Position numbers and translations under genes: made by a program
Part shown: positions 1-64,000 of the stretch, in pieces
Numbering within the stretch: the stretch's first letter is position 1
Layout: every line of letters starts with the position of its first letter
Origin: Pseudomonas tructae
GTDB lineage: Bacteria > Pseudomonadota > Gammaproteobacteria > Pseudomonadales > Pseudomonadaceae
NCBI RefSeq assembly: GCF_004214895.1
Contig: NZ_CP035952.1
Span: 1,746,501-1,810,500, forward strand
DNA: 64,000 nt
Direction: 5' to 3'
The notes under the pieces: model-generated
Databases searched by the model: none
Seen by the model: only the letters and a program-made list of their open reading frames with translations
Told to the model about the DNA's origin: nothing

Positions 1-119
1 TGTTCGGCGGGCTGTGGGGCTTCTGGGGGATCTTCTTCGCGATCCCGCTGGCGACCTTGTTCAAGGCCGTGCTGGACGCCTGGCCGCGGCGCGAGCCGAT
101 GGTGGCGCCGCTGCTCTGA
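1..119 (+). CDS. AI-2E family transporter (PerM-like), C-terminal end only
   Basis: The reading frame is already open at the window edge and ends at a TGA at 117-119. The visible 38 residues contain [20 protein letters not shown], the last hydrophobic segment typical of AI-2E/PerM family polytopic inner-membrane transporters, followed by a short basic and polar tail. The rest of the gene lies upstream of the window. Position just before bcp matches the order I recall for other Pseudomonas genomes. Substrate cannot be told from this fragment. Confidence 0.7.
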
Positions 120-121
120 AA

Positions 122-205
122 GCATCGCGGCGCAAGTCGGGGCGCCGCATCGCCGCTCCCACAGTTAGTGAAAGAACCTGTGGGAGCGGGCTTGCCCCGC
201 GATTG
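122..205. repeat. REP inverted pair
   Basis: Two opposed copies of the Pseudomonas REP motif lie between the transporter end and the bcp end. The left copy is imperfect (GCGGCGCAAGTCGGGG region) and the right copy is the canonical GGGAGCGGGCTTGCCCCGCG. The pair could fold as a hairpin between these convergent genes. Similar pairs recur at five other sites in this window. Confidence 0.8.
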
Positions 206-210
206 AGGCC

Positions 211-684
211 TCAGGCCTTGTTCAGCGCCTGCGCCTGCGCCAATACGGCATCCACATGCCCCGGCACCTTGACCCCGCGCCAGGCCTTGCGCAGCACGCC
301 ATCCTTGTCGATCAGGAAGGTGCTGCGGTCCACGCCCAGGTATTCCTTGCCATAGAGCTTCTTCAGCTTGATCACGTCGAACAGCTGGCACAGCGCCTCG
401 TCCTTGTCGCTGATCAGCTCGAACGGGAAGGCCTGCTTGGCCTTGAAGTTCTCGTGGGACTTGATGCCATCACGCGAAACCCCGAACACCAGGGTATTGG
501 CCGCGGCGAAGGCTGCATGCTGGTCACGGAAACCCTGTCCTTGAGTGGTGCAGCCGGGGGTGCTGTCCTTGGGGTAGAAGTACAGTACCACCTGCTTGCC
601 TTTGAGTTCAGCCAGGCTGACGGTCTGGCCGCTGGTGGCCAGTGCCTGGAAATCGGCGACGGGTTGGTCGAGTTCAACGGCCAT
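211..684 (-). CDS. bcp: Thioredoxin-dependent peroxiredoxin, BCP/PrxQ type
   Basis: A 157-residue AhpC/TSA-fold protein that reduces H2O2 and organic hydroperoxides with electrons from thioredoxin in the cytoplasm. The motif YFYPKDSTPGCTTQG carries the peroxidatic cysteine in the Bcp context, and the C-terminal part WRGVKVPGHVDAVL is typical. Length matches the family (about 155). The ATG at 684 is the natural start (MAVELDQP). It lies 10 bp downstream of the gcvR-like gene on the same strand, so the two are probably cotranscribed. Confidence 0.95.
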   Translation of the reverse strand: MAVELDQPVADFQALATSGQTVSLAELKGKQVVLYFYPKDSTPGCTTQGQGFRDQHAAFAAANTLVFGVSRDGIKSHENFKAKQAFPFELISDKDEALCQLFDVIKLKKLYGKEYLGVDRSTFLIDKDGVLRKAWRGVKVPGHVDAVLAQAQALNKA

Positions 685-694
685 GAAAGCTTCC

Positions 695-1255
695 TTACAT
701 CGGGTTCTGTGGGCGCCACGGTTCGATCAGCGCATCCAGGTTGAGCGCATCGGAGAAGTCCAGGAACTGGTCACGCAGCCAGCTGATCTGGGTGCCGGCC
801 GGCAGGGTCACGGTAAAGGTGGCGTTGAGCATGGTGCCGCCGGTCTGCGGTGCCTGGTAGGTGTCGCAGGTCAGGTTCTCCAGCTCTACATGGTGGTCGA
901 TGAAGAACTGGCACAGCTCGTTGATGATATCCGGGCGATAGGCGGCGCTGACATAGGCTACGTACGGCAGCGACAGCGGACGCACCTCAAGCTCGGCGCT
1001 GCGCACCACGTTGACGGTGAAGGTGTGCTTCTTGGCCAGGCCCGGCAGTGCGCCTTCGAAGCGCGCCAGGGCGTCCCAGCTGCCAGTGACCTGCAGCACC
1101 AGGGCGCTGCACTCGCCATGGCGGGTCAGGCGCGAGGTGACGACCGAGCAGCGATTGTCGTTGCTGGCGCGGCACAGGATGTTGGTCAGCTCCATCGGGT
1201 TGGCACCCAGGGCGCTGATGACAAGGAATTGTTCGCGAACGGTGGGGGTGGACAT
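695..1255 (-). CDS. gcvR: Glycine cleavage system repressor-like protein, two ACT domains
   Basis: A 186-residue protein that begins MSTPTVREQFLVISALGANP and shows two tandem ACT-type segments, roughly residues 10-85 and 95-170, the architecture of GcvR. In enterobacteria GcvR binds GcvA and glycine to control the glycine cleavage operon. In pseudomonads this gene sits upstream of bcp and divergent from dapA, as here, and may instead sense another amino acid. The symbol rests on family membership, not on demonstrated function. The ATG at 1255 follows a 260-bp divergent intergenic region. Confidence 0.8.
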   Translation of the reverse strand: MSTPTVREQFLVISALGANPMELTNILCRASNDNRCSVVTSRLTRHGECSALVLQVTGSWDALARFEGALPGLAKKHTFTVNVVRSAELEVRPLSLPYVAYVSAAYRPDIINELCQFFIDHHVELENLTCDTYQAPQTGGTMLNATFTVTLPAGTQISWLRDQFLDFSDALNLDALIEPWRPQNPM

Positions 1256-1515
1256 GCAGCATTCCTAAAGCGATGAGCGGTCGGTACCTGGCGTGGCAAA
1301 AAGGCCGGTAGGCAGGCGCCCGGGGCTCAGGATCGAGCCTTGGGGCGCAGGCTTCGCCCATTGTCGGCAGCCCGGCGGGCCACTATGTACCGATCAAAGA
1401 CAGAAGGGTAGCGAAAATGGGCGCCGAGGGGAATGCTCCGCCCGCCTGCTTCGCTTGTGCAAGGCCGATGGCGCCAGTACCATTACCGCTCTCTTTTTCC
1501 GGCAGGAGCAGTTTC

Positions 1516-2403
1516 ATGATTGCGGGCAGTATGGTGGCATTGGTCACACCCATGGATGCACAAGGGCGTCTTGATTGGGACAGCCTCGACAAACTTGTAG
1601 ACTTCCATCTGGAAAACGGCACCCATGCGATCGTCGCAGTCGGCACTACCGGTGAGTCCGCGACCCTGGATGTTGAAGAGCACATCCTGGTCATCAAGCA
1701 CGTGGTCGAGCGCGTCAAGCGCAGCAAGCACCCCGTTCCAGTGATTGCCGGCACCGGCGCGAACTCCACCACTGAAGCCGTGCACCTGACCCGCAATGCC
1801 AAGAATGCTGGCGCCGACGCCTGCCTGCTGGTAGTTCCGTACTACAACAAGCCGACTCAGGAAGGCCTGTACCAGCACTTCAAATACATTGCCGAAGCCG
1901 TCGATATCCCGCAGATCCTCTACAACGTTCCTGGCCGCACTTCCTGCGACATGCAGGCCGAGACTGTAATCCGCCTGTCGACCGTGCCGAACATCATCGG
2001 CATCAAAGAAGCCACCGGCGACCTTACGCGCGCCAAGGCGATCCTTGACGGCGTGAGCAAGGACTTCATCGTACTGTCCGGCGATGATCCGACCGCTGTC
2101 GAACTGATCCTGATGGGCGGCAAAGGCAACATTTCCGTTACCGCCAACGTCGCCCCGCGCGAAATGGCTGATCTGTGCGAAGCCGCCCTTGAGGGCAATG
2201 CCGAGAAGGCTCGCGCAATCAACGAAAAACTCATGCCACTGCACAAAGACCTGTTCATCGAAGCCAACCCGATTCCGGTGAAGTGGGCTTTGGTCGAAAT
2301 GGGCCTGATGCACAAGGGCATCCGCCTGCCACTGACCTGGCTGAGCGAATCCTGTCACGATACGGTACGCCAGGCGATGCGCCAGTGCGGCCTGCAGTTT
2401 TAA
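1516..2403 (+). CDS. dapA: 4-hydroxy-tetrahydrodipicolinate synthase
   Basis: DapA condenses pyruvate with aspartate semialdehyde, the first committed step to lysine and meso-diaminopimelate. The 295-residue TIM-barrel protein has GTTGES (43-48), YNVPGRT (136-142) and the Schiff-base lysine K164 in [10 protein letters not shown] chose the ATG at 1516 ([13 protein letters not shown]), which has GGCAGGAG upstream and gives the normal length; the frame opens about 100 bp earlier but that extension is not DapA-like. It is followed 17 bp later by bamC, the standard dapA–bamC pair. Confidence 0.97.
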
Positions 2404-2420
2404 TTGAGGACGTACACCGC

Positions 2421-3533
2421 ATGAAGCGATTGGCTGGTCTTTCCGCCCTTGCCTTGATCATCTCCAGCACCAGCGGTTGTGGCTGGCTTTGGGGTGAAGA
2501 GGGTTACTTCCGTGACCGCGGCAGCGATTATCTGGAGGCCACCCAGAAGCCGCCGATGCAGCTGCCACCGGACATCAGCAGCGCCAAGCGGCTCGATCCG
2601 CTGCTGCCGATCCCGCGCAATGTCGCCGACGACAGCGTCAAGGGCGAGTTCGAGGTACCGCGTCCGCTGCCATTGAACAGCGCTGCCGACATCAGCGATT
2701 TCAGCCTGCAGAAGAGCGGCAGTTCGCGTTGGGTCCTGGCCCAGCGTTCCCCGGCCGAAGTCTGGCCGGTGGCCCGGCAGTTCTTTGAAGACAACGGTTT
2801 CCGGATTGCCGAAGAGCGTCCGCAAACCGGCGAATTCAACACCACCTGGCAGCGTTTCGACGAGCTCTCGGCGTCCATGGCCAAGCGCCTGGGCAGTGCC
2901 TCGAGCAGCAGCGACAACGAAGTCCGCGCGCGCATCCGCATTGAGCCGGGCGTGCAGCGCAACACCAGTGAAGTCTATGTCGTCACCGTAGAACGCCCAG
3001 CCGGCAGCACTGCCGAGCAGGACTTCCCGGCGCGTTCGGCCAATACCGGTGTAGACGCCATCCTGGTCGACGAAATGCTCGCCAGCATGACCCGCAGCGC
3101 CGAGAAGGGTGGTTCGGTGTCTTTGCTCGCCGCCCGCGATTTCGACGCCCCGAGCCGCGTCAGCCTGAGCGAAGACGGCAGCGGCAACCCGGTACTGAAC
3201 CTGGGCGCCGACCTCGATCGCGCCTGGTCCAGCGTTGGCCGTGCCCTGGAGCAGGGTGAGTGGCGCGTTGAAGACATCAACCGCAGCCTGGGCCTGTACT
3301 ACATCAACCTTGCCGAGAAAGCCGAAACCAAGGAACAGCCAGGCTTCTTCAGCCGCCTGTTCGGTAGCGCGCCGAGCAAGGAAGAGCTTGAAGCCCGCGC
3401 CGAGCGTTATCAGGTTCGCCTGAGCAAGGTGGGCGACAGCGTCCAGGTGACCGTCGAGAAGAACATCAACACCGTGGCCCCGGCAGACGTTGCCCGCCGC
3501 GTGCTGAGCGTGATTCAGGACAACCTGGGTTAA
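2421..3533 (+). CDS. bamC: Outer-membrane assembly lipoprotein BamC (NlpB)
   Basis: A 370-residue lipoprotein of the BAM complex, which folds beta-barrel proteins into the outer membrane. The N-terminus MKRLAGLSALALIISSTSGC is a type II signal peptide with lipobox STSGC, the acylated cysteine being residue 20. Next comes the unstructured segment with PPMQLPPDI and the basic/aromatic linker of BamC, then two helix-grip domains (about 120-230 and 260-365). It follows dapA by 17 bp and its stop codon abuts the next gene. Confidence 0.93.
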   Translation: MKRLAGLSALALIISSTSGCGWLWGEEGYFRDRGSDYLEATQKPPMQLPPDISSAKRLDPLLPIPRNVADDSVKGEFEVPRPLPLNSAADISDFSLQKSGSSRWVLAQRSPAEVWPVARQFFEDNGFRIAEERPQTGEFNTTWQRFDELSASMAKRLGSASSSSDNEVRARIRIEPGVQRNTSEVYVVTVERPAGSTAEQDFPARSANTGVDAILVDEMLASMTRSAEKGGSVSLLAARDFDAPSRVSLSEDGSGNPVLNLGADLDRAWSSVGRALEQGEWRVEDINRSLGLYYINLAEKAETKEQPGFFSRLFGSAPSKEELEARAERYQVRLSKVGDSVQVTVEKNINTVAPADVARRVLSVIQDNLG

Positions 3534-4292
3534 GTGCGCTTCGCCGTACTTGGAAGTGGGAGCCAGGGAAATGGCACGCTGATCGCCAGTGGCAACACCA
3601 TGCTCCTGGTCGACTGCGGCTTTTCCCTGCGTGAAACCGAGCGGCGCCTGGCGCTGCTCGGCGTCAGTGCGGCGCAATTGAGCGCGGTGCTGGTGACCCA
3701 CGAACATGCCGACCACGTGCATGGGGTCGGGTTGCTGTCACGGCGCTACAATGTACCGGTCTACCTCAGCCGCGGCACCTTGCGCGGCCTGCGCAAGCCG
3801 GTCGAAGCCGCAGGCTTTCTGGCCGCCAACGACACCTTGCAACTGGGCGACTTGAGCGTCACCGCCGTCGGCGTCAGCCACGACGCGCTGGAGCCGCTGC
3901 AGTATGTGTTTGATGATGGCGGCCGGCGCTTTGGCGTGCTGACTGACCTTGGCTCGTACGATGCGGCCCTGCTCAGCAGCTACCAGGGCCTGGATGCCCT
4001 GCTGATCGAGGCCAACCACTGTCGCGATCTGCTCGGACGCGGGCCTTACCCGATGTTTCTCAAGCAGCGGGTAGGCGGCGACTACGGACATTTGAACAAC
4101 CATCAGGCCGCGCGCCTGGTGTCGGAGCTGGACTGGCAGAACCTGCAACACCTGGTGCTGGCCCATCTCAGCAGCAAGAACAACCAGCCACAGCTGGCCC
4201 GGCAATGCTTCGTCGATACCCTCGGCTGCGACCCGGACTGGCTGCAAGTGGCGAATCAGGATTCCGGGCTCGACTGGCGTGAAATCGCCTAG
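3534..4292 (+). CDS. MBL-fold metallo-hydrolase (YycJ/WalJ-like)
   Basis: A 252-residue metallo-beta-lactamase-fold protein. The zinc motif HEHADH is at residues 56-61 and a second metal-ligand segment lies near TDLGSYD. The opening MRFAVLGSGSQGN is characteristic of the YycJ/WalJ subgroup, some members of which are reported exonucleases. The start is the GTG immediately after the bamC TAA with no spacer, implying translational coupling. The dapA–bamC–mbl–purC order is the usual pseudomonad arrangement. Substrate unknown. Confidence 0.85.
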   Translation: MRFAVLGSGSQGNGTLIASGNTMLLVDCGFSLRETERRLALLGVSAAQLSAVLVTHEHADHVHGVGLLSRRYNVPVYLSRGTLRGLRKPVEAAGFLAANDTLQLGDLSVTAVGVSHDALEPLQYVFDDGGRRFGVLTDLGSYDAALLSSYQGLDALLIEANHCRDLLGRGPYPMFLKQRVGGDYGHLNNHQAARLVSELDWQNLQHLVLAHLSSKNNQPQLARQCFVDTLGCDPDWLQVANQDSGLDWREIA

Positions 4293-4321
4293 CCCATCTC
4301 ATTTAGCAAGCGGAGCCCATC

Positions 4322-5032
4322 ATGGAAAAACGTGAAGAACTCTACCGCGGCAAAGCCAAGTCGGTTTACAAGACCGACGACGCTGACCGCTTGATCCTGC
4401 TGTTTCGCAACGACACCTCGGCGTTCGACGGCAAGCGTATCGAACAACTCGACCGCAAGGGCATGGTGAACAACAAGTTCAACGCCTTCATCATGCAAAA
4501 GCTTGAAGAAGCCGGCATCCCGACCCAGTTCGACAAACTGCTGGGTGACAACGAGTGCCTGGTCAAGAAGCTCGACATGATCCCGGTTGAATGCGTCGTG
4601 CGTAACTACGCCGCCGGCAGCCTGGTCAAGCGCCTGGGTGTTGAAGAGGGCATGAAGCTCGAACCGCACACCTTCGAGCTGTTCCTCAAGGACGACGCCA
4701 AGGGCGACCCGTTCATCAACGAATCCCATGTCGTGGCATTCGGCTGGGGTACCGCTGAGCAACTGGCCAAGATGAAAGCGCTGTCGCTCAAGGTCAACGA
4801 CGTGCTCAACAAGCTGTTCGACGACGCAGGCCTGCTGCTGGTCGACTTCAAGCTGGAGTTCGGCGTATTCCACGGCGAGATCGTCCTGGGTGACGAGTTC
4901 AGCCCGGACGGCTGCCGCCTGTGGGACAAAGAGACCCGCAAGAAGATGGACAAGGACCGCTTCCGTCAGGGCCTGGGCGACGTTATCGAAGCCTACGAAG
5001 AAGTCGCCAAACGCCTGGGCGTGCCGCTGTAA
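4322..5032 (+). CDS. purC: Phosphoribosylaminoimidazole-succinocarboxamide synthase
   Basis: PurC joins aspartate to CAIR in an ATP-dependent step of de novo purine synthesis. The 236-residue protein opens [16 protein letters not shown], with the SAICAR synthetase nucleotide-binding segment, and carries [18 protein letters not shown] with metal and substrate-binding acidic residues. Length is standard for the bacterial enzyme. It begins 29 bp after the MBL gene and ends about 90 bp before tRNA-Ser. Confidence 0.97.
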
Positions 5033-5125
5033 CCGGTAAGTTCACGCAAGCGCCTGATACCACGCGAATTTTTTTCGCAAACAGGCTTTGCCTTTGGGCA
5101 AACTGCTGGTATCATGCGCGCCACT

Positions 5126-5215
5126 GGAGAGATGCCGGAGTGGCCGAACGGGACGGATTCGAAATCCGTTGTACTGGCGACAGTACCTAGGGTTCAAATC
5201 CCTATCTCTCCGCCA
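5126..5215 (+). tRNA. tRNA-Ser(CGA), CCA encoded
   Basis: A 90-nt class II tRNA. The acceptor strands GGAGAGA and TCTCTCC pair, with encoded CCA at 5213-5215. The anticodon loop TTCGAAA gives anticodon CGA at 5160-5162, reading UCG codons. The long variable arm (GTACTGGCGACAGTAC region) is typical of serine tRNAs, and the T-arm GGTTCAAATCC is intact. The last 26 nt of the tRNA form most of the left att core of the integrated element, so integration rebuilt rather than destroyed the gene. Confidence 0.97.
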
Positions 5216-5216
5216 T
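5190..5216 (+). other. attL (27-bp direct repeat, tRNA-Ser 3' end)
   Basis: These 27 bases, beginning GGGTTCAAATCCCTATC, span the T-arm, acceptor strand and CCA of tRNA-Ser plus one base. An identical copy is at 10986-11012. Beyond the final CCAT the two flanks diverge. Identity segments of this kind at tRNA 3' ends are the usual target of tyrosine integrases. Confidence 0.9.
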
Positions 5217-5229
5217 TACAGAAGTAGCC

Positions 5230-5268
5230 GAAGCCCCCGAAAACGTTGAGTTTTCGGGGGCTTCGTCG
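5230..5268 (+). terminator. Hairpin terminator after tRNA-Ser, brought by the element
   Basis: Perfect 15-bp arms (5230-5244 and 5250-5264) with a 5-base loop lie 15 bp past the tRNA. The following T content is modest. A different hairpin sits at the matching place after attR, so this one belongs to the integrated DNA and replaces the native terminator. Confidence 0.8.
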
Positions 5269-5284
5269 TTTCAGGCTGATGCTT

Positions 5285-5302
5285 TAGGGCAATCCTAGGG
5301 CA
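5285..5302 (+). repeat. Left TAGGGCA direct repeats, 11-bp period
   Basis: TAGGGCA occurs at 5285-5291 and 5296-5302, exactly 11 bp apart on the same strand. The same heptamer recurs with the same 11-bp period near attR. This is consistent with arm-type integrase or excisionase binding sites placed on one face of the helix. Confidence 0.6.
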
Positions 5303-5409
5303 TAATTCTGGTTCAATGGTCCGGGGCAGGCCTGATCAGGCCGCGTCGAAGCTGCGATCCTCGGGGCAGGAGTGGCGATTGACTTAAGGAGGAGGGCTGC
5401 CTGCCGGCA

Positions 5410-6279
5410 GTGTTACAAACAAAAATGAAGTGGAGTGAATTGGGTTTAGGTTTTTTTCTGGGGGTTTTCAGTGCTTTTCAGATAGCGCTGTTCGCCTTTG
5501 CTTTCTACCCTCCAGCCACCGGTCTGGTAGACCAGGTGTTGATTTCGTATTTAAAAGATGTTTTAGGGCCAGTTTTTACCGGCTTCGGTGGTGCTAGCTT
5601 GGGCGCGCTAGTTGCATATAAGTTTCAAAAAATAGCTGAGTCCGACAAGGATTTTAAAGAGTCAGTTCATGCCCTGCGTTTGGTGAAATTTCAACTGATA
5701 AATAAATTGTCTGAGTTGGTTTCCATCAAGAAGCTATCGGTCCTCCCGCTTGAGGACAGAGGACATCGTTTTGTCTCCATTGGTCCATTGCCTGAGTCCC
5801 CAGCAATCAAAGAGCAGGTTGACGGCAGGATCCTTAACTTGCTTGCTGATGTTGAGGCGGCAGAAGCAATTCAAGAACTTTTGCTTGGTGATCAGTCTTA
5901 TTTCGCTTGCTTTGAAAACTTTAGAGAGCGTAACAAGGCGTTATATGCTTTCCGGCAAAGGGCTTCTGAACTTGGGTTGGTAAGTGGCAAGGGGAATGAT
6001 TTTAGAGATTTATTGCGAGCACTTGAGCCAGGCCGAATTATGGCGCTGTATTCGGTCACGGAAAATATGCTCTCAGTTCTTGATCAGAGTATTCAGACCT
6101 TAGATTCTGCCCTAAAAAATGTGGGAGATGCTCTCGACAAAAAATTTTCTGTCGAGGGTAACAAAAGGGTCAGTTTTGAGAAGCGAGAGCCTCATCTTTT
6201 TGAAAATTTAAAGTCGCCACGATTCTCGCCGGAAGGGCTGGAGAAATTTATTGAGGACGTCCGCTCCGAGGCCCATTAA
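5410..6279 (+). CDS. Hypothetical membrane-anchored protein, element cargo
   Basis: I do not recognise this protein. A GTG at 5410 gives 289 residues; an in-frame ATG at 5425 is nearly as good. AAGGAGGAG at 5387-5395 is rather far from both. Two hydrophobic stretches lie near the N-terminus (GLGFFLGVFSAFQIALFAFA and the FTGFGGASLGALVAY region), followed by a soluble, largely helical and charged domain of about 210 residues. The gene is clearly more A/T-rich than the core, with AAA, TTT and AGA codons. It sits between attL and the integrase remnant, the usual place for lysogenic-conversion or defence cargo. Confidence 0.75.
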   Translation: MLQTKMKWSELGLGFFLGVFSAFQIALFAFAFYPPATGLVDQVLISYLKDVLGPVFTGFGGASLGALVAYKFQKIAESDKDFKESVHALRLVKFQLINKLSELVSIKKLSVLPLEDRGHRFVSIGPLPESPAIKEQVDGRILNLLADVEAAEAIQELLLGDQSYFACFENFRERNKALYAFRQRASELGLVSGKGNDFRDLLRALEPGRIMALYSVTENMLSVLDQSIQTLDSALKNVGDALDKKFSVEGNKRVSFEKREPHLFENLKSPRFSPEGLEKFIEDVRSEAH

Positions 6280-6290
6280 TAACACAAGAC

Positions 6291-6979
6291 TTACAACAGT
6301 CCCATCATCTTCGATACAATATCTGCCATGCTTTTAGTATCCTTCGATATCCAGCGGCCGTAGTGCTTGCGTACCATCGTCGTGTCAGTGTGGCCGATTT
6401 GGCGGGCTACCCACTCGATGGGAACGTAGCTCGATAGCGCTTGGCTTGCGAAGGTGTGACGAGCCTGGTTCGCGCCCCTATGGCGGATGCCTGCCTTCTC
6501 CAGATAGGCAGTGAACCAGTTACTAACGGTCTTGCCGTTCCACGTCAGGCCGCTGATGGAGCTGTGGAACAGGAAGCGTACTCGTTCATGCTTCTTGGTG
6601 ATGTTCTCCCTCTGGACGACGGTGATGTGTTTGGCTCGCCCAGCACGGCGTCGGCCATGATCGCAGTCATCAGTTCCAGAGCGGGCTTGATCAGCTCTAC
6701 TGTACGGATCCGTGCGCGCTCCTTCGGCACCTTGAACTCTCCCGCAACCAGGGCGCGGCGGACAGTGAGGGTGCCAGCAACCAGGTCGACGTCTTCGACT
6801 GCAGTTGCAATCAGCTCAGACAGCGCCAGCCCGGCCCAGCAGTTGAATACTATCATCCGGCTGTCTGTCAGCCGGTCTGGGGCCGCTACTGCGATCAGGT
6901 CGATCTCACCGCGAGTGAATGGGTCGGCGAATTCGCTGTCGCTGTCGGACTGAATATTCTCAATACGCTCCATTGGATT
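6291..6979 (-). pseudogene. Tyrosine-recombinase integrase, 5'-truncated and frameshifted
   Basis: The downstream part encodes the C-terminal catalytic core GANQARHTFASQALSS followed by ARQIGHTDTTMVRKHYGRW, giving the His-xx-Arg, His and nucleophilic Tyr of the family. The upstream part (6545-6973) encodes NPMERIENIQSDSDSEFADP and the core region containing the first catalytic Arg area. The two parts are in different frames, shifting near 6630-6660. The N-terminal arm-binding and core-binding domains (normally about 200 more residues) are absent: the gene stops where the oppositely oriented endolysin begins. It cannot be active as written. Confidence 0.85.
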
Positions 6980-7464
6980 CAGCTTGATAATCTCATCGCT
7001 GAATGCATTGCCCCAAACACCGCGGACATCATCACGCGCCTACGCATGGCCGCGTTCATCGCCCAGATCGGCCACGAGTCTGGCCAACTGCGTTATGTCC
7101 GTGAGCTGGGTGACGATACCTATCTGGCGAAGTACGACACCGGCAGGCTGGCCCAGCGCCTGGGCAACACGCCAGAGGCTGACGGCGACGGCCAGAAGTA
7201 TCGCGGTCGTGGGCTGATTCAGGTCACCGGGCGTGCCAACTACCAGGCCTGCAGTGAAACAGCCGATTACTCAACACGCCTGAGCTGCTCGAACAGCCGG
7301 TCTATGCTGCGCTGTCGGCGGGCTGGTTCTGGCAGCGGGCGGGACTCAACTCCCTGGCCGACAAAGGCGACTTTCTCGCCATCACCAAGAAGATCAACGG
7401 CGGTACCAACGGGCTGGTGGATCGCGAAGAGTTGTATGAGCGCGCCTTGAAGGTGCTGCAGTGA
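6980..7464 (+). pseudogene. Phage endolysin, GH19 chitinase-like, truncated and frameshifted
   Basis: The frame from 6980 to about 7260 encodes AAFIAQIGHESGQLRYVREL and KYRGRGLIQVTGRANYQAC, the catalytic-core motifs of GH19 endolysins that cleave peptidoglycan. From about 7270 a second frame encodes LNTPELLEQPVYAALSAGWF and ends KINGGTNGLVDREELYERAL at TGA 7462. A small deletion/frameshift near 7262-7270 separates them, and the first 30 or so residues are missing at the junction with the integrase. The stop overlaps the start of Rz, the normal lysis-cassette order. Confidence 0.85.
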
Positions 7465-7976
7465 AGGCCCTGGATTGGCAGCTGTTAGCTCTGGCACTGC
7501 TGCTGGGGCTCGCCCTGGGCGGCGGTGCTGCCTGGCTCTGGCAGGCAAACAGCTACGAAAAGGTGCTGGCCCAGCAGAACGCTGACCATACAACTGAGAG
7601 AGAGGCTGCAGCCGCCGCAGCGATTGGGCGAATGTACCAGGAGCAAACCCAGCGCCGGGCGCTGGAGGATCGCCTGCAGGCGAATGATCAAACCCACTAT
7701 CAGGAACTGCTCGATGCCCAACAGACTCAGACCCGTTTGCGTGACCGCCTTGCTACTGCTGATCTGCGGTTGTCAGTCCTACTCGATGCCACCGCCCAGA
7801 GTGGTAACTGTGGGATGCCAGCCACCGCCAGCGGTGTCGGCATGGTTCATGGAACAGTTCGAGCCAACCTTGACCGGGCACATGCTCAACGAATTATCAG
7901 CATCACCGACCGAGGCGACAAAGGATTGATCGCTCTGAAGGCCTGTCAGACCTACGTTCTCGAACTAACTAAATAA
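7461..7976 (+). CDS. Rz-type i-spanin (inner-membrane lysis protein)
   Basis: A 171-residue protein with an N-terminal transmembrane anchor (LLALALLLGLALGGGAAWLW) followed by a long helical, Glu/Gln/Arg-rich periplasmic region, the layout of phage i-spanins that with Rz1 disrupt the outer membrane at lysis. The GTG start at 7461 overlaps the endolysin stop (GTGA). The C-terminal block with RDRLATADLRLSVLL and CGMPA is typical of Pseudomonas phage Rz proteins. It appears intact although the endolysin before it is broken. Confidence 0.85.
   Translation: MKALDWQLLALALLLGLALGGGAAWLWQANSYEKVLAQQNADHTTEREAAAAAAIGRMYQEQTQRRALEDRLQANDQTHYQELLDAQQTQTRLRDRLATADLRLSVLLDATAQSGNCGMPATASGVGMVHGTVRANLDRAHAQRIISITDRGDKGLIALKACQTYVLELTK
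7714..7929 (+). CDS. Rz1-type o-spanin lipoprotein, nested in Rz
   Basis: In the +1 frame inside Rz, an ATG at 7714 opens 71 residues starting MPNRLRPVCVTALLLLICGC, a signal peptide with a lipobox-like LLICGC. The mature part is short and proline-rich (SMPPPRVVTVGCQPPP), as in Rz1 outer-membrane lipoproteins. Nested out-of-frame Rz1 genes are the classic spanin arrangement. The start codon is my choice; other in-frame starts exist upstream. Confidence 0.8.
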   Translation: MPNRLRPVCVTALLLLICGCQSYSMPPPRVVTVGCQPPPAVSAWFMEQFEPTLTGHMLNELSASPTEATKD

Positions 7977-8269
7977 AAAGCGGGATAGGGGGGCGTCAAT
8001 ATTCGAATAAGCCCCCAGGAGCATGCAAGCGGTCAGTTATTAATAATGTGGAGTGATGAGCTGAAACTGATCAATGTTAGTGCTGAGTTGTTGGGTGTAA
8101 CTGTAAGAGTCATGATGATGTTTATTCTTGGGTGGCATAAATATCATAGCCTTTAAGAATTTAACTTGGAAATGGTTTGAAGTAATCCGTTTGTCGGGAA
8201 TTTTCTTGGGGTGCTAACGGTTGGCTAGCCTTTTATTTGCCAGCAACATGACGATAGGAGTGTCGTATA
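7977..8269. other. AT-rich gap without a clear gene
   Basis: This stretch is A/T-rich and probably holds the promoter of the gene at 8270. A 36-codon frame at 8046-8156 (MWSDELKLINV...) has no convincing ribosome-binding site and no family I know, so I do not call it. Confidence 0.5.
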
Positions 8270-8776
8270 GTGAACACAATCCAAGAGGCAGCCTTGGCAT
8301 TTGGATGTAAATTAGATGTCAAGACATTGGTGCGTTATGAACAAAGTGGCTCTGTATATGAAGGGGCAATTATAGTCGGTTTCGAAAAGATCACGGTTGA
8401 CAAGTATCGGGATGGGGTTGACTACGCGATTATGCGTTACAAGTCAAAAAAACTCACAATACCTGATGGTTACTATAAGGCTCGTGCAACAGCTCTGTCT
8501 GCTATAAGTGCAACAGGTTTTCATCAGATGAAGATGGAGTTGATTGATGTAAGTGGGAGAGTTGTTCATTCGCAAGACGAGAAAGTTAATGTTTTTAGTT
8601 TGACCGCCCTCAAGGGGGATGTCGAGCGTCAAGTGTTGTTTTCCTTCCATCCTGTTATGCCTGAAGTGGGTGGTGTAGGTGCTGTCACTATGGATGATAT
8701 TGAAATCAATGCTATTGTCTGTTGTTCAAGTAATGGCATGTGTGGAGAGTGCATAGGGCCCAAATGCCCTAAGTAA
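8270..8776 (+). CDS. Hypothetical 168-residue protein with Cys-rich tail
   Basis: Not recognised. The GTG at 8270 has GATAGGAG upstream at good spacing. The protein starts MNTIQEAALAFGCKLDVKTL, has no signal peptide or membrane segment, looks mostly beta/alpha soluble, and ends with a cysteine cluster (six Cys in the last 17 residues or so, CCSSNGMCGECIGPKCPK) that could bind metal. The gene is strikingly A/T-rich compared with the core. It lies between the intact Rz/Rz1 pair and a second Rz scrap, so it probably entered or survived as phage cargo. Confidence 0.7.
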   Translation: MNTIQEAALAFGCKLDVKTLVRYEQSGSVYEGAIIVGFEKITVDKYRDGVDYAIMRYKSKKLTIPDGYYKARATALSAISATGFHQMKMELIDVSGRVVHSQDEKVNVFSLTALKGDVERQVLFSFHPVMPEVGGVGAVTMDDIEINAIVCCSSNGMCGECIGPKCPK

Positions 8777-8878
8777 GGTAATGGGCTAAATCGGGCGATA
8801 TTGATATCACATCAAATGTCGCCCATCCCATTGCCCAAGGGATGGATACTTCATTTCATTATTTCAACAAATACAGGG

Positions 8879-9010
8879 AGCCGTATTCACCCAACCCGAC
8901 CGAACACATGCTCAACGAATTGTAGCTGTCATCGACAAAGGCGACCGGGGAGGGGGCTGATCGCACTGCAGGCTTGCCAAGCATACGTCCGCGACGTCAC
9001 CCACTATGAA
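8879..9010 (+). pseudogene. Second Rz/Rz1 3'-end fragment
   Basis: This stretch resembles the last 120 bp of the Rz/Rz1 pair at 7850-7976: both encode a DR(A/T)HAQRI segment followed by a GLIAL(K/Q)ACQ(T/A)YV segment, and the overlapping frame gives HMLNEL. Here a one-base shift near the run of Gs at 8947-8957 breaks the Rz frame. The 5' part of the gene is missing. It is therefore a relic of a second lysis cassette or of a partial duplication. Confidence 0.7.
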
Positions 9011-9152
9011 GAGGCAAGCCGGTTGGATGCGTCAACATCCAGCCCGGCCCGCAAAACCCGCAGGCCCTTCCTGCAAGTCCAGCCATAGTCCCTGCCTTGT
9101 GCACAAAGCCCGGCGAGCCTAATGCCTATCTATCCATACAGTAAAGGCTTGC

Positions 9153-9650
9153 ATGCCTATGACGACTCCAATCATTCCCTGGGTGGGCGGTAAACGCCGC
9201 CTGGCCGACCGCCTTATCCCACTCTTTACCCCTCATGAATGTTACGCCGAGGTCTTCGCCGGTGGTGCTGCGCTGTTCTTTTCCGCCGCGTGGCAACGGC
9301 TGGCCGGTACCTATGTGGAGAACCTCCCCTGGCTGGAATGCGCCGAGCGCTACGATCGAGCGCACACTTTCCACTACATGGACCCGCCGTACTGGCAGAC
9401 CGCCGGGTACGGCGTTGACTTCCCCTTCGACAACTACGAGCGGATCGCCGAGTTCATGCGCCGCTGCAAGGGCAAGGTGATGGTCAGCATCAACGACCAC
9501 CCGGAGATCCGGCGTGTATTCGAGGGCTTTCACTTCGAAACGCTGGATATACGGTACACCACGGCCAATTAGCGGCAAGGCAAGGCCGAGGTAACGGGCG
9601 AGTTGGTGATTATGAATTGGGTGCCTGCGGAGCTTGGCGGGTTGATCTAG
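9153..9650 (+). pseudogene. Phage D12-class (Dam-type) adenine methylase, internally deleted
   Basis: The start MPMTTPIIPWVGGKRRLADR has the SAM-binding PWVGGK motif and FAGGAALFF follows. The DPPY catalytic motif is present in HYMDPPYWQT, and MVSINDHPEIRRVFEGF is the usual C-terminal region. Between LFF (about 9279) and the AAWQRLAGTYVEN segment roughly 110 residues normally present are missing without a frame change. A TAG at 9570 then interrupts the frame, which continues to ELVIMNW, the family's usual end, at 9650. Both lesions suggest inactivity. Confidence 0.8.
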
Positions 9651-9734
9651 GGTTCCGTCTTTGCTATAGGATACCGCTTCTCAGGCATGGGAGCCTGAAG
9701 TTTATGGATAAGTACGAAACAGGAAGTAGGGAAT

Positions 9735-10310
9735 ATGAAAAGAGCAAAAGATTCAATGATTGCTGGATTGTGTCTCGCGGCGGCCATCTCTGGGTTGTCA
9801 GGGTGTAATGATCCTGGGTATAAAGTTACTGGTGATAATCAAAAGCAACTCGATCAGTACTCGACACATCGAGAGGGTGCAATAGCGTACTTGCTGAAGA
9901 CTACCGTTTATGTCGGTGAGATTCGGGCGATGAAGTCGCTTCCCGCCGGTCCGGCCTTACCTGCCCAGCATAAGAAAATGCTTGCCCTACGCACTGAAGG
10001 TGATGCATTAGGCGATATATTTTCCCCGCTATCGTACTGTCGTAGGGCGGGCTACAAGGCCCAAGAGTACTGGTCTGTGGTTGCGGGGAACATCCAAACA
10101 GAGACTCCAGAGAATGCTTTGGCGGCTTATGTCGAGGAAGCTCGGAATTGCCAGGGTCAAATTGATAGTGGTCCGAAACCTATAACGTATATTGAAACTG
10201 CTATTGATAAAAAGCCACCAGTTGAAGGTTGTTTGAAAATTATTTCGTTGGGCTCTGAAGAAAAGGTGCAGGGTTGGAGTTGCTCGACTGAACTACTTTC
10301 GAAGAAGTAG
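9735..10310 (+). CDS. Hypothetical lipoprotein, element cargo
   Basis: A 191-residue protein of unknown function. The N-terminus MKRAKDSMIAGLCLAAAISG continues to a lipobox LSGC, with the acylated Cys near residue 24 and Asn at +2. The mature domain is soluble with four further cysteines (YCRRAGY, RNCQG, EGCLK, WSCS), which could form two disulfides. GGAAGTAGGG... upstream gives a usable ribosome site. It is A/T-rich relative to the core. Its position in a prophage remnant fits a lysogenic-conversion surface protein, but that is inference. Confidence 0.7.
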   Translation: MKRAKDSMIAGLCLAAAISGLSGCNDPGYKVTGDNQKQLDQYSTHREGAIAYLLKTTVYVGEIRAMKSLPAGPALPAQHKKMLALRTEGDALGDIFSPLSYCRRAGYKAQEYWSVVAGNIQTETPENALAAYVEEARNCQGQIDSGPKPITYIETAIDKKPPVEGCLKIISLGSEEKVQGWSCSTELLSKK

Positions 10311-10390
10311 CCTTTCTCTAAACAAACACTAAATGACGCCTTGGTACTCCCAGGGCGCATGTCGCTATTGCGGCGTATTTTGGCAGCGCA

Positions 10391-10765
10391 TTACTCGATC
10401 AAGTGAAAGTCATCCCTGGTCCTGGGGCACGGTGTAGCGCCTCTTAAATTGTCTCCCTTCATTGGTGGGTGGCCTGGAAGGAAGAACAATCCTTCTGCCT
10501 CCAGGGCGTAGGCGAGGGCCTGCATCGTCACGCGGCGCAGCTCGGCCCCATACTCCAGGCGCCTTACAGCACCAGGTGTTACACCCGAGCGGAATGCCAA
10601 AGCTTCGATGCTCCAGCCAAGCATCGTGCGCGCTTCGGCGCAGTGGGCGCCACGAAAGCCAAGTGGCAGGTGCTCCATAAGCCATTCCATGGTTTCTAGC
10701 TGTTCTTCATCCAGGGCCAATCGAACGGGCTGCACGTCGTCTTCTTCTGTAGGCATTGGTGTCAT
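10391..10765 (-). CDS. XRE-type DNA-binding regulator, SOS-controlled
   Basis: A 124-residue protein whose middle (ARTMLGWSIEALAFRSGVTP followed by GAVRRLEYG) is a helix-turn-helix of the XRE/Cro type near residues 45-80. The C-terminal part EAEGLFFLPG is common in short phage regulators. The ATG at 10765 is 8 bp from a perfect LexA operator, so transcription should be released on DNA damage. It is probably the remaining immunity or pyocin-type regulator of the element; its operator is not identified. Confidence 0.75.
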   Translation of the reverse strand: MTPMPTEEDDVQPVRLALDEEQLETMEWLMEHLPLGFRGAHCAEARTMLGWSIEALAFRSGVTPGAVRRLEYGAELRRVTMQALAYALEAEGLFFLPGHPPMKGDNLRGATPCPRTRDDFHLIE

Positions 10766-10772
10766 CTTTATA

Positions 10773-10788
10773 CTGTATATTTATACAG
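10773..10788. promoter_or_regulatory. LexA (SOS) box
   Basis: CTGTATATTTATACAG is a perfect CTG-N10-CAG palindrome matching the gammaproteobacterial LexA consensus, and the symmetry extends one base further each side (ACTG/CAGT). It lies between the XRE-type gene and a tiny divergent frame, and could control both. Confidence 0.85.
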
Positions 10789-10802
10789 TGTAAGGCTTGG
10801 CG

Positions 10803-10889
10803 ATGGTCCACGCAAAAAATGGTAGGTGCTGCTACATCGAGACCCGCGCAGGGCGTTGGGAGGGGAGCGTATTTTTAGGGCAGATTTAG
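10803..10889 (+). CDS. Possible 28-residue ORF divergent from the regulator
   Basis: ATG at 10803 opens MVHAKNGRCCYIETRAGRWE and closes at TAG 10887. It starts 15 bp past the LexA box and its 3' end overlaps the TAGGGCA repeats. It may be a real SOS-linked small protein, the remnant 5' end of a longer gene, or chance. The ribosome site is poor. Low confidence. Confidence 0.3.
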   Translation: MVHAKNGRCCYIETRAGRWEGSVFLGQI

Positions 10890-10904
10890 GGCAAAACTAG
10901 GGCC
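10876..10904 (+). repeat. Right TAGGGC(A/C) direct repeats, 11-bp period
   Basis: TAGGGCA at 10876 and 10887, and TAGGGCC at 10898, are spaced exactly 11 bp apart. They mirror the pair near attL and have the same orientation. This suggests a recombination-protein arm site at the right end, about 80 bp inside attR. Confidence 0.6.
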
Positions 10905-10985
10905 GCTATAGGTGTTGCAGCCCGATAGCAAGCGTCAAAGGTCCAATAAATGCGGGGCTCATGCGGCCTGCGCTCCGTTGCGGGC

Positions 10986-11012
10986 GGGTTCAAATCCCTA
11001 TCTCTCCGCCAT
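10986..11012 (+). other. attR (27-bp direct repeat)
   Basis: Exact copy of 5190-5216, without the upstream part of a tRNA. It marks the right end of the element. The native chromosome resumes immediately afterwards with a terminator hairpin that would originally have followed tRNA-Ser. Confidence 0.9.
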
Positions 11013-11020
11013 ACAAATGA

Positions 11021-11056
11021 AAGCCCCTGAAACCAATGGTTTCAGGGGCTTTTTGT
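11021..11056 (+). terminator. Native tRNA-Ser terminator, displaced
   Basis: Arms 11021-11034 and 11038-11051 are perfect (AAGCCCCTGAAACC and its complement) with a 3-base loop and a run of Ts. It lies 9 bp after attR, where the tRNA terminator would have been before integration. Confidence 0.85.
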
Positions 11057-11812
11057 TTGTGGGTTGCACGTAGTTTGCTAAACCTCTGATAGCTGTAAAA
11101 GCCGAAATTTTTGGGCGCTTCGTGATCCTTGTCTGTGACCCATGAGTGAGGGCACCTTAGGCGAAGGTGTAGGCGATAGCGGCCTTGTACAGCGCTCTGC
11201 CTCCTTGCCTGAGCGCTCCTGTGCCTCGTTCTGGTGCTTATGCTCGAAAGGGCGGAATGAGGAGGGTGATGACGGGCTATGGACTTCTTGAATAGACAAT
11301 GCCGGCGAACCTTCAAGGAATTGAAGTGTGCGCTGCAAGGTGTTGCTTGTTTTTCTTTATGAAAGAGTAGGTTAACCAATTACGATGAAGTGGGTTGCAC
11401 TTTTTTGTGTTGGTAGTAGTACCGGTGGTAGTGTGTTTTATATATAGATTTTAATGATGAATGATAATAAGCATGCGTAATGCTTGTGCAGTATTGCCAA
11501 CGCCGGGTTAAAAAGCGCTGAGGGTACTGTTTTACTGGGCTTGAGCCACTTTTTGTATGGCTGAATTCGCTAGGGTTGGTAAAGAGCGTTGGCGGCGAAA
11601 AAGCACATATGCACAATTCTGGTGCAATTAATTCATTGAATGTCGTGGTTTGAGCCAGTTTGGTGCGTGTTTATTAGATTGTTTAGCGATTAGCTCATAG
11701 TTGATTGGATCCAAAGGCTGTGGCATGGTGATTGCTGTGGCAACATCGCGATGCCGTAAAGGTTGATTGTTTAATTTGCCCGGCAAGTCGCCTAATGGAT
11801 TAGGAGCTAGTG
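11057..11812. other. Gene-poor spacer before the biosynthetic block
   Basis: About 750 bp with rising A/T content and no reading frame that looks like a protein; frames on both strands here have no recognisable motif or ribosome site. The last 200 bp probably contain the promoter for the glutamine synthetase gene, but I cannot point to a confident -35/-10 pair. It separates the prophage remnant from the downstream cluster. Confidence 0.6.
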
Positions 11813-13225
11813 ATGGCTAAGACAGTTGCTGATGTAATGGAGTGGGTGAGGGATAAGGGAATCCAGTTCGTGGATTTACGTTTCACCGATACGCGTGGCA
11901 AGGAGCAGCACGTAACGGTACCTGTCTCGCATTTCAATGAGGACAAGTTTGTCGATGGACATGCCTTCGACGGATCGTCCATCGCCGGATGGAAGGGCAT
12001 CGAAGCTTCAGACATGCTGCTGCTGCCCGATCCCAACACTGCCAACATCGACCCTTTTTTCGAACACCCCACGCTGATTTTAAGCTGTGACGTCATCGAC
12101 CCTCTGCACGGACGAGCCTACGAGCGAGATCCTCGTTCGCTGGCAAAGCGAGCGCAAGACTATCTAAAGTCCACGGGACTGGGGGATACGGCATTTTTTG
12201 GGCCTGAGCCTGAATTCTTTGTGTTCGACAGTATCCGCTGGGACGTGAGCATGAAGGGCGCCTTCTACGAGATCGAGGCGCAGGCAGCGGCATGGAATAC
12301 CGGTAAGGCCTTTGAGCATGGCAACAAGGGTTACCGCCCTACGGTGAAGGGGGGGTACTTCCCCGTGCCACCGATTGATTCCGGGCATGACATGCGCTCT
12401 CGGATGTCGCTGGTGCTAGAACAGTTGGGGATCCCGGTCGAAGTGCACCACCACGAGGTCGCGAGTTGCCAGATGGAAATTGGCACGAAGTTTTCGACCC
12501 TGGTCGAGCGCGCGGATTGGTGGCAATTGCAGAAGTACGTGATCCAGAATGTCGCGGCGGAGTATGGAAAGACCGCGACGTTCATGCCCAAGCCGCTAGT
12601 GGGTGATAATGGCTCAGGGATGCATATCCATCAATCGGTCTGGAAAGACGGGCGCAACCTGTTTGCCGGCGAAGGCTATGCGGGGCTTTCGGAGTTTGCA
12701 CTGTTCTACATCGGCGGCATCATCACGCATGCCCGTGCGCTTAACGCTATCACCAATCCCACGACCAATAGTTACAAGCGCTTGGTGCCAGGCTACGAGG
12801 CGCCCGTGAAGCTCGCCTACAGCTCGAAGAACCGCTCGGCGTCGATTCGCATCCCGCATGTGGCGAGCCCGAAGGCGCGTCGGATCGAAGCCCGCTTCCC
12901 CGATCCGATGGCCAATCCTTACCTGGCATTTTCGGCAATGCTCATGGCTGGGCTCGATGGCGTGCAGAGAAAGATCCATCCAGGCGAGGCGGCCACCAAG
13001 GACCTCTATCACCTTCCGCCCGAAGAGGACGCGGAAATCCCGACAGTGTGCAGCAGCCTTGAACAGGCGCTCGAATGCCTGGACAGGGACCGGGCTTTCC
13101 TTACAAGGGGCGGCGTGTTTACCGACGAATACATCGATGCTTACATCGAACTGAAAATGCAAGAGGTCGCGCGCTATCGGATGAGCACGCACCCCGTCGA
13201 GTTCGATATGTACTACTCGCTGTAA
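11813..13225 (+). CDS. Glutamine synthetase type I, second copy inside the biosynthetic block
   Basis: A 470-residue protein close in length and motifs to GlnA, which makes glutamine from glutamate, ammonia and ATP. Visible are [17 protein letters not shown] near the N-terminus, [10 protein letters not shown], the [10 protein letters not shown] metal site, VPGYEAPV with the flap Glu, [20 protein letters not shown], and [10 protein letters not shown] holding the tyrosine that GlnE adenylylates in GlnA. AGGAG at 11802-11806 supports the ATG at 11813. Housekeeping glnA normally neighbours ntrBC, which is absent here, so this is probably an additional copy. It may be a biosynthetic ligase or a resistant target enzyme. 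Confidence 0.9.
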
Positions 13226-13355
13226 ATAAGCGTATTGGTTGCACCGTCAGGCTGCGAGTGCGCAGGTTGTTCATGCGCGCCCGTCGGGTCTGTCGGTGGC
13301 GGGGTTGCAGTGGATGTAAATATATAAATAACACTAACTTTCAGAGCAGGATGCG

Positions 13356-14597
13356 ATGACTGATACTGTTGCAGTTATACCCGGTTACTTGCCGCATGTT
13401 CGACGTCAAGTGGATGACTTTCTCGATGATATAAAAGATGAGGTTGCGCTCGCAGGCGCGGACCGCTTGCACTTGTCTGGCCCTGTCAGGGCTTTGGAAG
13501 ACCTGTTGAAACGCGATCCCATCGTGCGGATGTATGTGCAGGAGATGATTCAACAAGTACCTGCGGAGCGCCAGGTTGTTTCGACCCTCCCAGGCTTGCT
13601 GAACGCCTTGCAACTCATTTCGACCCGCGCCCCCCATTACAATCCTGACCCGCAGCGGACAAATTTTTTCCCTGTCTCAACATTGTTTGTCTACATGATG
13701 ATGACGACGGCGGGACAAGCGGTGTTTCGGATTGAGTCATTTAATAGCTGCATCAGGGACATACTCAAGAGTTGGTGTTTGTACCTGGACTCCCCGCAAT
13801 CCAGAAACGTTCTGCACACCGCTGAGGATGGTTGGCTTTCACCGTCTTCGTGTGAGCGCAACAACTTGCAGGAATATGAAATTCCGGACGAGCATGCGCC
13901 ACACTGGGGGTTTGAGTCGTTCAATGCCTTCTTTCACCGCCAAATAAAACCCGCTTGTCGCCCAATTGCAGAGCCTGACAATAACCAGGTGATCGTCTCG
14001 CCAAACGACGGCACGCTGTACAAGGTGGTCATGGATGCCAAGCCTGCCGATCGCTTCTGGATCAAGAGCCAGCCCTATTCTTTAAAGGATATGCTGGGTG
14101 GAGACTTGGCTTATCGTCTGTTCGAGGGCGGTACGGTCTATCAGAGCTTCCTCGATGGGCGCAACTATCATCGCTTCAAATCCCCCATTTCAGGCGTTGT
14201 GCGCAAGGTTGAAACCATCGAGGGGCTGATGTTCAGCAATGCCGAGTCCATGGGCGAGGACCTGACCGCTGGTACGTATTCCCAGGCATACATGGCGTGT
14301 GTCAATACTCGCAGTCTGGTATTCATCGAAAGTCCCGATCCGCGTATTGGCGTGGTCTGCTTGATCGCCGTGGGTATTTCAGAAATATCGTCGATCACCG
14401 TCAATGCCTATCCCGGCCAGTTGATTGGCAAGGGGGATGAACTGGGATACTTCAGCTATGGCGGCAGTAGTATCTGCTTGCTCTTCCAACCGGGCGTCAT
14501 TCATGAGTTTACTATTGATACTGGCAATACAGGTATCGAGGTGGGATCAAGAGGGCTGGTTTTGAAAGCGGGTCAAAGGATTGCGTTGGTCAAATAG
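13356..14597 (+). CDS. Pyruvoyl-dependent decarboxylase, PsiD/phosphatidylserine-decarboxylase-like
   Basis: A 413-residue soluble protein. Residues about 40-180 resemble the PsiD-like N-terminal domain (FFPVSTLFVYMMMTTAGQAV and the W-x-x-SPQSR-LxT-GW pattern), and about 190-413 the phosphatidylserine decarboxylase catalytic domain. The self-cleavage site reads YGGSS with the likely pyruvoyl-forming Ser at residue 371 (codon 14466-14468), in place of the LGST of membrane-lipid enzymes. There is no membrane segment. PsiD-type relatives decarboxylate free amino acids such as tryptophan, so an amino-acid or peptide substrate is likely. It follows the glutamine synthetase by 130 bp, with AGCAGGA upstream. 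Confidence 0.85.
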   Translation: MTDTVAVIPGYLPHVRRQVDDFLDDIKDEVALAGADRLHLSGPVRALEDLLKRDPIVRMYVQEMIQQVPAERQVVSTLPGLLNALQLISTRAPHYNPDPQRTNFFPVSTLFVYMMMTTAGQAVFRIESFNSCIRDILKSWCLYLDSPQSRNVLHTAEDGWLSPSSCERNNLQEYEIPDEHAPHWGFESFNAFFHRQIKPACRPIAEPDNNQVIVSPNDGTLYKVVMDAKPADRFWIKSQPYSLKDMLGGDLAYRLFEGGTVYQSFLDGRNYHRFKSPISGVVRKVETIEGLMFSNAESMGEDLTAGTYSQAYMACVNTRSLVFIESPDPRIGVVCLIAVGISEISSITVNAYPGQLIGKGDELGYFSYGGSSICLLFQPGVIHEFTIDTGNTGIEVGSRGLVLKAGQRIALVK

Positions 14598-14625
14598 ACC
14601 TCATCAAACAAGGACGGATCTGAAC

Positions 14626-15363
14626 GTGGAAACCACGAATCATCAAGTTTCCGGCGTGATTGCCTGGGAGCAGCTGTTGTCTGGTCGGAACATGGATGTG
14701 TTACAGCATACATTGGCCACTGAAGGTGTGGTGTGCCTGGATGGTTTCCTGCCCGAAGACGTTAGGCAACGTCTTGCGTTGGAAGCCGACGGGTTGTTGG
14801 ACACCTATGGGCGGCGAGTGAATGTTCTGGTCGAGTCGACAGGGAATACCCCGAGAAAGTATGTAAGTGTCGGGCGAAATGATGTGTTTGAGCATGCGCC
14901 GCTTATTGCTGGGTTCTATTCGGATGACAACCTGTTGCGATTTCTTGAATTGTTGGCGAACAACAGTGTCATTGCCTGTCCCTATGAGCCTGAGCAAATC
15001 GTGGTTAATAGAATGAACGAGGTGGGCGATACTCATGGTTGGCACTGGGATGACTATACCTACTCGCTGGTGCTTGTGCTTGAGGCACCCCAAGCACATA
15101 ACGGCGCACAGGTGGAGTATGTGGACGGCACCCACTGGGATAAAAAGTCTGCCAAGGTTGAGCATTATTTGAATACGCTGACGGTTAATCGTCTGCAGTT
15201 GGCGCCTGGCTTTGCCTATGTTTTGCTAGGGAAAAGAGTCATGCACCGGGTCTCGCCGCTGATGTCCAGTGACCTGAGGAAAATTATTTGTTTTTCCTAT
15301 GCGGTTGAGGAAGAGCGCTTCTTGGAAGTGGATCACGGAAGTATGGAGAATATTTATGCCTGA
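14626..15363 (+). CDS. Fe(II)/2-oxoglutarate enzyme of the BesD/HalD amino-acid family, hydroxylase-type triad
   Basis: Start GTG at 14626 after AAGGACGGAT gives 245 residues, close to BesD-type enzymes. Iron ligands are H140 and D142 (GWHWDDYT) and H207 (KRVMHRVS), with R218 suited to 2-oxoglutarate. Compared with BesD as I remember it, the ligands sit at a constant +3 offset and the halogenase Gly is replaced by Asp, which predicts hydroxylation rather than chlorination. R77, E123, H137 and D143 also fall where BesD holds its free amino-acid substrate. It overlaps the next gene by 8 bp, so the two are tightly coupled. Confidence 0.75.
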   Translation: METTNHQVSGVIAWEQLLSGRNMDVLQHTLATEGVVCLDGFLPEDVRQRLALEADGLLDTYGRRVNVLVESTGNTPRKYVSVGRNDVFEHAPLIAGFYSDDNLLRFLELLANNSVIACPYEPEQIVVNRMNEVGDTHGWHWDDYTYSLVLVLEAPQAHNGAQVEYVDGTHWDKKSAKVEHYLNTLTVNRLQLAPGFAYVLLGKRVMHRVSPLMSSDLRKIICFSYAVEEERFLEVDHGSMENIYA

Positions 15364-16813
15364 GAAAAATAACGGTGTGCCGGCGTCGCACCTGACAAAA
15401 AAGCGGCTGCTGTTGATTGGTACTTCGCAAGTACGCCCCTTCATTCTTGACGAGTCTGTAAAAACCGCAGAAGCCTTGGGCCTCGAGCTGATATTGCTCG
15501 ATAACGTCGAAGCGCGATTCATTTCAAAAAATGTGATTGCCGACAGCCACTTCATCGGTGCGCCCATCGACAACCATCAGCCCGAAACGACGCGTGCGAT
15601 CGTCGAAAGTGTCAGGCAAGCGACGCAGGGCAAGGTCGACGCAGTCATCACCTTCCTGAATCCATACGCCGAGCTTGCTGGCATGATGGTCGACGCTTTT
15701 CGTGCGTGCGGAAACAGCGGGGCCTCGGTCGCGGCCGCCCATACCAAATCGACAGCGCGCGAAATACTCTCGAAATTTCCGGATATTGCCACGCCCTATA
15801 GGGTGGTCAAGTCGATGGACGAGGCGGTCGCTGCCTACCATGAGATGGGGGGCGGTAAATTTGTAATGAAACCGATCCATGGAGGCGGATCGGCGCTGGT
15901 TGTCATCAATATCGATAGCGTGCAGAGAGTCGCCGAGGTTTATCAGGAAATCGATCTCGGTTTGCGTGAGTTCGCTTCACGTCCGGACGCCGGTGTGTTT
16001 CTGCTCGACCAGCACCCGGGCATCATGATGGAGCGACAGCTCGAAGGACATGAGGTCGACGTTGAGCTGGTATTGGAAAACGGATCGGTCAAGTTCTGGC
16101 ATGTTTCCGACAACCCCCCGACGGATATCCCGTATCCGGTGGAGAAGGGGGCATCCTATCCGTCGCAATTATCACCCGCCTGGCAAGAGGCGCTGGTCGA
16201 GGCGGCTGGCAAGGCCGTGCAGGCGCTAGGGCTCACGACCGCAAACATGCACGTGGAGATGATGGCTACCGCAGATGGGCCGCGGGTGCTCGAGGTCAAT
16301 GCGAGAATGGGCGGGGCATTCATCTGGCGCCTGATCAAGGCTGTCACGGGGGTCAACCTTGTAGAGCAGGGTATTCGCTCTGTCCTGGGGCTCGATGTTG
16401 TTGGTTACACGCAACCACAGCGAGTGGGTGATGTGCGCTACCTGGTTCCGGGTGCCACAGGTAGGATCGAGCGATTGGACGGGCTGGATGAGGCGCGCGA
16501 GGCACCTGGGGTTGATAGTGTCGTCAGGTTCAAGAAAGCCGGCGAGGATGTGCAACTGCTGCCCGATGACTTTTTCGGCTGGGTGGCAGCTGTTGGGGAC
16601 ACCCATGAGCAGGCTCAGGACGCTGTACTCGCTGCCATAGACACGATTCGTATCGGTATTCGTCAGGCAGATGGCACGTTGCTGGAGCAGACCGGCGCGT
16701 ACGCTCAGGAAAAGGTGGAGGTGCTCAACCTGCTCGCCCCTGAAGTGCGTGACGCGCCGCCATCAACCAAGGTCATGCCTCGAGTGCAGGCTTGCGAGGA
16801 GTTTGCTCAGTGA
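15356..16813 (+). CDS. ATP-grasp amino-acid/peptide ligase (first copy)
   Basis: A 485-residue ATP-grasp protein. The N-terminal Rossmann-like part (KKRLLLIGTSQVRPFILDES) is followed by the ATP-grasp core: GGGKFVMKPIHGGGSALV binds ATP, and LEVNARMGGAFIWRLI supplies the Mg-binding acidic residue and Asn. Such enzymes activate a carboxylate as an acyl phosphate and join it to an amine, as in BacD-type dipeptide ligases. The ATG at 15356 overlaps the preceding gene. The acceptor and donor are unknown. No adenylation or carrier domain lies nearby, so bond formation here is NRPS-independent. Confidence 0.85.
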   Translation: MPEKNNGVPASHLTKKRLLLIGTSQVRPFILDESVKTAEALGLELILLDNVEARFISKNVIADSHFIGAPIDNHQPETTRAIVESVRQATQGKVDAVITFLNPYAELAGMMVDAFRACGNSGASVAAAHTKSTAREILSKFPDIATPYRVVKSMDEAVAAYHEMGGGKFVMKPIHGGGSALVVINIDSVQRVAEVYQEIDLGLREFASRPDAGVFLLDQHPGIMMERQLEGHEVDVELVLENGSVKFWHVSDNPPTDIPYPVEKGASYPSQLSPAWQEALVEAAGKAVQALGLTTANMHVEMMATADGPRVLEVNARMGGAFIWRLIKAVTGVNLVEQGIRSVLGLDVVGYTQPQRVGDVRYLVPGATGRIERLDGLDEAREAPGVDSVVRFKKAGEDVQLLPDDFFGWVAAVGDTHEQAQDAVLAAIDTIRIGIRQADGTLLEQTGAYAQEKVEVLNLLAPEVRDAPPSTKVMPRVQACEEFAQ

Positions 16814-18291
16814 ACCACGTGAGCAACGAGGAGCCCGCCGACCCGGCGGGCTTGTTGGCCTTGAGTAGGGGGGCCGGCGGCGACTTGCTTGACCGAGCTG
16901 CAAGTCGTGGGCCTGAGCTTGATCGACTGGACAGGCGTGAACGGATACTGCGTGGGTATCTCTTCGGGCAGTTGGCGGTCATCGCGAATTTTGCGATCTA
17001 CTATTCGCTGTTTTCCCCTGTGGCCGCTGCGCTGGCGGGGGTTGGCGGCATGGGACAGGGCCGCTCCGTCTACTCGGCGGCTGTGGCGCTGTTTCAGCCG
17101 ATAGCCGGTGTATTGGCTGAGCGTATCGCGGTGAGAACCATACTGGTTGGCGGGTTTGCCTTGCGTGCCTTGATATGGGCCGTGATTTTGCCTTTTGGCT
17201 ATCTCGTACTGCCGTCGGCGGCGCCGCTGTTGTTGCTGTTCCTGGCGCTGATGCTCATCGATGGCGTGGTGGTCTCTATCGTCTCGTTGGTGGATATTGA
17301 TGAAGGCGGTCTGGATCTTCTGGGGCAGCAATATGATTTCCCGGTCGATGACGATCTGCGCAATCGCTATAACTCGATATACGAAGGGTTTGCTTCGGTG
17401 GGGCGAGTCATCATGGCGCCCTTGATGGCGACTTTGGGGCTGGTCATGGCCAGTGTCCTGAATTCTGCTGCCGATGCGCTGGTAATCGTCATGGCTCTGG
17501 GGTTCTTGTTGCCTGCCCTGGTCGGTGCCTTTTTCTATCTGCGCTACATACCGTCGGACCCTGTGTTGCCGCCAAGAGTGGTTGGAGCTTCGGCGCTTTC
17601 TGAAATCGCTGACATCTACGCGGGGCTGAGGTCGGGTTTGCAGCTTACGTGGCAAGTAAAGCGCATTCGATGGCGGATTCTGCTGAATTCAGCTGAGCGC
17701 GCCATCGAAGACTCGATGCTGCTCATCGTGCTGGCCACCTTTGCGTTGAAGGTCCTGGCGCCAGGGGATCTGGCGAAGGGCGCCTTCTATACGGCCTTGC
17801 TGATCGCCGTCGGAAAAGTGGGATCCATCATTTCGGCCTGGGCAATGCATAAATACTGGCGGGCATCTTCCGGAGCCGTGTCGCAGTGGCAGAGGTACAA
17901 GTTTTTCTTTCCCTTGGCATTCGCCGGCACACTGGCAACGGCATTGATGCCTGTCGCTGTACATGTTGCCCAGTCAGGCGCGTTGGCAATGGCTGCTGTG
18001 CTGGCGTCTTTATCGGCAATCCTCTTCAACTTGCTCTTTACTGCCTCTGCGCTGGGGTTCAGGAATCTGATGCAAGGTATTGTCAGCGAGGTCGGCGCCT
18101 CGGGGCGGATTCTTGGTATTCAGGGCATGTTCATAATGGGGACCAGTGCACTGGCCATCCTCGGCTTGTCAGCCATTTTTGCAACAATGACGCTATTGGC
18201 TGCCTTTATCACCACGTCAGCTATTTATATCGGCTATGGCATCGTGCAGTTGCTTCTAGGCCGCAGGTTGATTTTTTCCGGTGGCCATTGA
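16810..18291 (+). CDS. MFS transporter, probable product exporter
   Basis: About 493 residues from a GTG at 16810 that overlaps the previous stop (GTGA). After a polar N-terminal stretch of about 45 residues there are some 12 hydrophobic segments, with a central loop around residues 165-185 and another around 240-275. The family is the major facilitator superfamily; the ligand cannot be read from sequence. Coupling to the ligase gene argues for export of the pathway product or a precursor. Alternative start at 16819. Confidence 0.8.
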   Translation: MNHVSNEEPADPAGLLALSRGAGGDLLDRAASRGPELDRLDRRERILRGYLFGQLAVIANFAIYYSLFSPVAAALAGVGGMGQGRSVYSAAVALFQPIAGVLAERIAVRTILVGGFALRALIWAVILPFGYLVLPSAAPLLLLFLALMLIDGVVVSIVSLVDIDEGGLDLLGQQYDFPVDDDLRNRYNSIYEGFASVGRVIMAPLMATLGLVMASVLNSAADALVIVMALGFLLPALVGAFFYLRYIPSDPVLPPRVVGASALSEIADIYAGLRSGLQLTWQVKRIRWRILLNSAERAIEDSMLLIVLATFALKVLAPGDLAKGAFYTALLIAVGKVGSIISAWAMHKYWRASSGAVSQWQRYKFFFPLAFAGTLATALMPVAVHVAQSGALAMAAVLASLSAILFNLLFTASALGFRNLMQGIVSEVGASGRILGIQGMFIMGTSALAILGLSAIFATMTLLAAFITTSAIYIGYGIVQLLLGRRLIFSGGH

Positions 18292-18447
18292 AGGGCTGTC
18301 TGCCAAGACGAGAACTTGGGTACATAGACGGTGAGGCGGCCATTCCCGTGATGGAGGTGTTGTGCTTGCAGTGGGATGGGGCTGCAGGCAATGAGTTGTC
18401 GTTTCAAGTCATCCGCTCTCAGGACACACAGGCAAAAGGAAAGGCAT

Positions 18448-19428
18448 ATGTGGAAGCAGAATATTCTCGAGACCATTGGCAATACGCCCATGGTGAAACT
18501 CAACAAGATCGTCAGCCACATTCCTGCCACGGTGCTGGCAAAAGTGGAGACGTTCAACCCTGGGAACTCGATCAAGGATCGAATGGCCTTGCGGATGATC
18601 GAGGACGCGGAAAAAGCGGGTTTGTTGAAACCAGGGGGCACTATTATCGAGGGGACGAGCGGGAATACTGGCATGGGCCTGGCGATTGCCTCGGTGATCA
18701 AGGGATACCGGTGTATTTTCACCACCACCGACAAGCAGTCGCGAGAAAAGGTTGATGCCTTGAGGGCGCTGGGTGCCGAAGTTATCGTTTGCCCGACGGA
18801 TGTCGAGCCAGATGACCCACGCTCCTACTATTCGGTCTCTTCACGACTTGAGCAGGAAATTCCGAACTCTTGGAAACCGAACCAGTACGACAACCCCAGT
18901 AACGCGCTTGCCCATTATGAAACAACGGGGCCAGAAATTTTCCAGCAAACCAACGGTCGAGTCACGCACTTGGTGGTTGGCGTTGGCACGGGTGGAACGA
19001 TCAGTGGCACCGGGCGTTACCTGAAAGAAAAAAACCCACACTTGAAAGTGTGGGGTATCGACACCTATGGTTCGGTATTCAAGAAGTACAAGGACACCGG
19101 AGTTTTTGACAAAGAGGAGATCTTCCCTTATGTGACCGAAGGCATAGGCGAGGATTTTCTACCCGAGAATGTCGACTTTTCGATCATTGATCATTTCGAA
19201 AAGGTGACGGACAAGGATGCGGCACTGATGACGCGCGAAATCTCGCGGCAAGAAGGTATTTTTGTCGGCAACTCGGCGGGGGCCGCGCTGGCGGGGTTGG
19301 TGCAGATGGCCGACCAACTTACTGAAGAAGATGTCGTGGTTGTGATATTTCACGATCACGGAACGCGCTACCTTGGGAAAATGTTCAACGATGAGTGGAT
19401 GTTAAAAAAAGAATATATTGCCGTTTAG
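18448..19428 (+). CDS. PLP-dependent beta-replacing enzyme, cystathionine beta-synthase/cysteine synthase type
   Basis: A 326-residue fold-type II PLP enzyme. NPGNSIKDRMAL carries the Schiff-base Lys K43, EGTSGNTGMGLA binds the substrate carboxylate, and [13 protein letters not shown] the phosphate. EGIGEDFLPENVD and FVGNSAGAALAG resemble cystathionine beta-synthase, but the regulatory CBS domains are absent. Members replace the beta substituent of serine or an O-acylserine with a thiol or amine. AAAGGAAAGG precedes the ATG at 18448. The nucleophile here is unknown; formation of a 2,3-diaminopropionate-type or thioether amino acid is possible. It is separate from the housekeeping cysM at 50953. 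Confidence 0.85.
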   Translation: MWKQNILETIGNTPMVKLNKIVSHIPATVLAKVETFNPGNSIKDRMALRMIEDAEKAGLLKPGGTIIEGTSGNTGMGLAIASVIKGYRCIFTTTDKQSREKVDALRALGAEVIVCPTDVEPDDPRSYYSVSSRLEQEIPNSWKPNQYDNPSNALAHYETTGPEIFQQTNGRVTHLVVGVGTGGTISGTGRYLKEKNPHLKVWGIDTYGSVFKKYKDTGVFDKEEIFPYVTEGIGEDFLPENVDFSIIDHFEKVTDKDAALMTREISRQEGIFVGNSAGAALAGLVQMADQLTEEDVVVVIFHDHGTRYLGKMFNDEWMLKKEYIAV

Positions 19429-19483
19429 TCAGTGCCGGGCCGGTTAGACCAGCCTGTCGGTTCGTGGTGACGACCCTGATACG

Positions 19484-19511
19484 TTGAAAACACTATCGCG
19501 CTCGGTATAGG
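19484..19511 (+). promoter_or_regulatory. Possible sigma-70 promoter for the second half of the cluster
   Basis: TTGAAA (19484-19489) and TATAGG (19506-19511) are separated by 16 bp in the 235-bp gap before the aminomutase gene. If real, the cluster has at least two transcription units. Pattern match only. Confidence 0.35.
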
Positions 19512-19663
19512 GAATACCGCCATGCGATCGTCGGGGTCCATCCATAGCGTTAGCTAAAACACCTAAAGTCATGCGCGGCAGGGGGGCGTTCGTAAGCGCT
19601 GCCCACGCAAGCCTGCCTGCCGGGAACATGACGCTCATGGTTATTTCACTGGAGGCTTCAGGG

Positions 19664-20818
19664 ATGTCCGTCTTCGAAAACACTATTTACCCCGTTGGCA
19701 ATTGGAGTGATTGGCGCTGGCAACAGAAGAATGCGATACGTGATGAATTGACACTTCGAGAGCGCTGTGGCGGTTGGCAGGCAGAGGTGACGACGCGCAT
19801 CGAGCACAATCTGCAAAGTCGCAAGATGCAAGTAACGCCTTACTATATTGAATTGATTAAAAAGTCGCTGGATGATACCCCCATCACCGAGCATCCTTTG
19901 TGGCGGCAGGTCGTTCCTTATTGGGACGACAATGCAGTTGGCGGATACGATGGTGCGTCGGAGAACTGGGAGTTGCATCATGAGATGAAAACGCCCATTT
20001 GCCAGCATAAATATGATAATCGCGTCATCCTGCGGATGACCAATACCTGCAATGCCTATTGCCAGTTTTGTTTCGAAGCCCTGCGTACCTTGCAAGTGAG
20101 TTCGGACAAGGCCAACGCCAACACTCACTCATTCCTGGACTCCCTGGAGTACATCCGTAATAACCCGGCGATCGAGGAGGTCATTCTCAGTGGCGGCGAC
20201 CCGCTGATGCTCGCGGATCGCAAACTTGAGGAAAATCTGGCGGCGTTACGCGCGATCAGGGATGACTTGCTGATTCGTGTGCATTCAAGGGCATTGAGTT
20301 TCAATCCATTTCGGGTCACTGATGAGTTGGTGGCCATGCTGGCCAAGTATAAGGTCAACGCCTTTGGTGTGCATGTCTGTCATCCGCTGGAACTCAGCGC
20401 GGACTTCAAGGAGGCGGTTGCGAAAATTCGCAGTGCCGTGCCTATTGTGTTTTCCAATATGCCATTGTTGCGTGGCGTCAATGATAATGAAGACACACTG
20501 CGTACCTTGTTCATCGAGTTGTACCGCATGGGGGTAAAGCCCTACTATCTTTATCATTTCATGCCGTTTTCGCCGGGCGCCTCCGAGTACAAGGCATCCA
20601 TTAAAGAGGCGATTGCCATCATGGACCGGCTCAAGCGCCGTGTCTCCAATATTGCGTTGCCTGAGTATGTACTTCCGCACGCGCAGGGGAAGTTTACCGT
20701 GCCGCTGGTTGATGTTGAGCGCCCTGAGGATCTTCCTCGTTTTGAGGTTTCCGACGGCCAGCGCTATTACACGTTCAAGAACTGGCAGGGGCAATGGTGC
20801 CGCTGGCATGACGTGTAA
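19664..20818 (+). CDS. Radical SAM 2,3-aminomutase (lysine 2,3-aminomutase family), altered substrate pocket
   Basis: A 384-residue protein starting at ATG 19664, which has GGAGG 8 bp upstream. The 4Fe-4S ligands are C129, C133 and C136 (CNAYCQFC); SGGDPLML follows, and the PLP lysine is K343 (AQGKFTVP). Aligned with clostridial lysine 2,3-aminomutase as I recall it, the two Asp that bind the lysine side-chain ammonium (D293 in YVCD, D330 in VVDAPGG) correspond to M300 and P338. It lacks the long C-terminal tail of the clostridial enzyme. It should move an alpha-amino group to the beta position of an amino acid other than lysine. Confidence 0.85.
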   Translation: MSVFENTIYPVGNWSDWRWQQKNAIRDELTLRERCGGWQAEVTTRIEHNLQSRKMQVTPYYIELIKKSLDDTPITEHPLWRQVVPYWDDNAVGGYDGASENWELHHEMKTPICQHKYDNRVILRMTNTCNAYCQFCFEALRTLQVSSDKANANTHSFLDSLEYIRNNPAIEEVILSGGDPLMLADRKLEENLAALRAIRDDLLIRVHSRALSFNPFRVTDELVAMLAKYKVNAFGVHVCHPLELSADFKEAVAKIRSAVPIVFSNMPLLRGVNDNEDTLRTLFIELYRMGVKPYYLYHFMPFSPGASEYKASIKEAIAIMDRLKRRVSNIALPEYVLPHAQGKFTVPLVDVERPEDLPRFEVSDGQRYYTFKNWQGQWCRWHDV

Positions 20819-20845
20819 CTTTCATCTACCAGGCGGTGACTAACC

Positions 20846-22219
20846 ATGAAGCAAGATGCCATTCTTTTCATTGATATCGATGACGGGCCTTCTATTCGCT
20901 ATCAGTATCGTGACCCTCATTTCGCCGCGGCGCGTGCGCTGGGCCTTACGTGTTTAACTGCCGGTGTGTCGGGGCGTGATCATCTTCAGCGCCTTGAGTA
21001 TCAAGGCGGTGAGTATTTTTTGCTGGCGGATTTAAGCGAAGCGGCCATCGTCAACTTGGTAGGCTCGCTGGGCGATCGATACACGGTTCGCGCGATTTTT
21101 TGTTACGCCGGGCATGCTTCCGCACGAGGCGACGTGGGCTGTATTGTTGCTCGCGCCTCGCAGACCTTGGGTTTGGTCTATTCCAACCCCGACGCTATAG
21201 CGGCATGCAATAACAAGTTCCTGATGCGCCAGGTGCTACAGAACAAGCAATTGCGCTCCGTCCCTTTTGCGCTGTGCAACAACGAGCAAATGCTGGCGGC
21301 CGGTGCCGCCCGCGTGGGTTACCCGCTGATTGCCAAACCGGCTTTCGGCGGCGCCTCGGCGTTTATCAAGAAATGTGCTGATTGGGCCGAGTTGCGTGCC
21401 CACTATCAGCAGTATCTCGCGCAACACGATACCTCTGGCTGTGCTGACTTCTACGGTTATGCCCATATGCTCCATGACGAGGAGGGCGCCGCGCTGGAGT
21501 ACATTCCCGGCCGGAGCATCTTGCTGGAAGGCTATATCGAGGGGGTCGAGGGCACGGTGGAGTGCGTGATCGTCGGCGACCGGGTCCACCCCGTGTTGAT
21601 CAACGAAAAGTTGTTGTTGACGGCGCGCAGCGGGACGATCCTGGAAAATCTGCTCATCACGCCACCGACCTCTTTCAGCGAACAACAGTGCGCGCATATT
21701 CGCCAGTACGCCAAGGATTGTCTGCAGGCCATAGGCATGACCAACGCCATCGTCCACCTGGAGTTTCGTCTGACCGAAGCCGGACCTGTGGTCATCGAAA
21801 TCAACTCGCGCCTAGGAGGCCTGTACGTCAACGCCGCTCTTCGTGATCTGGCGGGGGTGGACCCCTATCAGTTGTATGTGTCGTTGCTGCTGGGCGACTC
21901 ACGCGTCGCTGAGGGGCTGCAGGCGCGAGCACAGCGCGCGGCTGATTCGACGCAACATTATGCAATGTTGGCTCTCTACCCCGAGCACAGTGGTTACTTC
22001 CGAGGGGTCCAAGGGGAGGATTATCTCAAGGGCAATGAGTCGATAGTGGAATATGCGCAGCAGGCACCGGGTAGTTACCTGGATGCTGAAGTCGAAGAGC
22101 ATTACTTGCTCAAGTGCTGGGCCCACGTCGAGGATGCGGCGGCTGCTTCGGTATTGCATGATGCGCTTGTGCGGCAGGTGCGGCCGGTCATCGAACAATC
22201 TGTCGGGAGGATCGCATGA
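20846..22219 (+). CDS. ATP-grasp amino-acid/peptide ligase (second copy)
   Basis: A 457-residue ATP-grasp enzyme, clearly distinct in sequence from the first. CNNKFLMRQVL leads into the ATP-grasp core GYPLIAKPAFGGASAFIKK, then LLEGYIEGVEGTVECV and the metal site HLEFRLTEAGPVVIEINSRL. It is like BacD/carnosine-synthase-type ligases that couple amino acids through an acyl phosphate. It begins 27 bp after the aminomutase gene and its stop overlaps the next start. Two ligases imply a product with two peptide or amide bonds, or ligation and later trimming. Confidence 0.87.
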   Translation: MKQDAILFIDIDDGPSIRYQYRDPHFAAARALGLTCLTAGVSGRDHLQRLEYQGGEYFLLADLSEAAIVNLVGSLGDRYTVRAIFCYAGHASARGDVGCIVARASQTLGLVYSNPDAIAACNNKFLMRQVLQNKQLRSVPFALCNNEQMLAAGAARVGYPLIAKPAFGGASAFIKKCADWAELRAHYQQYLAQHDTSGCADFYGYAHMLHDEEGAALEYIPGRSILLEGYIEGVEGTVECVIVGDRVHPVLINEKLLLTARSGTILENLLITPPTSFSEQQCAHIRQYAKDCLQAIGMTNAIVHLEFRLTEAGPVVIEINSRLGGLYVNAALRDLAGVDPYQLYVSLLLGDSRVAEGLQARAQRAADSTQHYAMLALYPEHSGYFRGVQGEDYLKGNESIVEYAQQAPGSYLDAEVEEHYLLKCWAHVEDAAAASVLHDALVRQVRPVIEQSVGRIA

Positions 22220-22944
22220 TGGATCTCTCACCGATATCGAGTAGCCTGCAGCAGCATCACTATTGCCATGTGCCGGATTTTCGGGAGTTGATCGATATCC
22301 CGCCGGCGGCCGCGGAGAGTTTTCGTGCGCACTGGGAGGATCTGGTGCGCGATGAGGCCTTCAAGGACTACACCTACCGCGAACGGCGTATCTTGCGCTA
22401 TCGTCTGCTGCCTTCGCGGCAACTGGAAATGAACACAAACCCCGCGTTCGAATCACCTGTCACCTATGCGGTCAACTACCGCAAAGGGGTGAACATGCTG
22501 AGTTATGCGCAGGCGTCTTTTATCGCTCATCCGGTCTTGCAGCAGCTCGTCGCGGCAGACATCGCCATACTCGAGCCCTACTTGGGCGATCATGCTTACT
22601 CGATCGATATTCACCAGTTTCGCGTGATTGCGCAGGGGCAATCCAGTAGCCCGACCACGTCAGGTATCCATCAAGATGGGCTGGATTGGGTATTCATGCA
22701 TTTTGTCGACGCGTGCAATACGACGCCGGTCGTGTCCAATATCTACTTGAATGAAAAAGCTGAAAGCCGGGTGTTGAGTGTGCCCATGACCCGCTTCCTG
22801 GAAACCCTGGTGGTCGAAGATCGCATTGCCTATCACCAGGCCGGGGACGTTCAGCAACTGTCCGCCGAGGCGCCTGCCTGGCGCGATATTCTTGTGCTTG
22901 GCGTGCGTCGCGAGCACAGCGATGCCGAGCGGGGTGCCTGCTGA
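22216..22944 (+). CDS. Fe(II)/2-oxoglutarate amino-acid hydroxylase, isoleucine-dioxygenase (2OG-Fe_Oxy_2) type
   Basis: A 242-residue protein (241 if the second ATG at 22219 is used; GGGAGG suits either). The family pattern QFRVIAQ...GIHQDGLDW...RIAYHQAG...RDILVLGVRR gives iron ligands H152, D154 and H207 and the 2-oxoglutarate Arg R223. Known members hydroxylate free aliphatic amino acids such as isoleucine, leucine and methionine. It overlaps the preceding ligase gene and abuts the MFS gene through TGATG. It is unrelated in fold subgroup to the BesD-like enzyme upstream. Confidence 0.82.
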   Translation: MMDLSPISSSLQQHHYCHVPDFRELIDIPPAAAESFRAHWEDLVRDEAFKDYTYRERRILRYRLLPSRQLEMNTNPAFESPVTYAVNYRKGVNMLSYAQASFIAHPVLQQLVAADIAILEPYLGDHAYSIDIHQFRVIAQGQSSSPTTSGIHQDGLDWVFMHFVDACNTTPVVSNIYLNEKAESRVLSVPMTRFLETLVVEDRIAYHQAGDVQQLSAEAPAWRDILVLGVRREHSDAERGAC

Positions 22945-24194
22945 TGTCAGACATTGCGCTAGTGCTTTCCAGACGCAATGCGCGCCTGGTGATTTTCGCC
23001 AGGGGCGCCTCGGATTTCGGTGCGTTTCTCAATATGGTCGCACTGGCCACCTATGTCTATTGGCTCAGCCAGAGCGTGGTTTTCGTCAGCGTATTTCTCG
23101 CATGTCGAGTCACCGGTGGCGTCGTTGCCAGCGTGTTCGGGGTGATGTTCTTCCGACGTTTTACCGGTCGAGGTCCGCTGGCAGGCCTGGATTTCTTCAG
23201 GGCGTTATTGTTGTTGCCATTGCTGTTCTTGTTGCCAGCTCATCAACTGACGATCCTGCCCTTTGTCGCGTTTGGCATTGGTGTGGCGAACTCGCTGTTT
23301 GCAATTGGCATCAATAGCCAGTTGCCCACATGGATTGCGCCTAGCCAGAGGGTGGCCACCAATGCATGGTTGACGTCGGCTGCGGCTACAGGCGCCATCT
23401 TTGGCAGTCTGGTCTCGGGGTTGCTGATTGCGGCGGGAGGATTCGCCGCGGTGCTGGCTGCCAACATCGCGACTTATGTCATCGCCGCCTGCTTGATCTT
23501 GCCATTGCGTGCCCTGTTCAGCGCAACCGCCGCGCCACGCCGGGCACTGAGTGCCGAGTGGCGCGAGTTGAGCAAGGGCTTGCGCGGCGTGCCTGTGTTG
23601 GCCGCCATGCTCCTCGTCACGATGCTCGATACCCTGGGTAGCGCCGCGCATAACGTCGGTTTTCCGGTGTTGTCCGAGTACATCTCGCCTGACGTTGCCA
23701 AGACGGTCATGGGCTACCTGTTGGCCGTTTGGGCGTGTGGCAAGTTCGTGGGCGCGCGCGTGGCCAGTCGGATGCTGAGAAATCGTGGCAACCCAGGTAT
23801 GGAACGCCTGTTCCTGGCTGGGGTGGCGTTGATGTCCAGTGGATTTATCTTGACGTTTCAGCAAGCCGAACTGTGGATCGCGCTACTGGCCGTCATATGG
23901 GCCGGGGTCGGTGACGGGTTGGCGGAAGTGGCATTGTTATCACGCGCGCAGCGTGAGCCCGACACGTTGCGCTTGCCATTGTTCAGCCTGTTGACCCTGA
24001 TTCAAATGGCGGGCTTCGGTGTGGGCATGCTGCTGGTCGGACCGTTTTATGTGATCTGGCCCCCGGCCAAGGTGATCATCCTGTTCCACGGCTTGCCGCT
24101 AACTGCGGTCATTGTCACGGCGGTATGGTTGTATTTCAGGCATCGAGCGGCCTTATCGAAAACCATCAGTCCGCAATACGCTGAGCAAGAGTGA
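22944..24194 (+). CDS. MFS transporter (second), last gene of the cluster
   Basis: A 416-residue, 12-segment major facilitator with the short N-terminus MSDIALVLSRRNARLVIFAR typical of MFS efflux proteins of the enterobactin-exporter/macrolide-efflux branch. The start overlaps the previous stop by one base (TGATG). A strong terminator follows within 4 bp. Together with the first MFS gene, it suggests separate export of product and intermediate, or export plus uptake. Confidence 0.85.
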   Translation: MSDIALVLSRRNARLVIFARGASDFGAFLNMVALATYVYWLSQSVVFVSVFLACRVTGGVVASVFGVMFFRRFTGRGPLAGLDFFRALLLLPLLFLLPAHQLTILPFVAFGIGVANSLFAIGINSQLPTWIAPSQRVATNAWLTSAAATGAIFGSLVSGLLIAAGGFAAVLAANIATYVIAACLILPLRALFSATAAPRRALSAEWRELSKGLRGVPVLAAMLLVTMLDTLGSAAHNVGFPVLSEYISPDVAKTVMGYLLAVWACGKFVGARVASRMLRNRGNPGMERLFLAGVALMSSGFILTFQQAELWIALLAVIWAGVGDGLAEVALLSRAQREPDTLRLPLFSLLTLIQMAGFGVGMLLVGPFYVIWPPAKVIILFHGLPLTAVIVTAVWLYFRHRAALSKTISPQYAEQE

Positions 24195-24197
24195 GCA

Positions 24198-24236
24198 AGC
24201 CCCCTGAGTGTAAGCCCAGGGGGCTTTTTAGTTTTT
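24198..24236 (+). terminator. Rho-independent terminator closing the cluster
   Basis: Arms AGCCCCCTG (24198-24206) and CAGGGGGCT (24217-24225) with a 10-base loop are followed by TTTTTAGTTTTT. It lies just after the last MFS gene and sets the right limit of the biosynthetic block. Confidence 0.9.
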
Positions 24237-24314
24237 GCCTATCAGACAATCCTTATCTATTTTCCAGGCTGGTCGATACTCAAGGTAATTCACCCTTACC
24301 CAAGGAGTATCAGC

Positions 24315-24689
24315 ATGAACGGCAAATCTGTTGCTAGCGCTGCAGGGTTGTTGGTTTTCAGTGGGGCCTGCCTGGCCGCGACGCCGGTGGCGCAAGGGGT
24401 GATTACCTTCACCGGCAGTATTGTCGAGGCGCCCTGCATGGCATCAGAGCGCTCCGGAGTGCTCAGCCTCGATGATTGCCCGGCGCAAATGCGCGGGACC
24501 CGGGTCGATCTGCACAGGGTTGAGCCGCAGGCGTCGGTGAGTGCCCCCGATCTTGCGCCGGTCAACGTCAAGCTGGTCGCCGACAGCGGCACGGCGGGGC
24601 GTTATTACCATCAGCGCTATGCGCTGATGGATGCTTCGGGCAAGCCCATTACCCGTGGCACCTTTCTGGTTACCTTGACCACGCCATAG
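24315..24689 (+). CDS. Small secreted protein, type 1 fimbrial-like
   Basis: A 124-residue protein with signal peptide MNGKSVASAAGLLVFSGACL cut after ALA-type residues. The mature start GVITFTGSIVEAPC, with a second Cys in LDDCPAQ about 30 residues on, resembles the first strand and disulfide of type 1 pilins and related spore-coat-U-like adhesins. There is no chaperone or usher beside it. AAGGAG precedes the ATG. It is monocistronic. Confidence 0.7.
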   Translation: MNGKSVASAAGLLVFSGACLAATPVAQGVITFTGSIVEAPCMASERSGVLSLDDCPAQMRGTRVDLHRVEPQASVSAPDLAPVNVKLVADSGTAGRYYHQRYALMDASGKPITRGTFLVTLTTP

Positions 24690-24877
24690 GCTGCTCTACA
24701 CGCGCTTGGATTTTCAAACGCCAACTGGTAGCGTGCAGCACCTCGCTGCATTGCCCGATCCCTGCCGCCATCGTTGCTGGTCAAAAGCCGACGTGCGCGG
24801 GTACCCGCTGCCTCATTCAAGAGCGCTGGCGCAGGTAGCATCGGGCGATGCACAGTCATTCGCAAAGGGAGTTCACA

Positions 24878-27205
24878 ATGACGCAAAACAGCACTGTGCT
24901 GTCTGGTATTGAGCTGGACCAATTCATGGACCGTGTCGAGGTCGAGCACCAGGAACACGGTGATGAGTACCTGTTGGCGCAGTTGCGCGCCCAGCCGCTC
25001 AAGGCAGCCTCGCTGGAGTCGATTGACCGCTTGCACGTGCTCTGGGTCAACGCCGGTGACGCCGACGCGTCCAGGGCGGTACTGGCCGAAGACGGCCAGG
25101 CGCTGCTCGATGCTGCGTCTGAGGACGCGCGTAACGAGCTCAAGCTCAACCTGCTGGTTTACCAGCTGCGGCTGGACAACTACCTCAAAGACGAGCAAGG
25201 CCTTTTGCAGGCGCTCGACGCCCTGCAGCAACTGAGCAACGAGCGGCTGCACTTCGACATCGAGCAATACCGGCGCTACCGCATTTTCGACGATCTGCAG
25301 CACGCCCCCCTCGAGGTGGCGCTCAAGGCCATCGAAGTGCGCCACACCCTCGCCCTGATCAACCCTGAGCGCCAAGCCCTGCGGGCTTGGGATGATGCTG
25401 ATCAGTACCGGCGCCGGGCTCAGGTTCTGGCGGCTCACGAGCGTGACGAAGACGCTCGCGAAGCTGCGCTCAGTGCCGTTGCCGCCCTGCGTACTGCTGG
25501 CCCCGATCAGGACGTCGATCGTGACGACTGGCTATGGTTGGGGGGTGCGCTGATCGAGATCGTGCCGCTGCGTCTGGCGATGTTCGAGCAGCCTGTGGTG
25601 CGGGCGATCGCCGAGTTGTCGTTGCCCCGGCGCCGCGAGTGGGAGGTGCGTCTGGCACGCTTGGCTGCCCGGTCGCTCAAAGCCCAGGGCGACTTGCCCG
25701 GAGCCCTGAAGATCTGTGAAGTGGCAAGCCGCAGCCTGGATTCGGATGGCGCCGACAACTTTATTGAATTTGAACTGCCCTGGCTGCTCGAGAGCGGGCG
25801 GATCGATGAGGCCGGGCAGCGGGCCTTCATGGACGTCTATGAAATGCTCGAGCAGATGTGGTCGGGCACCCCATTCTGGATTCATGACCGCTTGCTTGAA
25901 GCTGAGGACCAATCGGTATGGTGGCCACTGTGCGTGATGCGCGCCTGTGACAATGCCGCGCTGCTGGAGCGTTTCGTTGCCTGCCTGCCCGAGCGCAGCG
26001 AGTCGACCCCGCAGTTGAGCCCGTTACTTGAAGCGCTGCATGCTGCCAGGGACAACCCCGAACTGCGCGACACCCTGTTTGACCAGGCCCGCGAAGAGGC
26101 TCAGCGCCGTGGACCGAATCACCCGTGGATCAACCGCCTGGTTGCGGTGCGAGAGGGCAATGCCGGGCTGATCGACGCCAAGACCGAGCTGGCCATGTTG
26201 CAGGACGCGGTAAAAACGGGCGGCCTGCAGGATCGCCGCAGTGCTTACAGTGTGTTCTGCGCTCACGTCAAAGCCTGCGGCATTCTCGATGCCCTCAAGC
26301 AGCCTATGCCGCAACTGGCCAGTGGCATGTACTGCTACGAGTACGCCGGGTATATCGAAGATCAGGTGGAAGAGCAGGTCAAAAGCCTCGATCAGGCCGC
26401 TACGGATGAAGCTTGGTCGCTGCTGCGCTTCCAGCAGAGGGCGGCCTACGAACAAGGCCGGGCACAGATGGAGCGGTGCTTTGCCAGTGGTACCGGGCAC
26501 CGGTATGACGGCTGCGCCCACCTCTACTCGATGCTGTGCAACAACCTGGCAATCAACTACCGCTGCTACAACGACCAGCAGATGTATGATCAGGCCCTTG
26601 AGCTGCACGTCAGTGGCATCGCCGCCAGTCCGTTCGCCGAACATTATCACGGCGTGCTCAGTGCGCGTATCTGCCAGAAGGACTACCCCGGTATCGCTGA
26701 AGCAGCAGAGCAGCTCTGGCACTACTCGGCCGATTACGGCTACAGCCGCCACGATCCGGAAGACTACCTGCTGGACGTCACCCACGCCCTGTACCGCCTG
26801 GATCGCGACCGTGACATGCTGATCTGGTTGGAGCGCATCCTCAAGTGGCAGCACGAGCAGGGCGTCAGCGACAAGGAGCTGGAGTACTCGCCGTTGTTCT
26901 GCCGGCTGAAAGTCGCCATGTACCTGGCTTACACCCTGCCAGAGCCGGCGACCGGCCTGTGGCAGCGTTACGCATCGCAAGTCAACGAAAGGGACGAGAG
27001 TTCGCTGCTCGGGTGCGCCGGTGATGTGCTCAAGGCCTTGGGGCGCAAGGAAGAAGCCTTGGCTTACTATCAGCGCGCTATCTTGCGTAGCAATCCGGAT
27101 ATTGCCGTCGACCAGCGCAACAATGTTGTGTTCCACGAAATGATCGCCGAGCTGCAGGCACCGCAAAAGCCGGCGACCAAGGCCTGGTGGCAGATATGGA
27201 AGTGA
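24878..27205 (+). CDS. Large helical repeat (TPR-like) protein of unknown function
   Basis: A 775-residue, Leu/Ala/Glu/Arg-rich protein made almost wholly of amphipathic helices. Near the C-terminus a TPR-like unit is visible (GDVLKALGRKEEALAYYQRA). No signal peptide or membrane segment is present. The ATG at 24878 has AAGGGAG at good spacing; an in-frame ATG at 24848 is less likely. Its 3' end overlaps the PcfJ-domain gene, so the two are translationally coupled and their products probably act together. No enzyme motif is apparent. Confidence 0.8.
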   Translation: MTQNSTVLSGIELDQFMDRVEVEHQEHGDEYLLAQLRAQPLKAASLESIDRLHVLWVNAGDADASRAVLAEDGQALLDAASEDARNELKLNLLVYQLRLDNYLKDEQGLLQALDALQQLSNERLHFDIEQYRRYRIFDDLQHAPLEVALKAIEVRHTLALINPERQALRAWDDADQYRRRAQVLAAHERDEDAREAALSAVAALRTAGPDQDVDRDDWLWLGGALIEIVPLRLAMFEQPVVRAIAELSLPRRREWEVRLARLAARSLKAQGDLPGALKICEVASRSLDSDGADNFIEFELPWLLESGRIDEAGQRAFMDVYEMLEQMWSGTPFWIHDRLLEAEDQSVWWPLCVMRACDNAALLERFVACLPERSESTPQLSPLLEALHAARDNPELRDTLFDQAREEAQRRGPNHPWINRLVAVREGNAGLIDAKTELAMLQDAVKTGGLQDRRSAYSVFCAHVKACGILDALKQPMPQLASGMYCYEYAGYIEDQVEEQVKSLDQAATDEAWSLLRFQQRAAYEQGRAQMERCFASGTGHRYDGCAHLYSMLCNNLAINYRCYNDQQMYDQALELHVSGIAASPFAEHYHGVLSARICQKDYPGIAEAAEQLWHYSADYGYSRHDPEDYLLDVTHALYRLDRDRDMLIWLERILKWQHEQGVSDKELEYSPLFCRLKVAMYLAYTLPEPATGLWQRYASQVNERDESSLLGCAGDVLKALGRKEEALAYYQRAILRSNPDIAVDQRNNVVFHEMIAELQAPQKPATKAWWQIWK

Positions 27206-28416
27206 CACCGCAGCAGCGTCAGTCTGGCTACGCCCCGCGCAATGCGCTCAATGCCGAGGAACTCAAGCTCGGTATTGCCGCGCGCAGCAAGGCTCGCGGT
27301 GATGCGCCAGAGGTGAGTAAATGGTTGCTCAACCATTTCTACCGCCATCTGGTTGGCAACTTCGAGCCGGCGCGGCGGATCTTGACCCTCGAGCAAGCGC
27401 TCGAGGTGTTGGGCGGCGAGCCGCCGTCCTGGGTGGCCAAGCATTTGAGCGACGTCGGTAAAACGTCGCAACAGGTGCTGGTACCCCTGGTGTGGGTCGA
27501 CCCGCAGCAGGCGCCATTGCTGGCCCAGGAGGCCTTGCTGGTGGAGTTTCTCACCTCGCGCCAGGGCACTGCGCTGGCCGGCAAGCTTGACCGGATCAAC
27601 TGCCCGCAGGCACTGGCATTGTGGCACAAGGAACACGCGCAGATGGCCGCGCGGGTGGAGCAGGGCTGGCGTCAGAGCCAGCCCGAGGCCTTGGCCACGG
27701 TGCTGACCGGCAGTGAGCACGTGCTGCATGAGCTACGCCCCGATAGCACCTTGCTGCGCGCCGAGATGGCCTTTGAAAGCTATGTGATGCGCCACTGCCT
27801 GGGCCAGTTCGCCGATCGCCGCGCCCTGACTGGTGGCTATGGCGAGCGTTACGCCGAGGCGGTGGAGCAGCGGCGCATGCGCGTGTTCAGTTTTCGCGAC
27901 AGCCAGGGGCAGCCGCACATCACCATTAGCCTGATCGTCCAGGCCGATGGCAGCCTGACTGTCGAGCAGGTCAAGGGCAAGCAGAACCGTCCGCCGATCG
28001 AGCGCTACTACCAAGAGCTGCTGCAGTGTTTGAATGCCCTGGGCACCGACCAGCAGACGCCTGCTGACTGTATCGCCATCGGCATCGTGCGCACCGAAGC
28101 AGGTTGGCTGCTCATCGAAGAGGTCAGCGACCCTGCCGCCCAGACCCGTCTGGTGGCCCGCTATCCGCAGTTGTACGAGCGTCTTGAGGCGCCTTCGGCC
28201 ATGGTCGAGTGGCTGGTGGCCGGGCGTCAGCCGCAGCAGTTCTTGCAGGTTGCCCCGCAGGCAGTGTCGGTCAAATACGCCACCCGGCATATCTTCAGCA
28301 AGCGCCTTGAGCGCTTGCCCGATGATCCGCTGTACCTCACCGAAGGCGTGCCATGGCCAGACATGGCCCCGCCCCAGGCCGAGGAAATCCAGGCCTGGCA
28401 AGCCCGGGCAAGGTAA
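27196..28416 (+). CDS. PcfJ-domain protein
   Basis: About 406 residues. The region VMRHCLGQFADRRALTGGYG, followed by RVFSFRDSQGQPHITISLIV and VEQVKGKQNRPPI, is the PcfJ-like pattern (MxHCVxxY...FSxR...P..TxE......QxxGxxN). PcfJ is named from conjugative plasmids, but chromosomal pseudomonad copies such as this one have no known role. The start is ATG 27196 (GTG 27187 is in frame), inside the upstream gene's end. The DUF1266 gene follows 10 bp later. Confidence 0.75.
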   Translation: MEVTPQQRQSGYAPRNALNAEELKLGIAARSKARGDAPEVSKWLLNHFYRHLVGNFEPARRILTLEQALEVLGGEPPSWVAKHLSDVGKTSQQVLVPLVWVDPQQAPLLAQEALLVEFLTSRQGTALAGKLDRINCPQALALWHKEHAQMAARVEQGWRQSQPEALATVLTGSEHVLHELRPDSTLLRAEMAFESYVMRHCLGQFADRRALTGGYGERYAEAVEQRRMRVFSFRDSQGQPHITISLIVQADGSLTVEQVKGKQNRPPIERYYQELLQCLNALGTDQQTPADCIAIGIVRTEAGWLLIEEVSDPAAQTRLVARYPQLYERLEAPSAMVEWLVAGRQPQQFLQVAPQAVSVKYATRHIFSKRLERLPDDPLYLTEGVPWPDMAPPQAEEIQAWQARAR

Positions 28417-28426
28417 GGAGAACCGC

Positions 28427-29086
28427 ATGTTTTTGCTTTTCGCGGCTGTTGTTTCAGCCTGGTTGTTGTGGCGTGCGTTCCGCCCGCGCGGGGCTGGGCC
28501 GCTGTTCAGCCAGCGCAAGCACTGGTCGTTGCTGCTGGCCAAGCCCATGGCCGATGCCATGGAGGTCGAGGGTTTCTACAAACCGGAGTGTACCTATTTT
28601 ACCGATCAGGCCAAAGTGACTGTGCGCACAGCCTTGCTGCACCAGGCCGGGATTCGCAGCGACGCCGACGATGGCGCGGTGCGTGCGCACTTCAGTGCTA
28701 CCCTCGAACAGCAATGGTTCGGCCTTGATCTGCAAGGCCTGACAGCCAGTGACGAGCCGCGCGCGGCCATGGCCTTTGCCTGTGCGCGGGTAGCATTTTT
28801 GTTGCGTTGTGCGCTATTGATGGAGTGGCTCGAACCCGAACAGGCATGGCGCGTGTTGCTGCTCAATGCCCAGCGTGCCCAGGATTGCTTCGACGGCTGG
28901 GAGGATTACGGCCGGGCCCTGCAGCAGGGGCGCGCGCAGTGGGTTGCGGCGTTTCGTGTCGACTCGCTGGGCGAAGTCTTCACCGACCAGCATCTGGGCC
29001 GGTTGCTGCAACCCGGTAGCGGCGCCTGGGCTGATATCCCCTGGCATACGCCTGCGGCGTTGAGCCCGGCGCTGGCGGGGGCATGA
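28427..29086 (+). CDS. DUF1266 protein with N-terminal membrane anchor
   Basis: A 219-residue protein. A single hydrophobic anchor (MFLLFAAVVSAWLLWRAF) precedes a soluble domain with AMAFACARVAFLLRCAL and ILLNAQ-like segments and GWEDYGRALQQGR, which I associate with DUF1266. AAGGAGAACCGC is a strong ribosome site. It is the third gene of a tight three-gene unit with the TPR-like and PcfJ proteins. Molecular function unknown. Confidence 0.75.
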   Translation: MFLLFAAVVSAWLLWRAFRPRGAGPLFSQRKHWSLLLAKPMADAMEVEGFYKPECTYFTDQAKVTVRTALLHQAGIRSDADDGAVRAHFSATLEQQWFGLDLQGLTASDEPRAAMAFACARVAFLLRCALLMEWLEPEQAWRVLLLNAQRAQDCFDGWEDYGRALQQGRAQWVAAFRVDSLGEVFTDQHLGRLLQPGSGAWADIPWHTPAALSPALAGA

Positions 29087-29117
29087 GCGCAATGTCCAGC
29101 CCGAGACACCTGATCAC

Positions 29118-29228
29118 ATGTCGGCGAAAGAACTGTCCGGTGAGCGTTTGTACCCGCTATTGAGTGACTTGCCTTATGCCGAAAAGCAAAAGCTGCTGCG
29201 CGAACGTGGGATGCATCTGCGGGAATGA
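29118..29228 (+). CDS. Small 36-residue protein, tentative
   Basis: ATG at 29118 opens MSAKELSGERLYPLLSDLPY and ends ERGMHLRE at TGA 29226. It is hydrophilic and helical. It sits 31 bp after the DUF1266 gene and just before a REP pair, so it could be the last gene of that unit. There is no recognised family and only a weak ribosome site, hence low confidence. Confidence 0.4.
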   Translation: MSAKELSGERLYPLLSDLPYAEKQKLLRERGMHLRE

Positions 29229-29229
29229 A

Positions 29230-29326
29230 GCTCCTGTAGGTAGGAGCGAGCTTGCCTCGCGATGCGATGTGGCAGGTAGATCGCAATCGCGGGGCAAGTC
29301 GGGTCGCCGCATCGCCGCTCCCACCA
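29230..29326. repeat. Degenerate REP pair
   Basis: Two opposed REP-like units (GTAGGAGCGAGCTTGCCTCG and GCGGGGCAAGTCGGGTCGCC) between convergent genes. Both depart from the consensus more than the pairs at 38740, 47515 and 53033. Confidence 0.7.
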
Positions 29327-29329
29327 AGG

Positions 29330-29557
29330 CTAACTCTTCACGTGGGCGACGATTTCGTCCTTGATCTTCAGGCGTTCCTTGCGCAGCCGGGTGACCGTGT
29401 CGTCGGCGGCGCTACTGTTCTCGGCATCAACGACTTCGGCGTCTTTGCGGTTGTATTCCTCATGCAGCTGACTCAGCCGCGGGTCGCTTTTCTTCTTCTC
29501 GATGAACTGCTCCTTGGTCAGATTCAGGTCTGCGAGCAAATCGTGCTTGACCGGCAT
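29330..29557 (-). CDS. YdcH/DUF465 family small protein
   Basis: A 75-residue, highly charged helical protein: MPVKHDLLADLNLTKEQFIE leads into a long coiled-coil-like part ending RLRKERLKIKDEIVAHVKS. The DPRLSQLHEEYNRKD and LRKERLKIKDE elements are the DUF465 signature. Function is not established. Complete, with an ATG at 29557. Confidence 0.88.
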   Translation of the reverse strand: MPVKHDLLADLNLTKEQFIEKKKSDPRLSQLHEEYNRKDAEVVDAENSSAADDTVTRLRKERLKIKDEIVAHVKS

Positions 29558-29678
29558 TTCTTCACCTCTGCGGGGGTTGTGGGGTAGAAGTCATGAACTT
29601 AGAGGATAGTCGTGTTTGCCGGGTTTCGGGGTTGGGGTAGTCTGTTGCAACATTTGCCCTGCCAAGGACTTCCGTGCA

Positions 29679-30041
29679 ATGCCTCATCTTCATGTGGAAT
29701 ACAGTGACAACCTGAAAAACCTCGATGTCGACCGTCTGCTGCTGCGACTGAACCATGCCCTGGCCGGCAGCGGCCAGTTCGAAGAGCTGGACATCAAGAG
29801 CCGTGCCGTGGCGCTGGCCAGCTTTCGCGTTGGCGTGGCATCGGTTGCGCGCGCGTTCGCCCACATCAAGCTGGCGCTCCTCGGCGGCCGTTCGGCCGAG
29901 ATCAAACGCCAGCTGTCCGCCAGCCTGCTGGAGGTACTCAAGGAGGCCGTGCCGAGCACGCCGGGGCTGGACATCCAGCTGTGCGTCGAGGTGATCGATA
30001 TTGATCGCGATTCCTATTCAAAGGCTCACCTGCCGACTTAA
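29679..30041 (+). CDS. 5-carboxymethyl-2-hydroxymuconate delta-isomerase family (HpcD-like)
   Basis: A 120-residue member of the tautomerase superfamily. After the initiator Met the mature N-terminal Pro (MPHLHVEYSDNL) is the expected catalytic base. CHMI isomerises an intermediate of homoprotocatechuate degradation, but this copy is not in an hpc operon, so its substrate is uncertain. Length agrees with the family. A terminator follows at 30084. Confidence 0.85.
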   Translation: MPHLHVEYSDNLKNLDVDRLLLRLNHALAGSGQFEELDIKSRAVALASFRVGVASVARAFAHIKLALLGGRSAEIKRQLSASLLEVLKEAVPSTPGLDIQLCVEVIDIDRDSYSKAHLPT

Positions 30042-30083
30042 ACACGCTTCTGGCTGAACAAACGCTGAACGTGATGATTAAAT

Positions 30084-30116
30084 AGACGCCAGCCGACTAT
30101 TTGTTGGCGTCTTTTT
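30084..30116 (+). terminator. Rho-independent terminator
   Basis: Arms AGACGCCA (30084-30091) and TGGCGTCT (30105-30112) followed by Ts, 43 bp after the isomerase gene. Confidence 0.8.
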
Positions 30117-30210
30117 CACAAAAAAATGATGAGCTGCTTCTTAAAGTTCGGGCTGTTTCCAGGTAGTGCCGCAACGGTACTGTTCCCGACGTTTAAATAA
30201 GCGGATCGTC

Positions 30211-31845
30211 ATGTTCAAGGTCAAACCCCTGCGGGCCGAATGGGTCACGTTGATTGCCAGCCTGTACCTCTTGATCGGCTTCAACTCATTGTTGTGGCAA
30301 CACCTGGCGTCGGTACTTGCGGCGGATGGCCATGGCCTGTTGCTGCGCGTCGCCTTTGGTTTGATGATCCTGTGTGCGTTCAACCTGGTACTGACCCTGC
30401 TGGCCTTCAGGCGGCTGTTCAAGCCGCTGCTGATCACGTTGTTCATGGTCAGCGCGGCGGTGGCTTACTTCATGAGCCAGTACGGTGTGATGATTGACGT
30501 TGGCATGCTTCGCAATGCGATGGAAACCAATGCCACGGAAGTGCGCGATCTGCTCTCGATTAAACTTTTTTTATACATAGCAGTGTTAGGTGTGTTGCCT
30601 TCTTTGCTGTTGTATAAAACGCCGATTCTGTACCGTGACTGGCTCCGCGAGTTATTCGGAAAGTTACTCGTCAGTGTAGCCTGCGTTGTCGTGCTGGGTG
30701 CCGTTGCGCTGATGAACTACCAGGGCCTGGCCTCGCTGTTTCGCAATCACCATGAAATCCGTCTGATGCTGGTACCCAGCAACTTTGTTGGTGCCTCTCT
30801 GGGTTATGTGGGGGAGCGGGTCGGCAGCGCCGCCAAGCCGTTTCGCAAGATCGGCGAGGATGCGAAGCTCGACATCGCCTGGCAGCAACGTACGCGCAAG
30901 TCGCTGACGGTGCTGGTGGTGGGCGAAAGTGCCCGGGCGCCGAACTTCGGGGTACTGGGCTACGGGCGTGATACCACGCCGCAACTGAGCCAGGAAAAGG
31001 GCCTGATCGCCTTCACCGACGTGCAGTCGTGTGGTACCGAAACCGCCGTGTCGGTGCCTTGCATGTTCTCCGGCTTCACCCGCAAGGATTACGACGCCAG
31101 CACCGCGAAAAACCAGGAGAGCCTGCTCGATGTGCTGCAGCGGGCCGGGCTGGCGGTGCGCTGGCGCGACAATCAGTCTGGTTGCAAGGGCACGTGCGAT
31201 CGGGTGCTGTTCGAAGACGTCAGCAACCTCAAGGACCCGGCCCTGTGCGCTGATGACGAATGCCGCGACGAGATCCTGCTCAAGGGCCTGGACAGCTTCA
31301 TCGACAACCTGCAACAGGACACCGTGCTGGTGCTGCATCAGATGGGCAGCCATGGCCCGGACTACTACAAGCGCTACCCGCAGCAATACGAGCGTTTCAC
31401 CCCGGTGTGCCGCAGCAATGCCCTGAACCAGTGCAGCCAGGACAGTATCGTCAATGCCTACGACAACACCCTAGTGTACACCGACCATGTCCTGGCTTCA
31501 CTTATCGATATTCTGCGCAGCAAGCAGGACAAGGTCGACACCGCCATGCTGTACCTGTCCGACCATGGCGAATCTCTGGGCGAGTACAACCTGTTCCTGC
31601 ACGGCACGCCCTATATGCTGGCGCCGGAGCAGCAGAAGCACGTGCCGTTGCTGGCGTGGTTTTCCGACAGCTACAAGGCCAGCTTCGGCGTTGATAGCGA
31701 CTGCCTGCAGAAGAATCGCAACCAGCCGCTGAGCCAGGACAACCTGTTTCACTCCATGCTCGGCCTGCTGCAGGTGCATACCGCCCTGTACAAACCGCAG
31801 CTGGACCTGTTCGCCAGCTGCCGACCGATGCTTGCTGCGCACTGA
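30211..31845 (+). CDS. eptA: Phosphoethanolamine transferase, EptA type
   Basis: A 544-residue inner-membrane enzyme that adds phosphoethanolamine to lipid A phosphates, which lowers polymyxin binding. Five hydrophobic segments fill the first 170 residues. The periplasmic sulfatase-like domain shows VVGESARAPNFGVLGYGRDT with the metal Glu, CGTETAVSVPCMFSG with the nucleophilic Thr (T278), and YLSDHGESLGEYNLFLHGTP with metal Asp/His, plus paired cysteines. Length is normal. The upstream AT-rich region may carry a two-component operator, but I cannot assign one. EptA versus other Ept paralogues is judged by overall layout. Confidence 0.88.
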   Translation: MFKVKPLRAEWVTLIASLYLLIGFNSLLWQHLASVLAADGHGLLLRVAFGLMILCAFNLVLTLLAFRRLFKPLLITLFMVSAAVAYFMSQYGVMIDVGMLRNAMETNATEVRDLLSIKLFLYIAVLGVLPSLLLYKTPILYRDWLRELFGKLLVSVACVVVLGAVALMNYQGLASLFRNHHEIRLMLVPSNFVGASLGYVGERVGSAAKPFRKIGEDAKLDIAWQQRTRKSLTVLVVGESARAPNFGVLGYGRDTTPQLSQEKGLIAFTDVQSCGTETAVSVPCMFSGFTRKDYDASTAKNQESLLDVLQRAGLAVRWRDNQSGCKGTCDRVLFEDVSNLKDPALCADDECRDEILLKGLDSFIDNLQQDTVLVLHQMGSHGPDYYKRYPQQYERFTPVCRSNALNQCSQDSIVNAYDNTLVYTDHVLASLIDILRSKQDKVDTAMLYLSDHGESLGEYNLFLHGTPYMLAPEQQKHVPLLAWFSDSYKASFGVDSDCLQKNRNQPLSQDNLFHSMLGLLQVHTALYKPQLDLFASCRPMLAAH

Positions 31846-31944
31846 TCACACCTGCAGCCACGGCGCCAGGGATAGCGGTCGAGTGGTTTCCCGACGATGG
31901 CCTGCGCCGTATATACTGCGCGCCATTGTTTGTGGGAGAGCCTT

Positions 31945-33078
31945 GTGGCCATCGAAATACACTGGATTTGCGACGATAGCAGCCTGGCCGAACACTGCCT
32001 GCAGTGGCGCAAGCTGCCATTCGTGGCAGTCGACACCGAGTTCATGCGGGTTGATACCTTCTATCCGATTGCCGGGTTGATCCAGGTCGGCGACGGGGTG
32101 CGTGCCTTCTTGATCGATCCTTTGCGCATTAGCAACTGGCAGCCACTGGCCGAACTGCTTGAAGACACCCAAGTGATCAAGGTGTTGCACGCCTGCAGCG
32201 AAGACCTCGAGGTGCTTTCGCGCTTGACCGGCAGCCTGCCGGCACCGTTGTTCGACACGCAACTGGCCGCCGGCTACCTCAACCTCGGTTTCTCCATGGG
32301 CTATTCGCGCCTGGTCCAGGAAGTGCTCGGTATCGACCTGCCCAAGGGTGAAACCCGCTCTGACTGGTTGCAACGCCCGCTGTCGGAAACTCAAGTCAGC
32401 TACGCTGCCGAAGACGCCGTGCACCTGGCCGAACTCTATGAGCGCCTGCGTCCGCAGTTGTCGGACGACAAAAACGCCTGGGTGCTCGAAGACGGTGCCG
32501 AGCTGGTCGCCCAACTGCGCCGCGAAACCGATCCGTACGAACTGTATCGCGAGGCCAAGCTGGCCTGGAAACTGTCGCGTGCGCAATTGGCAGTTCTGCG
32601 CGAACTGTGCGCCTGGCGCGAACGCGAAGCCCGCGCCCGCGACCTGCCACGCAACCGCATCGTCCGTGAAAACGCCTTGTGGCCCATGGCCCGCACCCAG
32701 CCGGACTCGTTGTCGGCGCTGGCCAAAATCGAAGACATGCACCCGCGTACCATTCGCCAGGACGGTGAGTTCCTGCTCGGCCTGATCAAGCAGGCCGCCA
32801 GCCTGCCAGCCGATCAATGGCCGCCAGCGGTGCCCGAGCCACTGCCGATCGAAGCGGCGGCGCTGCTCAAGCAACTGCGCGCCATCGGCCAGGCCGAGGG
32901 CGAGCGCCAGAACATCGCCCCCGAGCTGATGCTGCGCAAGAAGACCCTGGAACTGCTGCTCAAGAGCGGCTACCCCAACGGGCCCTATCAACTCCCCGAA
33001 TCGCTGCGCGGCTGGCGCCGTGAGCGCATGGGGCAGGCGCTGCTCGATTGCCTGGCGGGCGCCGGAGAACAACCATGA
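31945..33078 (+). CDS. rnd: Ribonuclease D
   Basis: A 377-residue 3'-5' exonuclease that trims tRNA precursors. The DEDDy motifs are visible: [10 protein letters not shown] (Exo I), [10 protein letters not shown] (Exo II) and [13 protein letters not shown] (Exo III). One HRDC domain lies around residues 210-290 and a second helical domain at the end. The start is a GTG at 31945 with GTGGGAGAG upstream. The stop overlaps the ycgL start. Confidence 0.95.
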
Positions 33079-33368
33079 AACGTATCTGCTCGATCTACAA
33101 GAGCCCGCGCAAGAACGAAATGTACCTCTATGTGCTCAAGGCCGACGGCCTGGAACGCGTACCTGAAGCGTTGCTGCCGTTCTTCGGCAAGCCCGTGCAC
33201 GCCTTCGACCTGGTGCTCACCCCGGAACGCCAGCTGGCCCGCGAGGATATCGCCAAGGTCCTGGCAAACCTTGAGCAGCAGGGCTATCACCTGCAGATGC
33301 CACCCGCCGAAGACGAGTACATCGAGCACCTGCCCGAAGAGCTGCTGCGTCGCAACGACCCGATCTGA
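33075..33368 (+). CDS. YcgL-domain protein
   Basis: A 97-residue protein beginning [20 protein letters not shown], the YcgL family pattern, with conserved [13 protein letters not shown] and LLRRNDPI end. Its function is not established. The ATG overlaps the rnd stop (ATGA), the conserved rnd–ycgL pair of gammaproteobacteria. Confidence 0.93.
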
Positions 33369-33427
33369 CCTCCCTTTTGTTGTAGTGCCGCCAGCCCTGG
33401 CGGCCTTCGCTGTTACCCAAGGTTGCT

Positions 33428-34366
33428 ATGAACATGCGTGTTTTGATCGCTGAACAGGATCATGCCCTCTACGCTCGCCTGCTGCGCGAGATGGCACCGG
33501 ACCTGGAGGTCCTGAGCAGTGGTGATTCGGCGGAACTGGCCGCCCTGGCCGCCAACAGCCCGGTATGGCTGGGCCAGCCGGACCTGCTGGCAACCTTGTT
33601 GCGCCAGGGCCATCAGCCGCAGTGGCTGCAATCGACCTGGGCCGGGATCACACCGCTGTTGGCTGAAGGCTTGCAGCGCGACTACCGCCTGACCCGGGCG
33701 GTGGGCATCTTCGGCCAGGTGATGGCCGAGTACATGCTGACCTACATGCTCGGCCATGAGCGTGAGGTGATGGCACGGTTGGTCAGCCAGGTCGAGCGCA
33801 AATGGGATGATCGACCCGGGCGCAGCCTGGAAGGGCGCCGGGTGCTGATTGTCGGGACCGGCGATATCGGCCAGCGGGTGGCGGAGTTTCTGTTGCCGTT
33901 TGGCGTGCAGCTGTATGGCATTGCCAGCCAGCCTCGCGAGCAGGCCCCGTTCATCGAAGTGGCCGGCCTGGCTGATCTGGGACGCCTGGTCGCTGAGGTC
34001 GACTACGTGCTCAACCTGCTGCCCGACACCCCGGCGACGCGGGATCTGTACGATGCCGCGCTGTTCCAGCGTTTCAACCCCGAGGCCTTGTTCATCAATG
34101 CCGGGCGAGGGGTGGCGGTGGTCGATGGCGACCTGGTCGAGGCCTTGAAAAAGGGCCACCTGGCAGGCGCGGTGATCGATGTCTGCCGCCAGGAACCACT
34201 GCCTCAGCGCCATCCGTTCTGGACCGCCTGGGGCTTGCTGCTGACCGGGCACAGCTCGGCACCGACCTCGCCGGCGGCGATGGTGCGCTTGTTCGTCGAG
34301 AATCTGCGGGCGTATCAGGCGGGTGAAGCGTTGCGTGGGGAAGTGGATTTTCAGCGCGGCTATTAA
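33428..34366 (+). CDS. D-2-hydroxyacid dehydrogenase family protein (GhrA/YcdW-like)
   Basis: A 312-residue NAD(P)-dependent oxidoreductase. The Rossmann motif GTGDIGQRVAEF sits in the middle, and the catalytic residues are Arg in NAGRGVAVVDGD, Glu in CRQEPLPQ and His in LTGHSSAP. The last motif is GHS where most relatives have PHxA, but the His is kept. GhrA-like enzymes reduce glyoxylate or hydroxypyruvate. It is preceded by a 59-bp gap after ycgL. Confidence 0.85.
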   Translation: MNMRVLIAEQDHALYARLLREMAPDLEVLSSGDSAELAALAANSPVWLGQPDLLATLLRQGHQPQWLQSTWAGITPLLAEGLQRDYRLTRAVGIFGQVMAEYMLTYMLGHEREVMARLVSQVERKWDDRPGRSLEGRRVLIVGTGDIGQRVAEFLLPFGVQLYGIASQPREQAPFIEVAGLADLGRLVAEVDYVLNLLPDTPATRDLYDAALFQRFNPEALFINAGRGVAVVDGDLVEALKKGHLAGAVIDVCRQEPLPQRHPFWTAWGLLLTGHSSAPTSPAAMVRLFVENLRAYQAGEALRGEVDFQRGY

Positions 34367-34370
34367 AAAC

Positions 34371-34444
34371 ATCGCGGGGCAAGCCCGCTCCCACAGTTTG
34401 ATCAATGTGGGAGCGGCGGTGCGACGCCTCGACTTGCCCCGCGA
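34371..34444. repeat. REP inverted pair
   Basis: Canonical left unit (ATCGCGGGGCAAGCCCGCTC) and an altered right unit (GGGAGCGGCGGTGCGACGCC) separated by about 12 bp, between convergent genes. Confidence 0.8.
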
Positions 34445-34450
34445 ATCCGG

Positions 34451-35044
34451 TTAAAGGGTGAAGTCCCCTTCAGCCGCCAACTCGCCCAACGGCCGCCGCG
34501 GGCTTGGCACCTCGCGGGCCTGCAGGCCTTCAGCCAGGCTCGCCTTGTCACCCAGCTTGCCGATCGCCACGGCCGCGTGCAGGACGTAGCCTTCAGGCAC
34601 TTTGAGCTCCTTGCGGGTCAGCTCCTGGTCAAAACCGGCCATGCCGTGGGTGTGCCAGCCGCTCAGGCTCGCTTGCAACGCCAGGTGGCCCCAGGCGGAG
34701 CCGGTGTCGAAGGTGTGCCACAGGGCTGGGGTTTCTTCACTGGCGCCAGGCGCGGTAAAGGTGGTCTTGGAGAGGATGATCACCAGGGCCGAGGCGTGCT
34801 GGGCCCAGCTGCGGTTGAACTCGTTGAGCAAACCCAGGAAGCGTTCCCAGTTCGGCGTGTCGCGACGCGCATAGAGAAAGCGCCAAGGTTGCGAGTTGTA
34901 GGCCGACGGCGCCCAGCGTGCCGCTTCAAGGAAGCTGAGCAGGGTGGCCTGGTCGATCGGCTCGCCAGTGAAGGCGCGCGGTGACCAGCGCTGAATGAAC
35001 TGTTCGTTGATGGCGTGATCGGCAACGCGAGGATTTGCACTCAT
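34451..35044 (-). CDS. Nitroreductase family protein
   Basis: A 197-residue FMN-dependent oxidoreductase fold. RWSPRAFTGEPID and ARWAPSAYNSQPWRF form the FMN-binding N-terminal region of the family, and GWHTHGMAGFD and YVLHAAVAIG lie in the C-terminal half. The start is the ATG at 35044; the frame extends upstream to 35083 without family similarity. Electron acceptor unknown. Monocistronic, ending at a REP pair. Confidence 0.87.
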   Translation of the reverse strand: MSANPRVADHAINEQFIQRWSPRAFTGEPIDQATLLSFLEAARWAPSAYNSQPWRFLYARRDTPNWERFLGLLNEFNRSWAQHASALVIILSKTTFTAPGASEETPALWHTFDTGSAWGHLALQASLSGWHTHGMAGFDQELTRKELKVPEGYVLHAAVAIGKLGDKASLAEGLQAREVPSPRRPLGELAAEGDFTL

Positions 35045-35192
35045 CTTGAGTTCCTGAGAGTTGGTGAGGTGACCGCTGGTCAAACTACTGTGTCATACCA
35101 GCGCTGACAAGCGGTCTGGCAATGCCCGGTGACAGGCCCTAGACTGGCGCCGCCGCGCCGCTGCGTACAAATTGAAACAGGACACCCGCTAC

Positions 35193-35642
35193 ATGACTGC
35201 CAACGCCAATCCATTCTGGATGCGTAAAACCCTCGAGCAACTCAACCCGCAGGAGTGGGAGTCGCTGTGTGACGGCTGTGGCCTGTGCTGCCTGCAAAAG
35301 CTTGAAGATGAAGACGACAACAGCGTCTATTACACGCGGATCGCCTGCAAATTGCTCGACCTCAAGACCTGCCAGTGCAGTGATTATCCGCAGCGCATGC
35401 AGATCGTGCCCGATTGCATCCAGCTGACGCCGGGCAAGGCCGATCAGTTCAAATGGCTGCCGACCACCTGTGGTTATCGCCTGGTCAGCGAGGGCAAGGA
35501 CCTGCCCGGCTGGCATCATCTGGTCTGCGGTGATCGAGAACAGGTGCACAAGCAGCGGATTTCACAATCCGGGCGCATGCTCAGTGAAGACAGCGTCGAT
35601 GAAGACGATTGGGAAGACTATCTGATATTCCGCGCCGGTTGA
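35193..35642 (+). CDS. YcgN family cysteine-cluster protein (UPF0260)
   Basis: A 149-residue protein with the [11 protein letters not shown] motif near the N-terminus and further cysteines in [18 protein letters not shown] and VPDCI, the CxxCxxCC cluster of the UPF0260/YkgJ group thought to bind metal or Fe-S. Length is standard. The role is unknown. Confidence 0.92.
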
Positions 35643-35691
35643 GCTGCCCAGGCTTGTCGGTTTTGCGTTTGGGGGAACAAGGAGCTTGTGT

Positions 35692-36912
35692 ATGCCTGTG
35701 CGTTGCCATTGGTGGTTGCTGTTGGGCCTGCTGGCCAGTTCAGCGGCCTGGGCGAAAAAAGTCGATCTGGATTACCACGTGCGCTTGCTGCCGCAGAGCG
35801 AGCAGGCCGAAGTGCGCGTGACCCTGGGCGATGGCGCCAGCGTGCGCAGCCTCGACTTTGACCTGGGCCAGGACGGCGCCTACAGCGACTTCAAGGCCGA
35901 CGGTCAATGGCAACTGCAGGGCGACACGCAGCGCGGCCGTTGGCAGCCAGCGGCGGGCAAGAGCCAGCTCAGCTACAAGGTGCACCTGAGCCAACGGCTC
36001 AAGGGCGGCGCCTATGAAACCCGCATGACCCCCGGTTGGGCGCTGTTTCGTGGCGATGACCTGGTACCACCGGCGCGCCTCGATCAGCACGACGGTACCG
36101 AACTGGTGGCGCGCCTGAGCTTCGAGCTGCCCAAGGGCTGGAAGAGCGTCGAGACACCCTGGCCGCGCATCGGCAAGAATCGCTTTCGTATCGATAACGT
36201 CTCGCGCCTGTTCGACCGCCCGACCGGCTGGATGCTCGCCGGGAGCATCGGCACCCGCCGGGCGCGCCTGGGCGAAACCGAAGTCAGTGTTGCCGCGCCG
36301 CAAGGCCAGGCCATGCGGCGCCTGGACAACCTGACCCTGCTGACCTTCATCTGGCCGCAGTTGCAGGCAGTGTTCCCGCGTAACCCGCCCAAGTTGCTGC
36401 TGGTCGGTGCCCGCGACGAGCTGTGGCGCGGTGCCCGGGCCGGGCATAACTCCATTTACCTGCACAGCAGCCGCCCGCTGGTCAGCGAGAACGGTTCAAG
36501 CCCGCTGCTGCGCGAGCTGGTGCATGTGTTTGCGCAGATCAACGACCGCGAGGATAGCGACTGGATCGCCGAAAGCCTGGCCGAATACTATGCCAGTGAA
36601 CTGCTACGCCGTGCCGGCGGCATGACCGAGGAGCGCTATCAGGCCCAGCAGGCGAGCCTTGAGCGCAGTGGCAAGAAGGTCAGCAGTTTGCGTGGCGCGC
36701 AGGTCGACAGCGCGGTGATCGCCCGTGGCGTGCTGTTGCTGCGGGCGCTGGACCAGGAAATTCGCCTGCACACCCATAACCAGCGCTCGCTGGATGATGT
36801 CACCCGGGCAATGATGCGCCTGAACAGCGTCAACACTGCAGAGTTCATCCAGCTCAGCGAGAGCGTGCTGGGTAAGTCCTCCGAGGTGTTGCAAAGCAAG
36901 CTGTTGCGTTAA
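35692..36912 (+). CDS. Secreted gluzincin-like protein with degenerate zinc motif
   Basis: A 406-residue protein with signal peptide MPVRCHWWLLLGLLASSAAW followed by A-KK. The N-terminal half is beta-rich, as in M1/M61-like aminopeptidase folds. The expected HExxH is RELVH within LLRELVHVFAQ, but the downstream helix DWIAESLAEYYASELL keeps the third-ligand Glu. Loss of the first His suggests an inactive pseudoprotease or altered metal site. GGGGGAACAAGGAG gives a strong ribosome site. No operon partner. Confidence 0.65.
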   Translation: MPVRCHWWLLLGLLASSAAWAKKVDLDYHVRLLPQSEQAEVRVTLGDGASVRSLDFDLGQDGAYSDFKADGQWQLQGDTQRGRWQPAAGKSQLSYKVHLSQRLKGGAYETRMTPGWALFRGDDLVPPARLDQHDGTELVARLSFELPKGWKSVETPWPRIGKNRFRIDNVSRLFDRPTGWMLAGSIGTRRARLGETEVSVAAPQGQAMRRLDNLTLLTFIWPQLQAVFPRNPPKLLLVGARDELWRGARAGHNSIYLHSSRPLVSENGSSPLLRELVHVFAQINDREDSDWIAESLAEYYASELLRRAGGMTEERYQAQQASLERSGKKVSSLRGAQVDSAVIARGVLLLRALDQEIRLHTHNQRSLDDVTRAMMRLNSVNTAEFIQLSESVLGKSSEVLQSKLLR

Positions 36913-36916
36913 AGGC

Positions 36917-37387
36917 TTACTTGAACTTCGGCCCGGAGCGGGTGTTCAGGCCCTTGGCCAGACGGTCGTAGAGCACCACGTTGACCGTGGCGGCAAGGTT
37001 CATGCAACCGTTGGTCGGAATGTAGATGGTCTCTTCGCACCAGGCACGCACGCTCGGGTCGAGGGAGCCGTCTTCGGGGCCGAAGATGTAGAGGGCGCGG
37101 TCCGGGTGGGTGTATTCGGGCAGCGGCCGGGCGCCGTCGATCAATTCCACGGCCACAGGTGTGCAGCCCAGGGGGATGATCTTCTGCAGGTCATCGATGC
37201 CGATCAGCGGAATGTCGTAGTGCACACGCTTGGTGTCGGTGACGAAGTCGCGGGCGCGCTCATAGCGCTTGCCGGTGTAGAACACCGAGTTGACGCCGTA
37301 GCAGCCCGCCGCGCGCATCACGGAACCGACGTTCTCTGCTGACTTGGGGTTGAACAGACCAATGCAGCTGTACCGTTTGTTCGCCAC
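36917..37387 (-). CDS. SpoU/TrmH-family RNA 2'-O-methyltransferase (TrmL-like)
   Basis: A 156-residue single-domain SPOUT methyltransferase. Motif 1 is FNPKSAENVGSVMRAAGCYG with the catalytic Arg, motif 2 is ALYIFGPEDGSLD, and motif 3 is IPTNGCMNLAATVNVVLYDR forming the SAM knot. The size fits TrmL-like tRNA wobble methylases rather than rRNA TrmH enzymes with extra domains. The start is a GTG at 37387. The RNA target is inferred only. Confidence 0.88.
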   Translation of the reverse strand: MANKRYSCIGLFNPKSAENVGSVMRAAGCYGVNSVFYTGKRYERARDFVTDTKRVHYDIPLIGIDDLQKIIPLGCTPVAVELIDGARPLPEYTHPDRALYIFGPEDGSLDPSVRAWCEETIYIPTNGCMNLAATVNVVLYDRLAKGLNTRSGPKFK

Positions 37388-37458
37388 GTGCCGGGGCCCT
37401 TCGCAAAAAAGACGCGATTATACGGGCTTGCCGGCGTCTGTGGGGTGCGCTTGGGCGC

Positions 37459-37830
37459 TCAGTCCTTTTTCAGCATGCCGGCCAGGGCCGCGAACGGATT
37501 GTGCGTGGCCTTGGCGATGCTCGGGCTGCTGGTGGAACCTTCGCTGAAATACTGCTGGTCGGTATAGCGCGAGTGTTCGTTGTCGTGGCAGTACAGGCAC
37601 AGCAGCTCCCAGTTGGAGCCGTCCTGGGGGTTGTTGTCGTGGTTGTGGTCGCGGTGGTGCACGGTCAGCTCGCTCAGGCGCTTGCCGGCAAACTCTCGGG
37701 CGCAGCGGCCACACACGTGGGGGTACATGCGCAGGGCCTTGTCGCGGTAGCCCATTTCCTTGTCGCGCTTGGCGTCGGCGAGGATGCGGTCGAGCCGTGC
37801 GGTGGCGGCGGCAGAGGATGACGAACTCAT
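37459..37830 (-). CDS. YajD family HNH nuclease
   Basis: A 123-residue HNH protein. HVCGRCAREF and LLCLYCHDNEHSRY supply the two CxxC zinc pairs, and LTVHHRDHNHDNNPQDGSNW the HNH core. It resembles YajD. The ATG at 37830 starts MSSSSSAAATARLDRIL. Biological substrate unknown. It probably forms a minor unit upstream of the methyltransferase on the same strand. Confidence 0.88.
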   Translation of the reverse strand: MSSSSSAAATARLDRILADAKRDKEMGYRDKALRMYPHVCGRCAREFAGKRLSELTVHHRDHNHDNNPQDGSNWELLCLYCHDNEHSRYTDQQYFSEGSTSSPSIAKATHNPFAALAGMLKKD

Positions 37831-37956
37831 GGGATTACCTTTTCTCGGGCTTGTTACGGTTATGCCTTGAAGTTTAGCCCGTTGGCGGCCAATTCGGACA
37901 GGCAAACCGTGCGCGGTGGGAGTAGCCTGTAGGCAGGACCCTCAAGGAGCCTGCGC

Positions 37957-38229
37957 ATGCGTTACGCGATCATTGCCTTGCTGATCTGTGCCAGCCTGCC
38001 CTGCGCCGTGGCCGCCGACCTGCAGCCACGCCTGGCCACCCCGGTGCCTGGAGCGCCGGGTACCGCCACGCCAACGCCGTACCCGCAGGTCACGCCCAGC
38101 AGCATTCCCCGTGCGGGCGACGCCAAGCCGGGCGCGCCGCTGCTGCCACCGATGCCGGTGCCCACGCCGCCCAAAGATCAACCCTTGCCCGGTTTGAGCC
38201 CGGAAGGCAACAAGGGCAAGTCCGACTAG
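37957..38229 (+). CDS. Small secreted proline-rich protein
   Basis: A 90-residue protein with signal peptide MRYAIIALLICASLPCAVAA. The mature part is Pro/Ala/Gly-rich and probably disordered (PVPGAPGTATPTPYPQV, PPMPVPTPPKDQPLPG). AAGGAG lies just before the ATG. No family recognised. It overlaps the end of the convergent cyclic-nucleotide-binding gene by 4 bp. Confidence 0.65.
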   Translation: MRYAIIALLICASLPCAVAADLQPRLATPVPGAPGTATPTPYPQVTPSSIPRAGDAKPGAPLLPPMPVPTPPKDQPLPGLSPEGNKGKSD

Positions 38230-38699
38230 ACCTGCTGCGCCACGCGCTGACCGTCCTGCATGCGCAGGCGCCGGGACAGGGCCACGGCCAGGGCGCGGAT
38301 GATCTTGGCGGCGATCTTCGGTGCGTCATTGAGCATCTTTTCCAGTGAGTCCTTGCCCAGGTTGAGCAACTGGCAATCGCTGGCGGCCACGCAACTGGCC
38401 GAGCGCCGTTCGCCATCGAGCACAGCCATTTCGCCGAAGGCGCGGCCCTTGCGCAGGGTGGCGATTTCTACCTGGCGCTGCTCGGCGTCGGTCTTGCGCA
38501 CCGACACCACGCCGTGATGGATGATGCACATGAAGGTGCCGGCATCGCCTTCGTTAAAGATCTGCGCGCCTTCGCCCATGCTGCTGATGCTGAAATAGCC
38601 GGCTGCGGCCTGGAAGTCGCCAGGCAGCAACTGGTCGAACAGGCCGCAGTCCATGAGCATGTCGCGGATTTCGTTGTTGAGGTGGGTGGGTTCAGGCAT
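38226..38699 (-). CDS. Cyclic-nucleotide-binding domain protein
   Basis: A 157-residue stand-alone cNMP-binding fold. EGAQIFNEGDAGTFMCIIHH and the phosphate-binding cassette FGEMAVLDGERRSASC are typical of the family. There is no helix-turn-helix, so it is not a Crp-type transcription factor; C-terminal helices (SLEKMLNDAPKIAAKIIRAL) follow. Start ATG 38699. A signalling adaptor role is inferred. Confidence 0.87.
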   Translation of the reverse strand: MPEPTHLNNEIRDMLMDCGLFDQLLPGDFQAAAGYFSISSMGEGAQIFNEGDAGTFMCIIHHGVVSVRKTDAEQRQVEIATLRKGRAFGEMAVLDGERRSASCVAASDCQLLNLGKDSLEKMLNDAPKIAAKIIRALAVALSRRLRMQDGQRVAQQV

Positions 38700-38739
38700 G
38701 TGTGTCGTTCTTTTAGATTTATGGTGTCTGAGGGGGCGC

Positions 38740-38794
38740 ATCGCGGGGCAAGCCCGCTCCTACAAAGACTGTAGGAGCGGGCTTGCCCCGCGAT
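38740..38794. repeat. REP inverted pair, perfect
   Basis: 25-bp arms (38740-38764 and 38770-38794) are exact complements with a 5-base spacer AAGAC. Lies between the two tandem minus-strand genes, just downstream of ptrB. Confidence 0.9.
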
Positions 38795-38823
38795 TTGGTA
38801 GATCAGACAACACGTTTTCCGAT

Positions 38824-40875
38824 TTACACCACGCCCAGCACGTTAAATACGAAGGCGTATTCCAATGCCACATCGCGCAGCCCCTGGTAGCGTCCGCTCA
38901 TGCCGCCATGGCCGGCGCCCATTTCGGTCTTGAGCAGCAGCAGGTTGGCGTCGGTCTTGGTCACGCGCAGGCGCGCCACCCACTTGGCCGCCTCCCAGTA
39001 CTGCACGCGGCTGTCGTTGTACCCGGCAATCACCAGCAGGGCAGGGTAGGCCTGGGCACGGACGTTTTCATACGGTGCGTAGGCCTTGATGCGTGCGTAC
39101 ACCTCGGGTTCTTGCGGGTTGCCCCACTCGTCGTATTCGGTGACGGTCAGCGGCAGCTCGGGGTCGAGCATGGTATTGAGCACGTCGACGAACGGTACTT
39201 CGGCAATCGCCGCCTTGAACAGCTCCGGGCGCTGGTTGAGCACCGCGCCGATCAGCAGGCCACCGGCGCTGCCGCCGCTGATCGCCAACTGGTCGGCGCA
39301 GGTCACGCCCTGGGCGATCAGGTGTTCGGCGCAGGCAATGAAGTCGCCAAAGGTGTTGTGCTTGTGCTCCTGCTTGCCAGCGCGGTACCAGGCTTCCCCC
39401 AGTTCACCGCCGCCACGCACGTGGGCGATGGCAAAGGCCACGCCGCGGTCGAGCAGGCTCAGGCGGGCATGGGAGAACCACGGGTCGAGGCTTTCGCCAT
39501 AGGCGCCGTAGCCGTAGAGATACAGCGGCACCGGCTTGCCGAGATCGGCGCGGCGCTGCACCAGGCTGATCGGCACCTGGGTGCCATCGGCGGCGGTGGC
39601 CCACAGGCGCTGGCTGACATAGGCGTCCGGGTCGAACGGGCCAAGCACCGGGGTTTGCTTGAGCACTTGCTGGGCACCGTTGGCCAGTTCCAGCTGACGC
39701 ACCTGGGCCGGACGGTTGAGCGACTGGTAGCGCAGGCGAATGCGCGTACTGACGAATTCCAGGCTGTCTTGCACGTACAGGCTGTAGGCGGCGTCCGGCA
39801 GTTCCACGCGATAGCTCGGCTGGCCTTGCGGGCGTACCTCGATGATCGGCAGGCCGCCTTCGCGCAGGCTCAGGGTCAGGGCGCTGGCATTGAGGGTCAG
39901 GCCTTCGAGCATCACCGTGTCGCGATGGGCCACCAGCAGTTGCCATTGCTCGCGGGTCGGCACGCCATCGGCGTCGGCCTGGTACAGAGCGAAGTTGATG
40001 CCGTCCTGGTTGCTGCGGATGAACCAGCGCCACTGGCCATCAAGCTGGCCATGGTCCGGGTAGTACTCGTGGTCTTCGACCCGTGGTGCCAGGCAGGTGA
40101 AGGCCTGCTCGGGGTGTTCGGCGTCGAGTACCCAGGCTTCGCTGGTGGTCTTGCTGTTGAGCAGCAGGATCAGTTGGCGCTCGGAGCTGGCGCGGTAGCA
40201 GTGCAGAAAGAAGCGGCCGTCGGCCTCTTCATAGACCGCCTCGACACTGCCGCTGCCCAGGCGATGGCGCAGCAGCTTGTGCGGGCGATGGGTGTCGTCC
40301 AGTTCGGCGAAGAACAGCGTCTGGTTGTCGTTGGCCCAGGTCATGCTGCCGTCGCAGTCCTCGAACGGCAGCTGCTCGATGGCGCCGCTGGCCAGCTCCT
40401 TGACGTACAGGGTGTAGATTTCGTCGCCGCTGGTATCCAGGCTGTAGGCCAGGCGTTGGTGGTCAGGGCTGATGCTGAAGGCGCCCAGGGACAGGAACCC
40501 CCCGTTGGCCAACGCGTTGGGGTCAAGCAGCAGCTCTTCGCGGCTTTCATCGACCGTGTTGGAGTCGTCGGCCGGGCGTGGGCAGCGGTAATGCCGGGCG
40601 TACTCGTCACCGGCGGTGGTGCGGGTGTAATACAAGTACGGGCCCCAGGGCGAGGGCAGCGACAGGTCGGTTTCGAGGATGCGCGCCTTGATCTCTTCGA
40701 ACAACTGTTCGCGCAGCGGCGCCTGAGCGGCCAGTTGCGCCTCCTGGTATGCGTTCTCGGCGTTCAGGTAAGCCAGTACCTCGGGGGTATCGCGTTGCTG
40801 CAGCCAGGCATAGGGATCGGCACCATCGGCCTTGTGGGCAATCGGGGCGCGGGGAGCGGTGGCGTCTGCGGACAT
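38824..40875 (-). CDS. ptrB: Oligopeptidase B (S9 family)
   Basis: A 683-residue serine peptidase that cuts oligopeptides after Arg or Lys in the cytoplasm. An N-terminal beta-propeller covers about residues 60-390. The catalytic alpha/beta-hydrolase domain has the nucleophile in ISGGSAGGLLIGAVLNQRP, the Asp near GYNDSRVQYWE and the His in EMGAGHGGMSGRY. The length matches the family. Start ATG 40875 (MSADATAPRAPIAHK). Confidence 0.95.
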   Translation of the reverse strand: MSADATAPRAPIAHKADGADPYAWLQQRDTPEVLAYLNAENAYQEAQLAAQAPLREQLFEEIKARILETDLSLPSPWGPYLYYTRTTAGDEYARHYRCPRPADDSNTVDESREELLLDPNALANGGFLSLGAFSISPDHQRLAYSLDTSGDEIYTLYVKELASGAIEQLPFEDCDGSMTWANDNQTLFFAELDDTHRPHKLLRHRLGSGSVEAVYEEADGRFFLHCYRASSERQLILLLNSKTTSEAWVLDAEHPEQAFTCLAPRVEDHEYYPDHGQLDGQWRWFIRSNQDGINFALYQADADGVPTREQWQLLVAHRDTVMLEGLTLNASALTLSLREGGLPIIEVRPQGQPSYRVELPDAAYSLYVQDSLEFVSTRIRLRYQSLNRPAQVRQLELANGAQQVLKQTPVLGPFDPDAYVSQRLWATAADGTQVPISLVQRRADLGKPVPLYLYGYGAYGESLDPWFSHARLSLLDRGVAFAIAHVRGGGELGEAWYRAGKQEHKHNTFGDFIACAEHLIAQGVTCADQLAISGGSAGGLLIGAVLNQRPELFKAAIAEVPFVDVLNTMLDPELPLTVTEYDEWGNPQEPEVYARIKAYAPYENVRAQAYPALLVIAGYNDSRVQYWEAAKWVARLRVTKTDANLLLLKTEMGAGHGGMSGRYQGLRDVALEYAFVFNVLGVV

Positions 40876-40959
40876 GCGGGGTTCTCTTGGCTGGGGGGCG
40901 CCTGCGCGCGGAAAAGTGTTTATCATAAGCGTCTATTTGCCTAGCTTGCCACGGACACC

Positions 40960-41451
40960 ATGACCGAGAACGACTATCTGCTCGCCTGGGGCCTCTACGC
41001 CCTTGCCGCCCTGGGGTGCCTGTTGGTGGGCTTTCGCCTGACCGGCTGGATGTGGCGTTGGCTGCGCGAACCGCTGCGGGTGGTGATGGCGGTACTGCTG
41101 CTGACCCCGACCATCGTCGACCCGGTCAAGGAGAAGTTCGCCCCGGCCATTGCCATTGCCGCTCTCGATACCCTGTTCAAGGTCGGCAACAACGCCCTGC
41201 GTGCCGCTGCGGACCTGGCCATGTACGGCATGATCGCCTTCACTCTGTATGCGGTGTTCGTGCTCATCCGCTGGCCGCTGGAGCGGCGTGCCAAAGCCCG
41301 CCGCGAGCAGGCCGAAGCGGCTGCCAAGCGTGAGGCCGAAGAACCGGTGAACGATGAGCCGTTTGCCGCCGATCGCAGTGACCGCTACCGTAACCCGCCA
41401 CCCGCAGCGCCATTGGGCGGCAGTGGCACGCGGGTCGAGCCGCGACTGTAG
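40960..41451 (+). CDS. MFS-unrelated small inner-membrane protein, unknown
   Basis: A 163-residue protein, not recognised to a named family. Two or three hydrophobic segments (YLLAWGLYALAALGCLLVGF, LRVVMAVLLLTPTIV, MYGMIAFTLYAVFVLI) are followed by a basic and then acidic, proline-rich cytoplasmic tail. It lies 23 bp upstream of the amidotransferase gene and may be cotranscribed with it and the DUF2937 gene. Confidence 0.75.
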   Translation: MTENDYLLAWGLYALAALGCLLVGFRLTGWMWRWLREPLRVVMAVLLLTPTIVDPVKEKFAPAIAIAALDTLFKVGNNALRAAADLAMYGMIAFTLYAVFVLIRWPLERRAKARREQAEAAAKREAEEPVNDEPFAADRSDRYRNPPPAAPLGGSGTRVEPRL

Positions 41452-41473
41452 GACTTGCCCGGAGCAGCCAAGC

Positions 41474-42250
41474 ATGTGTGAACTACTGGGCATGAGCGCC
41501 AATGTGCCGACCGATATCGTTTTCAGCTTCACCGGGCTGATGCAGCGCGGTGGGCGCACCGGTCCGCACCGTGACGGCTGGGGCATCGGCTTCTACGAGG
41601 GCCGTGGCTTGCGTCTGTTCCAGGACCCGGCGGCAAGCTGTGAATCGGAAGTCGCCAACCTGGTGCAGCGCTATCCGATCAAGAGCGAGGTGGTGATCGG
41701 CCACATTCGCCAGGCCAACGTTGGCAAGGTTTGCCTGTCCAACACCCATCCGTTCGTGCGCGAGCTGTGGGGCCGCAACTGGTGTTTTGCGCACAACGGC
41801 CAGCTCGGCGAGTTCAAGGGCCAGGCGACCTTCTACCGGCCGATTGGCGACACCGACAGCGAAGCGGCGTTCTGCGACCTGCTCAACCGCGTACGCGAGG
41901 CCTTCCCTGAGCCGGTGGAGGTCGAGCAACTGCTGCCGGTGCTGGTCGAGGCCTGCGCCGGGTTCCGTGGCAAGGGTGTGTTCAACTGCCTGCTCAGCGA
42001 CGGCGACTGGTTGTTCTGCTTCTGTTCGACCAAGCTTGTGCACATCACCCGACGCGCACCGTTCGGCCCGGCGCGGCTGAAGGACGTCGATATGATCGTC
42101 GACTTCCAGGCTGAAACCACCCCTAAAGATGTGGTCACGGTGATCGCCACCGAAGCCCTCACCGAGAACGAAACCTGGCACCGTTACGAGCCCGGCCAAT
42201 GGGCCCTGTGGCGCCGTGGCGAATGCATCGCCGAAGGCCAGGCCAGCTAA
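41474..42250 (+). CDS. Class II glutamine amidotransferase (YafJ-like)
   Basis: A 258-residue N-terminal-nucleophile amidotransferase domain protein. MCELLGMSANVP places the catalytic Cys at residue 2, and GWGIGFYEG, GHIRQANVG and NTHPFVRE..FAHNGQL are the family's glutaminase motifs. There is no synthetase domain, so it belongs to the YafJ group, whose acceptor is unclear. Part of a three-gene run with the membrane protein before and DUF2937 after. Confidence 0.92.
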   Translation: MCELLGMSANVPTDIVFSFTGLMQRGGRTGPHRDGWGIGFYEGRGLRLFQDPAASCESEVANLVQRYPIKSEVVIGHIRQANVGKVCLSNTHPFVRELWGRNWCFAHNGQLGEFKGQATFYRPIGDTDSEAAFCDLLNRVREAFPEPVEVEQLLPVLVEACAGFRGKGVFNCLLSDGDWLFCFCSTKLVHITRRAPFGPARLKDVDMIVDFQAETTPKDVVTVIATEALTENETWHRYEPGQWALWRRGECIAEGQAS

Positions 42251-42261
42251 GGATCAGCCCC

Positions 42262-42783
42262 ATGTTCAGAAGTTACCTGCGCTTGCTGTTGTTTACCTGC
42301 GGTCTGCTGGTTGGCCTGCAGGTCCCGGGCTATATCGTTGACTACAGCCAGCGGGTCGAGGCGCACCTGCTGGAATCACGCGAGGGCCTCAAGGGCTTTG
42401 AGGACACTGCCAGGCGATTTTTCAACGGCGACCTGCAGGCCTTGTTGCGGCATTACCGCAGCAGCGACGATCCGGTGTTCACCAGTGATGCCAACAGCAT
42501 CGAAAGCCTGATGATCCGCAACCGCCAGTTCGAGCAGGAATGGCAGATTGTGCAAGGGCCGTGGCTGGCGAAAACCTGGCATGTGCTGGTCAGCGCCAAC
42601 CCGCAATTGCGCGAAGAAACCCTCAACGGCTACCGCTACCAGATCCTCCTCAACCCCGAGGCCCTGGCCTGGGGCCTGAGCTGCGCGCTGCTGCTGGCGC
42701 TGCTGGTCGAGAGCCTGCTACTGTTGCTCGGCTGGGTGGCCCTGGGCGGGCGCCGCAAGGCCGTGCAGGAGAGCTGGCGCTAG
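42262..42783 (+). CDS. DUF2937-type membrane protein
   Basis: A 173-residue protein with an N-terminal membrane segment (RLLLFTCGLLVGLQVPGYIV), a periplasmic helical region, and a C-terminal membrane segment (GLSCALLLALLVESLLLLLG). The spacing resembles DUF2937 proteins. Function unknown. Its end overlaps the convergent LysR gene by 4 bp. Confidence 0.8.
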   Translation: MFRSYLRLLLFTCGLLVGLQVPGYIVDYSQRVEAHLLESREGLKGFEDTARRFFNGDLQALLRHYRSSDDPVFTSDANSIESLMIRNRQFEQEWQIVQGPWLAKTWHVLVSANPQLREETLNGYRYQILLNPEALAWGLSCALLLALLVESLLLLLGWVALGGRRKAVQESWR

Positions 42784-43691
42784 ACCAGCACGATGCGCTG
42801 CGGCCCGGCATCGCGGGCGTAGCGCTGCAAAACATTGCGGCACAGCTGTACCACTTCCTCGACCAGCTCGACGCCGGTCTGCCAGGCCACCACCAGTTCC
42901 AGGCTCGGTGGTTGCCGGGCCAGCGGCAGCAGTACCAGTTCGCCACGGGCCAGCTCTTCGCTGACCAGCGCTGGCGGCAGGGCACCGATACCAAAACCGT
43001 CGCGCAGCAAGCGGGTAATCGCAGCCACCGAGTTCACGCAGTTCAGCCGGGGTGCGCCGACGCCTTCGGCCTGCAACAGACTGAGCACTTCCTGGTGCGG
43101 CCGCGAGTTCTTCGAGAAGGTGATGATGCGTTCGCGGGCGAGGTCCGCCAGCGAGGCGTAGTCGCGGTTGTAGATCGATTGGCTGGCAACGATCCAGCCC
43201 ATGGGGTAGCGCGCCAGGTCCAGGCTGCGGATGCTTTCCTGTCGCAGCAGGTCGGTTTGCAGAATCACATCGAGAAAGCCTTTTTGCAGCTGTTCACGCA
43301 AGTTCAGTGCAGTATCGGCGACCAATTCGATTTCCACCTGGGGGTAGCGCTCCATCAGCTCCGACACCAGCGGGCTCATCCAGGTATGGATCACCGTGTC
43401 CATCACGCCAATGCGAATCCGCCCGGCCTTGGCCCGGTCGCTGTCCAGCGACTGCTTGAGGGCCTTGGCGGTGTCGAGCATCTGTTCGGCGTATTCGAGC
43501 ACCTTGCAGCCTTCGGGGGTCAGGCTCACACCGCGGGAGTCGCGCAGCAGCAACCTGACCCCAAGGTCCGCCTCAAGCGCAGCAATGCGGCTGGAGATCG
43601 AGGCCTGGGTGGTGAAGAGCTTTTCGGCGGTCAGGCGAAAGCTCTTGAGCCGGGCCACCCAGACGAAGGTTTCGAGGAATTTGAGGTTCAT
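42780..43691 (-). CDS. LysR-family regulator, probable control of the pxp module
   Basis: A 303-residue regulator. The N-terminal winged helix-turn-helix is KFLETFVWVARLKSFRLTAE with FTTQASISSRIAALEADLG, and the effector domain follows from about residue 90. It is transcribed divergently from the MFS–pxpABC genes across a 142-bp gap, the typical place for a LysR regulator of that operon. The inducer would then be 5-oxoproline or a related compound, by inference. Confidence 0.92.
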   Translation of the reverse strand: MNLKFLETFVWVARLKSFRLTAEKLFTTQASISSRIAALEADLGVRLLLRDSRGVSLTPEGCKVLEYAEQMLDTAKALKQSLDSDRAKAGRIRIGVMDTVIHTWMSPLVSELMERYPQVEIELVADTALNLREQLQKGFLDVILQTDLLRQESIRSLDLARYPMGWIVASQSIYNRDYASLADLARERIITFSKNSRPHQEVLSLLQAEGVGAPRLNCVNSVAAITRLLRDGFGIGALPPALVSEELARGELVLLPLARQPPSLELVVAWQTGVELVEEVVQLCRNVLQRYARDAGPQRIVLV

Positions 43692-43833
43692 GGCGCGCTC
43701 GCTGATCAAGTTTTTCTTATGCCAGACAGCTGGTTTTTCTCGTTGGACGACAACCTGCGCCCGTCGAAAAATGATCCTCAGGCCGCGACACATGCTGTCG
43801 TCGTTAAAACAATACCAACAAGCTGAGGCAACC

Positions 43834-45120
43834 ATGAACCCATCGGGCGTGCAGCAACAGGTCAAATCCAGGTCTGTGGCGGGACCTTTCGACTGGTACC
43901 GTAACATCAACAAGCAGGAACGCCGGACCTTCTGGAGCTGCAAGATCGGTTATGGCCTGGATGGCATGGACACCCAGATGCTCAGCTTCGTCATCCCCAC
44001 CCTGATCGCCCTGTGGGGCATCACCACCGCCGAGGCCGGGCTGATTCACACCAGCACCCTGATCGCCTCGGCCCTCGGTGGCTGGATCGCCGGCATTCTC
44101 TCCGACCGCATCGGCCGCGTGCGCACCCTGCAACTGACGGTGCTGTGGTTTGCATTTTTCACCTTCCTCTGCGGCTTTGCCCAGAGCTACGAGCAGCTGT
44201 TGATTGCCCGCACCCTGATGGGCTTTGGCTTTGGCGGTGAATGGACCGCTGGCGCGGTGCTGATCGGTGAGGTGATCCGTGCCCAGGACCGTGGCAAGGC
44301 GGTGGGCATGGTGCAGTCCGGCTGGGCCATCGGCTGGGGCCTGACGGCAATCCTGTATGCCGTGCTGTTCTCGCTGCTGCCGCCCGAAGATGCCTGGCGT
44401 GCGCTGTTCCTGTTGGGCATCGTGCCGGCGGTGTTCGTGATTTTCGTTCGTCGCCTGGTCAAGGACCCGGAGATCTACCGGCAGGCCAAGGCTGCCGAGA
44501 AAACCGAAGCACCTTCGCACTTCTATGAAATCTTCGCCCCGGGCATGCTCTTCACCACGATTCGTGCCTCACTGCTGACCACCGGTGCCCTGGGCGGTTA
44601 CTACGCCATCACCTCGTGGCTGCCGACCTTCCTCAAGAACGAGCGCGGCCTGAGTGTGCTGGGCACTGGTGGCTACCTGGCGATGGTGATCTTCGGCTCC
44701 TACATCGGCTATGTGATCAGTGCCTACCTGACTGACCTGCTGGGGCGGAAAAAGAACTTCATCCTGTTCGCCGTCGGTTCTTTCATCATCGTCCTGCTCT
44801 ACACCCAGATGTCGGTCAGTGACGGGGTGATGCTGTGGCTGGGTTTCCCCTTGGGTTTTTTCGCCTCGGGAATCTTCAGCGGCATGGGCGCGTTTCTCAC
44901 CGAGCTGTTTCCCACCCGTATCCGCGGCTCGGGCCAGGGCTTTTGCTACAACATCGGCCGCGCCCTGGCGGCGTTCTTCCCGCTGCTGATCGGCCTGCTC
45001 AGCCAGAAGATCTCCCTGGGCCTGGGCATCGGTGCATTTGCCGCGGTGTCCTATGGGGTGGTAATCCTGGCAGCCTTGAGCCTGCCGGAAACCCGCGGCA
45101 AACAACTTGACGCCCATTGA
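43834..45120 (+). CDS. MFS transporter (sugar/aromatic-acid porter type), likely 5-oxoproline uptake
   Basis: A 428-residue, 12-segment transporter. The signature [20 protein letters not shown] is the loop 2-3 motif, [18 protein letters not shown] is segment 4-5, and the [14 protein letters not shown] motif marks the metabolite-H+/aromatic acid symporter branch. It starts 26 bp upstream of pxpA, so import of 5-oxoproline or a precursor is a reasonable inference. The frame runs upstream to 43396 but that part is antisense to the LysR gene. Confidence 0.87.
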
Positions 45121-45145
45121 AGCCGAGCCTGAAGGAGTATCACGC

Positions 45146-45898
45146 GTGAGCCGCCTGCTATTGAATTGCGATATGGGTGAAAGTTTCGGCAGCTGGACCA
45201 TGGGGCTGGACGCCCAGGTCATGCCCTATGTTGACTGCGCCAACATCGCCTGCGGCTTTCACGCCGGCGACCCTGGGATCATGCGCAAGACCGTGGCCCT
45301 GGCCGTGGCCAGCCAGGTGCGCATCGGCGCTCACCCGGCCTACCCGGACCTGGCCGGTTTCGGCCGCCGCTCCATGGCCTGCAGCGTCGAAGAGATTCGC
45401 GACCTGCTGCACTACCAGATCGGCGCCCTGGACGGCATTTGCCGTACCCAGGGCACGCAGGTGGCCTACGTCAAACCCCATGGCGCGTTGTACAACGACA
45501 TGATGGCCGACCCGCTCAAGCTGCGCGCCGTACTCCAAGCGCTGGCCGCTTACGACCGACAGTTGCCGTTGATGCTGATGGCCACCGCCGACAACAGTGC
45601 GGCCCAGGCGTTGGGCGATGAATACGGCGTGACCTTGTGGTTCGAGGCCTTCGCCGACCGCGCCTATGACGCCGCCGGCCACCTGGTGTCGCGGCGGCTG
45701 CCGGGGGCGGTGCACCATGATCGGGCAGTGATCGTCGAGCAGGCCTTGCGCCTGGCCCGGGGCGAGCCGTTGACCGCCAGCGATGGCAGCGCCTTGCGCT
45801 TGCAGGCCCAGACCCTGTGCGTGCATGGCGACAATGACAGCTCGATCGCCGCCGTGCGGCAGATCCGCCAGGCCCTTGATGCCCAGGTGGTGCCATGA
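45146..45898 (+). CDS. pxpA: 5-oxoprolinase subunit A (LamB/YcsF)
   Basis: A 250-residue LamB/YcsF protein, the subunit that with PxpB/C opens 5-oxoproline to glutamate using [19 protein letters not shown] and [11 protein letters not shown] are diagnostic, and [11 protein letters not shown] follows. The start is the GTG at 45146 with AAGGAG at 45132. It overlaps pxpB by 4 bp. Confidence 0.95.
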
Positions 45899-46599
45899 AC
45901 TATCGGATTGAGGTGGTGGCCATCGATTGCCTGATGGTGCGCCTGTTCGATGCCATCGACGAAAGCAACATGCCGTGGATGCTCGCCGCCAGCCAGCGCC
46001 TGCGCAGCGCTTTTGCCGAGCAACTGATCGACCTGGTGCCGTCCTATACCACGCTGATGGTGCACTTCGACCTGCTCCAGGTGTCACCCGCGCAGGCACA
46101 GGCGCGCATCCGTGCAGCCCTCAGTGACCTGCAGGCGGACACCGGCAGCACGGGGCGCCTGCATGAGATCCCGGTGTGGTATGACCTGAGTGTCGGCCCG
46201 GAACTCAAGCTGCTGGCCGAACGTTGCCAGAGCTCGGTGGCGGACATCGTGCGTCGTCACAGTGAGCGTGAGTATCAGGTCTTCGCCCTGGGCTTTGCCC
46301 CGGGCTTCGCCTTCATGGGCCTGGTTGAGGAGGCATTGGCCGCACCGCGCCTGGCCACCCCGCGCAAACGCGTGGCGGCGGGCAGCGTGGGCATTGCCGA
46401 GCGCCAGACCGCGGCCTATCCCGCGGTTTCCCCCGGCGGCTGGAACCTGATCGGGCGCACCCCGAGCAAACTCTTTGACCGTCAACGCGAAGGCTACAGC
46501 CTGCTGCAGCCGGGTGACCGGGTGCGCTTCGTGGCAGTTGAGCGCGCGACCTTCATCAACCTGGGCGGCGACGATACGCCGCTGGAGGCACAGGCATGA
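45895..46599 (+). CDS. pxpB: 5-oxoprolinase subunit B
   Basis: A 234-residue KipI/Ahs1-type protein. The C-terminal half carries [20 protein letters not shown], and [20 protein letters not shown] is the conserved family block. It partners PxpC in the ATP-dependent phosphorylating half of the reaction. The ATG overlaps the pxpA stop and its end overlaps pxpC (ATGA). Confidence 0.95.
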
Positions 46600-47516
46600 G
46601 CCAGTTGTCGATCGAGGCCAGCACGCCCCTGTGTCTGTTGCAGGATACCGGGCGCTTTGGCGTGCGCCACCTGGGCGTAACCCAGGGCGGGGCACTGGAC
46701 TGGGTGTCGATGCGTTGGGCCAACTGGCTGCTGGGCAACCGGCCTGAGGCGGCGGTGGTTGAGGTCACCCTCGGTGGTTTCAGCCTGATTGCCGAGCAGG
46801 ATTGCTGCCTGGCCCTGGCCGGCGCCGACCTGGACGCACGGCTCGACGGCCAGCCGCTCAAGCCTTGGCGCAGTTTCAGCATGCGCAGGGGCCAGCGCCT
46901 GCGCCTCAACCAGCCGCTACACGGCGCCAGGGCGTATATCGCAGCGCCCGGTGGCTTCAAGGCGCCGTTGCTGCTGGGCAGCTGTGCCAGCGTGGTGCGC
47001 GAAGAACTGGGCGGCCTGGATGGCCTGGGCTCGCCGCTGACCAAAGGGCAACAGCTGGAATATGACGGTGTGGCCCCGGCGCACAGGGAAGTACCGGAGG
47101 GGTTCTGGCCGGACTTCACCGACCGAGCGCCGCTTGACCTGTTGCTGGGCGCGCAGATCGGTGATTTCAGCGGCTTGAGCCTGTTCGAAGCGTTCAACCG
47201 CGACTGGACCCTCGACAGCCGGGCTGATCGCATGGGCATTCGCCTGCTGGGGCCGGTGTTGCAGTACCAGGGGCCGGCGATGATCTCGGAGGGGATTCCC
47301 TTGGGCGCGGTGCAGGTGCCGCCCGATGGTCAGCCGATCGTCCTGCTCAATGATCGCCAGACCATTGGCGGTTACCCACGCCTGGGGGCGTTGACGCCGC
47401 TGGCGCTGGCGCGGCTGGCGCAGATGCTGCCGGGGACGGTGGTGCGCTTTAGGCCGGTGGTGCAGGAGATGGCGTGGCTTGAGCAGCGGACATTCATTCA
47501 GCGGTTTGTTCAATGA
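46596..47516 (+). CDS. pxpC: 5-oxoprolinase subunit C
   Basis: A 306-residue KipA/Ahs2-type biotin-dependent carboxyltransferase-like domain. LLQDTGRFGVRHLGVTQGGA opens the domain, and SRADRMGIRLLGPVLQY plus SEGIPLGAVQVPPDGQPIVL are characteristic. It completes the pxpABC set in the standard order. A REP pair begins at the stop codon. Confidence 0.95.
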   Translation: MSQLSIEASTPLCLLQDTGRFGVRHLGVTQGGALDWVSMRWANWLLGNRPEAAVVEVTLGGFSLIAEQDCCLALAGADLDARLDGQPLKPWRSFSMRRGQRLRLNQPLHGARAYIAAPGGFKAPLLLGSCASVVREELGGLDGLGSPLTKGQQLEYDGVAPAHREVPEGFWPDFTDRAPLDLLLGAQIGDFSGLSLFEAFNRDWTLDSRADRMGIRLLGPVLQYQGPAMISEGIPLGAVQVPPDGQPIVLLNDRQTIGGYPRLGALTPLALARLAQMLPGTVVRFRPVVQEMAWLEQRTFIQRFVQ

Positions 47517-47564
47517 TCGCGGGGCAAGCCCGCTCCCACAGTGGGAGCGGGCTTGCCCCGCGAT
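47515..47564. repeat. REP inverted pair
   Basis: Opposed canonical units (ATCGCGGGGCAAGCCCGCTC and its complement) almost touching, between the convergent pxpC and VWA genes. The left unit overlaps the pxpC stop codon. Confidence 0.9.
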
Positions 47565-47567
47565 GCT

Positions 47568-48746
47568 TCACTTGGACAAAAACCGCATCCCTTCCTCTAG
47601 CCCACGCAAGGTCAACGGAAACATCCGCTCCTCGACCAGCTCGCGAACGATGTTGGTCGACGCCGTATAGCCCCAGGTTTCCTTCGGGTAGGGGTTGATC
47701 CAGATGAGCTTCTTGTACTTCTCCATGAAACGCTGCATCCACACGTAGCCGGCTTCTTCGTTCCAGTGCTCGACGCTGCCACCCGGTTGGGTGATCTCGT
47801 AGGGCGCCATGGCCGCGTCACCGACGAACACCACCTTGTAGTCGGCGCCGTACTTGTGCAGCAGGTCCAGGGTCGAGGTGCGCTCGGAAGTCCGGCGCAG
47901 GTTATTCTTCCACAGCGACTCGTAGACGAAGTTGTGGAAGTAGTAATACTCCAGATGCTTGAACTCGGTCTTGCAGGCCGAGAACAGTTCTTCGCAGATC
48001 TTCACGTGGGCATCCATCGAGCCACCGATGTCGAACAGCAGCAACAACTTGACGCTGTTGCGCCGTTCGGGGCGCATCTGGATATTGAGCAGGCCGGCGT
48101 CGCGGGCGGTATGGTCGATAGTGCCGTCGATGTCCAGCTCTTCGGCCGCCCCCTGACGGGCGAACTTGCGCAATCGGCGCAGGGCCAGCTTGATATTGCG
48201 CGTGCCCAGCTCGACCTGATCGTCGAGGTTCTTGTACTCGCGTTGATCCCAGACCTTGACCGCCTTGCCCTGGCGCTTGCCGGCATCGCCGACGCGAATG
48301 CCCTCGGGGTTGAAACCGCCCGAGCCGAACGGGCTGGTGCCGCCGGTGCCGATCCATTTGTTGCCGCCGGCATGGCGTTCCTTTTGCTCTTCCAGGCGTT
48401 TCTTGAACTCTTCGATCAGCTTGTCCAGACCGCCCAGGGACTGGATCTGCGCGCGCTCCTCGTCGCTCAGCGAGCGCTCGAATTCCTTGCGCAGCCAGTC
48501 TTCGGGGATCAGCGCCTCCAGGTGCCGGTCGAGGTTCTCCAGGCCATTGAAGTAGGCCGAAAACGCCCGGTCGAACTTGTCGAAATGGCGCTCGTCCTTG
48601 ACCAGGATGGCCCGCGACAAATAGTAGAACTCGTCCATGTCGGCAAAGGTTACGCGTTGCTTGAGTGCGTTGAGCAAATCGAGCAGTTCGCGCACCGAAA
48701 CCGGCACCTTGGCCGCGCGCATTTCATTGAACAGATTGAGCAGCAT
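47568..48746 (-). CDS. VWA-domain protein (CoxE-like)
   Basis: A 392-residue protein with a C-terminal von Willebrand A domain. The MIDAS-like motif is LLLFDIGGSMDAH (DxGGS in place of DxSxS). The N-terminal half has a charged helical region (EEFKKRLEEQKERH). It is encoded 16 bp after a MoxR AAA+ ATPase, and such pairs act as chaperones that insert cofactors or assemble complexes. The client is unknown. Confidence 0.9.
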   Translation of the reverse strand: MLLNLFNEMRAAKVPVSVRELLDLLNALKQRVTFADMDEFYYLSRAILVKDERHFDKFDRAFSAYFNGLENLDRHLEALIPEDWLRKEFERSLSDEERAQIQSLGGLDKLIEEFKKRLEEQKERHAGGNKWIGTGGTSPFGSGGFNPEGIRVGDAGKRQGKAVKVWDQREYKNLDDQVELGTRNIKLALRRLRKFARQGAAEELDIDGTIDHTARDAGLLNIQMRPERRNSVKLLLLFDIGGSMDAHVKICEELFSACKTEFKHLEYYYFHNFVYESLWKNNLRRTSERTSTLDLLHKYGADYKVVFVGDAAMAPYEITQPGGSVEHWNEEAGYVWMQRFMEKYKKLIWINPYPKETWGYTASTNIVRELVEERMFPLTLRGLEEGMRFLSK

Positions 48747-48762
48747 GGCTATTGCTCCCGGC

Positions 48763-49608
48763 TCAGCGGTTACCGCGACGGCTCATGAAGGCCAGGCGTT
48801 CGAGCAACTGCACGTCCTGTTCGTTCTTGACCAGGGCCCCGGCCAGCGGCGGGATGGCCTTGGTCGGATCGCGTTCGCGCAGCACCGCCTCGCCAATGTT
48901 GTCGGCCATCAGCAGCTTGAGCCAGTCGACCAGCTCGGAGGTGGACGGTTTTTTCTTCAGGCCCGGGACCTTGCGCACGTCGAAGAACACGTCCAGCGCT
49001 TCGCTGACCAGGTCCTTCTTGATGTTAGGGTAATGCACATCGACGATCTGCTGCAGGGTGGTGCGGTCAGGGAAGGCGATGTAGTGGAAGAAGCAGCGGC
49101 GCAGGAAGGCGTCCGGCAGCTCTTTTTCGTTGTTCGAGGTAATGATGATGATCGGGCGCTGCTTGGCCTTGATCGTCTCATCGGTCTCGTAAACGTAGAA
49201 CTCCATCTTGTCCAGTTCCTGCAACAGGTCGTTGGGGAACTCGATGTCGGCCTTGTCGATTTCGTCGATCAGCAGAATGACCCGCTCTTCGGACTCGAAA
49301 GCCTCCCAGAGCTTGCCTTTCTTCAGGTAGTTGCGCACATCGTGGACCTTGTCGACGCCCAGTTGCGAGTCGCGCAGGCGGCTGACCGCGTCGTACTCGT
49401 AGAGGCCCTGGTGCGCCTTGGTGGTCGACTTGATGTGCCAGGTGATCAGCTTGGCGTCAAAGGATTCGGCCAGCTGTTCGGCGAGCATGGTCTTGCCGGT
49501 GCCTGGCTCGCCCTTGACCAGCAGCGGCCGCTCCAGGGTGATCGCCGCGTTGACCGCCAGTTTCAGGTCGTCTGTCGCGACATATGCGCTGGTGCCTTCG
49601 AACTTCAT
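48763..49608 (-). CDS. MoxR-family AAA+ ATPase
   Basis: A 281-residue ATPase: Walker A GEPGTGKTM, Walker B VILLIDEIDKAD, sensor IIITSNNEKELPDAFLRRCF. ATG at 49608 gives MKFEGTSAYVATDDLK; the frame extends further upstream without family similarity. It precedes the VWA gene in one operon. Confidence 0.93.
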   Translation of the reverse strand: MKFEGTSAYVATDDLKLAVNAAITLERPLLVKGEPGTGKTMLAEQLAESFDAKLITWHIKSTTKAHQGLYEYDAVSRLRDSQLGVDKVHDVRNYLKKGKLWEAFESEERVILLIDEIDKADIEFPNDLLQELDKMEFYVYETDETIKAKQRPIIIITSNNEKELPDAFLRRCFFHYIAFPDRTTLQQIVDVHYPNIKKDLVSEALDVFFDVRKVPGLKKKPSTSELVDWLKLLMADNIGEAVLRERDPTKAIPPLAGALVKNEQDVQLLERLAFMSRRGNR

Positions 49609-49748
49609 GAACCGATCCTCTAACGTAGCGCCGGGGATACGTGGTCCCCCTGGCGGAAAAATTCTCATGCACGACTATAACGCGGGCTCTGGGCGAGTGG
49701 GAACGCAGACGGTCCATTCAGTCTCTGAATGGGCCGTCACTTGGTGAC

Positions 49749-50822
49749 TCAGTCAGCCTTGGGCGGCGTTTGCTCATAACGGGCGTTGAAGGCCTGGACA
49801 AAGCCGTTGCGCAATATTTGCAAAAACGCCTCGAAGGCACTGATATCGCTTTTATGCACGCTGCCGCTGAGTTCCACGCGGGTGGCGAACTGGTTCTTGC
49901 CCTGGTTCTTCAGCACGGTTTCGCTGCCGCCGACCAGTGCTTCCCAGATCGAGCGGAAAAAGCCCTTGTCCTGGTTCTGAACGTCCTGCTGCCAGTTGAA
50001 CACATCGACATCACGCAGCAGCGGTTTGATGTAGCCGGTGAGCCTGCCGTTTTGCGCTTGCGCCTCGATCACCAGGTCGCCGTGGCCGGCATTGAAGTCG
50101 AACTTGCCATAGGCGCTGGCGAAGTCATTGAGCCGGCGCAGCTCGATAGCGGTGGCGCGCAGGCGGAACTTGAAGTCGTCGAAGTCGCTGAACGGGTCGA
50201 AGGTGGCGCTGCTTTCGACACTGGCATCGCCCAGCAGGCGGGCCTTGGCGTCGAAGGTGGCATCGCGGCGGCCCTTGCGGTCCTCGACGTTGGTCAGGTT
50301 GCGGATGCTGGCATCGAGTTGGGTGGCCTTGAGGTTGACCGGCGGCCTGGAGTTGAAGTTGCGAAAACTCAAGGTGCCGTCTTCGATGCGCACTTCGTTG
50401 AGGGTGATCGGCAGCAGTTTTTCCAGCTGCTGGCGCCAGTCGGTGCCCTGGCCGGTCTGTGAACTCTGCTTGCTGGCGCCGTCGACGAAGTTCAACTGTG
50501 GCTTGAGGAAGGTTACCTCGGCGACCACCGCCTGGTCGTGCCACAGCGAATGCCAGCTGACCGAGAGGTCGATCAATGGCGCTTCAAGCAGGGGCACCGG
50601 CACCTTGCCACTGGTCTTGACGATGTTCAGGCCGTTGATCTTATAGGCGCCGCGCCACAACGCCAGGTCGACATCGGTGACCTGCCCGCGGTAGTCGCCC
50701 ATGTCGGCCAGCTTGTCGTTGAGGTAGTTGCGCACCAGCAGCGGCAGGGTCAGGTGCAAGGCCAATAGTAACAATGTGATACCCAGCAGCCCCCACAAGG
50801 GCCAGCGATAGCGGCGTTTCAT
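49749..50822 (-). CDS. DUF748/AsmA-like inner-membrane-anchored protein
   Basis: A 357-residue protein with one N-terminal membrane anchor (WPLWGLLGITLLLLALHLTL) and a periplasmic beta-rich domain (DVDLALWRGAYKINGLNIVK, then FLKPQLNFVDG) like AsmA-clan DUF748 proteins, which are linked to lipid transport to the outer membrane. It is shorter than the large AsmA members. Alone on its strand. Confidence 0.85.
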   Translation of the reverse strand: MKRRYRWPLWGLLGITLLLLALHLTLPLLVRNYLNDKLADMGDYRGQVTDVDLALWRGAYKINGLNIVKTSGKVPVPLLEAPLIDLSVSWHSLWHDQAVVAEVTFLKPQLNFVDGASKQSSQTGQGTDWRQQLEKLLPITLNEVRIEDGTLSFRNFNSRPPVNLKATQLDASIRNLTNVEDRKGRRDATFDAKARLLGDASVESSATFDPFSDFDDFKFRLRATAIELRRLNDFASAYGKFDFNAGHGDLVIEAQAQNGRLTGYIKPLLRDVDVFNWQQDVQNQDKGFFRSIWEALVGGSETVLKNQGKNQFATRVELSGSVHKSDISAFEAFLQILRNGFVQAFNARYEQTPPKAD

Positions 50823-50952
50823 CGGCGGCGGTTCCCGGCAAGGTAGTGATCGGTTGACCCCTGTCAGCCTCAGGGGTTCGCCGGTTGTGGACGCACTGGC
50901 GATGCAGGCTTACCCTTGAAGTTTTCCGCCCGGTGTATAAAAGGACCCCGCC

Positions 50953-51927
<975 letters not shown>

Positions 51928-52089
51928 ACCGCAGCGGCGCTGATCCGGCGCAATGTTCGGCGCCGCTGTTTGTTGCAGAATCCTCAACACTGATTGCCCG
52001 CCGCGCAGGCTTGTACCGCGGCCGGATCGGTTTATCATGCTCGATTAATCTGGCAGCGATGGCCTGATCGAAATTCCAAGGAGTGTTGC

Positions 52090-53025
52090 ATGACCTTTTC
52101 CTTTGTCGCCAAGGCAGGTGTACTGCTGCTGTTTTTCGGCAGCACCTTGTATGTGCACCTGCGCGGCAAGGCGCGTTTGCCAATGTTGCGCCAGTTCGTC
52201 AACCATTCGGCGCTGTTCGCCCCTTATAACGCCCTGATGTACCTGTTTTCCGGCGTGCCGTCCAAGCCCTACCTGGACCGTAGCCGCTTCCCCGAACTCG
52301 ACGTGCTCAAGGACAACTGGGAAGTGATCCGCGAAGAGGCCATGCACCTGTTCGATGAGGGTTACATCCGCGCCGCCGAGAAAGACAACGACGCCGGCTT
52401 CGGTTCATTCTTCAAGAAGGGCTGGAAGCGTTTTTACCTGAAATGGTATGACAAGCCGCTGCCTTCGGCCGAAACGCTGTGCCCCAAGACTGTCGAGCTG
52501 GTCAACAGCATCCCCAACGTCAAGGGCGCGATGTTCGCCTTGCTGCCCGGTGGCAGCCACCTGAACCCGCACCGCGATCCGTTCGCCGGCTCCTTGCGTT
52601 ATCACCTGGGCCTGTCGACGCCCAACTCCGACGACTGCCGGATCTACGTCGATGGCCAGGTGTATGCGTGGCGCGACGGTGAAGACGTGATGTTCGACGA
52701 GACCTATGTGCACTGGGTCAAGAACGAAACCCAAACCACCCGGGTGATCCTCTTCTGCGACGTCGAGCGGCCGCTCAACAGCCCGCTGATGACCCGCATC
52801 AACCGCAAGGTCAGTGCCTTCCTCGGCCGCGCCACCGCGCCGCAGAACACCGACGACGAGCGGGTTGGCGGGATCAACCAGGCCTATGCCTGGAGCAAAC
52901 GTTTCAGCAACGTGATCAGCAGCCGGGTCAAGCAGTTCAAACGTGCCAACCCCAAGGCCTACCGGGTGTTGCGTCCGGTGCTGGCGGTGGTGGTTGCCTA
53001 TCTGTTGTATCGCTGGCTGTTTTGA
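52090..53025 (+). CDS. lpxO: Aspartyl/asparaginyl beta-hydroxylase family, lipid A hydroxylase-like
   Basis: A 311-residue Fe/2-oxoglutarate enzyme. Membrane segments lie at both ends (AGVLLLFFGSTLYVHL and VLAVVVAYLLYRWLF). The iron motif is HRD in SHLNPHRDPFAGSLRYHLGL with the distal His in DETYVHWVKNET. LpxO hydroxylates a secondary acyl chain of lipid A. Length and both anchors match LpxO. AAGGAGTGTTGC precedes the ATG. Confidence 0.88.
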   Translation: MTFSFVAKAGVLLLFFGSTLYVHLRGKARLPMLRQFVNHSALFAPYNALMYLFSGVPSKPYLDRSRFPELDVLKDNWEVIREEAMHLFDEGYIRAAEKDNDAGFGSFFKKGWKRFYLKWYDKPLPSAETLCPKTVELVNSIPNVKGAMFALLPGGSHLNPHRDPFAGSLRYHLGLSTPNSDDCRIYVDGQVYAWRDGEDVMFDETYVHWVKNETQTTRVILFCDVERPLNSPLMTRINRKVSAFLGRATAPQNTDDERVGGINQAYAWSKRFSNVISSRVKQFKRANPKAYRVLRPVLAVVVAYLLYRWLF

Positions 53026-53032
53026 GAAAGAC

Positions 53033-53089
53033 ATCGCGGGGCAAGCCCGCTCCTACACTGTACCTGTGGGAGCGGGCTTGCCCCGCGAT
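53033..53089. repeat. REP inverted pair
   Basis: Left and right canonical units (ATCGCGGGGCAAGCCCGCTC and its complement) with a short spacer, just after lpxO. Confidence 0.9.
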
Positions 53090-53138
53090 AAATTCACCAC
53101 TATAGTCAGCCACAGTTCACTTCACCGAAGACCTGCTC

Positions 53139-53300
53139 ATGCCAGCTTCCTGCCCATCCACCGTATTCGCCACCGCGCCTGACGCGGTTGTCGTTGTGCG
53201 CGGGAATCAGCAGCCGGCCATGATCAGTCACTACCCACCACCTGTCAGTAGCGTGGTCGTGTGCATCGTTGCACCGCCAGCGGTGGTCGTGCTGGGCTAA
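53139..53300 (+). CDS. Possible 53-residue ORF, doubtful
   Basis: ATG at 53139 opens MPASCPSTVFATAPDAVVVV and stops at TAA 53298. It is Val/Pro-rich with no family and only a weak ribosome site. It lies between the REP pair and the EamA gene, a 317-bp region otherwise without signals. Confidence 0.25.
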   Translation: MPASCPSTVFATAPDAVVVVRGNQQPAMISHYPPPVSSVVVCIVAPPAVVVLG

Positions 53301-53406
53301 GCAGCCAATCGCTGCGTCCCCCACACCTGCACCCTACTGAACACGGTTGGCTACCCCTCGCGCGTAGCACCGTTCGGCTTATCTGCCCGAATTACAGGTG
53401 GCATTC

Positions 53407-54297
53407 ATGTCTGTTCTAGCAAAACAATCCGTGGTCTCGGTGGCCACTACCAGCCTGTTCGTCCTGCTCTGGAGTAGCGGGGCGATCGTCTCCAAGCTTG
53501 GCCTGGCCCATGCCAGCCCCTTTGCCTTCTTGCTGCTGCGTTCAGCCCTGGCCCTGGCCGGCCTGCTGTTGCTCAGCCCGTTGCTCAAGCTGCACTGGCC
53601 GCGCACGCGCCCGGCAGTGCTGCAAGCCCTGGCCACCGGTTGCGTGCTGCTGGGTGCCTACCAGATCTTCTACCTGCTGGCGCTCAACACCCAGGTGACC
53701 CCCGGGGTCATGGCCACGGTCATGGGCGTGCAACCGATCCTCACCGTGGTGCTGATGGAGCGCCAGCGTTCCTGGAGCCGGTTGTTCGGCCTGGGCCTGG
53801 GCTTGAGCGGCTTGATCATGGTGGTCTACCAGGGCATCAACCTGGGTGGTGTATCACTGGCGGGGATGCTGTTTGCCCTGCTGGCGCTGATGAGCATGAC
53901 CTTTGGCTCGATCATGCAAAAGCGCATCACCCGCAACCCCCTGGGTACCTTGCCGTTGCAGTACTTTGCCGGGTTGGTGATGTGTGCCGTGTTTGCGCCG
54001 TTTCAGCCGCTGCAGGTGGAGCTGACCGGCAGCTTCGTCGGCGCCTTGCTGTGGATGGGGCTGGTGGTGTCGCTGTTGGCGACCTTGCTGCTGTACCGGC
54101 TGATCGCCCAGGGCAACCTGGTGAATGTCACCAGCCTGTTCTACCTGGTGCCGGCAGTCACGGCAGTGATGGACTACCTGATTTTCGGCAACCGCCTGGC
54201 GGCACTCAGCCTGCTGGGCATGGGCCTGATCGTCATTGGCCTGTTGTTCGTGTTCCGCAAGCCCGCTGTTGGCCAGGCGCAACTGCAGGCTGACTAG
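53407..54297 (+). CDS. EamA/DMT-family exporter
   Basis: A 296-residue, 10-segment drug/metabolite transporter made of two EamA repeats (about 10-140 and 150-290). LWSSGAIVSKLGLAHASPFA and GVQPILTVVLMERQ are typical. The ATG at 53407 is preferred over the GTG at 53398. Substrates of this family are amino acids and metabolites. It converges on the porin gene. Confidence 0.88.
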   Translation: MSVLAKQSVVSVATTSLFVLLWSSGAIVSKLGLAHASPFAFLLLRSALALAGLLLLSPLLKLHWPRTRPAVLQALATGCVLLGAYQIFYLLALNTQVTPGVMATVMGVQPILTVVLMERQRSWSRLFGLGLGLSGLIMVVYQGINLGGVSLAGMLFALLALMSMTFGSIMQKRITRNPLGTLPLQYFAGLVMCAVFAPFQPLQVELTGSFVGALLWMGLVVSLLATLLLYRLIAQGNLVNVTSLFYLVPAVTAVMDYLIFGNRLAALSLLGMGLIVIGLLFVFRKPAVGQAQLQAD

Positions 54298-54305
54298 CAA
54301 CGCCG

Positions 54306-54330
54306 GCCGCCCGGCTGCGTGCCGGGCGGC
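54306..54330. terminator. Convergent hairpin between EamA and porin genes
   Basis: GCCGCCCGGC (54306-54315) and GCCGGGCGGC (54321-54330) with loop TGCGT. There is no strong T-tract, so this is a probable but not certain bidirectional terminator. Confidence 0.6.
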
Positions 54331-54336
54331 TTACCC

Positions 54337-55566
54337 TCAGAAGTAGTAGCCGATGTTGATGTTGGTGCGGTAGTACCAGTCGTTGCTGCCAACCGAGTTG
54401 GTGCTGGTCCAGCCCGTGCCGTTCTCGGCGCCGCCGAAAGGGTTGGCATTCTTCGCCCAGGTGAAATCGACCCAGGCCATGATCGGCATGGCCAGGAACT
54501 GCGCGCCGACGGTAAACATCTGCGAGTCATCCCAGCCGCTCTTGTCTTTCATCATGCGGCTGTAGTCGTTGTAGACCTTGATCTTTTTCAACTGGCCCAG
54601 GCTTGGGGTGAAGATGTCGTAGCCGACGTTGATCGAGCCGATGGTGGCCTTGGAGGCGATCAGGAAGGCCGGAGTCAGGCCGTTGCCGCCCATCAATACC
54701 GAATCATTGCTGACGCCGTCAGGGTTCTGCGGATCGTATTCGTAACGAATGGCCTGGCTGGTAACCGTCCAGTTGCCGGCGTTGACGATCGCATGCACAC
54801 CGCCCGCCCAGTAGTCGCCATCGTCGCGAGTGGTGGCGTTGTACAGCTCGGCGGCGGCCAGCGAGGCGCCGATTTCAGTCTTCCAGCCGTCACCGGTAAA
54901 GGTCCGGGCGACCCGGGCGTTGACCTGGTTGCGTTTCTCGTTGTCCTGGCGCGACTGGGTAAAGGCCACGGCGTTGTCGTTCAGGTCGGCATAGCGACCG
55001 ACTTCCGGCGAGTAGCGGATACCACTGGGCAGCATGCGCGGGAAGTAACCCAGTTGCAGGTCCCAGTCCTTGTCCTTGTAGCTGTATTTCAGGCCCGTGC
55101 CGGCACTGACGCCATAGCCCATGAAAAACGGGATGTGATAACTCCAGCCGAACTGCGGGTAGGGCTCAAGACCGAAGGGTTTGAACGGCGCGCCCAGTTG
55201 CACGTTGGCATTGGCATTGAAGCGGTAACCGACGTAGCCGCGGTCGATCGAGCGCTTGCCGTCGTCCTGGAACCAGTAGCCGATGTCGCTGAACAGTTGC
55301 TTATGGGTGGCCTGGACATCCAGGCGGAAGGTATCGAAAAGAAAGCGTCCGTTGTTCTCGGTGGTATCCCAGTGTTCGTCGCGGTAGTTGACCCGCAGCG
55401 CGCCGCCGATATCCAGCGAACTCTGGCCATCGTCACTGCGCCAGGCGATGTGCGGAAACGGTTTTTTCAGCGCTGGCGGCTGATCGGGCGCCGCCGGGCC
55501 GGGCTCGGAAGCGAAACTGGTGGCGCTGCCGAGGATCAGGCCCAGGCTTATCACGTACTTGTTCAT
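54337..55566 (-). CDS. Outer-membrane porin
   Basis: A 409-residue beta-barrel protein. The signal peptide is MNKYVISLGLILGSATSFAS with cleavage near ASEP, followed by a linker and alternating strands rich in aromatic and Gly residues. The C-terminus INIGYYF ends in the aromatic residue needed by the BAM complex. It looks like a carbohydrate/small-molecule porin rather than OprD. The start is ATG 55566. Confidence 0.8.
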   Translation of the reverse strand: MNKYVISLGLILGSATSFASEPGPAAPDQPPALKKPFPHIAWRSDDGQSSLDIGGALRVNYRDEHWDTTENNGRFLFDTFRLDVQATHKQLFSDIGYWFQDDGKRSIDRGYVGYRFNANANVQLGAPFKPFGLEPYPQFGWSYHIPFFMGYGVSAGTGLKYSYKDKDWDLQLGYFPRMLPSGIRYSPEVGRYADLNDNAVAFTQSRQDNEKRNQVNARVARTFTGDGWKTEIGASLAAAELYNATTRDDGDYWAGGVHAIVNAGNWTVTSQAIRYEYDPQNPDGVSNDSVLMGGNGLTPAFLIASKATIGSINVGYDIFTPSLGQLKKIKVYNDYSRMMKDKSGWDDSQMFTVGAQFLAMPIMAWVDFTWAKNANPFGGAENGTGWTSTNSVGSNDWYYRTNINIGYYF

Positions 55567-55938
55567 ATCAATGCCCCGCAAGGTTGAGCAGTGTCTCTGG
55601 GCAACAGCTGTCCGCCGCCTGCAATCAGGCATTAAGCGAAAGTCAGCGGTGGCGCAGGGGTAGGTTTGTTATTGTTTTATAGGTGGCACGTTGTTTTTAT
55701 TTTTGAACCCGAGAGGGTAAGAGCAGGAACTGTGCCAGTGCGGATAAGGGGTCGGTTTTCCGCTAAACATCAAGTAAAACAATTATTTATATTTGAAACA
55801 CTTCAGTTTGTGTTGTGGGTGAAACAGCATGGAGTTTAGGTAACAGGCGTGTGCAGTTAAGGTGCGGCTTAAATGCACAAGGCGCTGTAATAGCGCCTTG
55901 TTTGTTTTATGAGTAAATAAGTAGTTGGCTATTTTTAT
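55567..55938. other. Porin promoter region and end of the aromatic operon
   Basis: This 372-bp A/T-rich gap holds the porin promoter on the minus strand and the 3' end of the operon at 55939. A hairpin AAGGCGCT (55879-55886)/AGCGCCTT (55892-55899) may terminate the operon on the minus strand, though the following T run is weak. No gene seen. Confidence 0.5.
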
Positions 55939-56898
55939 CTACAGATCCAGCACCATACGCCGGCTCTTGCAGCCGGAGACACAAACCATCATCGACTTGT
56001 TCGCCGCTCGTTCAGCCTTGGTCAGTACACCGTCGCGGTGGTCGATATCACCTTCCAGCACCCGGGTTTCGCACGACCCGCAGACCCCTTCGCGGCAGCT
56101 GTACTCGATGTCGCAACCGGCTTCGAGCAGTACATCGAGCAGGTTCAGCCCAGGCTCGAGGTTCAGGGTCTTGCCGGACTTTTTCAGCTCGACGCTGTAG
56201 CTGTCCTGGGCATCTTCGGAGGGTGGCAGCTCGGCGGCGGTAAAACGTTCGATATGCGCATGGGGATAGCCCAGGCTTTCACAGGTGCTCTCAAAGGCAT
56301 CGAGCATCGGCGTCGGCCCGCAGCAGTAGAAGTGTGTGTCGCTGGGTTGGCCGGCCAGGTAATGGGCCAGATCCGGCACCGCGTTCTTCTCGTCGTTGAA
56401 GTGGTAGAGCACCTTGGCATCGACCCCGCTGAGTGCTTCGAGCAACGCCGCTTCCTTGCGCGAGCGGGCGCAGTAGATCAGCTCGGCGGATTTGCCCAGG
56501 GCCAGCAACTGGCGAAACATGCAGTAGATCGGAGTAATGCCGATGCCGCCGGCCACCAGCACGTTATGGCTGGCATGCGGGTCGAGGGCAAAGTTGTTGC
56601 GCGGCTGCGAGATGTTCAGCTGGCTGCCCACCCGCAGTTGTTCATGGACGAACGCCGAGCCGCCACGGCTATTGCGATCGCGCAGGATGCCGACTACGTA
56701 TCGGCCCTTGTCGCTCGGTGAGTTGAGCAGTGAGTAGCTGCGCACCAGGCCGTTGGGCAGGTGCAGGTCGATGTGCGAGCCGGCTTCGAACGGTGCGAAC
56801 ACGGTGTCGCCCCAGGGGTGCAGTTCGACGCTGATGATGCCTTCGGCTTCGTGGCGCAGGGTATGCACCAGCGCGGTGATGGTAGAGGAGTTGGACAT
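55939..56898 (-). CDS. Oxygenase reductase (phthalate-dioxygenase-reductase type), FMN/NADH and 2Fe-2S
   Basis: A 319-residue electron-transfer protein feeding the Rieske oxygenase. The flavin-binding motif is GLVRSYSLLN, the NAD region GGIGITPIYCMFRQL, and a C-terminal plant-type 2Fe-2S domain SCREGVCGSCETRVLEG with the last Cys in MVCVSGCKS. The order FMN–NAD–ferredoxin is that of the phthalate/vanillate (VanB) reductase group. It is last in the operon. Confidence 0.9.
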   Translation of the reverse strand: MSNSSTITALVHTLRHEAEGIISVELHPWGDTVFAPFEAGSHIDLHLPNGLVRSYSLLNSPSDKGRYVVGILRDRNSRGGSAFVHEQLRVGSQLNISQPRNNFALDPHASHNVLVAGGIGITPIYCMFRQLLALGKSAELIYCARSRKEAALLEALSGVDAKVLYHFNDEKNAVPDLAHYLAGQPSDTHFYCCGPTPMLDAFESTCESLGYPHAHIERFTAAELPPSEDAQDSYSVELKKSGKTLNLEPGLNLLDVLLEAGCDIEYSCREGVCGSCETRVLEGDIDHRDGVLTKAERAANKSMMVCVSGCKSRRMVLDL

Positions 56899-56901
56899 CG
56901 G

Positions 56902-57339
56902 TCACCTCAATGGCGCAGTGCGCAAGTCAATGTCGAGCCGGGCGCTGGCTTCGATTTCCACCACCAGCTCAGGGAACACCAGGGCGCTCACTTGAACCAG
57001 GGTGGAGGTGGGGTAGCAGGCAAAACCTTTGAAGAAGTCGCGCCGTGCGCGACCGACTTCGTCCTTGTCGGCAATGTCGGTGAGGTACACCGTCAAGCGG
57101 TAGAGATTGCCGATGTGCCCGCCTGCCGCTTCCACCAGGGCCCGGGCCTTGTTCAGCACCACCAGGGTCTGAGCGTAGGCATCCAGTGGCGTGCCGCACT
57201 CGGCCGCCTGGCGGGTGGCGGGATGGCCGGTCATGCCGGACATCACCAGTTCATTGCCAAGCAGCAGGGCGTTGGACCAACTGGTGCTGGCCAGCTCGGT
57301 CAATGCCTGCGCCTGGATACGTTGTACGGGCAGGTTCAT
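56902..57339 (-). CDS. RidA family protein
   Basis: A 145-residue YjgF/YER057c/UK114 protein. VVLNKARALVEAAGGHIGNLYRLTVYLTD and VSALVFPELVVEIEASA are conserved. RidA proteins hydrolyse reactive enamines or imines; here one may detoxify or process an intermediate of the ring-cleavage path. Start ATG 57339, overlapping the oxygenase stop. Confidence 0.88.
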   Translation of the reverse strand: MNLPVQRIQAQALTELASTSWSNALLLGNELVMSGMTGHPATRQAAECGTPLDAYAQTLVVLNKARALVEAAGGHIGNLYRLTVYLTDIADKDEVGRARRDFFKGFACYPTSTLVQVSALVFPELVVEIEASARLDIDLRTAPLR

Positions 57340-58370
57340 CACAGCTGCTTCGCTTCGATCAGCGCCAGTTGCTCCTTGGCCTGGCCCTTGAGGTAACGGC
57401 GCAGACGCACCACGCCCAGGTCATGCTGATAGAGGTTTTCGCGCTGGTTGGCGTCGTATTCCATGAACTCCAGCAACACCCGGTCCTGCTCCAGCACTGC
57501 CCAGTGACGGGCTTCCAGGCGGTTCTTGTAGAGGAAGCGCCAGGTGTCGCGCTGCCAGCCGGTCAACGGCCGGGCACGCCAGTGGAACACTGCCGAGAGG
57601 CTGCGGCTACTCGGGGTGTAGCTGCCGATGATGGTGAAGTTGCCGCCCGGGCCACCGGTCTTCGGGTAGGGGATTTCCAGGCGCAGCCAGTGGCAGCCGT
57701 TGTCGAGGAATTCGGTCCAGTCGAAGTTGACCCCGCGCTGACCTTCCTTTTCGAAGAAGAAGCCCTGTTCGGTATCGCGGGTGACGAACTTGGCAGTGGC
57801 TTCGCCTTCGCTCATCGAGTGCGACATCTTGTGCAGGTAGGTGCCGTGCATCGGGTCCATGACGTTGTCGAGCACGTAGCGGTAGTCGCCTTGCCATTCG
57901 GTGTAGCAGAGGAAGCTGCTCCACTCGGGGGAGGTCAGTTGCTCGGGCAGTACCAGCTCCGGCGGGCTGTCCAGGTGCGGGTCGGTGGCGTTGAACAAAA
58001 AGATCGCCCCGGCCGCTTCTCGGGTGTGGAACATGCGTGTCGGGCGGCTGCCTTCGAGTTTGCAGCCCGGGCTGCCGGGGACCTTGGTCACGGTGCCGTC
58101 GCAGCGCACTTCGACGCCGTGGTACGGGCACTGCAGGCGGTCGCCCAGCACCGGGCCCTGGGACAGCGGCGCGCCACGGTGCGGGCAGTGGTCTTCGAGG
58201 GCATGCACGCTGCCATCGTTGTCGCGCCACAGGGCAATCTTGTAGCCCAGGCGACGTACCGACACTGGTTTGTCGCCGAGCAGCTCGGAGGGTAATACGG
58301 GAAACCAGAGGTCCTTGAGGCCGTTGGCCAGGTGGTTCTCAACAGGATCGACGGTGAATTGCATATTCAT
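57339..58370 (-). CDS. Rieske non-heme iron oxygenase, large subunit
   Basis: A 343-residue oxygenase. The Rieske ligands are C62, H64 (HCPHRGAPLS) and C81, H84 (CPYHGVEV), and the mononuclear iron site lies in DNVMDPMHGTYLHKMSH. It resembles the single-component (alpha-only) vanillate-type or phthalate-type group. It would open the pathway by hydroxylating or demethylating the aromatic substrate. Its reductase is at 55939. Confidence 0.9.
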   Translation of the reverse strand: MNMQFTVDPVENHLANGLKDLWFPVLPSELLGDKPVSVRRLGYKIALWRDNDGSVHALEDHCPHRGAPLSQGPVLGDRLQCPYHGVEVRCDGTVTKVPGSPGCKLEGSRPTRMFHTREAAGAIFLFNATDPHLDSPPELVLPEQLTSPEWSSFLCYTEWQGDYRYVLDNVMDPMHGTYLHKMSHSMSEGEATAKFVTRDTEQGFFFEKEGQRGVNFDWTEFLDNGCHWLRLEIPYPKTGGPGGNFTIIGSYTPSSRSLSAVFHWRARPLTGWQRDTWRFLYKNRLEARHWAVLEQDRVLLEFMEYDANQRENLYQHDLGVVRLRRYLKGQAKEQLALIEAKQL

Positions 58371-58390
58371 CTTGTTTTACCTCCGGCGGG

Positions 58391-58618
58391 TCATGCGCCC
58401 AGCCGTGCCATCAGGGATTTATAGGAGTCTTCGGTCCATTCGCCGCTGGTCAAAGGGCAGGGTGGCCCGGCCAGGTTCAGGTGCGCCAGCAGCTCGGGCA
58501 GTTGGGTCACGCCGCTGCCGTAAGCGCGCTCGATGGAGTCGCCAAGCAGCTCCTCGAACGGGGTGTTGGGCCGTTTGCGCGCCTGATGGGGTTCTAGATA
58601 GCGTTGGTTGTTGTTCAT
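58391..58618 (-). CDS. Small operon protein, recombinase-like HTH type
   Basis: A 75-residue protein, MNNNQRYLEPHQARKRPNTP then FEELLGDSIERAYGSGV. It looks like the small 'recombinase-like helix-turn-helix' proteins that accompany aromatic oxygenases. No catalytic motif. A role in the oxygenase complex or regulation is unknown. Confidence 0.65.
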   Translation of the reverse strand: MNNNQRYLEPHQARKRPNTPFEELLGDSIERAYGSGVTQLPELLAHLNLAGPPCPLTSGEWTEDSYKSLMARLGA

Positions 58619-58619
58619 G

Positions 58620-58937
58620 TCATTGACCTCCATTGCGGACCCGTTCGCGGATCGTTTCGCGGACCGGGACAAAGTCGTACGTCGGGTAGCATTCGGTGCG
58701 GAACACGCCCCAGGCGGCGCGCTCCAGTTCCACATTGACCTTGCCGAGCAGGCTCGGCGGCAGGCGCAGGGTGACGATCTGGCCCAGGCCCATGGCCACG
58801 GTCCAGGACACCAGCTCGACACCGGCGGGCGGAAAGCTGTCCCACCAGCCCACCTGCTTCATGTGCGCCTGGATCTGTTCCAGGTTCTTCGACTGGTCGT
58901 GTTTGAGCACCACCGTCAACTGCATCGTTTCGCTCAT
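58620..58937 (-). CDS. Conserved small protein of the aromatic operon, unknown
   Basis: A 105-residue soluble protein (MSETMQLTVVLKHDQSKNLE...), alpha/beta, no signal peptide, no known motif. It lies tightly between the 75-residue protein and the FAD monooxygenase, so it is expected to serve the same pathway. I do not recognise the family. Confidence 0.7.
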   Translation of the reverse strand: MSETMQLTVVLKHDQSKNLEQIQAHMKQVGWWDSFPPAGVELVSWTVAMGLGQIVTLRLPPSLLGKVNVELERAAWGVFRTECYPTYDFVPVRETIRERVRNGGQ

Positions 58938-58946
58938 GTCCGGGCC

Positions 58947-60089
58947 TCAGGCTGCGCTAAGCGTGGGCACGGTCCAGGCGTCATAGCCGTAGACCCAGTC
59001 GGCGTTGCCGCCGGCCTTGAGCCACTGGTTGCCGCGTGAACCGATCTGGATCTGGCTGGTGCGTTCCAGGCGAGCCAGTTGATAGCCCTGCAGGGCGCGG
59101 GCGGCCTGCACCGGGTTGTTCACGCCGTGCAGGTGACGGGCCAGCACCACCGCGTCTTCGATGGCCTGGCCAGCACCCTGGGCCATGAACGGCATCATCG
59201 GGTGGCAGGCGTCGCCCAGCAGGGTGATCAAGCCTTCGGACCAGTACGGCAGCGGGTCGCGCTCGTACAGCGCGGTCTTGAGTACGTCGTCGCAGGCGTC
59301 GAGCAGGGCGCGGGCGTCGGCGTGGAAGTCCTGGTAGTGGCTGCGCAGCTCGGCGGCGTCACCGGCGGTGGTCCAGGACTCCAGGTGCCAGCTGTCCTGG
59401 GCGGTGGTGGCGAAGATAAAGATGTCGCGGCCCTGGTTCAGCGGGAAGGTGACGATCTGGCTCTGCGGGTTCGGCCCCCACCATTTGGTGAAGGCCTGGA
59501 TGTTCGGCACCTGGGCCACACGGCTGGCCGGGACCACGGCGCGGTAGGCAACCACCCCGGTGAAGTGTGGCTGCTCTTCACCGAACAGGGCGTTGCGCAC
59601 CACTGAGTGGATGCCGTCGGCACCGATCAGCAGGTCGGCGCGATGACGGCTGCCGTCCTTGAAGCGCAGCTCGACGCCGTCGGCATCCTGCAGCACGTGC
59701 TCGGCGCGCTTGGCGAACTGCACGTTGTGCAGCGGGAACACATCGGCCAGGGCCGCCAGCAGGTCGGCACGGTGGATGGTCAGCTGCGGCGCGCCGTACT
59801 GGCGTTGCGCGGCGTCGGCCATTTCCAGGCGCGAGGTTTCTTCGCCGCTGTCCCACAGGCGGCTGATGCGGTGAGTGGGGCGCGCGGCCGGAGTGCGCAC
59901 AGCCGGGCCGACGCCGAGGCCGTCGAGGGCGCGCACGGCATTGGGCGTAAGGTTGATGTCGGCACCCACCCGCAGGAAGGCTTTGGATTGTTCGAAAACC
60001 GTGACCTGGTGACCGGCCTGGCGCAGGGCGATGGCGGCGGTGAGCCCACCGATGCCGGCACCGTTGATGGCGATGTTCAACGAAGACAT
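58947..60089 (-). CDS. FAD-dependent aromatic monooxygenase (salicylate/6-hydroxynicotinate hydroxylase-like)
   Basis: A 380-residue flavoprotein. The dinucleotide motif is NGAGIGGLTAAIALRQAGHQ, the DG motif is DLLIGADGIHSVVRN, and GDACHPMMPFMAQGAGQAIE is the GD motif. Length and sequence flavour resemble NicC and salicylate 1-hydroxylase, which couple hydroxylation with decarboxylation. Start ATG 60089 (MSSLNIAINGAGIGGL). The true substrate is unknown. Confidence 0.88.
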   Translation of the reverse strand: MSSLNIAINGAGIGGLTAAIALRQAGHQVTVFEQSKAFLRVGADINLTPNAVRALDGLGVGPAVRTPAARPTHRISRLWDSGEETSRLEMADAAQRQYGAPQLTIHRADLLAALADVFPLHNVQFAKRAEHVLQDADGVELRFKDGSRHRADLLIGADGIHSVVRNALFGEEQPHFTGVVAYRAVVPASRVAQVPNIQAFTKWWGPNPQSQIVTFPLNQGRDIFIFATTAQDSWHLESWTTAGDAAELRSHYQDFHADARALLDACDDVLKTALYERDPLPYWSEGLITLLGDACHPMMPFMAQGAGQAIEDAVVLARHLHGVNNPVQAARALQGYQLARLERTSQIQIGSRGNQWLKAGGNADWVYGYDAWTVPTLSAA

Positions 60090-60102
60090 GGACAACTCCT
60101 GC

Positions 60103-61068
60103 TCAGGCTTTGGGTTTGTCGGTAAGGAACTTGCCTTGCGGCGCCTCGGCATGTTGCTGGCGCCGGGTGTTACCATCGATGCCGCCGGCAATCGCCCATT
60201 CGGCAAACACTGTCGGGCCGGGCTCGAACTCGCGGGGCTGCCATTCGCCGGTCAGTTGGTCCTCGTCGGCGTAGTACTCGACCAGGGCGCCGGCCGGGTT
60301 CTTGAAGTACCAGAAGAACGCCGACGACACCGGGTGCCGGCCCGGGCCGATTTCGGTGCTCCAGCCGCTGCGCGAGATGTGCATGCCGCCGCCGAACACT
60401 TCGTGCAGGTCGCGCACGGTGAAGGCCACGTGGTTCAGGCCGGCCCGTGGTGCTGGCAACTGGAGCATGAACAGGTCGTGGTGGCCGCCTTCCTCGGCGG
60501 TGCGCAAAAAGGCCCCGCGGTTGGGGTAGCGGTCCGAGGCCTGGAAGCCGAAGCGTTCGTGGTAGAAGGCTTCGCAGGCATTCACATCCTTGACGAAGAA
60601 CACCACATGGCCGACTTCAATGGGCGTGGCGCGTTCGTAGACCGGCGCCGGTTTGTTGATCCGGCCCTTGGTCTGCCAGGTGTTGTGGCCGCTGCACTCG
60701 ATGTCCAGCGCGCGCTTGCGGGTCACTTGCAGGCGAATCGCCAGGCCGTTGGGGTCGGTGCAGCCGATGCGCCCGTTGCCCTCGACAAAACCCGGGTCGT
60801 TGGCGATGCGCTGGCTGTACAGGGCCAGGTCCGCTGCGCTTTCAACGCCCCAGACCACTTCGCGCACGGTCGAGCCCGCTTCGATGGCAGGGGGCAGGCC
60901 AGCCTTGTTGATATCGGCCAGTACCACCCGGCAGCCGTTAAGGGTTTCGAAGATCACCTCGTCGGTCTGTTCGCTGACCTTGGTCAGCCCCCAGTCGCTG
61001 AAGAAGCGCACGCAGGTGTCGAGGTCTTCGACGCCGTAGGTGACTTCATCGATGCCCAATACGCTCAT
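60103..61068 (-). CDS. VOC-superfamily extradiol ring-cleavage dioxygenase
   Basis: A 321-residue protein of two vicinal-oxygen-chelate modules. The first opens LGIDEVTYGVEDLDTCVRFF; the second has EVGHVVFFVKDVNACEAFY, RAGLNHVAFTVRD with a His ligand, and NPAGALVEYYADED with the Glu ligand. Extradiol enzymes cleave a catechol-like ring next to the diol. It overlaps the aldehyde dehydrogenase gene end-to-start. Confidence 0.87.
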   Translation of the reverse strand: MSVLGIDEVTYGVEDLDTCVRFFSDWGLTKVSEQTDEVIFETLNGCRVVLADINKAGLPPAIEAGSTVREVVWGVESAADLALYSQRIANDPGFVEGNGRIGCTDPNGLAIRLQVTRKRALDIECSGHNTWQTKGRINKPAPVYERATPIEVGHVVFFVKDVNACEAFYHERFGFQASDRYPNRGAFLRTAEEGGHHDLFMLQLPAPRAGLNHVAFTVRDLHEVFGGGMHISRSGWSTEIGPGRHPVSSAFFWYFKNPAGALVEYYADEDQLTGEWQPREFEPGPTVFAEWAIAGGIDGNTRRQQHAEAPQGKFLTDKPKA

Positions 61069-62555
61069 GGCCTTGCCTCCACACCGGCCCAGGCCAGCGG
61101 TTGTTCGTTCATGCCCCAGTAGAGGCTTTTCTGTTCCATGTACTGCAGGATGCCGAGGCGGCCTTTCTCGCGGCCCAGGCCACTGTCGCGCCAGCCGCCG
61201 AACGGCGTGGCAATGGAGAACTGTTTGTAGGTGTTGATCCATACCGTGCCGGCCTGGATCTTGCGGCCCAGGGCCCAGGCACGCTTGTAGTCGCGGCTCC
61301 AGATGCCGGCGGCGAGGGCGTAGAGGCTGTCGTTGGCCTGCTCGATCAGCTCTGCCTCGCTGTCGAAGGGCAGGGTCACCAGCACCGGGCCGAAGATTTC
61401 TTCCTGGCAGGTCTGCTGGCTGTTGCTCAGGCCTTCCAGAATGGTCGGCGGGTAGAAGTAGCCCTGATCAAACAGGCCGCCAGTCGGGCGTTGGCCGCCG
61501 AGCAATAGGCGGCCACCTTCGGCCAGGCCCAGGGCCACATAGCGCTCCACCGACTCGCGGTGCGCGGCGCTGATCAGCGGGCCCATCTGCGTCGACTCGT
61601 CAGCCGGGTCGCCCAGGCGCAAACGAGCAGCCCCGGCCACCAGGCGCTGCATGAACGGCTCATACAGGGCGCGGGCAACGAACAACCGCGAGCCGGCGAT
61701 GCAGGCCTCCCCCGAGGAGCTGAAAATGCCGTACAACACCCCGGCCACGGCGTGATCGAGGTCGGCATCATCAAGGACGATGGTCGGCGATTTGCCGCCC
61801 AGTTCCAGTGATACCGGCATCATCTTGTCGGCGGCGATATGGGCGATGTGTTTGCCGGTCTTGGTTCCGCCGGTGAACGACACACGCTTGATCAGCGGGT
61901 GTTGGGTCAGGGCGTCACCGAGCAGCGAACCCTTGCCCGGCAGCACGCTGACCAGGCCCTTGGGCAAGCCTGCGTCTTCGCAGATCTGCGCCAGTTGCAG
62001 GGCCAGCAGCGGGGTGATTTCCGCCGGTTTGATCACCACGGCATTACCGGCGGCCAAGGCCGGGGCGACCTTTTGTGCTTCGCTGGCGATCGGCGAGTTC
62101 CACGGGGTGATGGCCGCTACCACACCCATCGGCTCATACACGCTCATGCTGAGGAAGTCGCCGCGTGACGGGGTGATGGTTTCTTCCAGGGTTTCGCAGG
62201 CCGCGGCGAAAAACTGGAAAGTACCGGCGGCGCTGGCCACCAGGGCGCGGGTTTCGTTGATCGGCTTGCCGTTGTCCTGGCGCTGCAACTGCGCCAGTTC
62301 TTCACCGCGCTGGCGGATCAGCTCGGCGATACGGTACAGCACGGCAGCCCGCTCATGCGGCTTGCGCTGGGCCCAGCCGCTGCTGAGAAACGCCTGGTGG
62401 GCACCCTGCACGGCGTCCTCGACATCCTCGAGGCTGGCGGCGTTGAGCCAGGCCACCGGCTCGCCGGTGGCCGGGTAGCGCGTGGCGTAGCGTTCACCGC
62501 CGCCCAGGCGCCAGGTGCCGGCGATGCAGATAGGTAGAGTCTGTTCCAGCGTCAT
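61065..62555 (-). CDS. Aldehyde dehydrogenase (hydroxymuconic semialdehyde type)
   Basis: A 496-residue NAD(P) aldehyde dehydrogenase. TPWNSPIASEAQKVAPALAA is the cofactor entry, SFTGGTKTGKHIA the nucleotide motif, SLELGGKSP the general-base Glu, and SGEACIAGSRLFVAR the catalytic Cys. It would oxidise the semialdehyde that follows ring cleavage. Start ATG 62555. Overlaps the dioxygenase gene by 4 bp. Confidence 0.9.
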   Translation of the reverse strand: MTLEQTLPICIAGTWRLGGGERYATRYPATGEPVAWLNAASLEDVEDAVQGAHQAFLSSGWAQRKPHERAAVLYRIAELIRQRGEELAQLQRQDNGKPINETRALVASAAGTFQFFAAACETLEETITPSRGDFLSMSVYEPMGVVAAITPWNSPIASEAQKVAPALAAGNAVVIKPAEITPLLALQLAQICEDAGLPKGLVSVLPGKGSLLGDALTQHPLIKRVSFTGGTKTGKHIAHIAADKMMPVSLELGGKSPTIVLDDADLDHAVAGVLYGIFSSSGEACIAGSRLFVARALYEPFMQRLVAGAARLRLGDPADESTQMGPLISAAHRESVERYVALGLAEGGRLLLGGQRPTGGLFDQGYFYPPTILEGLSNSQQTCQEEIFGPVLVTLPFDSEAELIEQANDSLYALAAGIWSRDYKRAWALGRKIQAGTVWINTYKQFSIATPFGGWRDSGLGREKGRLGILQYMEQKSLYWGMNEQPLAWAGVEARP

Positions 62556-62565
62556 CAAAGTTCCC

Positions 62566-63369
62566 CTAGATGGAAATGGCATGGGCGTGGTTGCCCAGAG
62601 CGCGGACCACGCTGTAGACGGTCAGCGCCGAGGTCTTCGGGTTGGCCTGCAGTGGTTTGCCGCGCAGGCTCATCTCGAAACCGCCGAAGGCACCCCGGGC
62701 TTCGAAGTGGTGGACGTTCTCGTCGCTGCGCGGGTCGGCAATCAGCGTTACCCGCGTGCGGTCCAGGCCCAAGCCTGCCAGCGACAGGGTGGCGGCGACG
62801 TTGGCGTTCTTCGGGTACAGGCGGGCAGCTTCCCGGGCGCTGCCTTCGAAGATCACCGTGGCCTGGTCGATGGCATCCAGGTCGCAGACCTGCTCGGCCG
62901 GGGTGTTCTTCCACGCCCGGGCCGGCTTGCGGCCGGTGTAGTCGACCGAGTCCAGACCGCCGACCTTGGCCGCCGACAGCGCATCGATACCGCCGATGGC
63001 GCCGGGCAGCAGCTCGATGCGCGTATTGCCACGGGCGGCCGCCGCCTCCAGGCGCTCGACCAGGTCCGGCTCCGACAAAGCACCGACCGAGACGATCAGG
63101 CAGGCGATGCCACGTTCCAGCGCCGGCAGCACGTGCTCTTCGATCGCCTTGTGCCCGGCGCACTCCACCAACAGGTCCGGGCGGGCGTCGGCGGGCAGGG
63201 CGGTGAGCACCTGCGGCGGGCGCTTGAAGCTGGCCAGGCGCTGCTCTACCAGGGCTTCGGAGCCGGCCGAGGCAATCACATGCTCGACCCGCAGCTGCGC
63301 ATCGTTCTCCAGCAGTTCCAGCACCGCGACGCCAATGGCGCCGCAGCCGATCATGGTGATATTGAGCAT
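62566..63369 (-). CDS. Aspartate dehydrogenase-like oxidoreductase (NadX type)
   Basis: A 267-residue Rossmann enzyme: MLNITMIGCGAIGVAVLELL, then GAIGGIDALSAAKVGGLDSV and SAREAARLYPKNANVAATLS with the catalytic His region further on. L-aspartate dehydrogenases form oxaloacetate and ammonia reversibly. In this operon it may act on another amino or imino acid. An ALDH–AspDH–decarboxylase order also occurs, as I recall, in P. aeruginosa PA3504-PA3506. Confidence 0.87.
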   Translation of the reverse strand: MLNITMIGCGAIGVAVLELLENDAQLRVEHVIASAGSEALVEQRLASFKRPPQVLTALPADARPDLLVECAGHKAIEEHVLPALERGIACLIVSVGALSEPDLVERLEAAAARGNTRIELLPGAIGGIDALSAAKVGGLDSVDYTGRKPARAWKNTPAEQVCDLDAIDQATVIFEGSAREAARLYPKNANVAATLSLAGLGLDRTRVTLIADPRSDENVHHFEARGAFGGFEMSLRGKPLQANPKTSALTVYSVVRALGNHAHAISI

Positions 63370-63379
63370 CTTCAAGTCC

Positions 63380-64000
63380 TCAGGCCGTGGCTTTCTGGGC
63401 TTTGGTTTCGCTGTTGGGCGGGCCGGCGAACTGGGTGGCAAAGCCGCCGACGCTGAGCATGTCGACTTCCAGCAGGAATGGGCCGCCCTGGCTCAGGGCG
63501 CTGTTGAGCACAGGACCGAAGTCCTTGAGGTCGCTGACCAGACCATGACGCAGGCCAATGGATTCGGCGAGCTGGGTGTAGTTCGGGGTGTGCAGCTCGA
63601 CATAGGCGTGGCGGGCGCCATAGATGGCGTCCTGGATGTTGCGGATCACCCCGTAGCGCTGATCGTTCATCAGCAGGATCACCACGTTGACCTTTTCCTG
63701 CACCAGGGTCGCCAGCTCACCCAGGTTGAGGATGAAACCGCCGTCACCGGCCAGGGCGAAGACCTTGCGCTGCGGGTCGGTTTCTGCCGCTGCGACGCCA
63801 GCACCGATGCCCATGGCCAGGCCTTGGCCGATACCGCCACCCAGGGCATGCACGCCAGCCAGTGGGTGGTAGAGGTTGAGCAGGCGGTTGCCCCAGATGC
63901 TGTTGGACAAGGTCACATCACGCACCCAGGAGAAGTTGCGTCCGGTCAGCGCTTGCAACTGCTCGACCATGGCTGAGTAAGGACCCAGGTCGGTCACCAG
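63380..64000 (-). CDS. Thiamine-diphosphate enzyme (decarboxylase type), C-terminal part
   Basis: The frame runs off the right window edge. The visible 206 residues carry the ThDP motif FALAGDGGFILNLGELATLV with MNDQRYGVI, and HALGGGIGQGLAMGIGAGV. It belongs to the benzoylformate decarboxylase/acetolactate synthase clan. A decarboxylase of a 2-oxo acid or imino acid would fit an aromatic pathway. The C-terminus SETKAQKATA is complete. Confidence 0.88.
   Translation of the reverse strand: MVTDLGPYSAMVEQLQALTGRNFSWVRDVTLSNSIWGNRLLNLYHPLAGVHALGGGIGQGLAMGIGAGVAAAETDPQRKVFALAGDGGFILNLGELATLVQEKVNVVILLMNDQRYGVIRNIQDAIYGARHAYVELHTPNYTQLAESIGLRHGLVSDLKDFGPVLNSALSQGGPFLLEVDMLSVGGFATQFAGPPNSETKAQKATA

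Follow-up and report, generated by a model that had tools for sequence, protein, structure and literature searches.

A rare six-gene block with a second glutamine synthetase and a Pbo-type cassette form a candidate NRPS-free peptide locus in Pseudomonas tructae

Organization of the locus

We analyzed a stretch of 64,000 nucleotides of the Pseudomonas tructae genome (contig NZ_CP035952.1, positions 1,746,501 to 1,810,500), hereafter the window. Ten reading frames, named A to J, occupy positions 11813–24194 of its plus strand and contain no internal stops. Nine of the ten proteins have a Pfam family above the gathering score, E being the exception. The families assigned in a preliminary description of this DNA are thus upheld for nine proteins, while its reading of E as an MFS exporter meets only a weak MFS signal.

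11813–13225, plus strand: A, second type I glutamine synthetase (GS), GlnA-like, 470 aa (PF00120, 463 bits; PF03951)
13356–14597, plus strand: B, PsiD-like pyruvoyl decarboxylase, 413 aa (PF02666, PF12588)
14626–15363, plus strand: C, HalD/BesD-family Fe(II)/2OG enzyme with an HxD motif; GTG start uncertain (PF23169)
15356–16813, plus strand: D, predicted ATP-grasp L-amino acid ligase with LAL_C2 (PF18603, PF13535)
16810–18291, plus strand: E, polytopic membrane protein, tentatively an MFS-like transporter; GTG start chosen (MFS_1, E=0.72)
18448–19428, plus strand: F, cystathionine-beta-synthase/cysteate-synthase-like PLP enzyme (PALP; PF00291, 257 bits)
19664–20818, plus strand: G, radical-SAM KamA-family enzyme, likely a 2,3-aminomutase; cassette gene 1, corresponding to pboF (PF04055)
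20846–22219, plus strand: H, ATP-grasp ligase; cassette gene 2, corresponding to pboG (PF13535)
22216–22944, plus strand: I, isoleucine-dioxygenase-type Fe(II)/2OG enzyme; cassette gene 3, corresponding to pboH (PF10014, 2OG-Fe_Oxy_2, 122.5 bits)
22944–24194, plus strand: J, MFS exporter; cassette gene 4, corresponding to pboI (PF07690, MFS_1)

The Pfam and NCBIfam matches of the ten proteins (for F, the best 25 of 36 NCBIfam matches) include no NRPS, PKS or carrier-protein family, and the gene content bears out the earlier proposal of NRPS-free chemistry on amino acids or small peptides. An Rfam search of positions 10900–24500 returned one sub-threshold match only.

The genes had been described as lying on one strand with overlaps or short gaps. 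The common strand and six short junctions (28, −8, −4, 27, −4 and −1 bp with the chosen starts) agree with this, but three gaps are longer, namely A–B (130 bp), E–F (156 bp) and F–G (235 bp), the last being the largest in the cluster. Base use is AT-rich as reported, the G+C content of the ten genes ranging from 0.507 to 0.589 against 0.603 for the window. The hairpin reported as a strong terminator is present 17 bp after J:

24212–24226, plus strand: terminator-like hairpin with a T tail (hairpin scan)

Only its position after J speaks for this hairpin, since shuffled sequence contains sites of this kind about as often (21 found between 9000 and 26000 against a mean of 17.9 expected). A second, weak terminator-like site in the A–B gap (13252–13265) could separate A from the remaining genes. 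On the plus strand, no sigma-70-like site was found upstream of A and no terminator-like site between F and G.

To the left of the cluster lies a 5.8-kb remnant element bounded by a 27-bp direct repeat, the two copies of which are identical:

5190–5216, plus strand: 3′ end of tRNA-Ser(cga), left copy of the att-like 27-bp repeat
10986–11012, plus strand: right copy of the repeat, edge of the 5.8-kb remnant element

The repeat confirms the reported position beside a tRNA island. We considered the cluster as cargo of this element and rejected the idea because the cluster lies outside the repeat pair, its first gene beginning some 800 bp away. In one relative, a two-sided flank comparison showed the slot beside tRNA-Ser occupied by other DNA; in three relatives compared by the right flank only, neither the tRNA nor the cluster was found within the stretches examined. 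Such a variable tRNA-side slot is compatible with the horizontal gain suggested previously.

A widespread four-gene cassette

The cassette formed by G, H, I and J recurs far beyond this locus. We fetched 38 loci with G as query, so that G is present in all of them by construction (33–80% identity). All four genes occur together in 35 of the 38, in Pseudomonas, Xenorhabdus, Dickeya, Burkholderia and others; in four of these 35 loci, J is a distant MFS protein (24–28% identity). Not one of the 38 loci has A, B, C, E or F. The D query matches 16 of them, only at 20–26% identity, and these matches overlap better-scoring ones except at locus L038, where D scored best on the place of H (23% identity). 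In 35 loci, 10 kb were available upstream of G, which is room enough for the 7.6-kb A–F block; L011, L028 and L037 have less than 1 kb. The next commonest neighbor family reaches 9 of 38 loci in an approximate ORF clustering, in which H and I fall into one family. G–J is a stand-alone, widespread cassette independent of A–F, and A–F is a separate rare block. In the genomes and loci searched, the co-occurrence of ten genes expected in the preliminary description is not seen elsewhere, which weakens its claim of a single pathway, as that description had itself allowed.

The cassette has the four families of pboF-G-H-I from the Pbo cluster of P. syringae pv. phaseolicola (KamA-type, L-amino acid ligase, isoleucine-dioxygenase-type and MFS genes), in the same order and on one strand. 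In the available part of the published description, the probable pboA operon ends with pboF–I (PMC8473136). By this likeness, established from the published gene description, the cassette is identified as part of a published cluster. The KamA protein closest to G, at 83%, is by its name one of P. savastanoi pv. glycinea.

G retains the CxxxCxxC motif as CNAYCQFC and scores just under the cut-off of TIGR00238 (194.2 against 199.2) and far under that of the lysine 2,3-aminomutase equivalog (205 against 525 bits). GVND is kept, and a second aspartate is replaced within YHFMPFSPG, a motif common to 37 of 39 compared sequences. The corresponding D293 and D330 of lysine 2,3-aminomutase presumably hold the side-chain amine of lysine. 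Lacking one of these two aspartates, G is not a canonical lysine enzyme. Judging from its family, G likely performs a 2,3-amino shift, and the consistently altered substrate pocket of this KamA subfamily suggests that the amino acid whose amine it moves may not be lysine.

A rare block of six genes

D was found in one of 298 sampled genomes of the genus and B in one of 398, in both cases the genome of the window itself. In total, 34 proteins including its own match D at E≤1e-3 among 7996 candidates scored; 115 relatives yielded D in its own genome only. Searches for D came up empty in eight cassette-bearing genomes, in 65 genomes of the genus Burkholderia and in 398 genomes of its family (at most three candidates per genome scored among those shown), and prove little, since no genome there was known beforehand to hold a match. 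Viral contigs gave no match, and plasmids gave 289 matching records, with at most 29.3% identity among the 20 matches listed. Elsewhere, the longest contigs given for B and for D matches agree exactly in size (11481, 9596 and 9305), which suggests that the two genes may travel as a unit. In P. soli, B (87%) and G (75%) appear to lie on contigs of equal size, 138290, and from this equality parts of both modules may share one contig. No D match on a contig of that size is among those listed, so the module may be variable or the coincidence of sizes misleading.

D passes the LAL_C2 cut-off and is related to BL00235 (3vot, E=1.3e-19); H passes that of ATP-grasp_4 and has weak PDB matches to L-amino acid ligases. 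Both are probably L-amino acid ligases, as predicted from these matches.

B is PsiD-like by its PSD domain pair and its GGSS (G369-G370-S371-S372), which is invariant in eight aligned sequences and whose GGS we take to be the self-cleavage site of pyruvoyl decarboxylases. It is related to the L-tryptophan decarboxylase chains 8zia/8x4q. Distant PsiD-like relatives (33–39%) lie outside obvious peptide clusters in the four plasmid neighborhoods viewed of 49 matching records.

C belongs to PF23169 (225 bits against a cut-off of 26) and has HWD where 7u6i, 7u6h and 6nie have HWG in the alignment; its halogenase equivalog score is 126.7 against a cut-off of 450. The BesD-like family previously proposed is thus retained, but the HxG of BesD-type halogenases is not, and with HxD instead, hydroxylation is expected rather than halogenation. 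E122, D142, R76 and H136 of C align with E123, D143, R77 and H137 of BesD, which contact the amine and carboxylate of lysine in the accessible part of PMC13244439. Of six residues given there, these four are comparable and all are kept, the other two lying beyond the alignment.

E is rich in hydrophobic segments and has no Pfam or NCBIfam family at E≤1e-3 (at E≤10, only MFS_1), no credible relative in the PDB (best E 0.17) and no match in plasmids. An AF2 model made without an alignment (pLDDT 48.5) is too poor for use. Assignment of E as an MFS exporter is tentative.

F stays below both cut-offs of the cysteate synthase/CBS equivalogs, with 448 bits against 600 for CysteaSynCapA and 442 against 510 for the other. 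Its nearest solved chain is 9k2p.

The additional glutamine synthetase

A is a type I glutamine synthetase by equivalog score and catalytic motifs. It passes the NCBIfam GlnA equivalog (666 bits against a cut-off of 429) and fails that of glutamylputrescine synthetase (GGputSyn; 204 against 650). Its identity with the best other GS copy of the genome is 62–63%, and the alignment with the host copy shows that the glutamate, metal and adenylylation-tyrosine motifs, whose roles in A we assume, are kept. The nearest solved chain is 9k2n, identified as Acinetobacter baumannii GlnA-1 in the available part of PMC12829801. The shortened loop of A, HHEVASCQ, matches 9k2n and not the host copy, which makes a duplication of the host gene unlikely. 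This one-residue-shorter loop was considered as an adaptation, an idea rejected because 9k2n has the same loop. We also dropped the notion that the neighboring codes 9k2n and 9k2p come from one biosynthetic cluster, given the use of 9k2n in PMC12829801.

These features hint that A may be a self-protecting copy of the target of a product that inhibits GS. The available parts of the literature offer two precedents that we count in favor of this reading: phaseolotoxin producers carry the resistant OCTase gene argK inside the toxin cluster (PMC8473136), and tabtoxin inhibits GS (PMC3927611). GS copies can also adjoin such genes as a glutamine supply, and a foreign origin of A fits self-protection, biosynthetic and supply roles alike.

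Discussion

In the slot beside tRNA-Ser, we observed ten genes, nine of them with assigned families, in a two-module make-up, with an open and motif-complete GS gene; each module has one ATP-grasp ligase, one Fe(II)/2OG oxygenase and one membrane protein. Whether two NRPS-free peptide modules are combined here into one composite locus, with A most likely protecting the producer, we consider evenly balanced. The reactions, substrates, joint action of the modules and GS target that we infer are these. In module 2 (G–J), G would shift the amino group of an amino acid from the alpha to the beta carbon, I would hydroxylate the beta-amino acid or its partner, H would join the beta-amino acid to another amino acid, and J would export the product. 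Module 1 (A–F) would supply another building block or make a peptide of its own. Here C would hydroxylate a basic amino acid, for example lysine or ornithine, and D would act as the ligase; B may take off a carboxylate, and F, a putative member, may attach a nucleophile to the beta carbon of a substrate of the serine type. The product, or a part released by peptidases, would inhibit glutamine synthetase, and A, a foreign and apparently complete enzyme, would most likely keep the producer alive. It is unlikely, in our estimate, that the full picture holds, in which a captured cassette and the rare six-gene module make a new GS-inhibiting NRPS-free peptide with a beta-amino and a hydroxylated basic residue, survived through a foreign, product-insensitive GS encoded in the locus.

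A real if tentative possibility is that two independent clusters lie side by side in one variable slot and make their own compounds, with no hybrid molecule. Module 2 alone occupies many unrelated sites, B and D occur elsewhere on contigs of 9–12 kb, and the largest gap of the cluster separates F from G. Against this, both modules share a strand with no terminator-like site between them on that strand and one hairpin after J, and they may lie together in P. soli. Furthermore, according to the accessible text of PMC8473136, the cassette of Pbo probably shares an operon with further biosynthetic genes, so a larger pathway can capture it. The converse reading, in which all ten genes serve one pathway to a single product of the tripeptide type, along the lines first described, is improbable: no other genome or locus searched had all ten genes together, and the cassette needs none of the other six to be complete, even though contiguity, a common strand and a single terminal hairpin favor it, as does mangotoxin, a tripeptide made with two ATP-grasp ligases (PMC13185094, as available).

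Enzymes of the GS fold can ligate amines. That A serves biosynthesis (gamma-glutamylation or amidation) or supplies glutamine, instead of protecting the producer, is nonetheless somewhat unlikely: its GlnA and GGputSyn scores and canonical motifs argue against a biosynthetic role, while glutamine supply, which calls for no particular residues, is still compatible with them. A product acting as a signal or regulator and not as a poison is quite improbable, since a GS copy of the target type speaks for a poison. This reading draws on Pbo, whose metabolites were proposed by the authors to help regulate phaseolotoxin synthesis, a polar pboG mutant being Tox-minus; the proposal, in the accessible part of PMC8473136, was itself inferred from polar mutants.

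If the composite with a protecting GS is true, the spare GS indicates the target even before the compound has been identified, and product discovery becomes directly testable. The four-gene cassette represents a small orphan pathway in Pseudomonas, Dickeya, Xenorhabdus, Burkholderia and others; solved once, it would account for many loci and would help explain the presence of the same genes in Pbo and their effect on phaseolotoxin.

Comparison with known systems

Our searches of the open-access literature turned up no paper describing these ten genes in combination, a weak test since subscription papers lie mostly outside it. This agrees with the preliminary description, which knew of no characterized cluster with the combination; the cassette is already published within Pbo in the part of that source available.

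The bes pathway of Streptantibioticus cattleyicolor resembles the locus in its BesD-family Fe/2OG enzyme for a free amino acid, a type of substrate that C would share; BesD has HxG and C has HxD. Within 16.6 kb around the plasmid HalD-family gene of this organism, which lies in an unannotated record and which we take to be besD, only C finds a match (31%) at E≤1e-3.

Tabtoxin resembles the locus in its dipeptide pathway with the D-Ala-D-Ala-ligase-like TblF, the transporter TblR and a GS-inhibiting product, as given in the available part of PMC3927611. Compared by family, its beta-lactam synthase, clavaminate-synthase, GMC-oxidoreductase and Tab aminotransferase types are absent from our ten assignments. 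The mangotoxin mbo operon is comparable in its two ATP-grasp ligases and oxidase, which make a tripeptide, but this oxidase is a haem-oxygenase-like diiron enzyme and not Fe/2OG as here, and the accessible text names no aminomutase, GS or decarboxylase for mbo (PMC13185094). Pbo, as far as its available description goes, joins the cassette to NRPS/PKS-type genes, whereas here the same cassette follows GS, PsiD-like, HalD-like, ligase, membrane-protein and CBS-like genes.

Gene content of the locus

Ten open genes, all on the + strand, occupy 11813-24194 of the window in a genome assembled as a single contig of 5.69 Mb, and the cluster reported in the preliminary description is in this respect real.

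Genes of the cluster at 11813-24194, with strand and family assignment
A, +, glutamine synthetase (GS)
B, +, PsiD-like decarboxylase
C, +, HalD-family Fe/2OG enzyme
D, +, ATP-grasp ligase
E, +, membrane protein, no family at E ≤ 1e-3
F, +, CBS-like PLP enzyme
G, +, KamA-family radical SAM enzyme
H, +, ATP-grasp ligase
I, +, IDO-type Fe/2OG enzyme
J, +, MFS protein

Intergenic gaps are mostly short, the longest being A-B (130 bp), E-F (156 bp) and F-G (235 bp). A terminator-like hairpin lies 3′ of J and a weaker one within the A-B gap; none was found when the F-G gap was searched for one. Judged from the searches, E has the weakest assignment of the ten, as the family search at E ≤ 1e-3 was empty and the PDB search returned no credible relative. 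The proposal of two MFS exporters thus holds for J, whereas E is a membrane protein that reaches MFS_1 only at E = 0.72.

Two modules of different distribution

The locus consists of two modules, A-F (module 1, F being a putative member) and G-J (the cassette), rather than the single ten-gene unit initially proposed. A genome-wide scan with G yielded 38 loci, which contain G by construction, and the other genes were scored in them by tblastn at E ≤ 1e-5 with a minimum query coverage of one half. H, I and J were each found in 35/38 loci, as was the complete G-H-I-J set, with J at least 45% identical in 31 of the 35 full-cassette loci and a distant MFS protein in its place in the other four. The three remaining loci are L030, on a contig that stops just past G, and L043 and L044, which encode distant KamA proteins (33%). 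By the same scoring, none of the 38 loci had a match to A, B, C, E or F. D matched 16 at 20-26%; D and H share 23% identity, and we take these hits for cross-matches to the H-type ligase. The 10 kb upstream of G were present in 35 loci, the upstream block being not judgeable in L011, L028 and L037 (<1 kb).

When the remaining open frames were grouped roughly, the most widespread other family around the cassette reached just 9/38 loci, and the cassette therefore occurs in many unrelated locations. Among its hosts are Pseudomonas, Dickeya, Xenorhabdus and Burkholderia, along with a Neisseriaceae MAG, one Thiotrichales genome and three genomes of Rhodobacteraceae type; a 3.2-Mb B. cenocepacia replicon also bears it. 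Within the window's genus, G was detected at E ≤ 1e-80 in 5 of 149 sampled genomes, the window's own counted. About 2.6 kb past the cassette, Pseudomonas fildesensis (L009, 17111-19099) carries a second, inverted pair, ligase-like (33%) and distantly KamA-like (23%). In a Paracoccaceae MAG (L040, 14442-16542), an extra ligase and IDO-type pair follows the cassette, as if the product gained one more residue.

Module 1 is rare: the window's own genome alone matched D at E ≤ 1e-40 among 298 sampled genus genomes, and B at E ≤ 1e-60 among 398. Protein searches with D returned 34 proteins at E ≤ 1e-3 including D itself, the nearest other being 83% identical and the nearest with species names coming from P. 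syringae (71%) and Burkholderia ubonensis (65%). Close relatives of B occur in P. soli (87%), B. cepacia (70%), P. syringae pv. aptata (69%) and Nocardia (69%). Three B and three D matches report identical longest contigs (11481, 9596 and 9305 bases), and the agreement of these sizes points to a probable linkage of B and D in other genomes. In P. soli, the G (75%) and B matches both report 138290 bases, which none of the D matches listed does. The G proteins of P. soli and Pseudomonas sp. GD03858 are 95.6% identical; a search of the latter genome with D gave no match.

A variable slot beside tRNA-Ser

The ten-gene cluster occupies a variable slot. Upstream of it, the 3′ end of tRNA-Ser(cga) recurs as a perfect 27-bp repeat that brackets 5217-11012, a 5.8-kb remnant of a tRNA-Ser integration element. 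This element contains a short frame (139 aa) resembling a DNA adenine methylase and phage-lysis-like pieces, the latter recognized by eye only. In the related genome G007, the right flank matches at 86-87%, and the region that precedes the tRNA, in which a purC-like gene was recognized by eye, at 94%. The fetched stretch has one tRNA-Ser end copy; what follows this copy likewise matches window 10986-11073, and the 5.8-kb element is accordingly missing at this site. The next ~30 kb match none of the ten genes (tblastn, E ≤ 1e-3) up to window 24234; homology therefore resumes 40 bp past the last gene's stop. In G007, the slot that separates tRNA-Ser from the gene at window 24848 (C9:125100-156074; L068, L074) is filled with ~30 kb of different DNA, in which one open frame reaches 3448 aa. 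In two further relatives, G020 and G029, a long distance separates the two flanks. The slot fits the suggested horizontal gain, and the cluster was probably placed there horizontally.

Enzyme features

G keeps GVND, and YHFMPFSPG replaces the CDLS stretch of lysine 2,3-aminomutase, whose aspartate, lost in G, holds the lysine side chain. This variant and an FCFEALRT motif recur in 37 of 39 compared sequences, the window's G counted; two distant proteins lack both. The GGSS site of B is kept in the eight sequences aligned, and F falls below the equivalog cut-offs of the best 25 of 36 models listed for it.

C, described earlier as BesD-like, does belong to the HalD family, but it aligns HWD with the HWG of three solved halogenases. 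Since halogenation goes with a lost carboxylate ligand (passages of PMC10187165), C, which retains HWD, should be an oxygenase. Its E122, D142, R76 and H136 align, as read by hand, with E123, D143, R77 and H137 of BesD, named as lysine contacts (PMC13244439, in part), and their retention suggests a basic amino acid substrate.

Related genes occur in other settings. On a Yersinia frederiksenii plasmid (L055, 8905-16110), a HalD-family gene (42% to C) is the first in a row that also has a methyltransferase, an ATP-grasp gene and PLP enzymes; this row, with type III secretion genes a few kb away, is a putative further amino-acid-modifying cluster. On a Peribacillus plasmid, a HalD-family gene is flanked by an aminotransferase and an amino acid permease, and on a plasmid of Roseomonas mucosa another lies immediately 5′ of an NRPS gene (L057/L058). 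On a Photobacterium damselae plasmid (L059, 1795-4657), a PsiD-like decarboxylase adjoins an antiporter for basic amino acids or polyamines, a hint that enzymes of that branch may act on basic amino acids.

Glutamine synthetase and comparison with known systems

A scores above the GlnA equivalog cut-off and does not reach that of glutamylputrescine synthetase. Its genome contains eight GS matches at E ≤ 1e-20, A counted, and the best other copy (62-63% identical to A) is taken for the housekeeping enzyme. Aligned with that copy, A keeps all of the glutamate-, ATP- and metal-binding motifs, plus the adenylylation tyrosine. One shortened loop is common to A and 9k2n, its nearest PDB chain, and not to the host copy, so A was probably acquired rather than duplicated in this genome. 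A complete foreign GS in a peptide cluster is best read as a putative means of protection against a product that would be directed at GS. Antimetabolite toxins of P. syringae target glutamine- or arginine-synthesis enzymes, tabtoxin acting on GS (PMC3927611, in part), and producers of phaseolotoxin possess a resistant copy of its target (PMC8473136, in part). Resistance to tabtoxin, however, is described in PMC3927611 as an acetyltransferase and not a GS copy, which counts against a close parallel.

The cluster is NRPS-free and combinatorially unusual, and one of its two modules is widespread and partly published. Searches of open-access literature turned up no paper on the full set of ten genes or on a stand-alone cassette, which within that scope agrees with the earlier remark that no characterized cluster is known with this combination. 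The cassette forms part of the published Pbo cluster of P. syringae pv. phaseolicola. According to the portions of PMC8473136 concerned, pboA-pboG form one operon that likely includes pboHI, phaseolotoxin is absent in a polar pboG mutant, and Pbo metabolites were suggested to take part in regulation. Table 1 of that paper lists pboF (lysine-2,3-aminomutase model), pboG (L-amino acid ligase model), pboH (isoleucine hydroxylase model) and pboI (MFS), the same order of types as G-H-I-J, there within a larger cluster.
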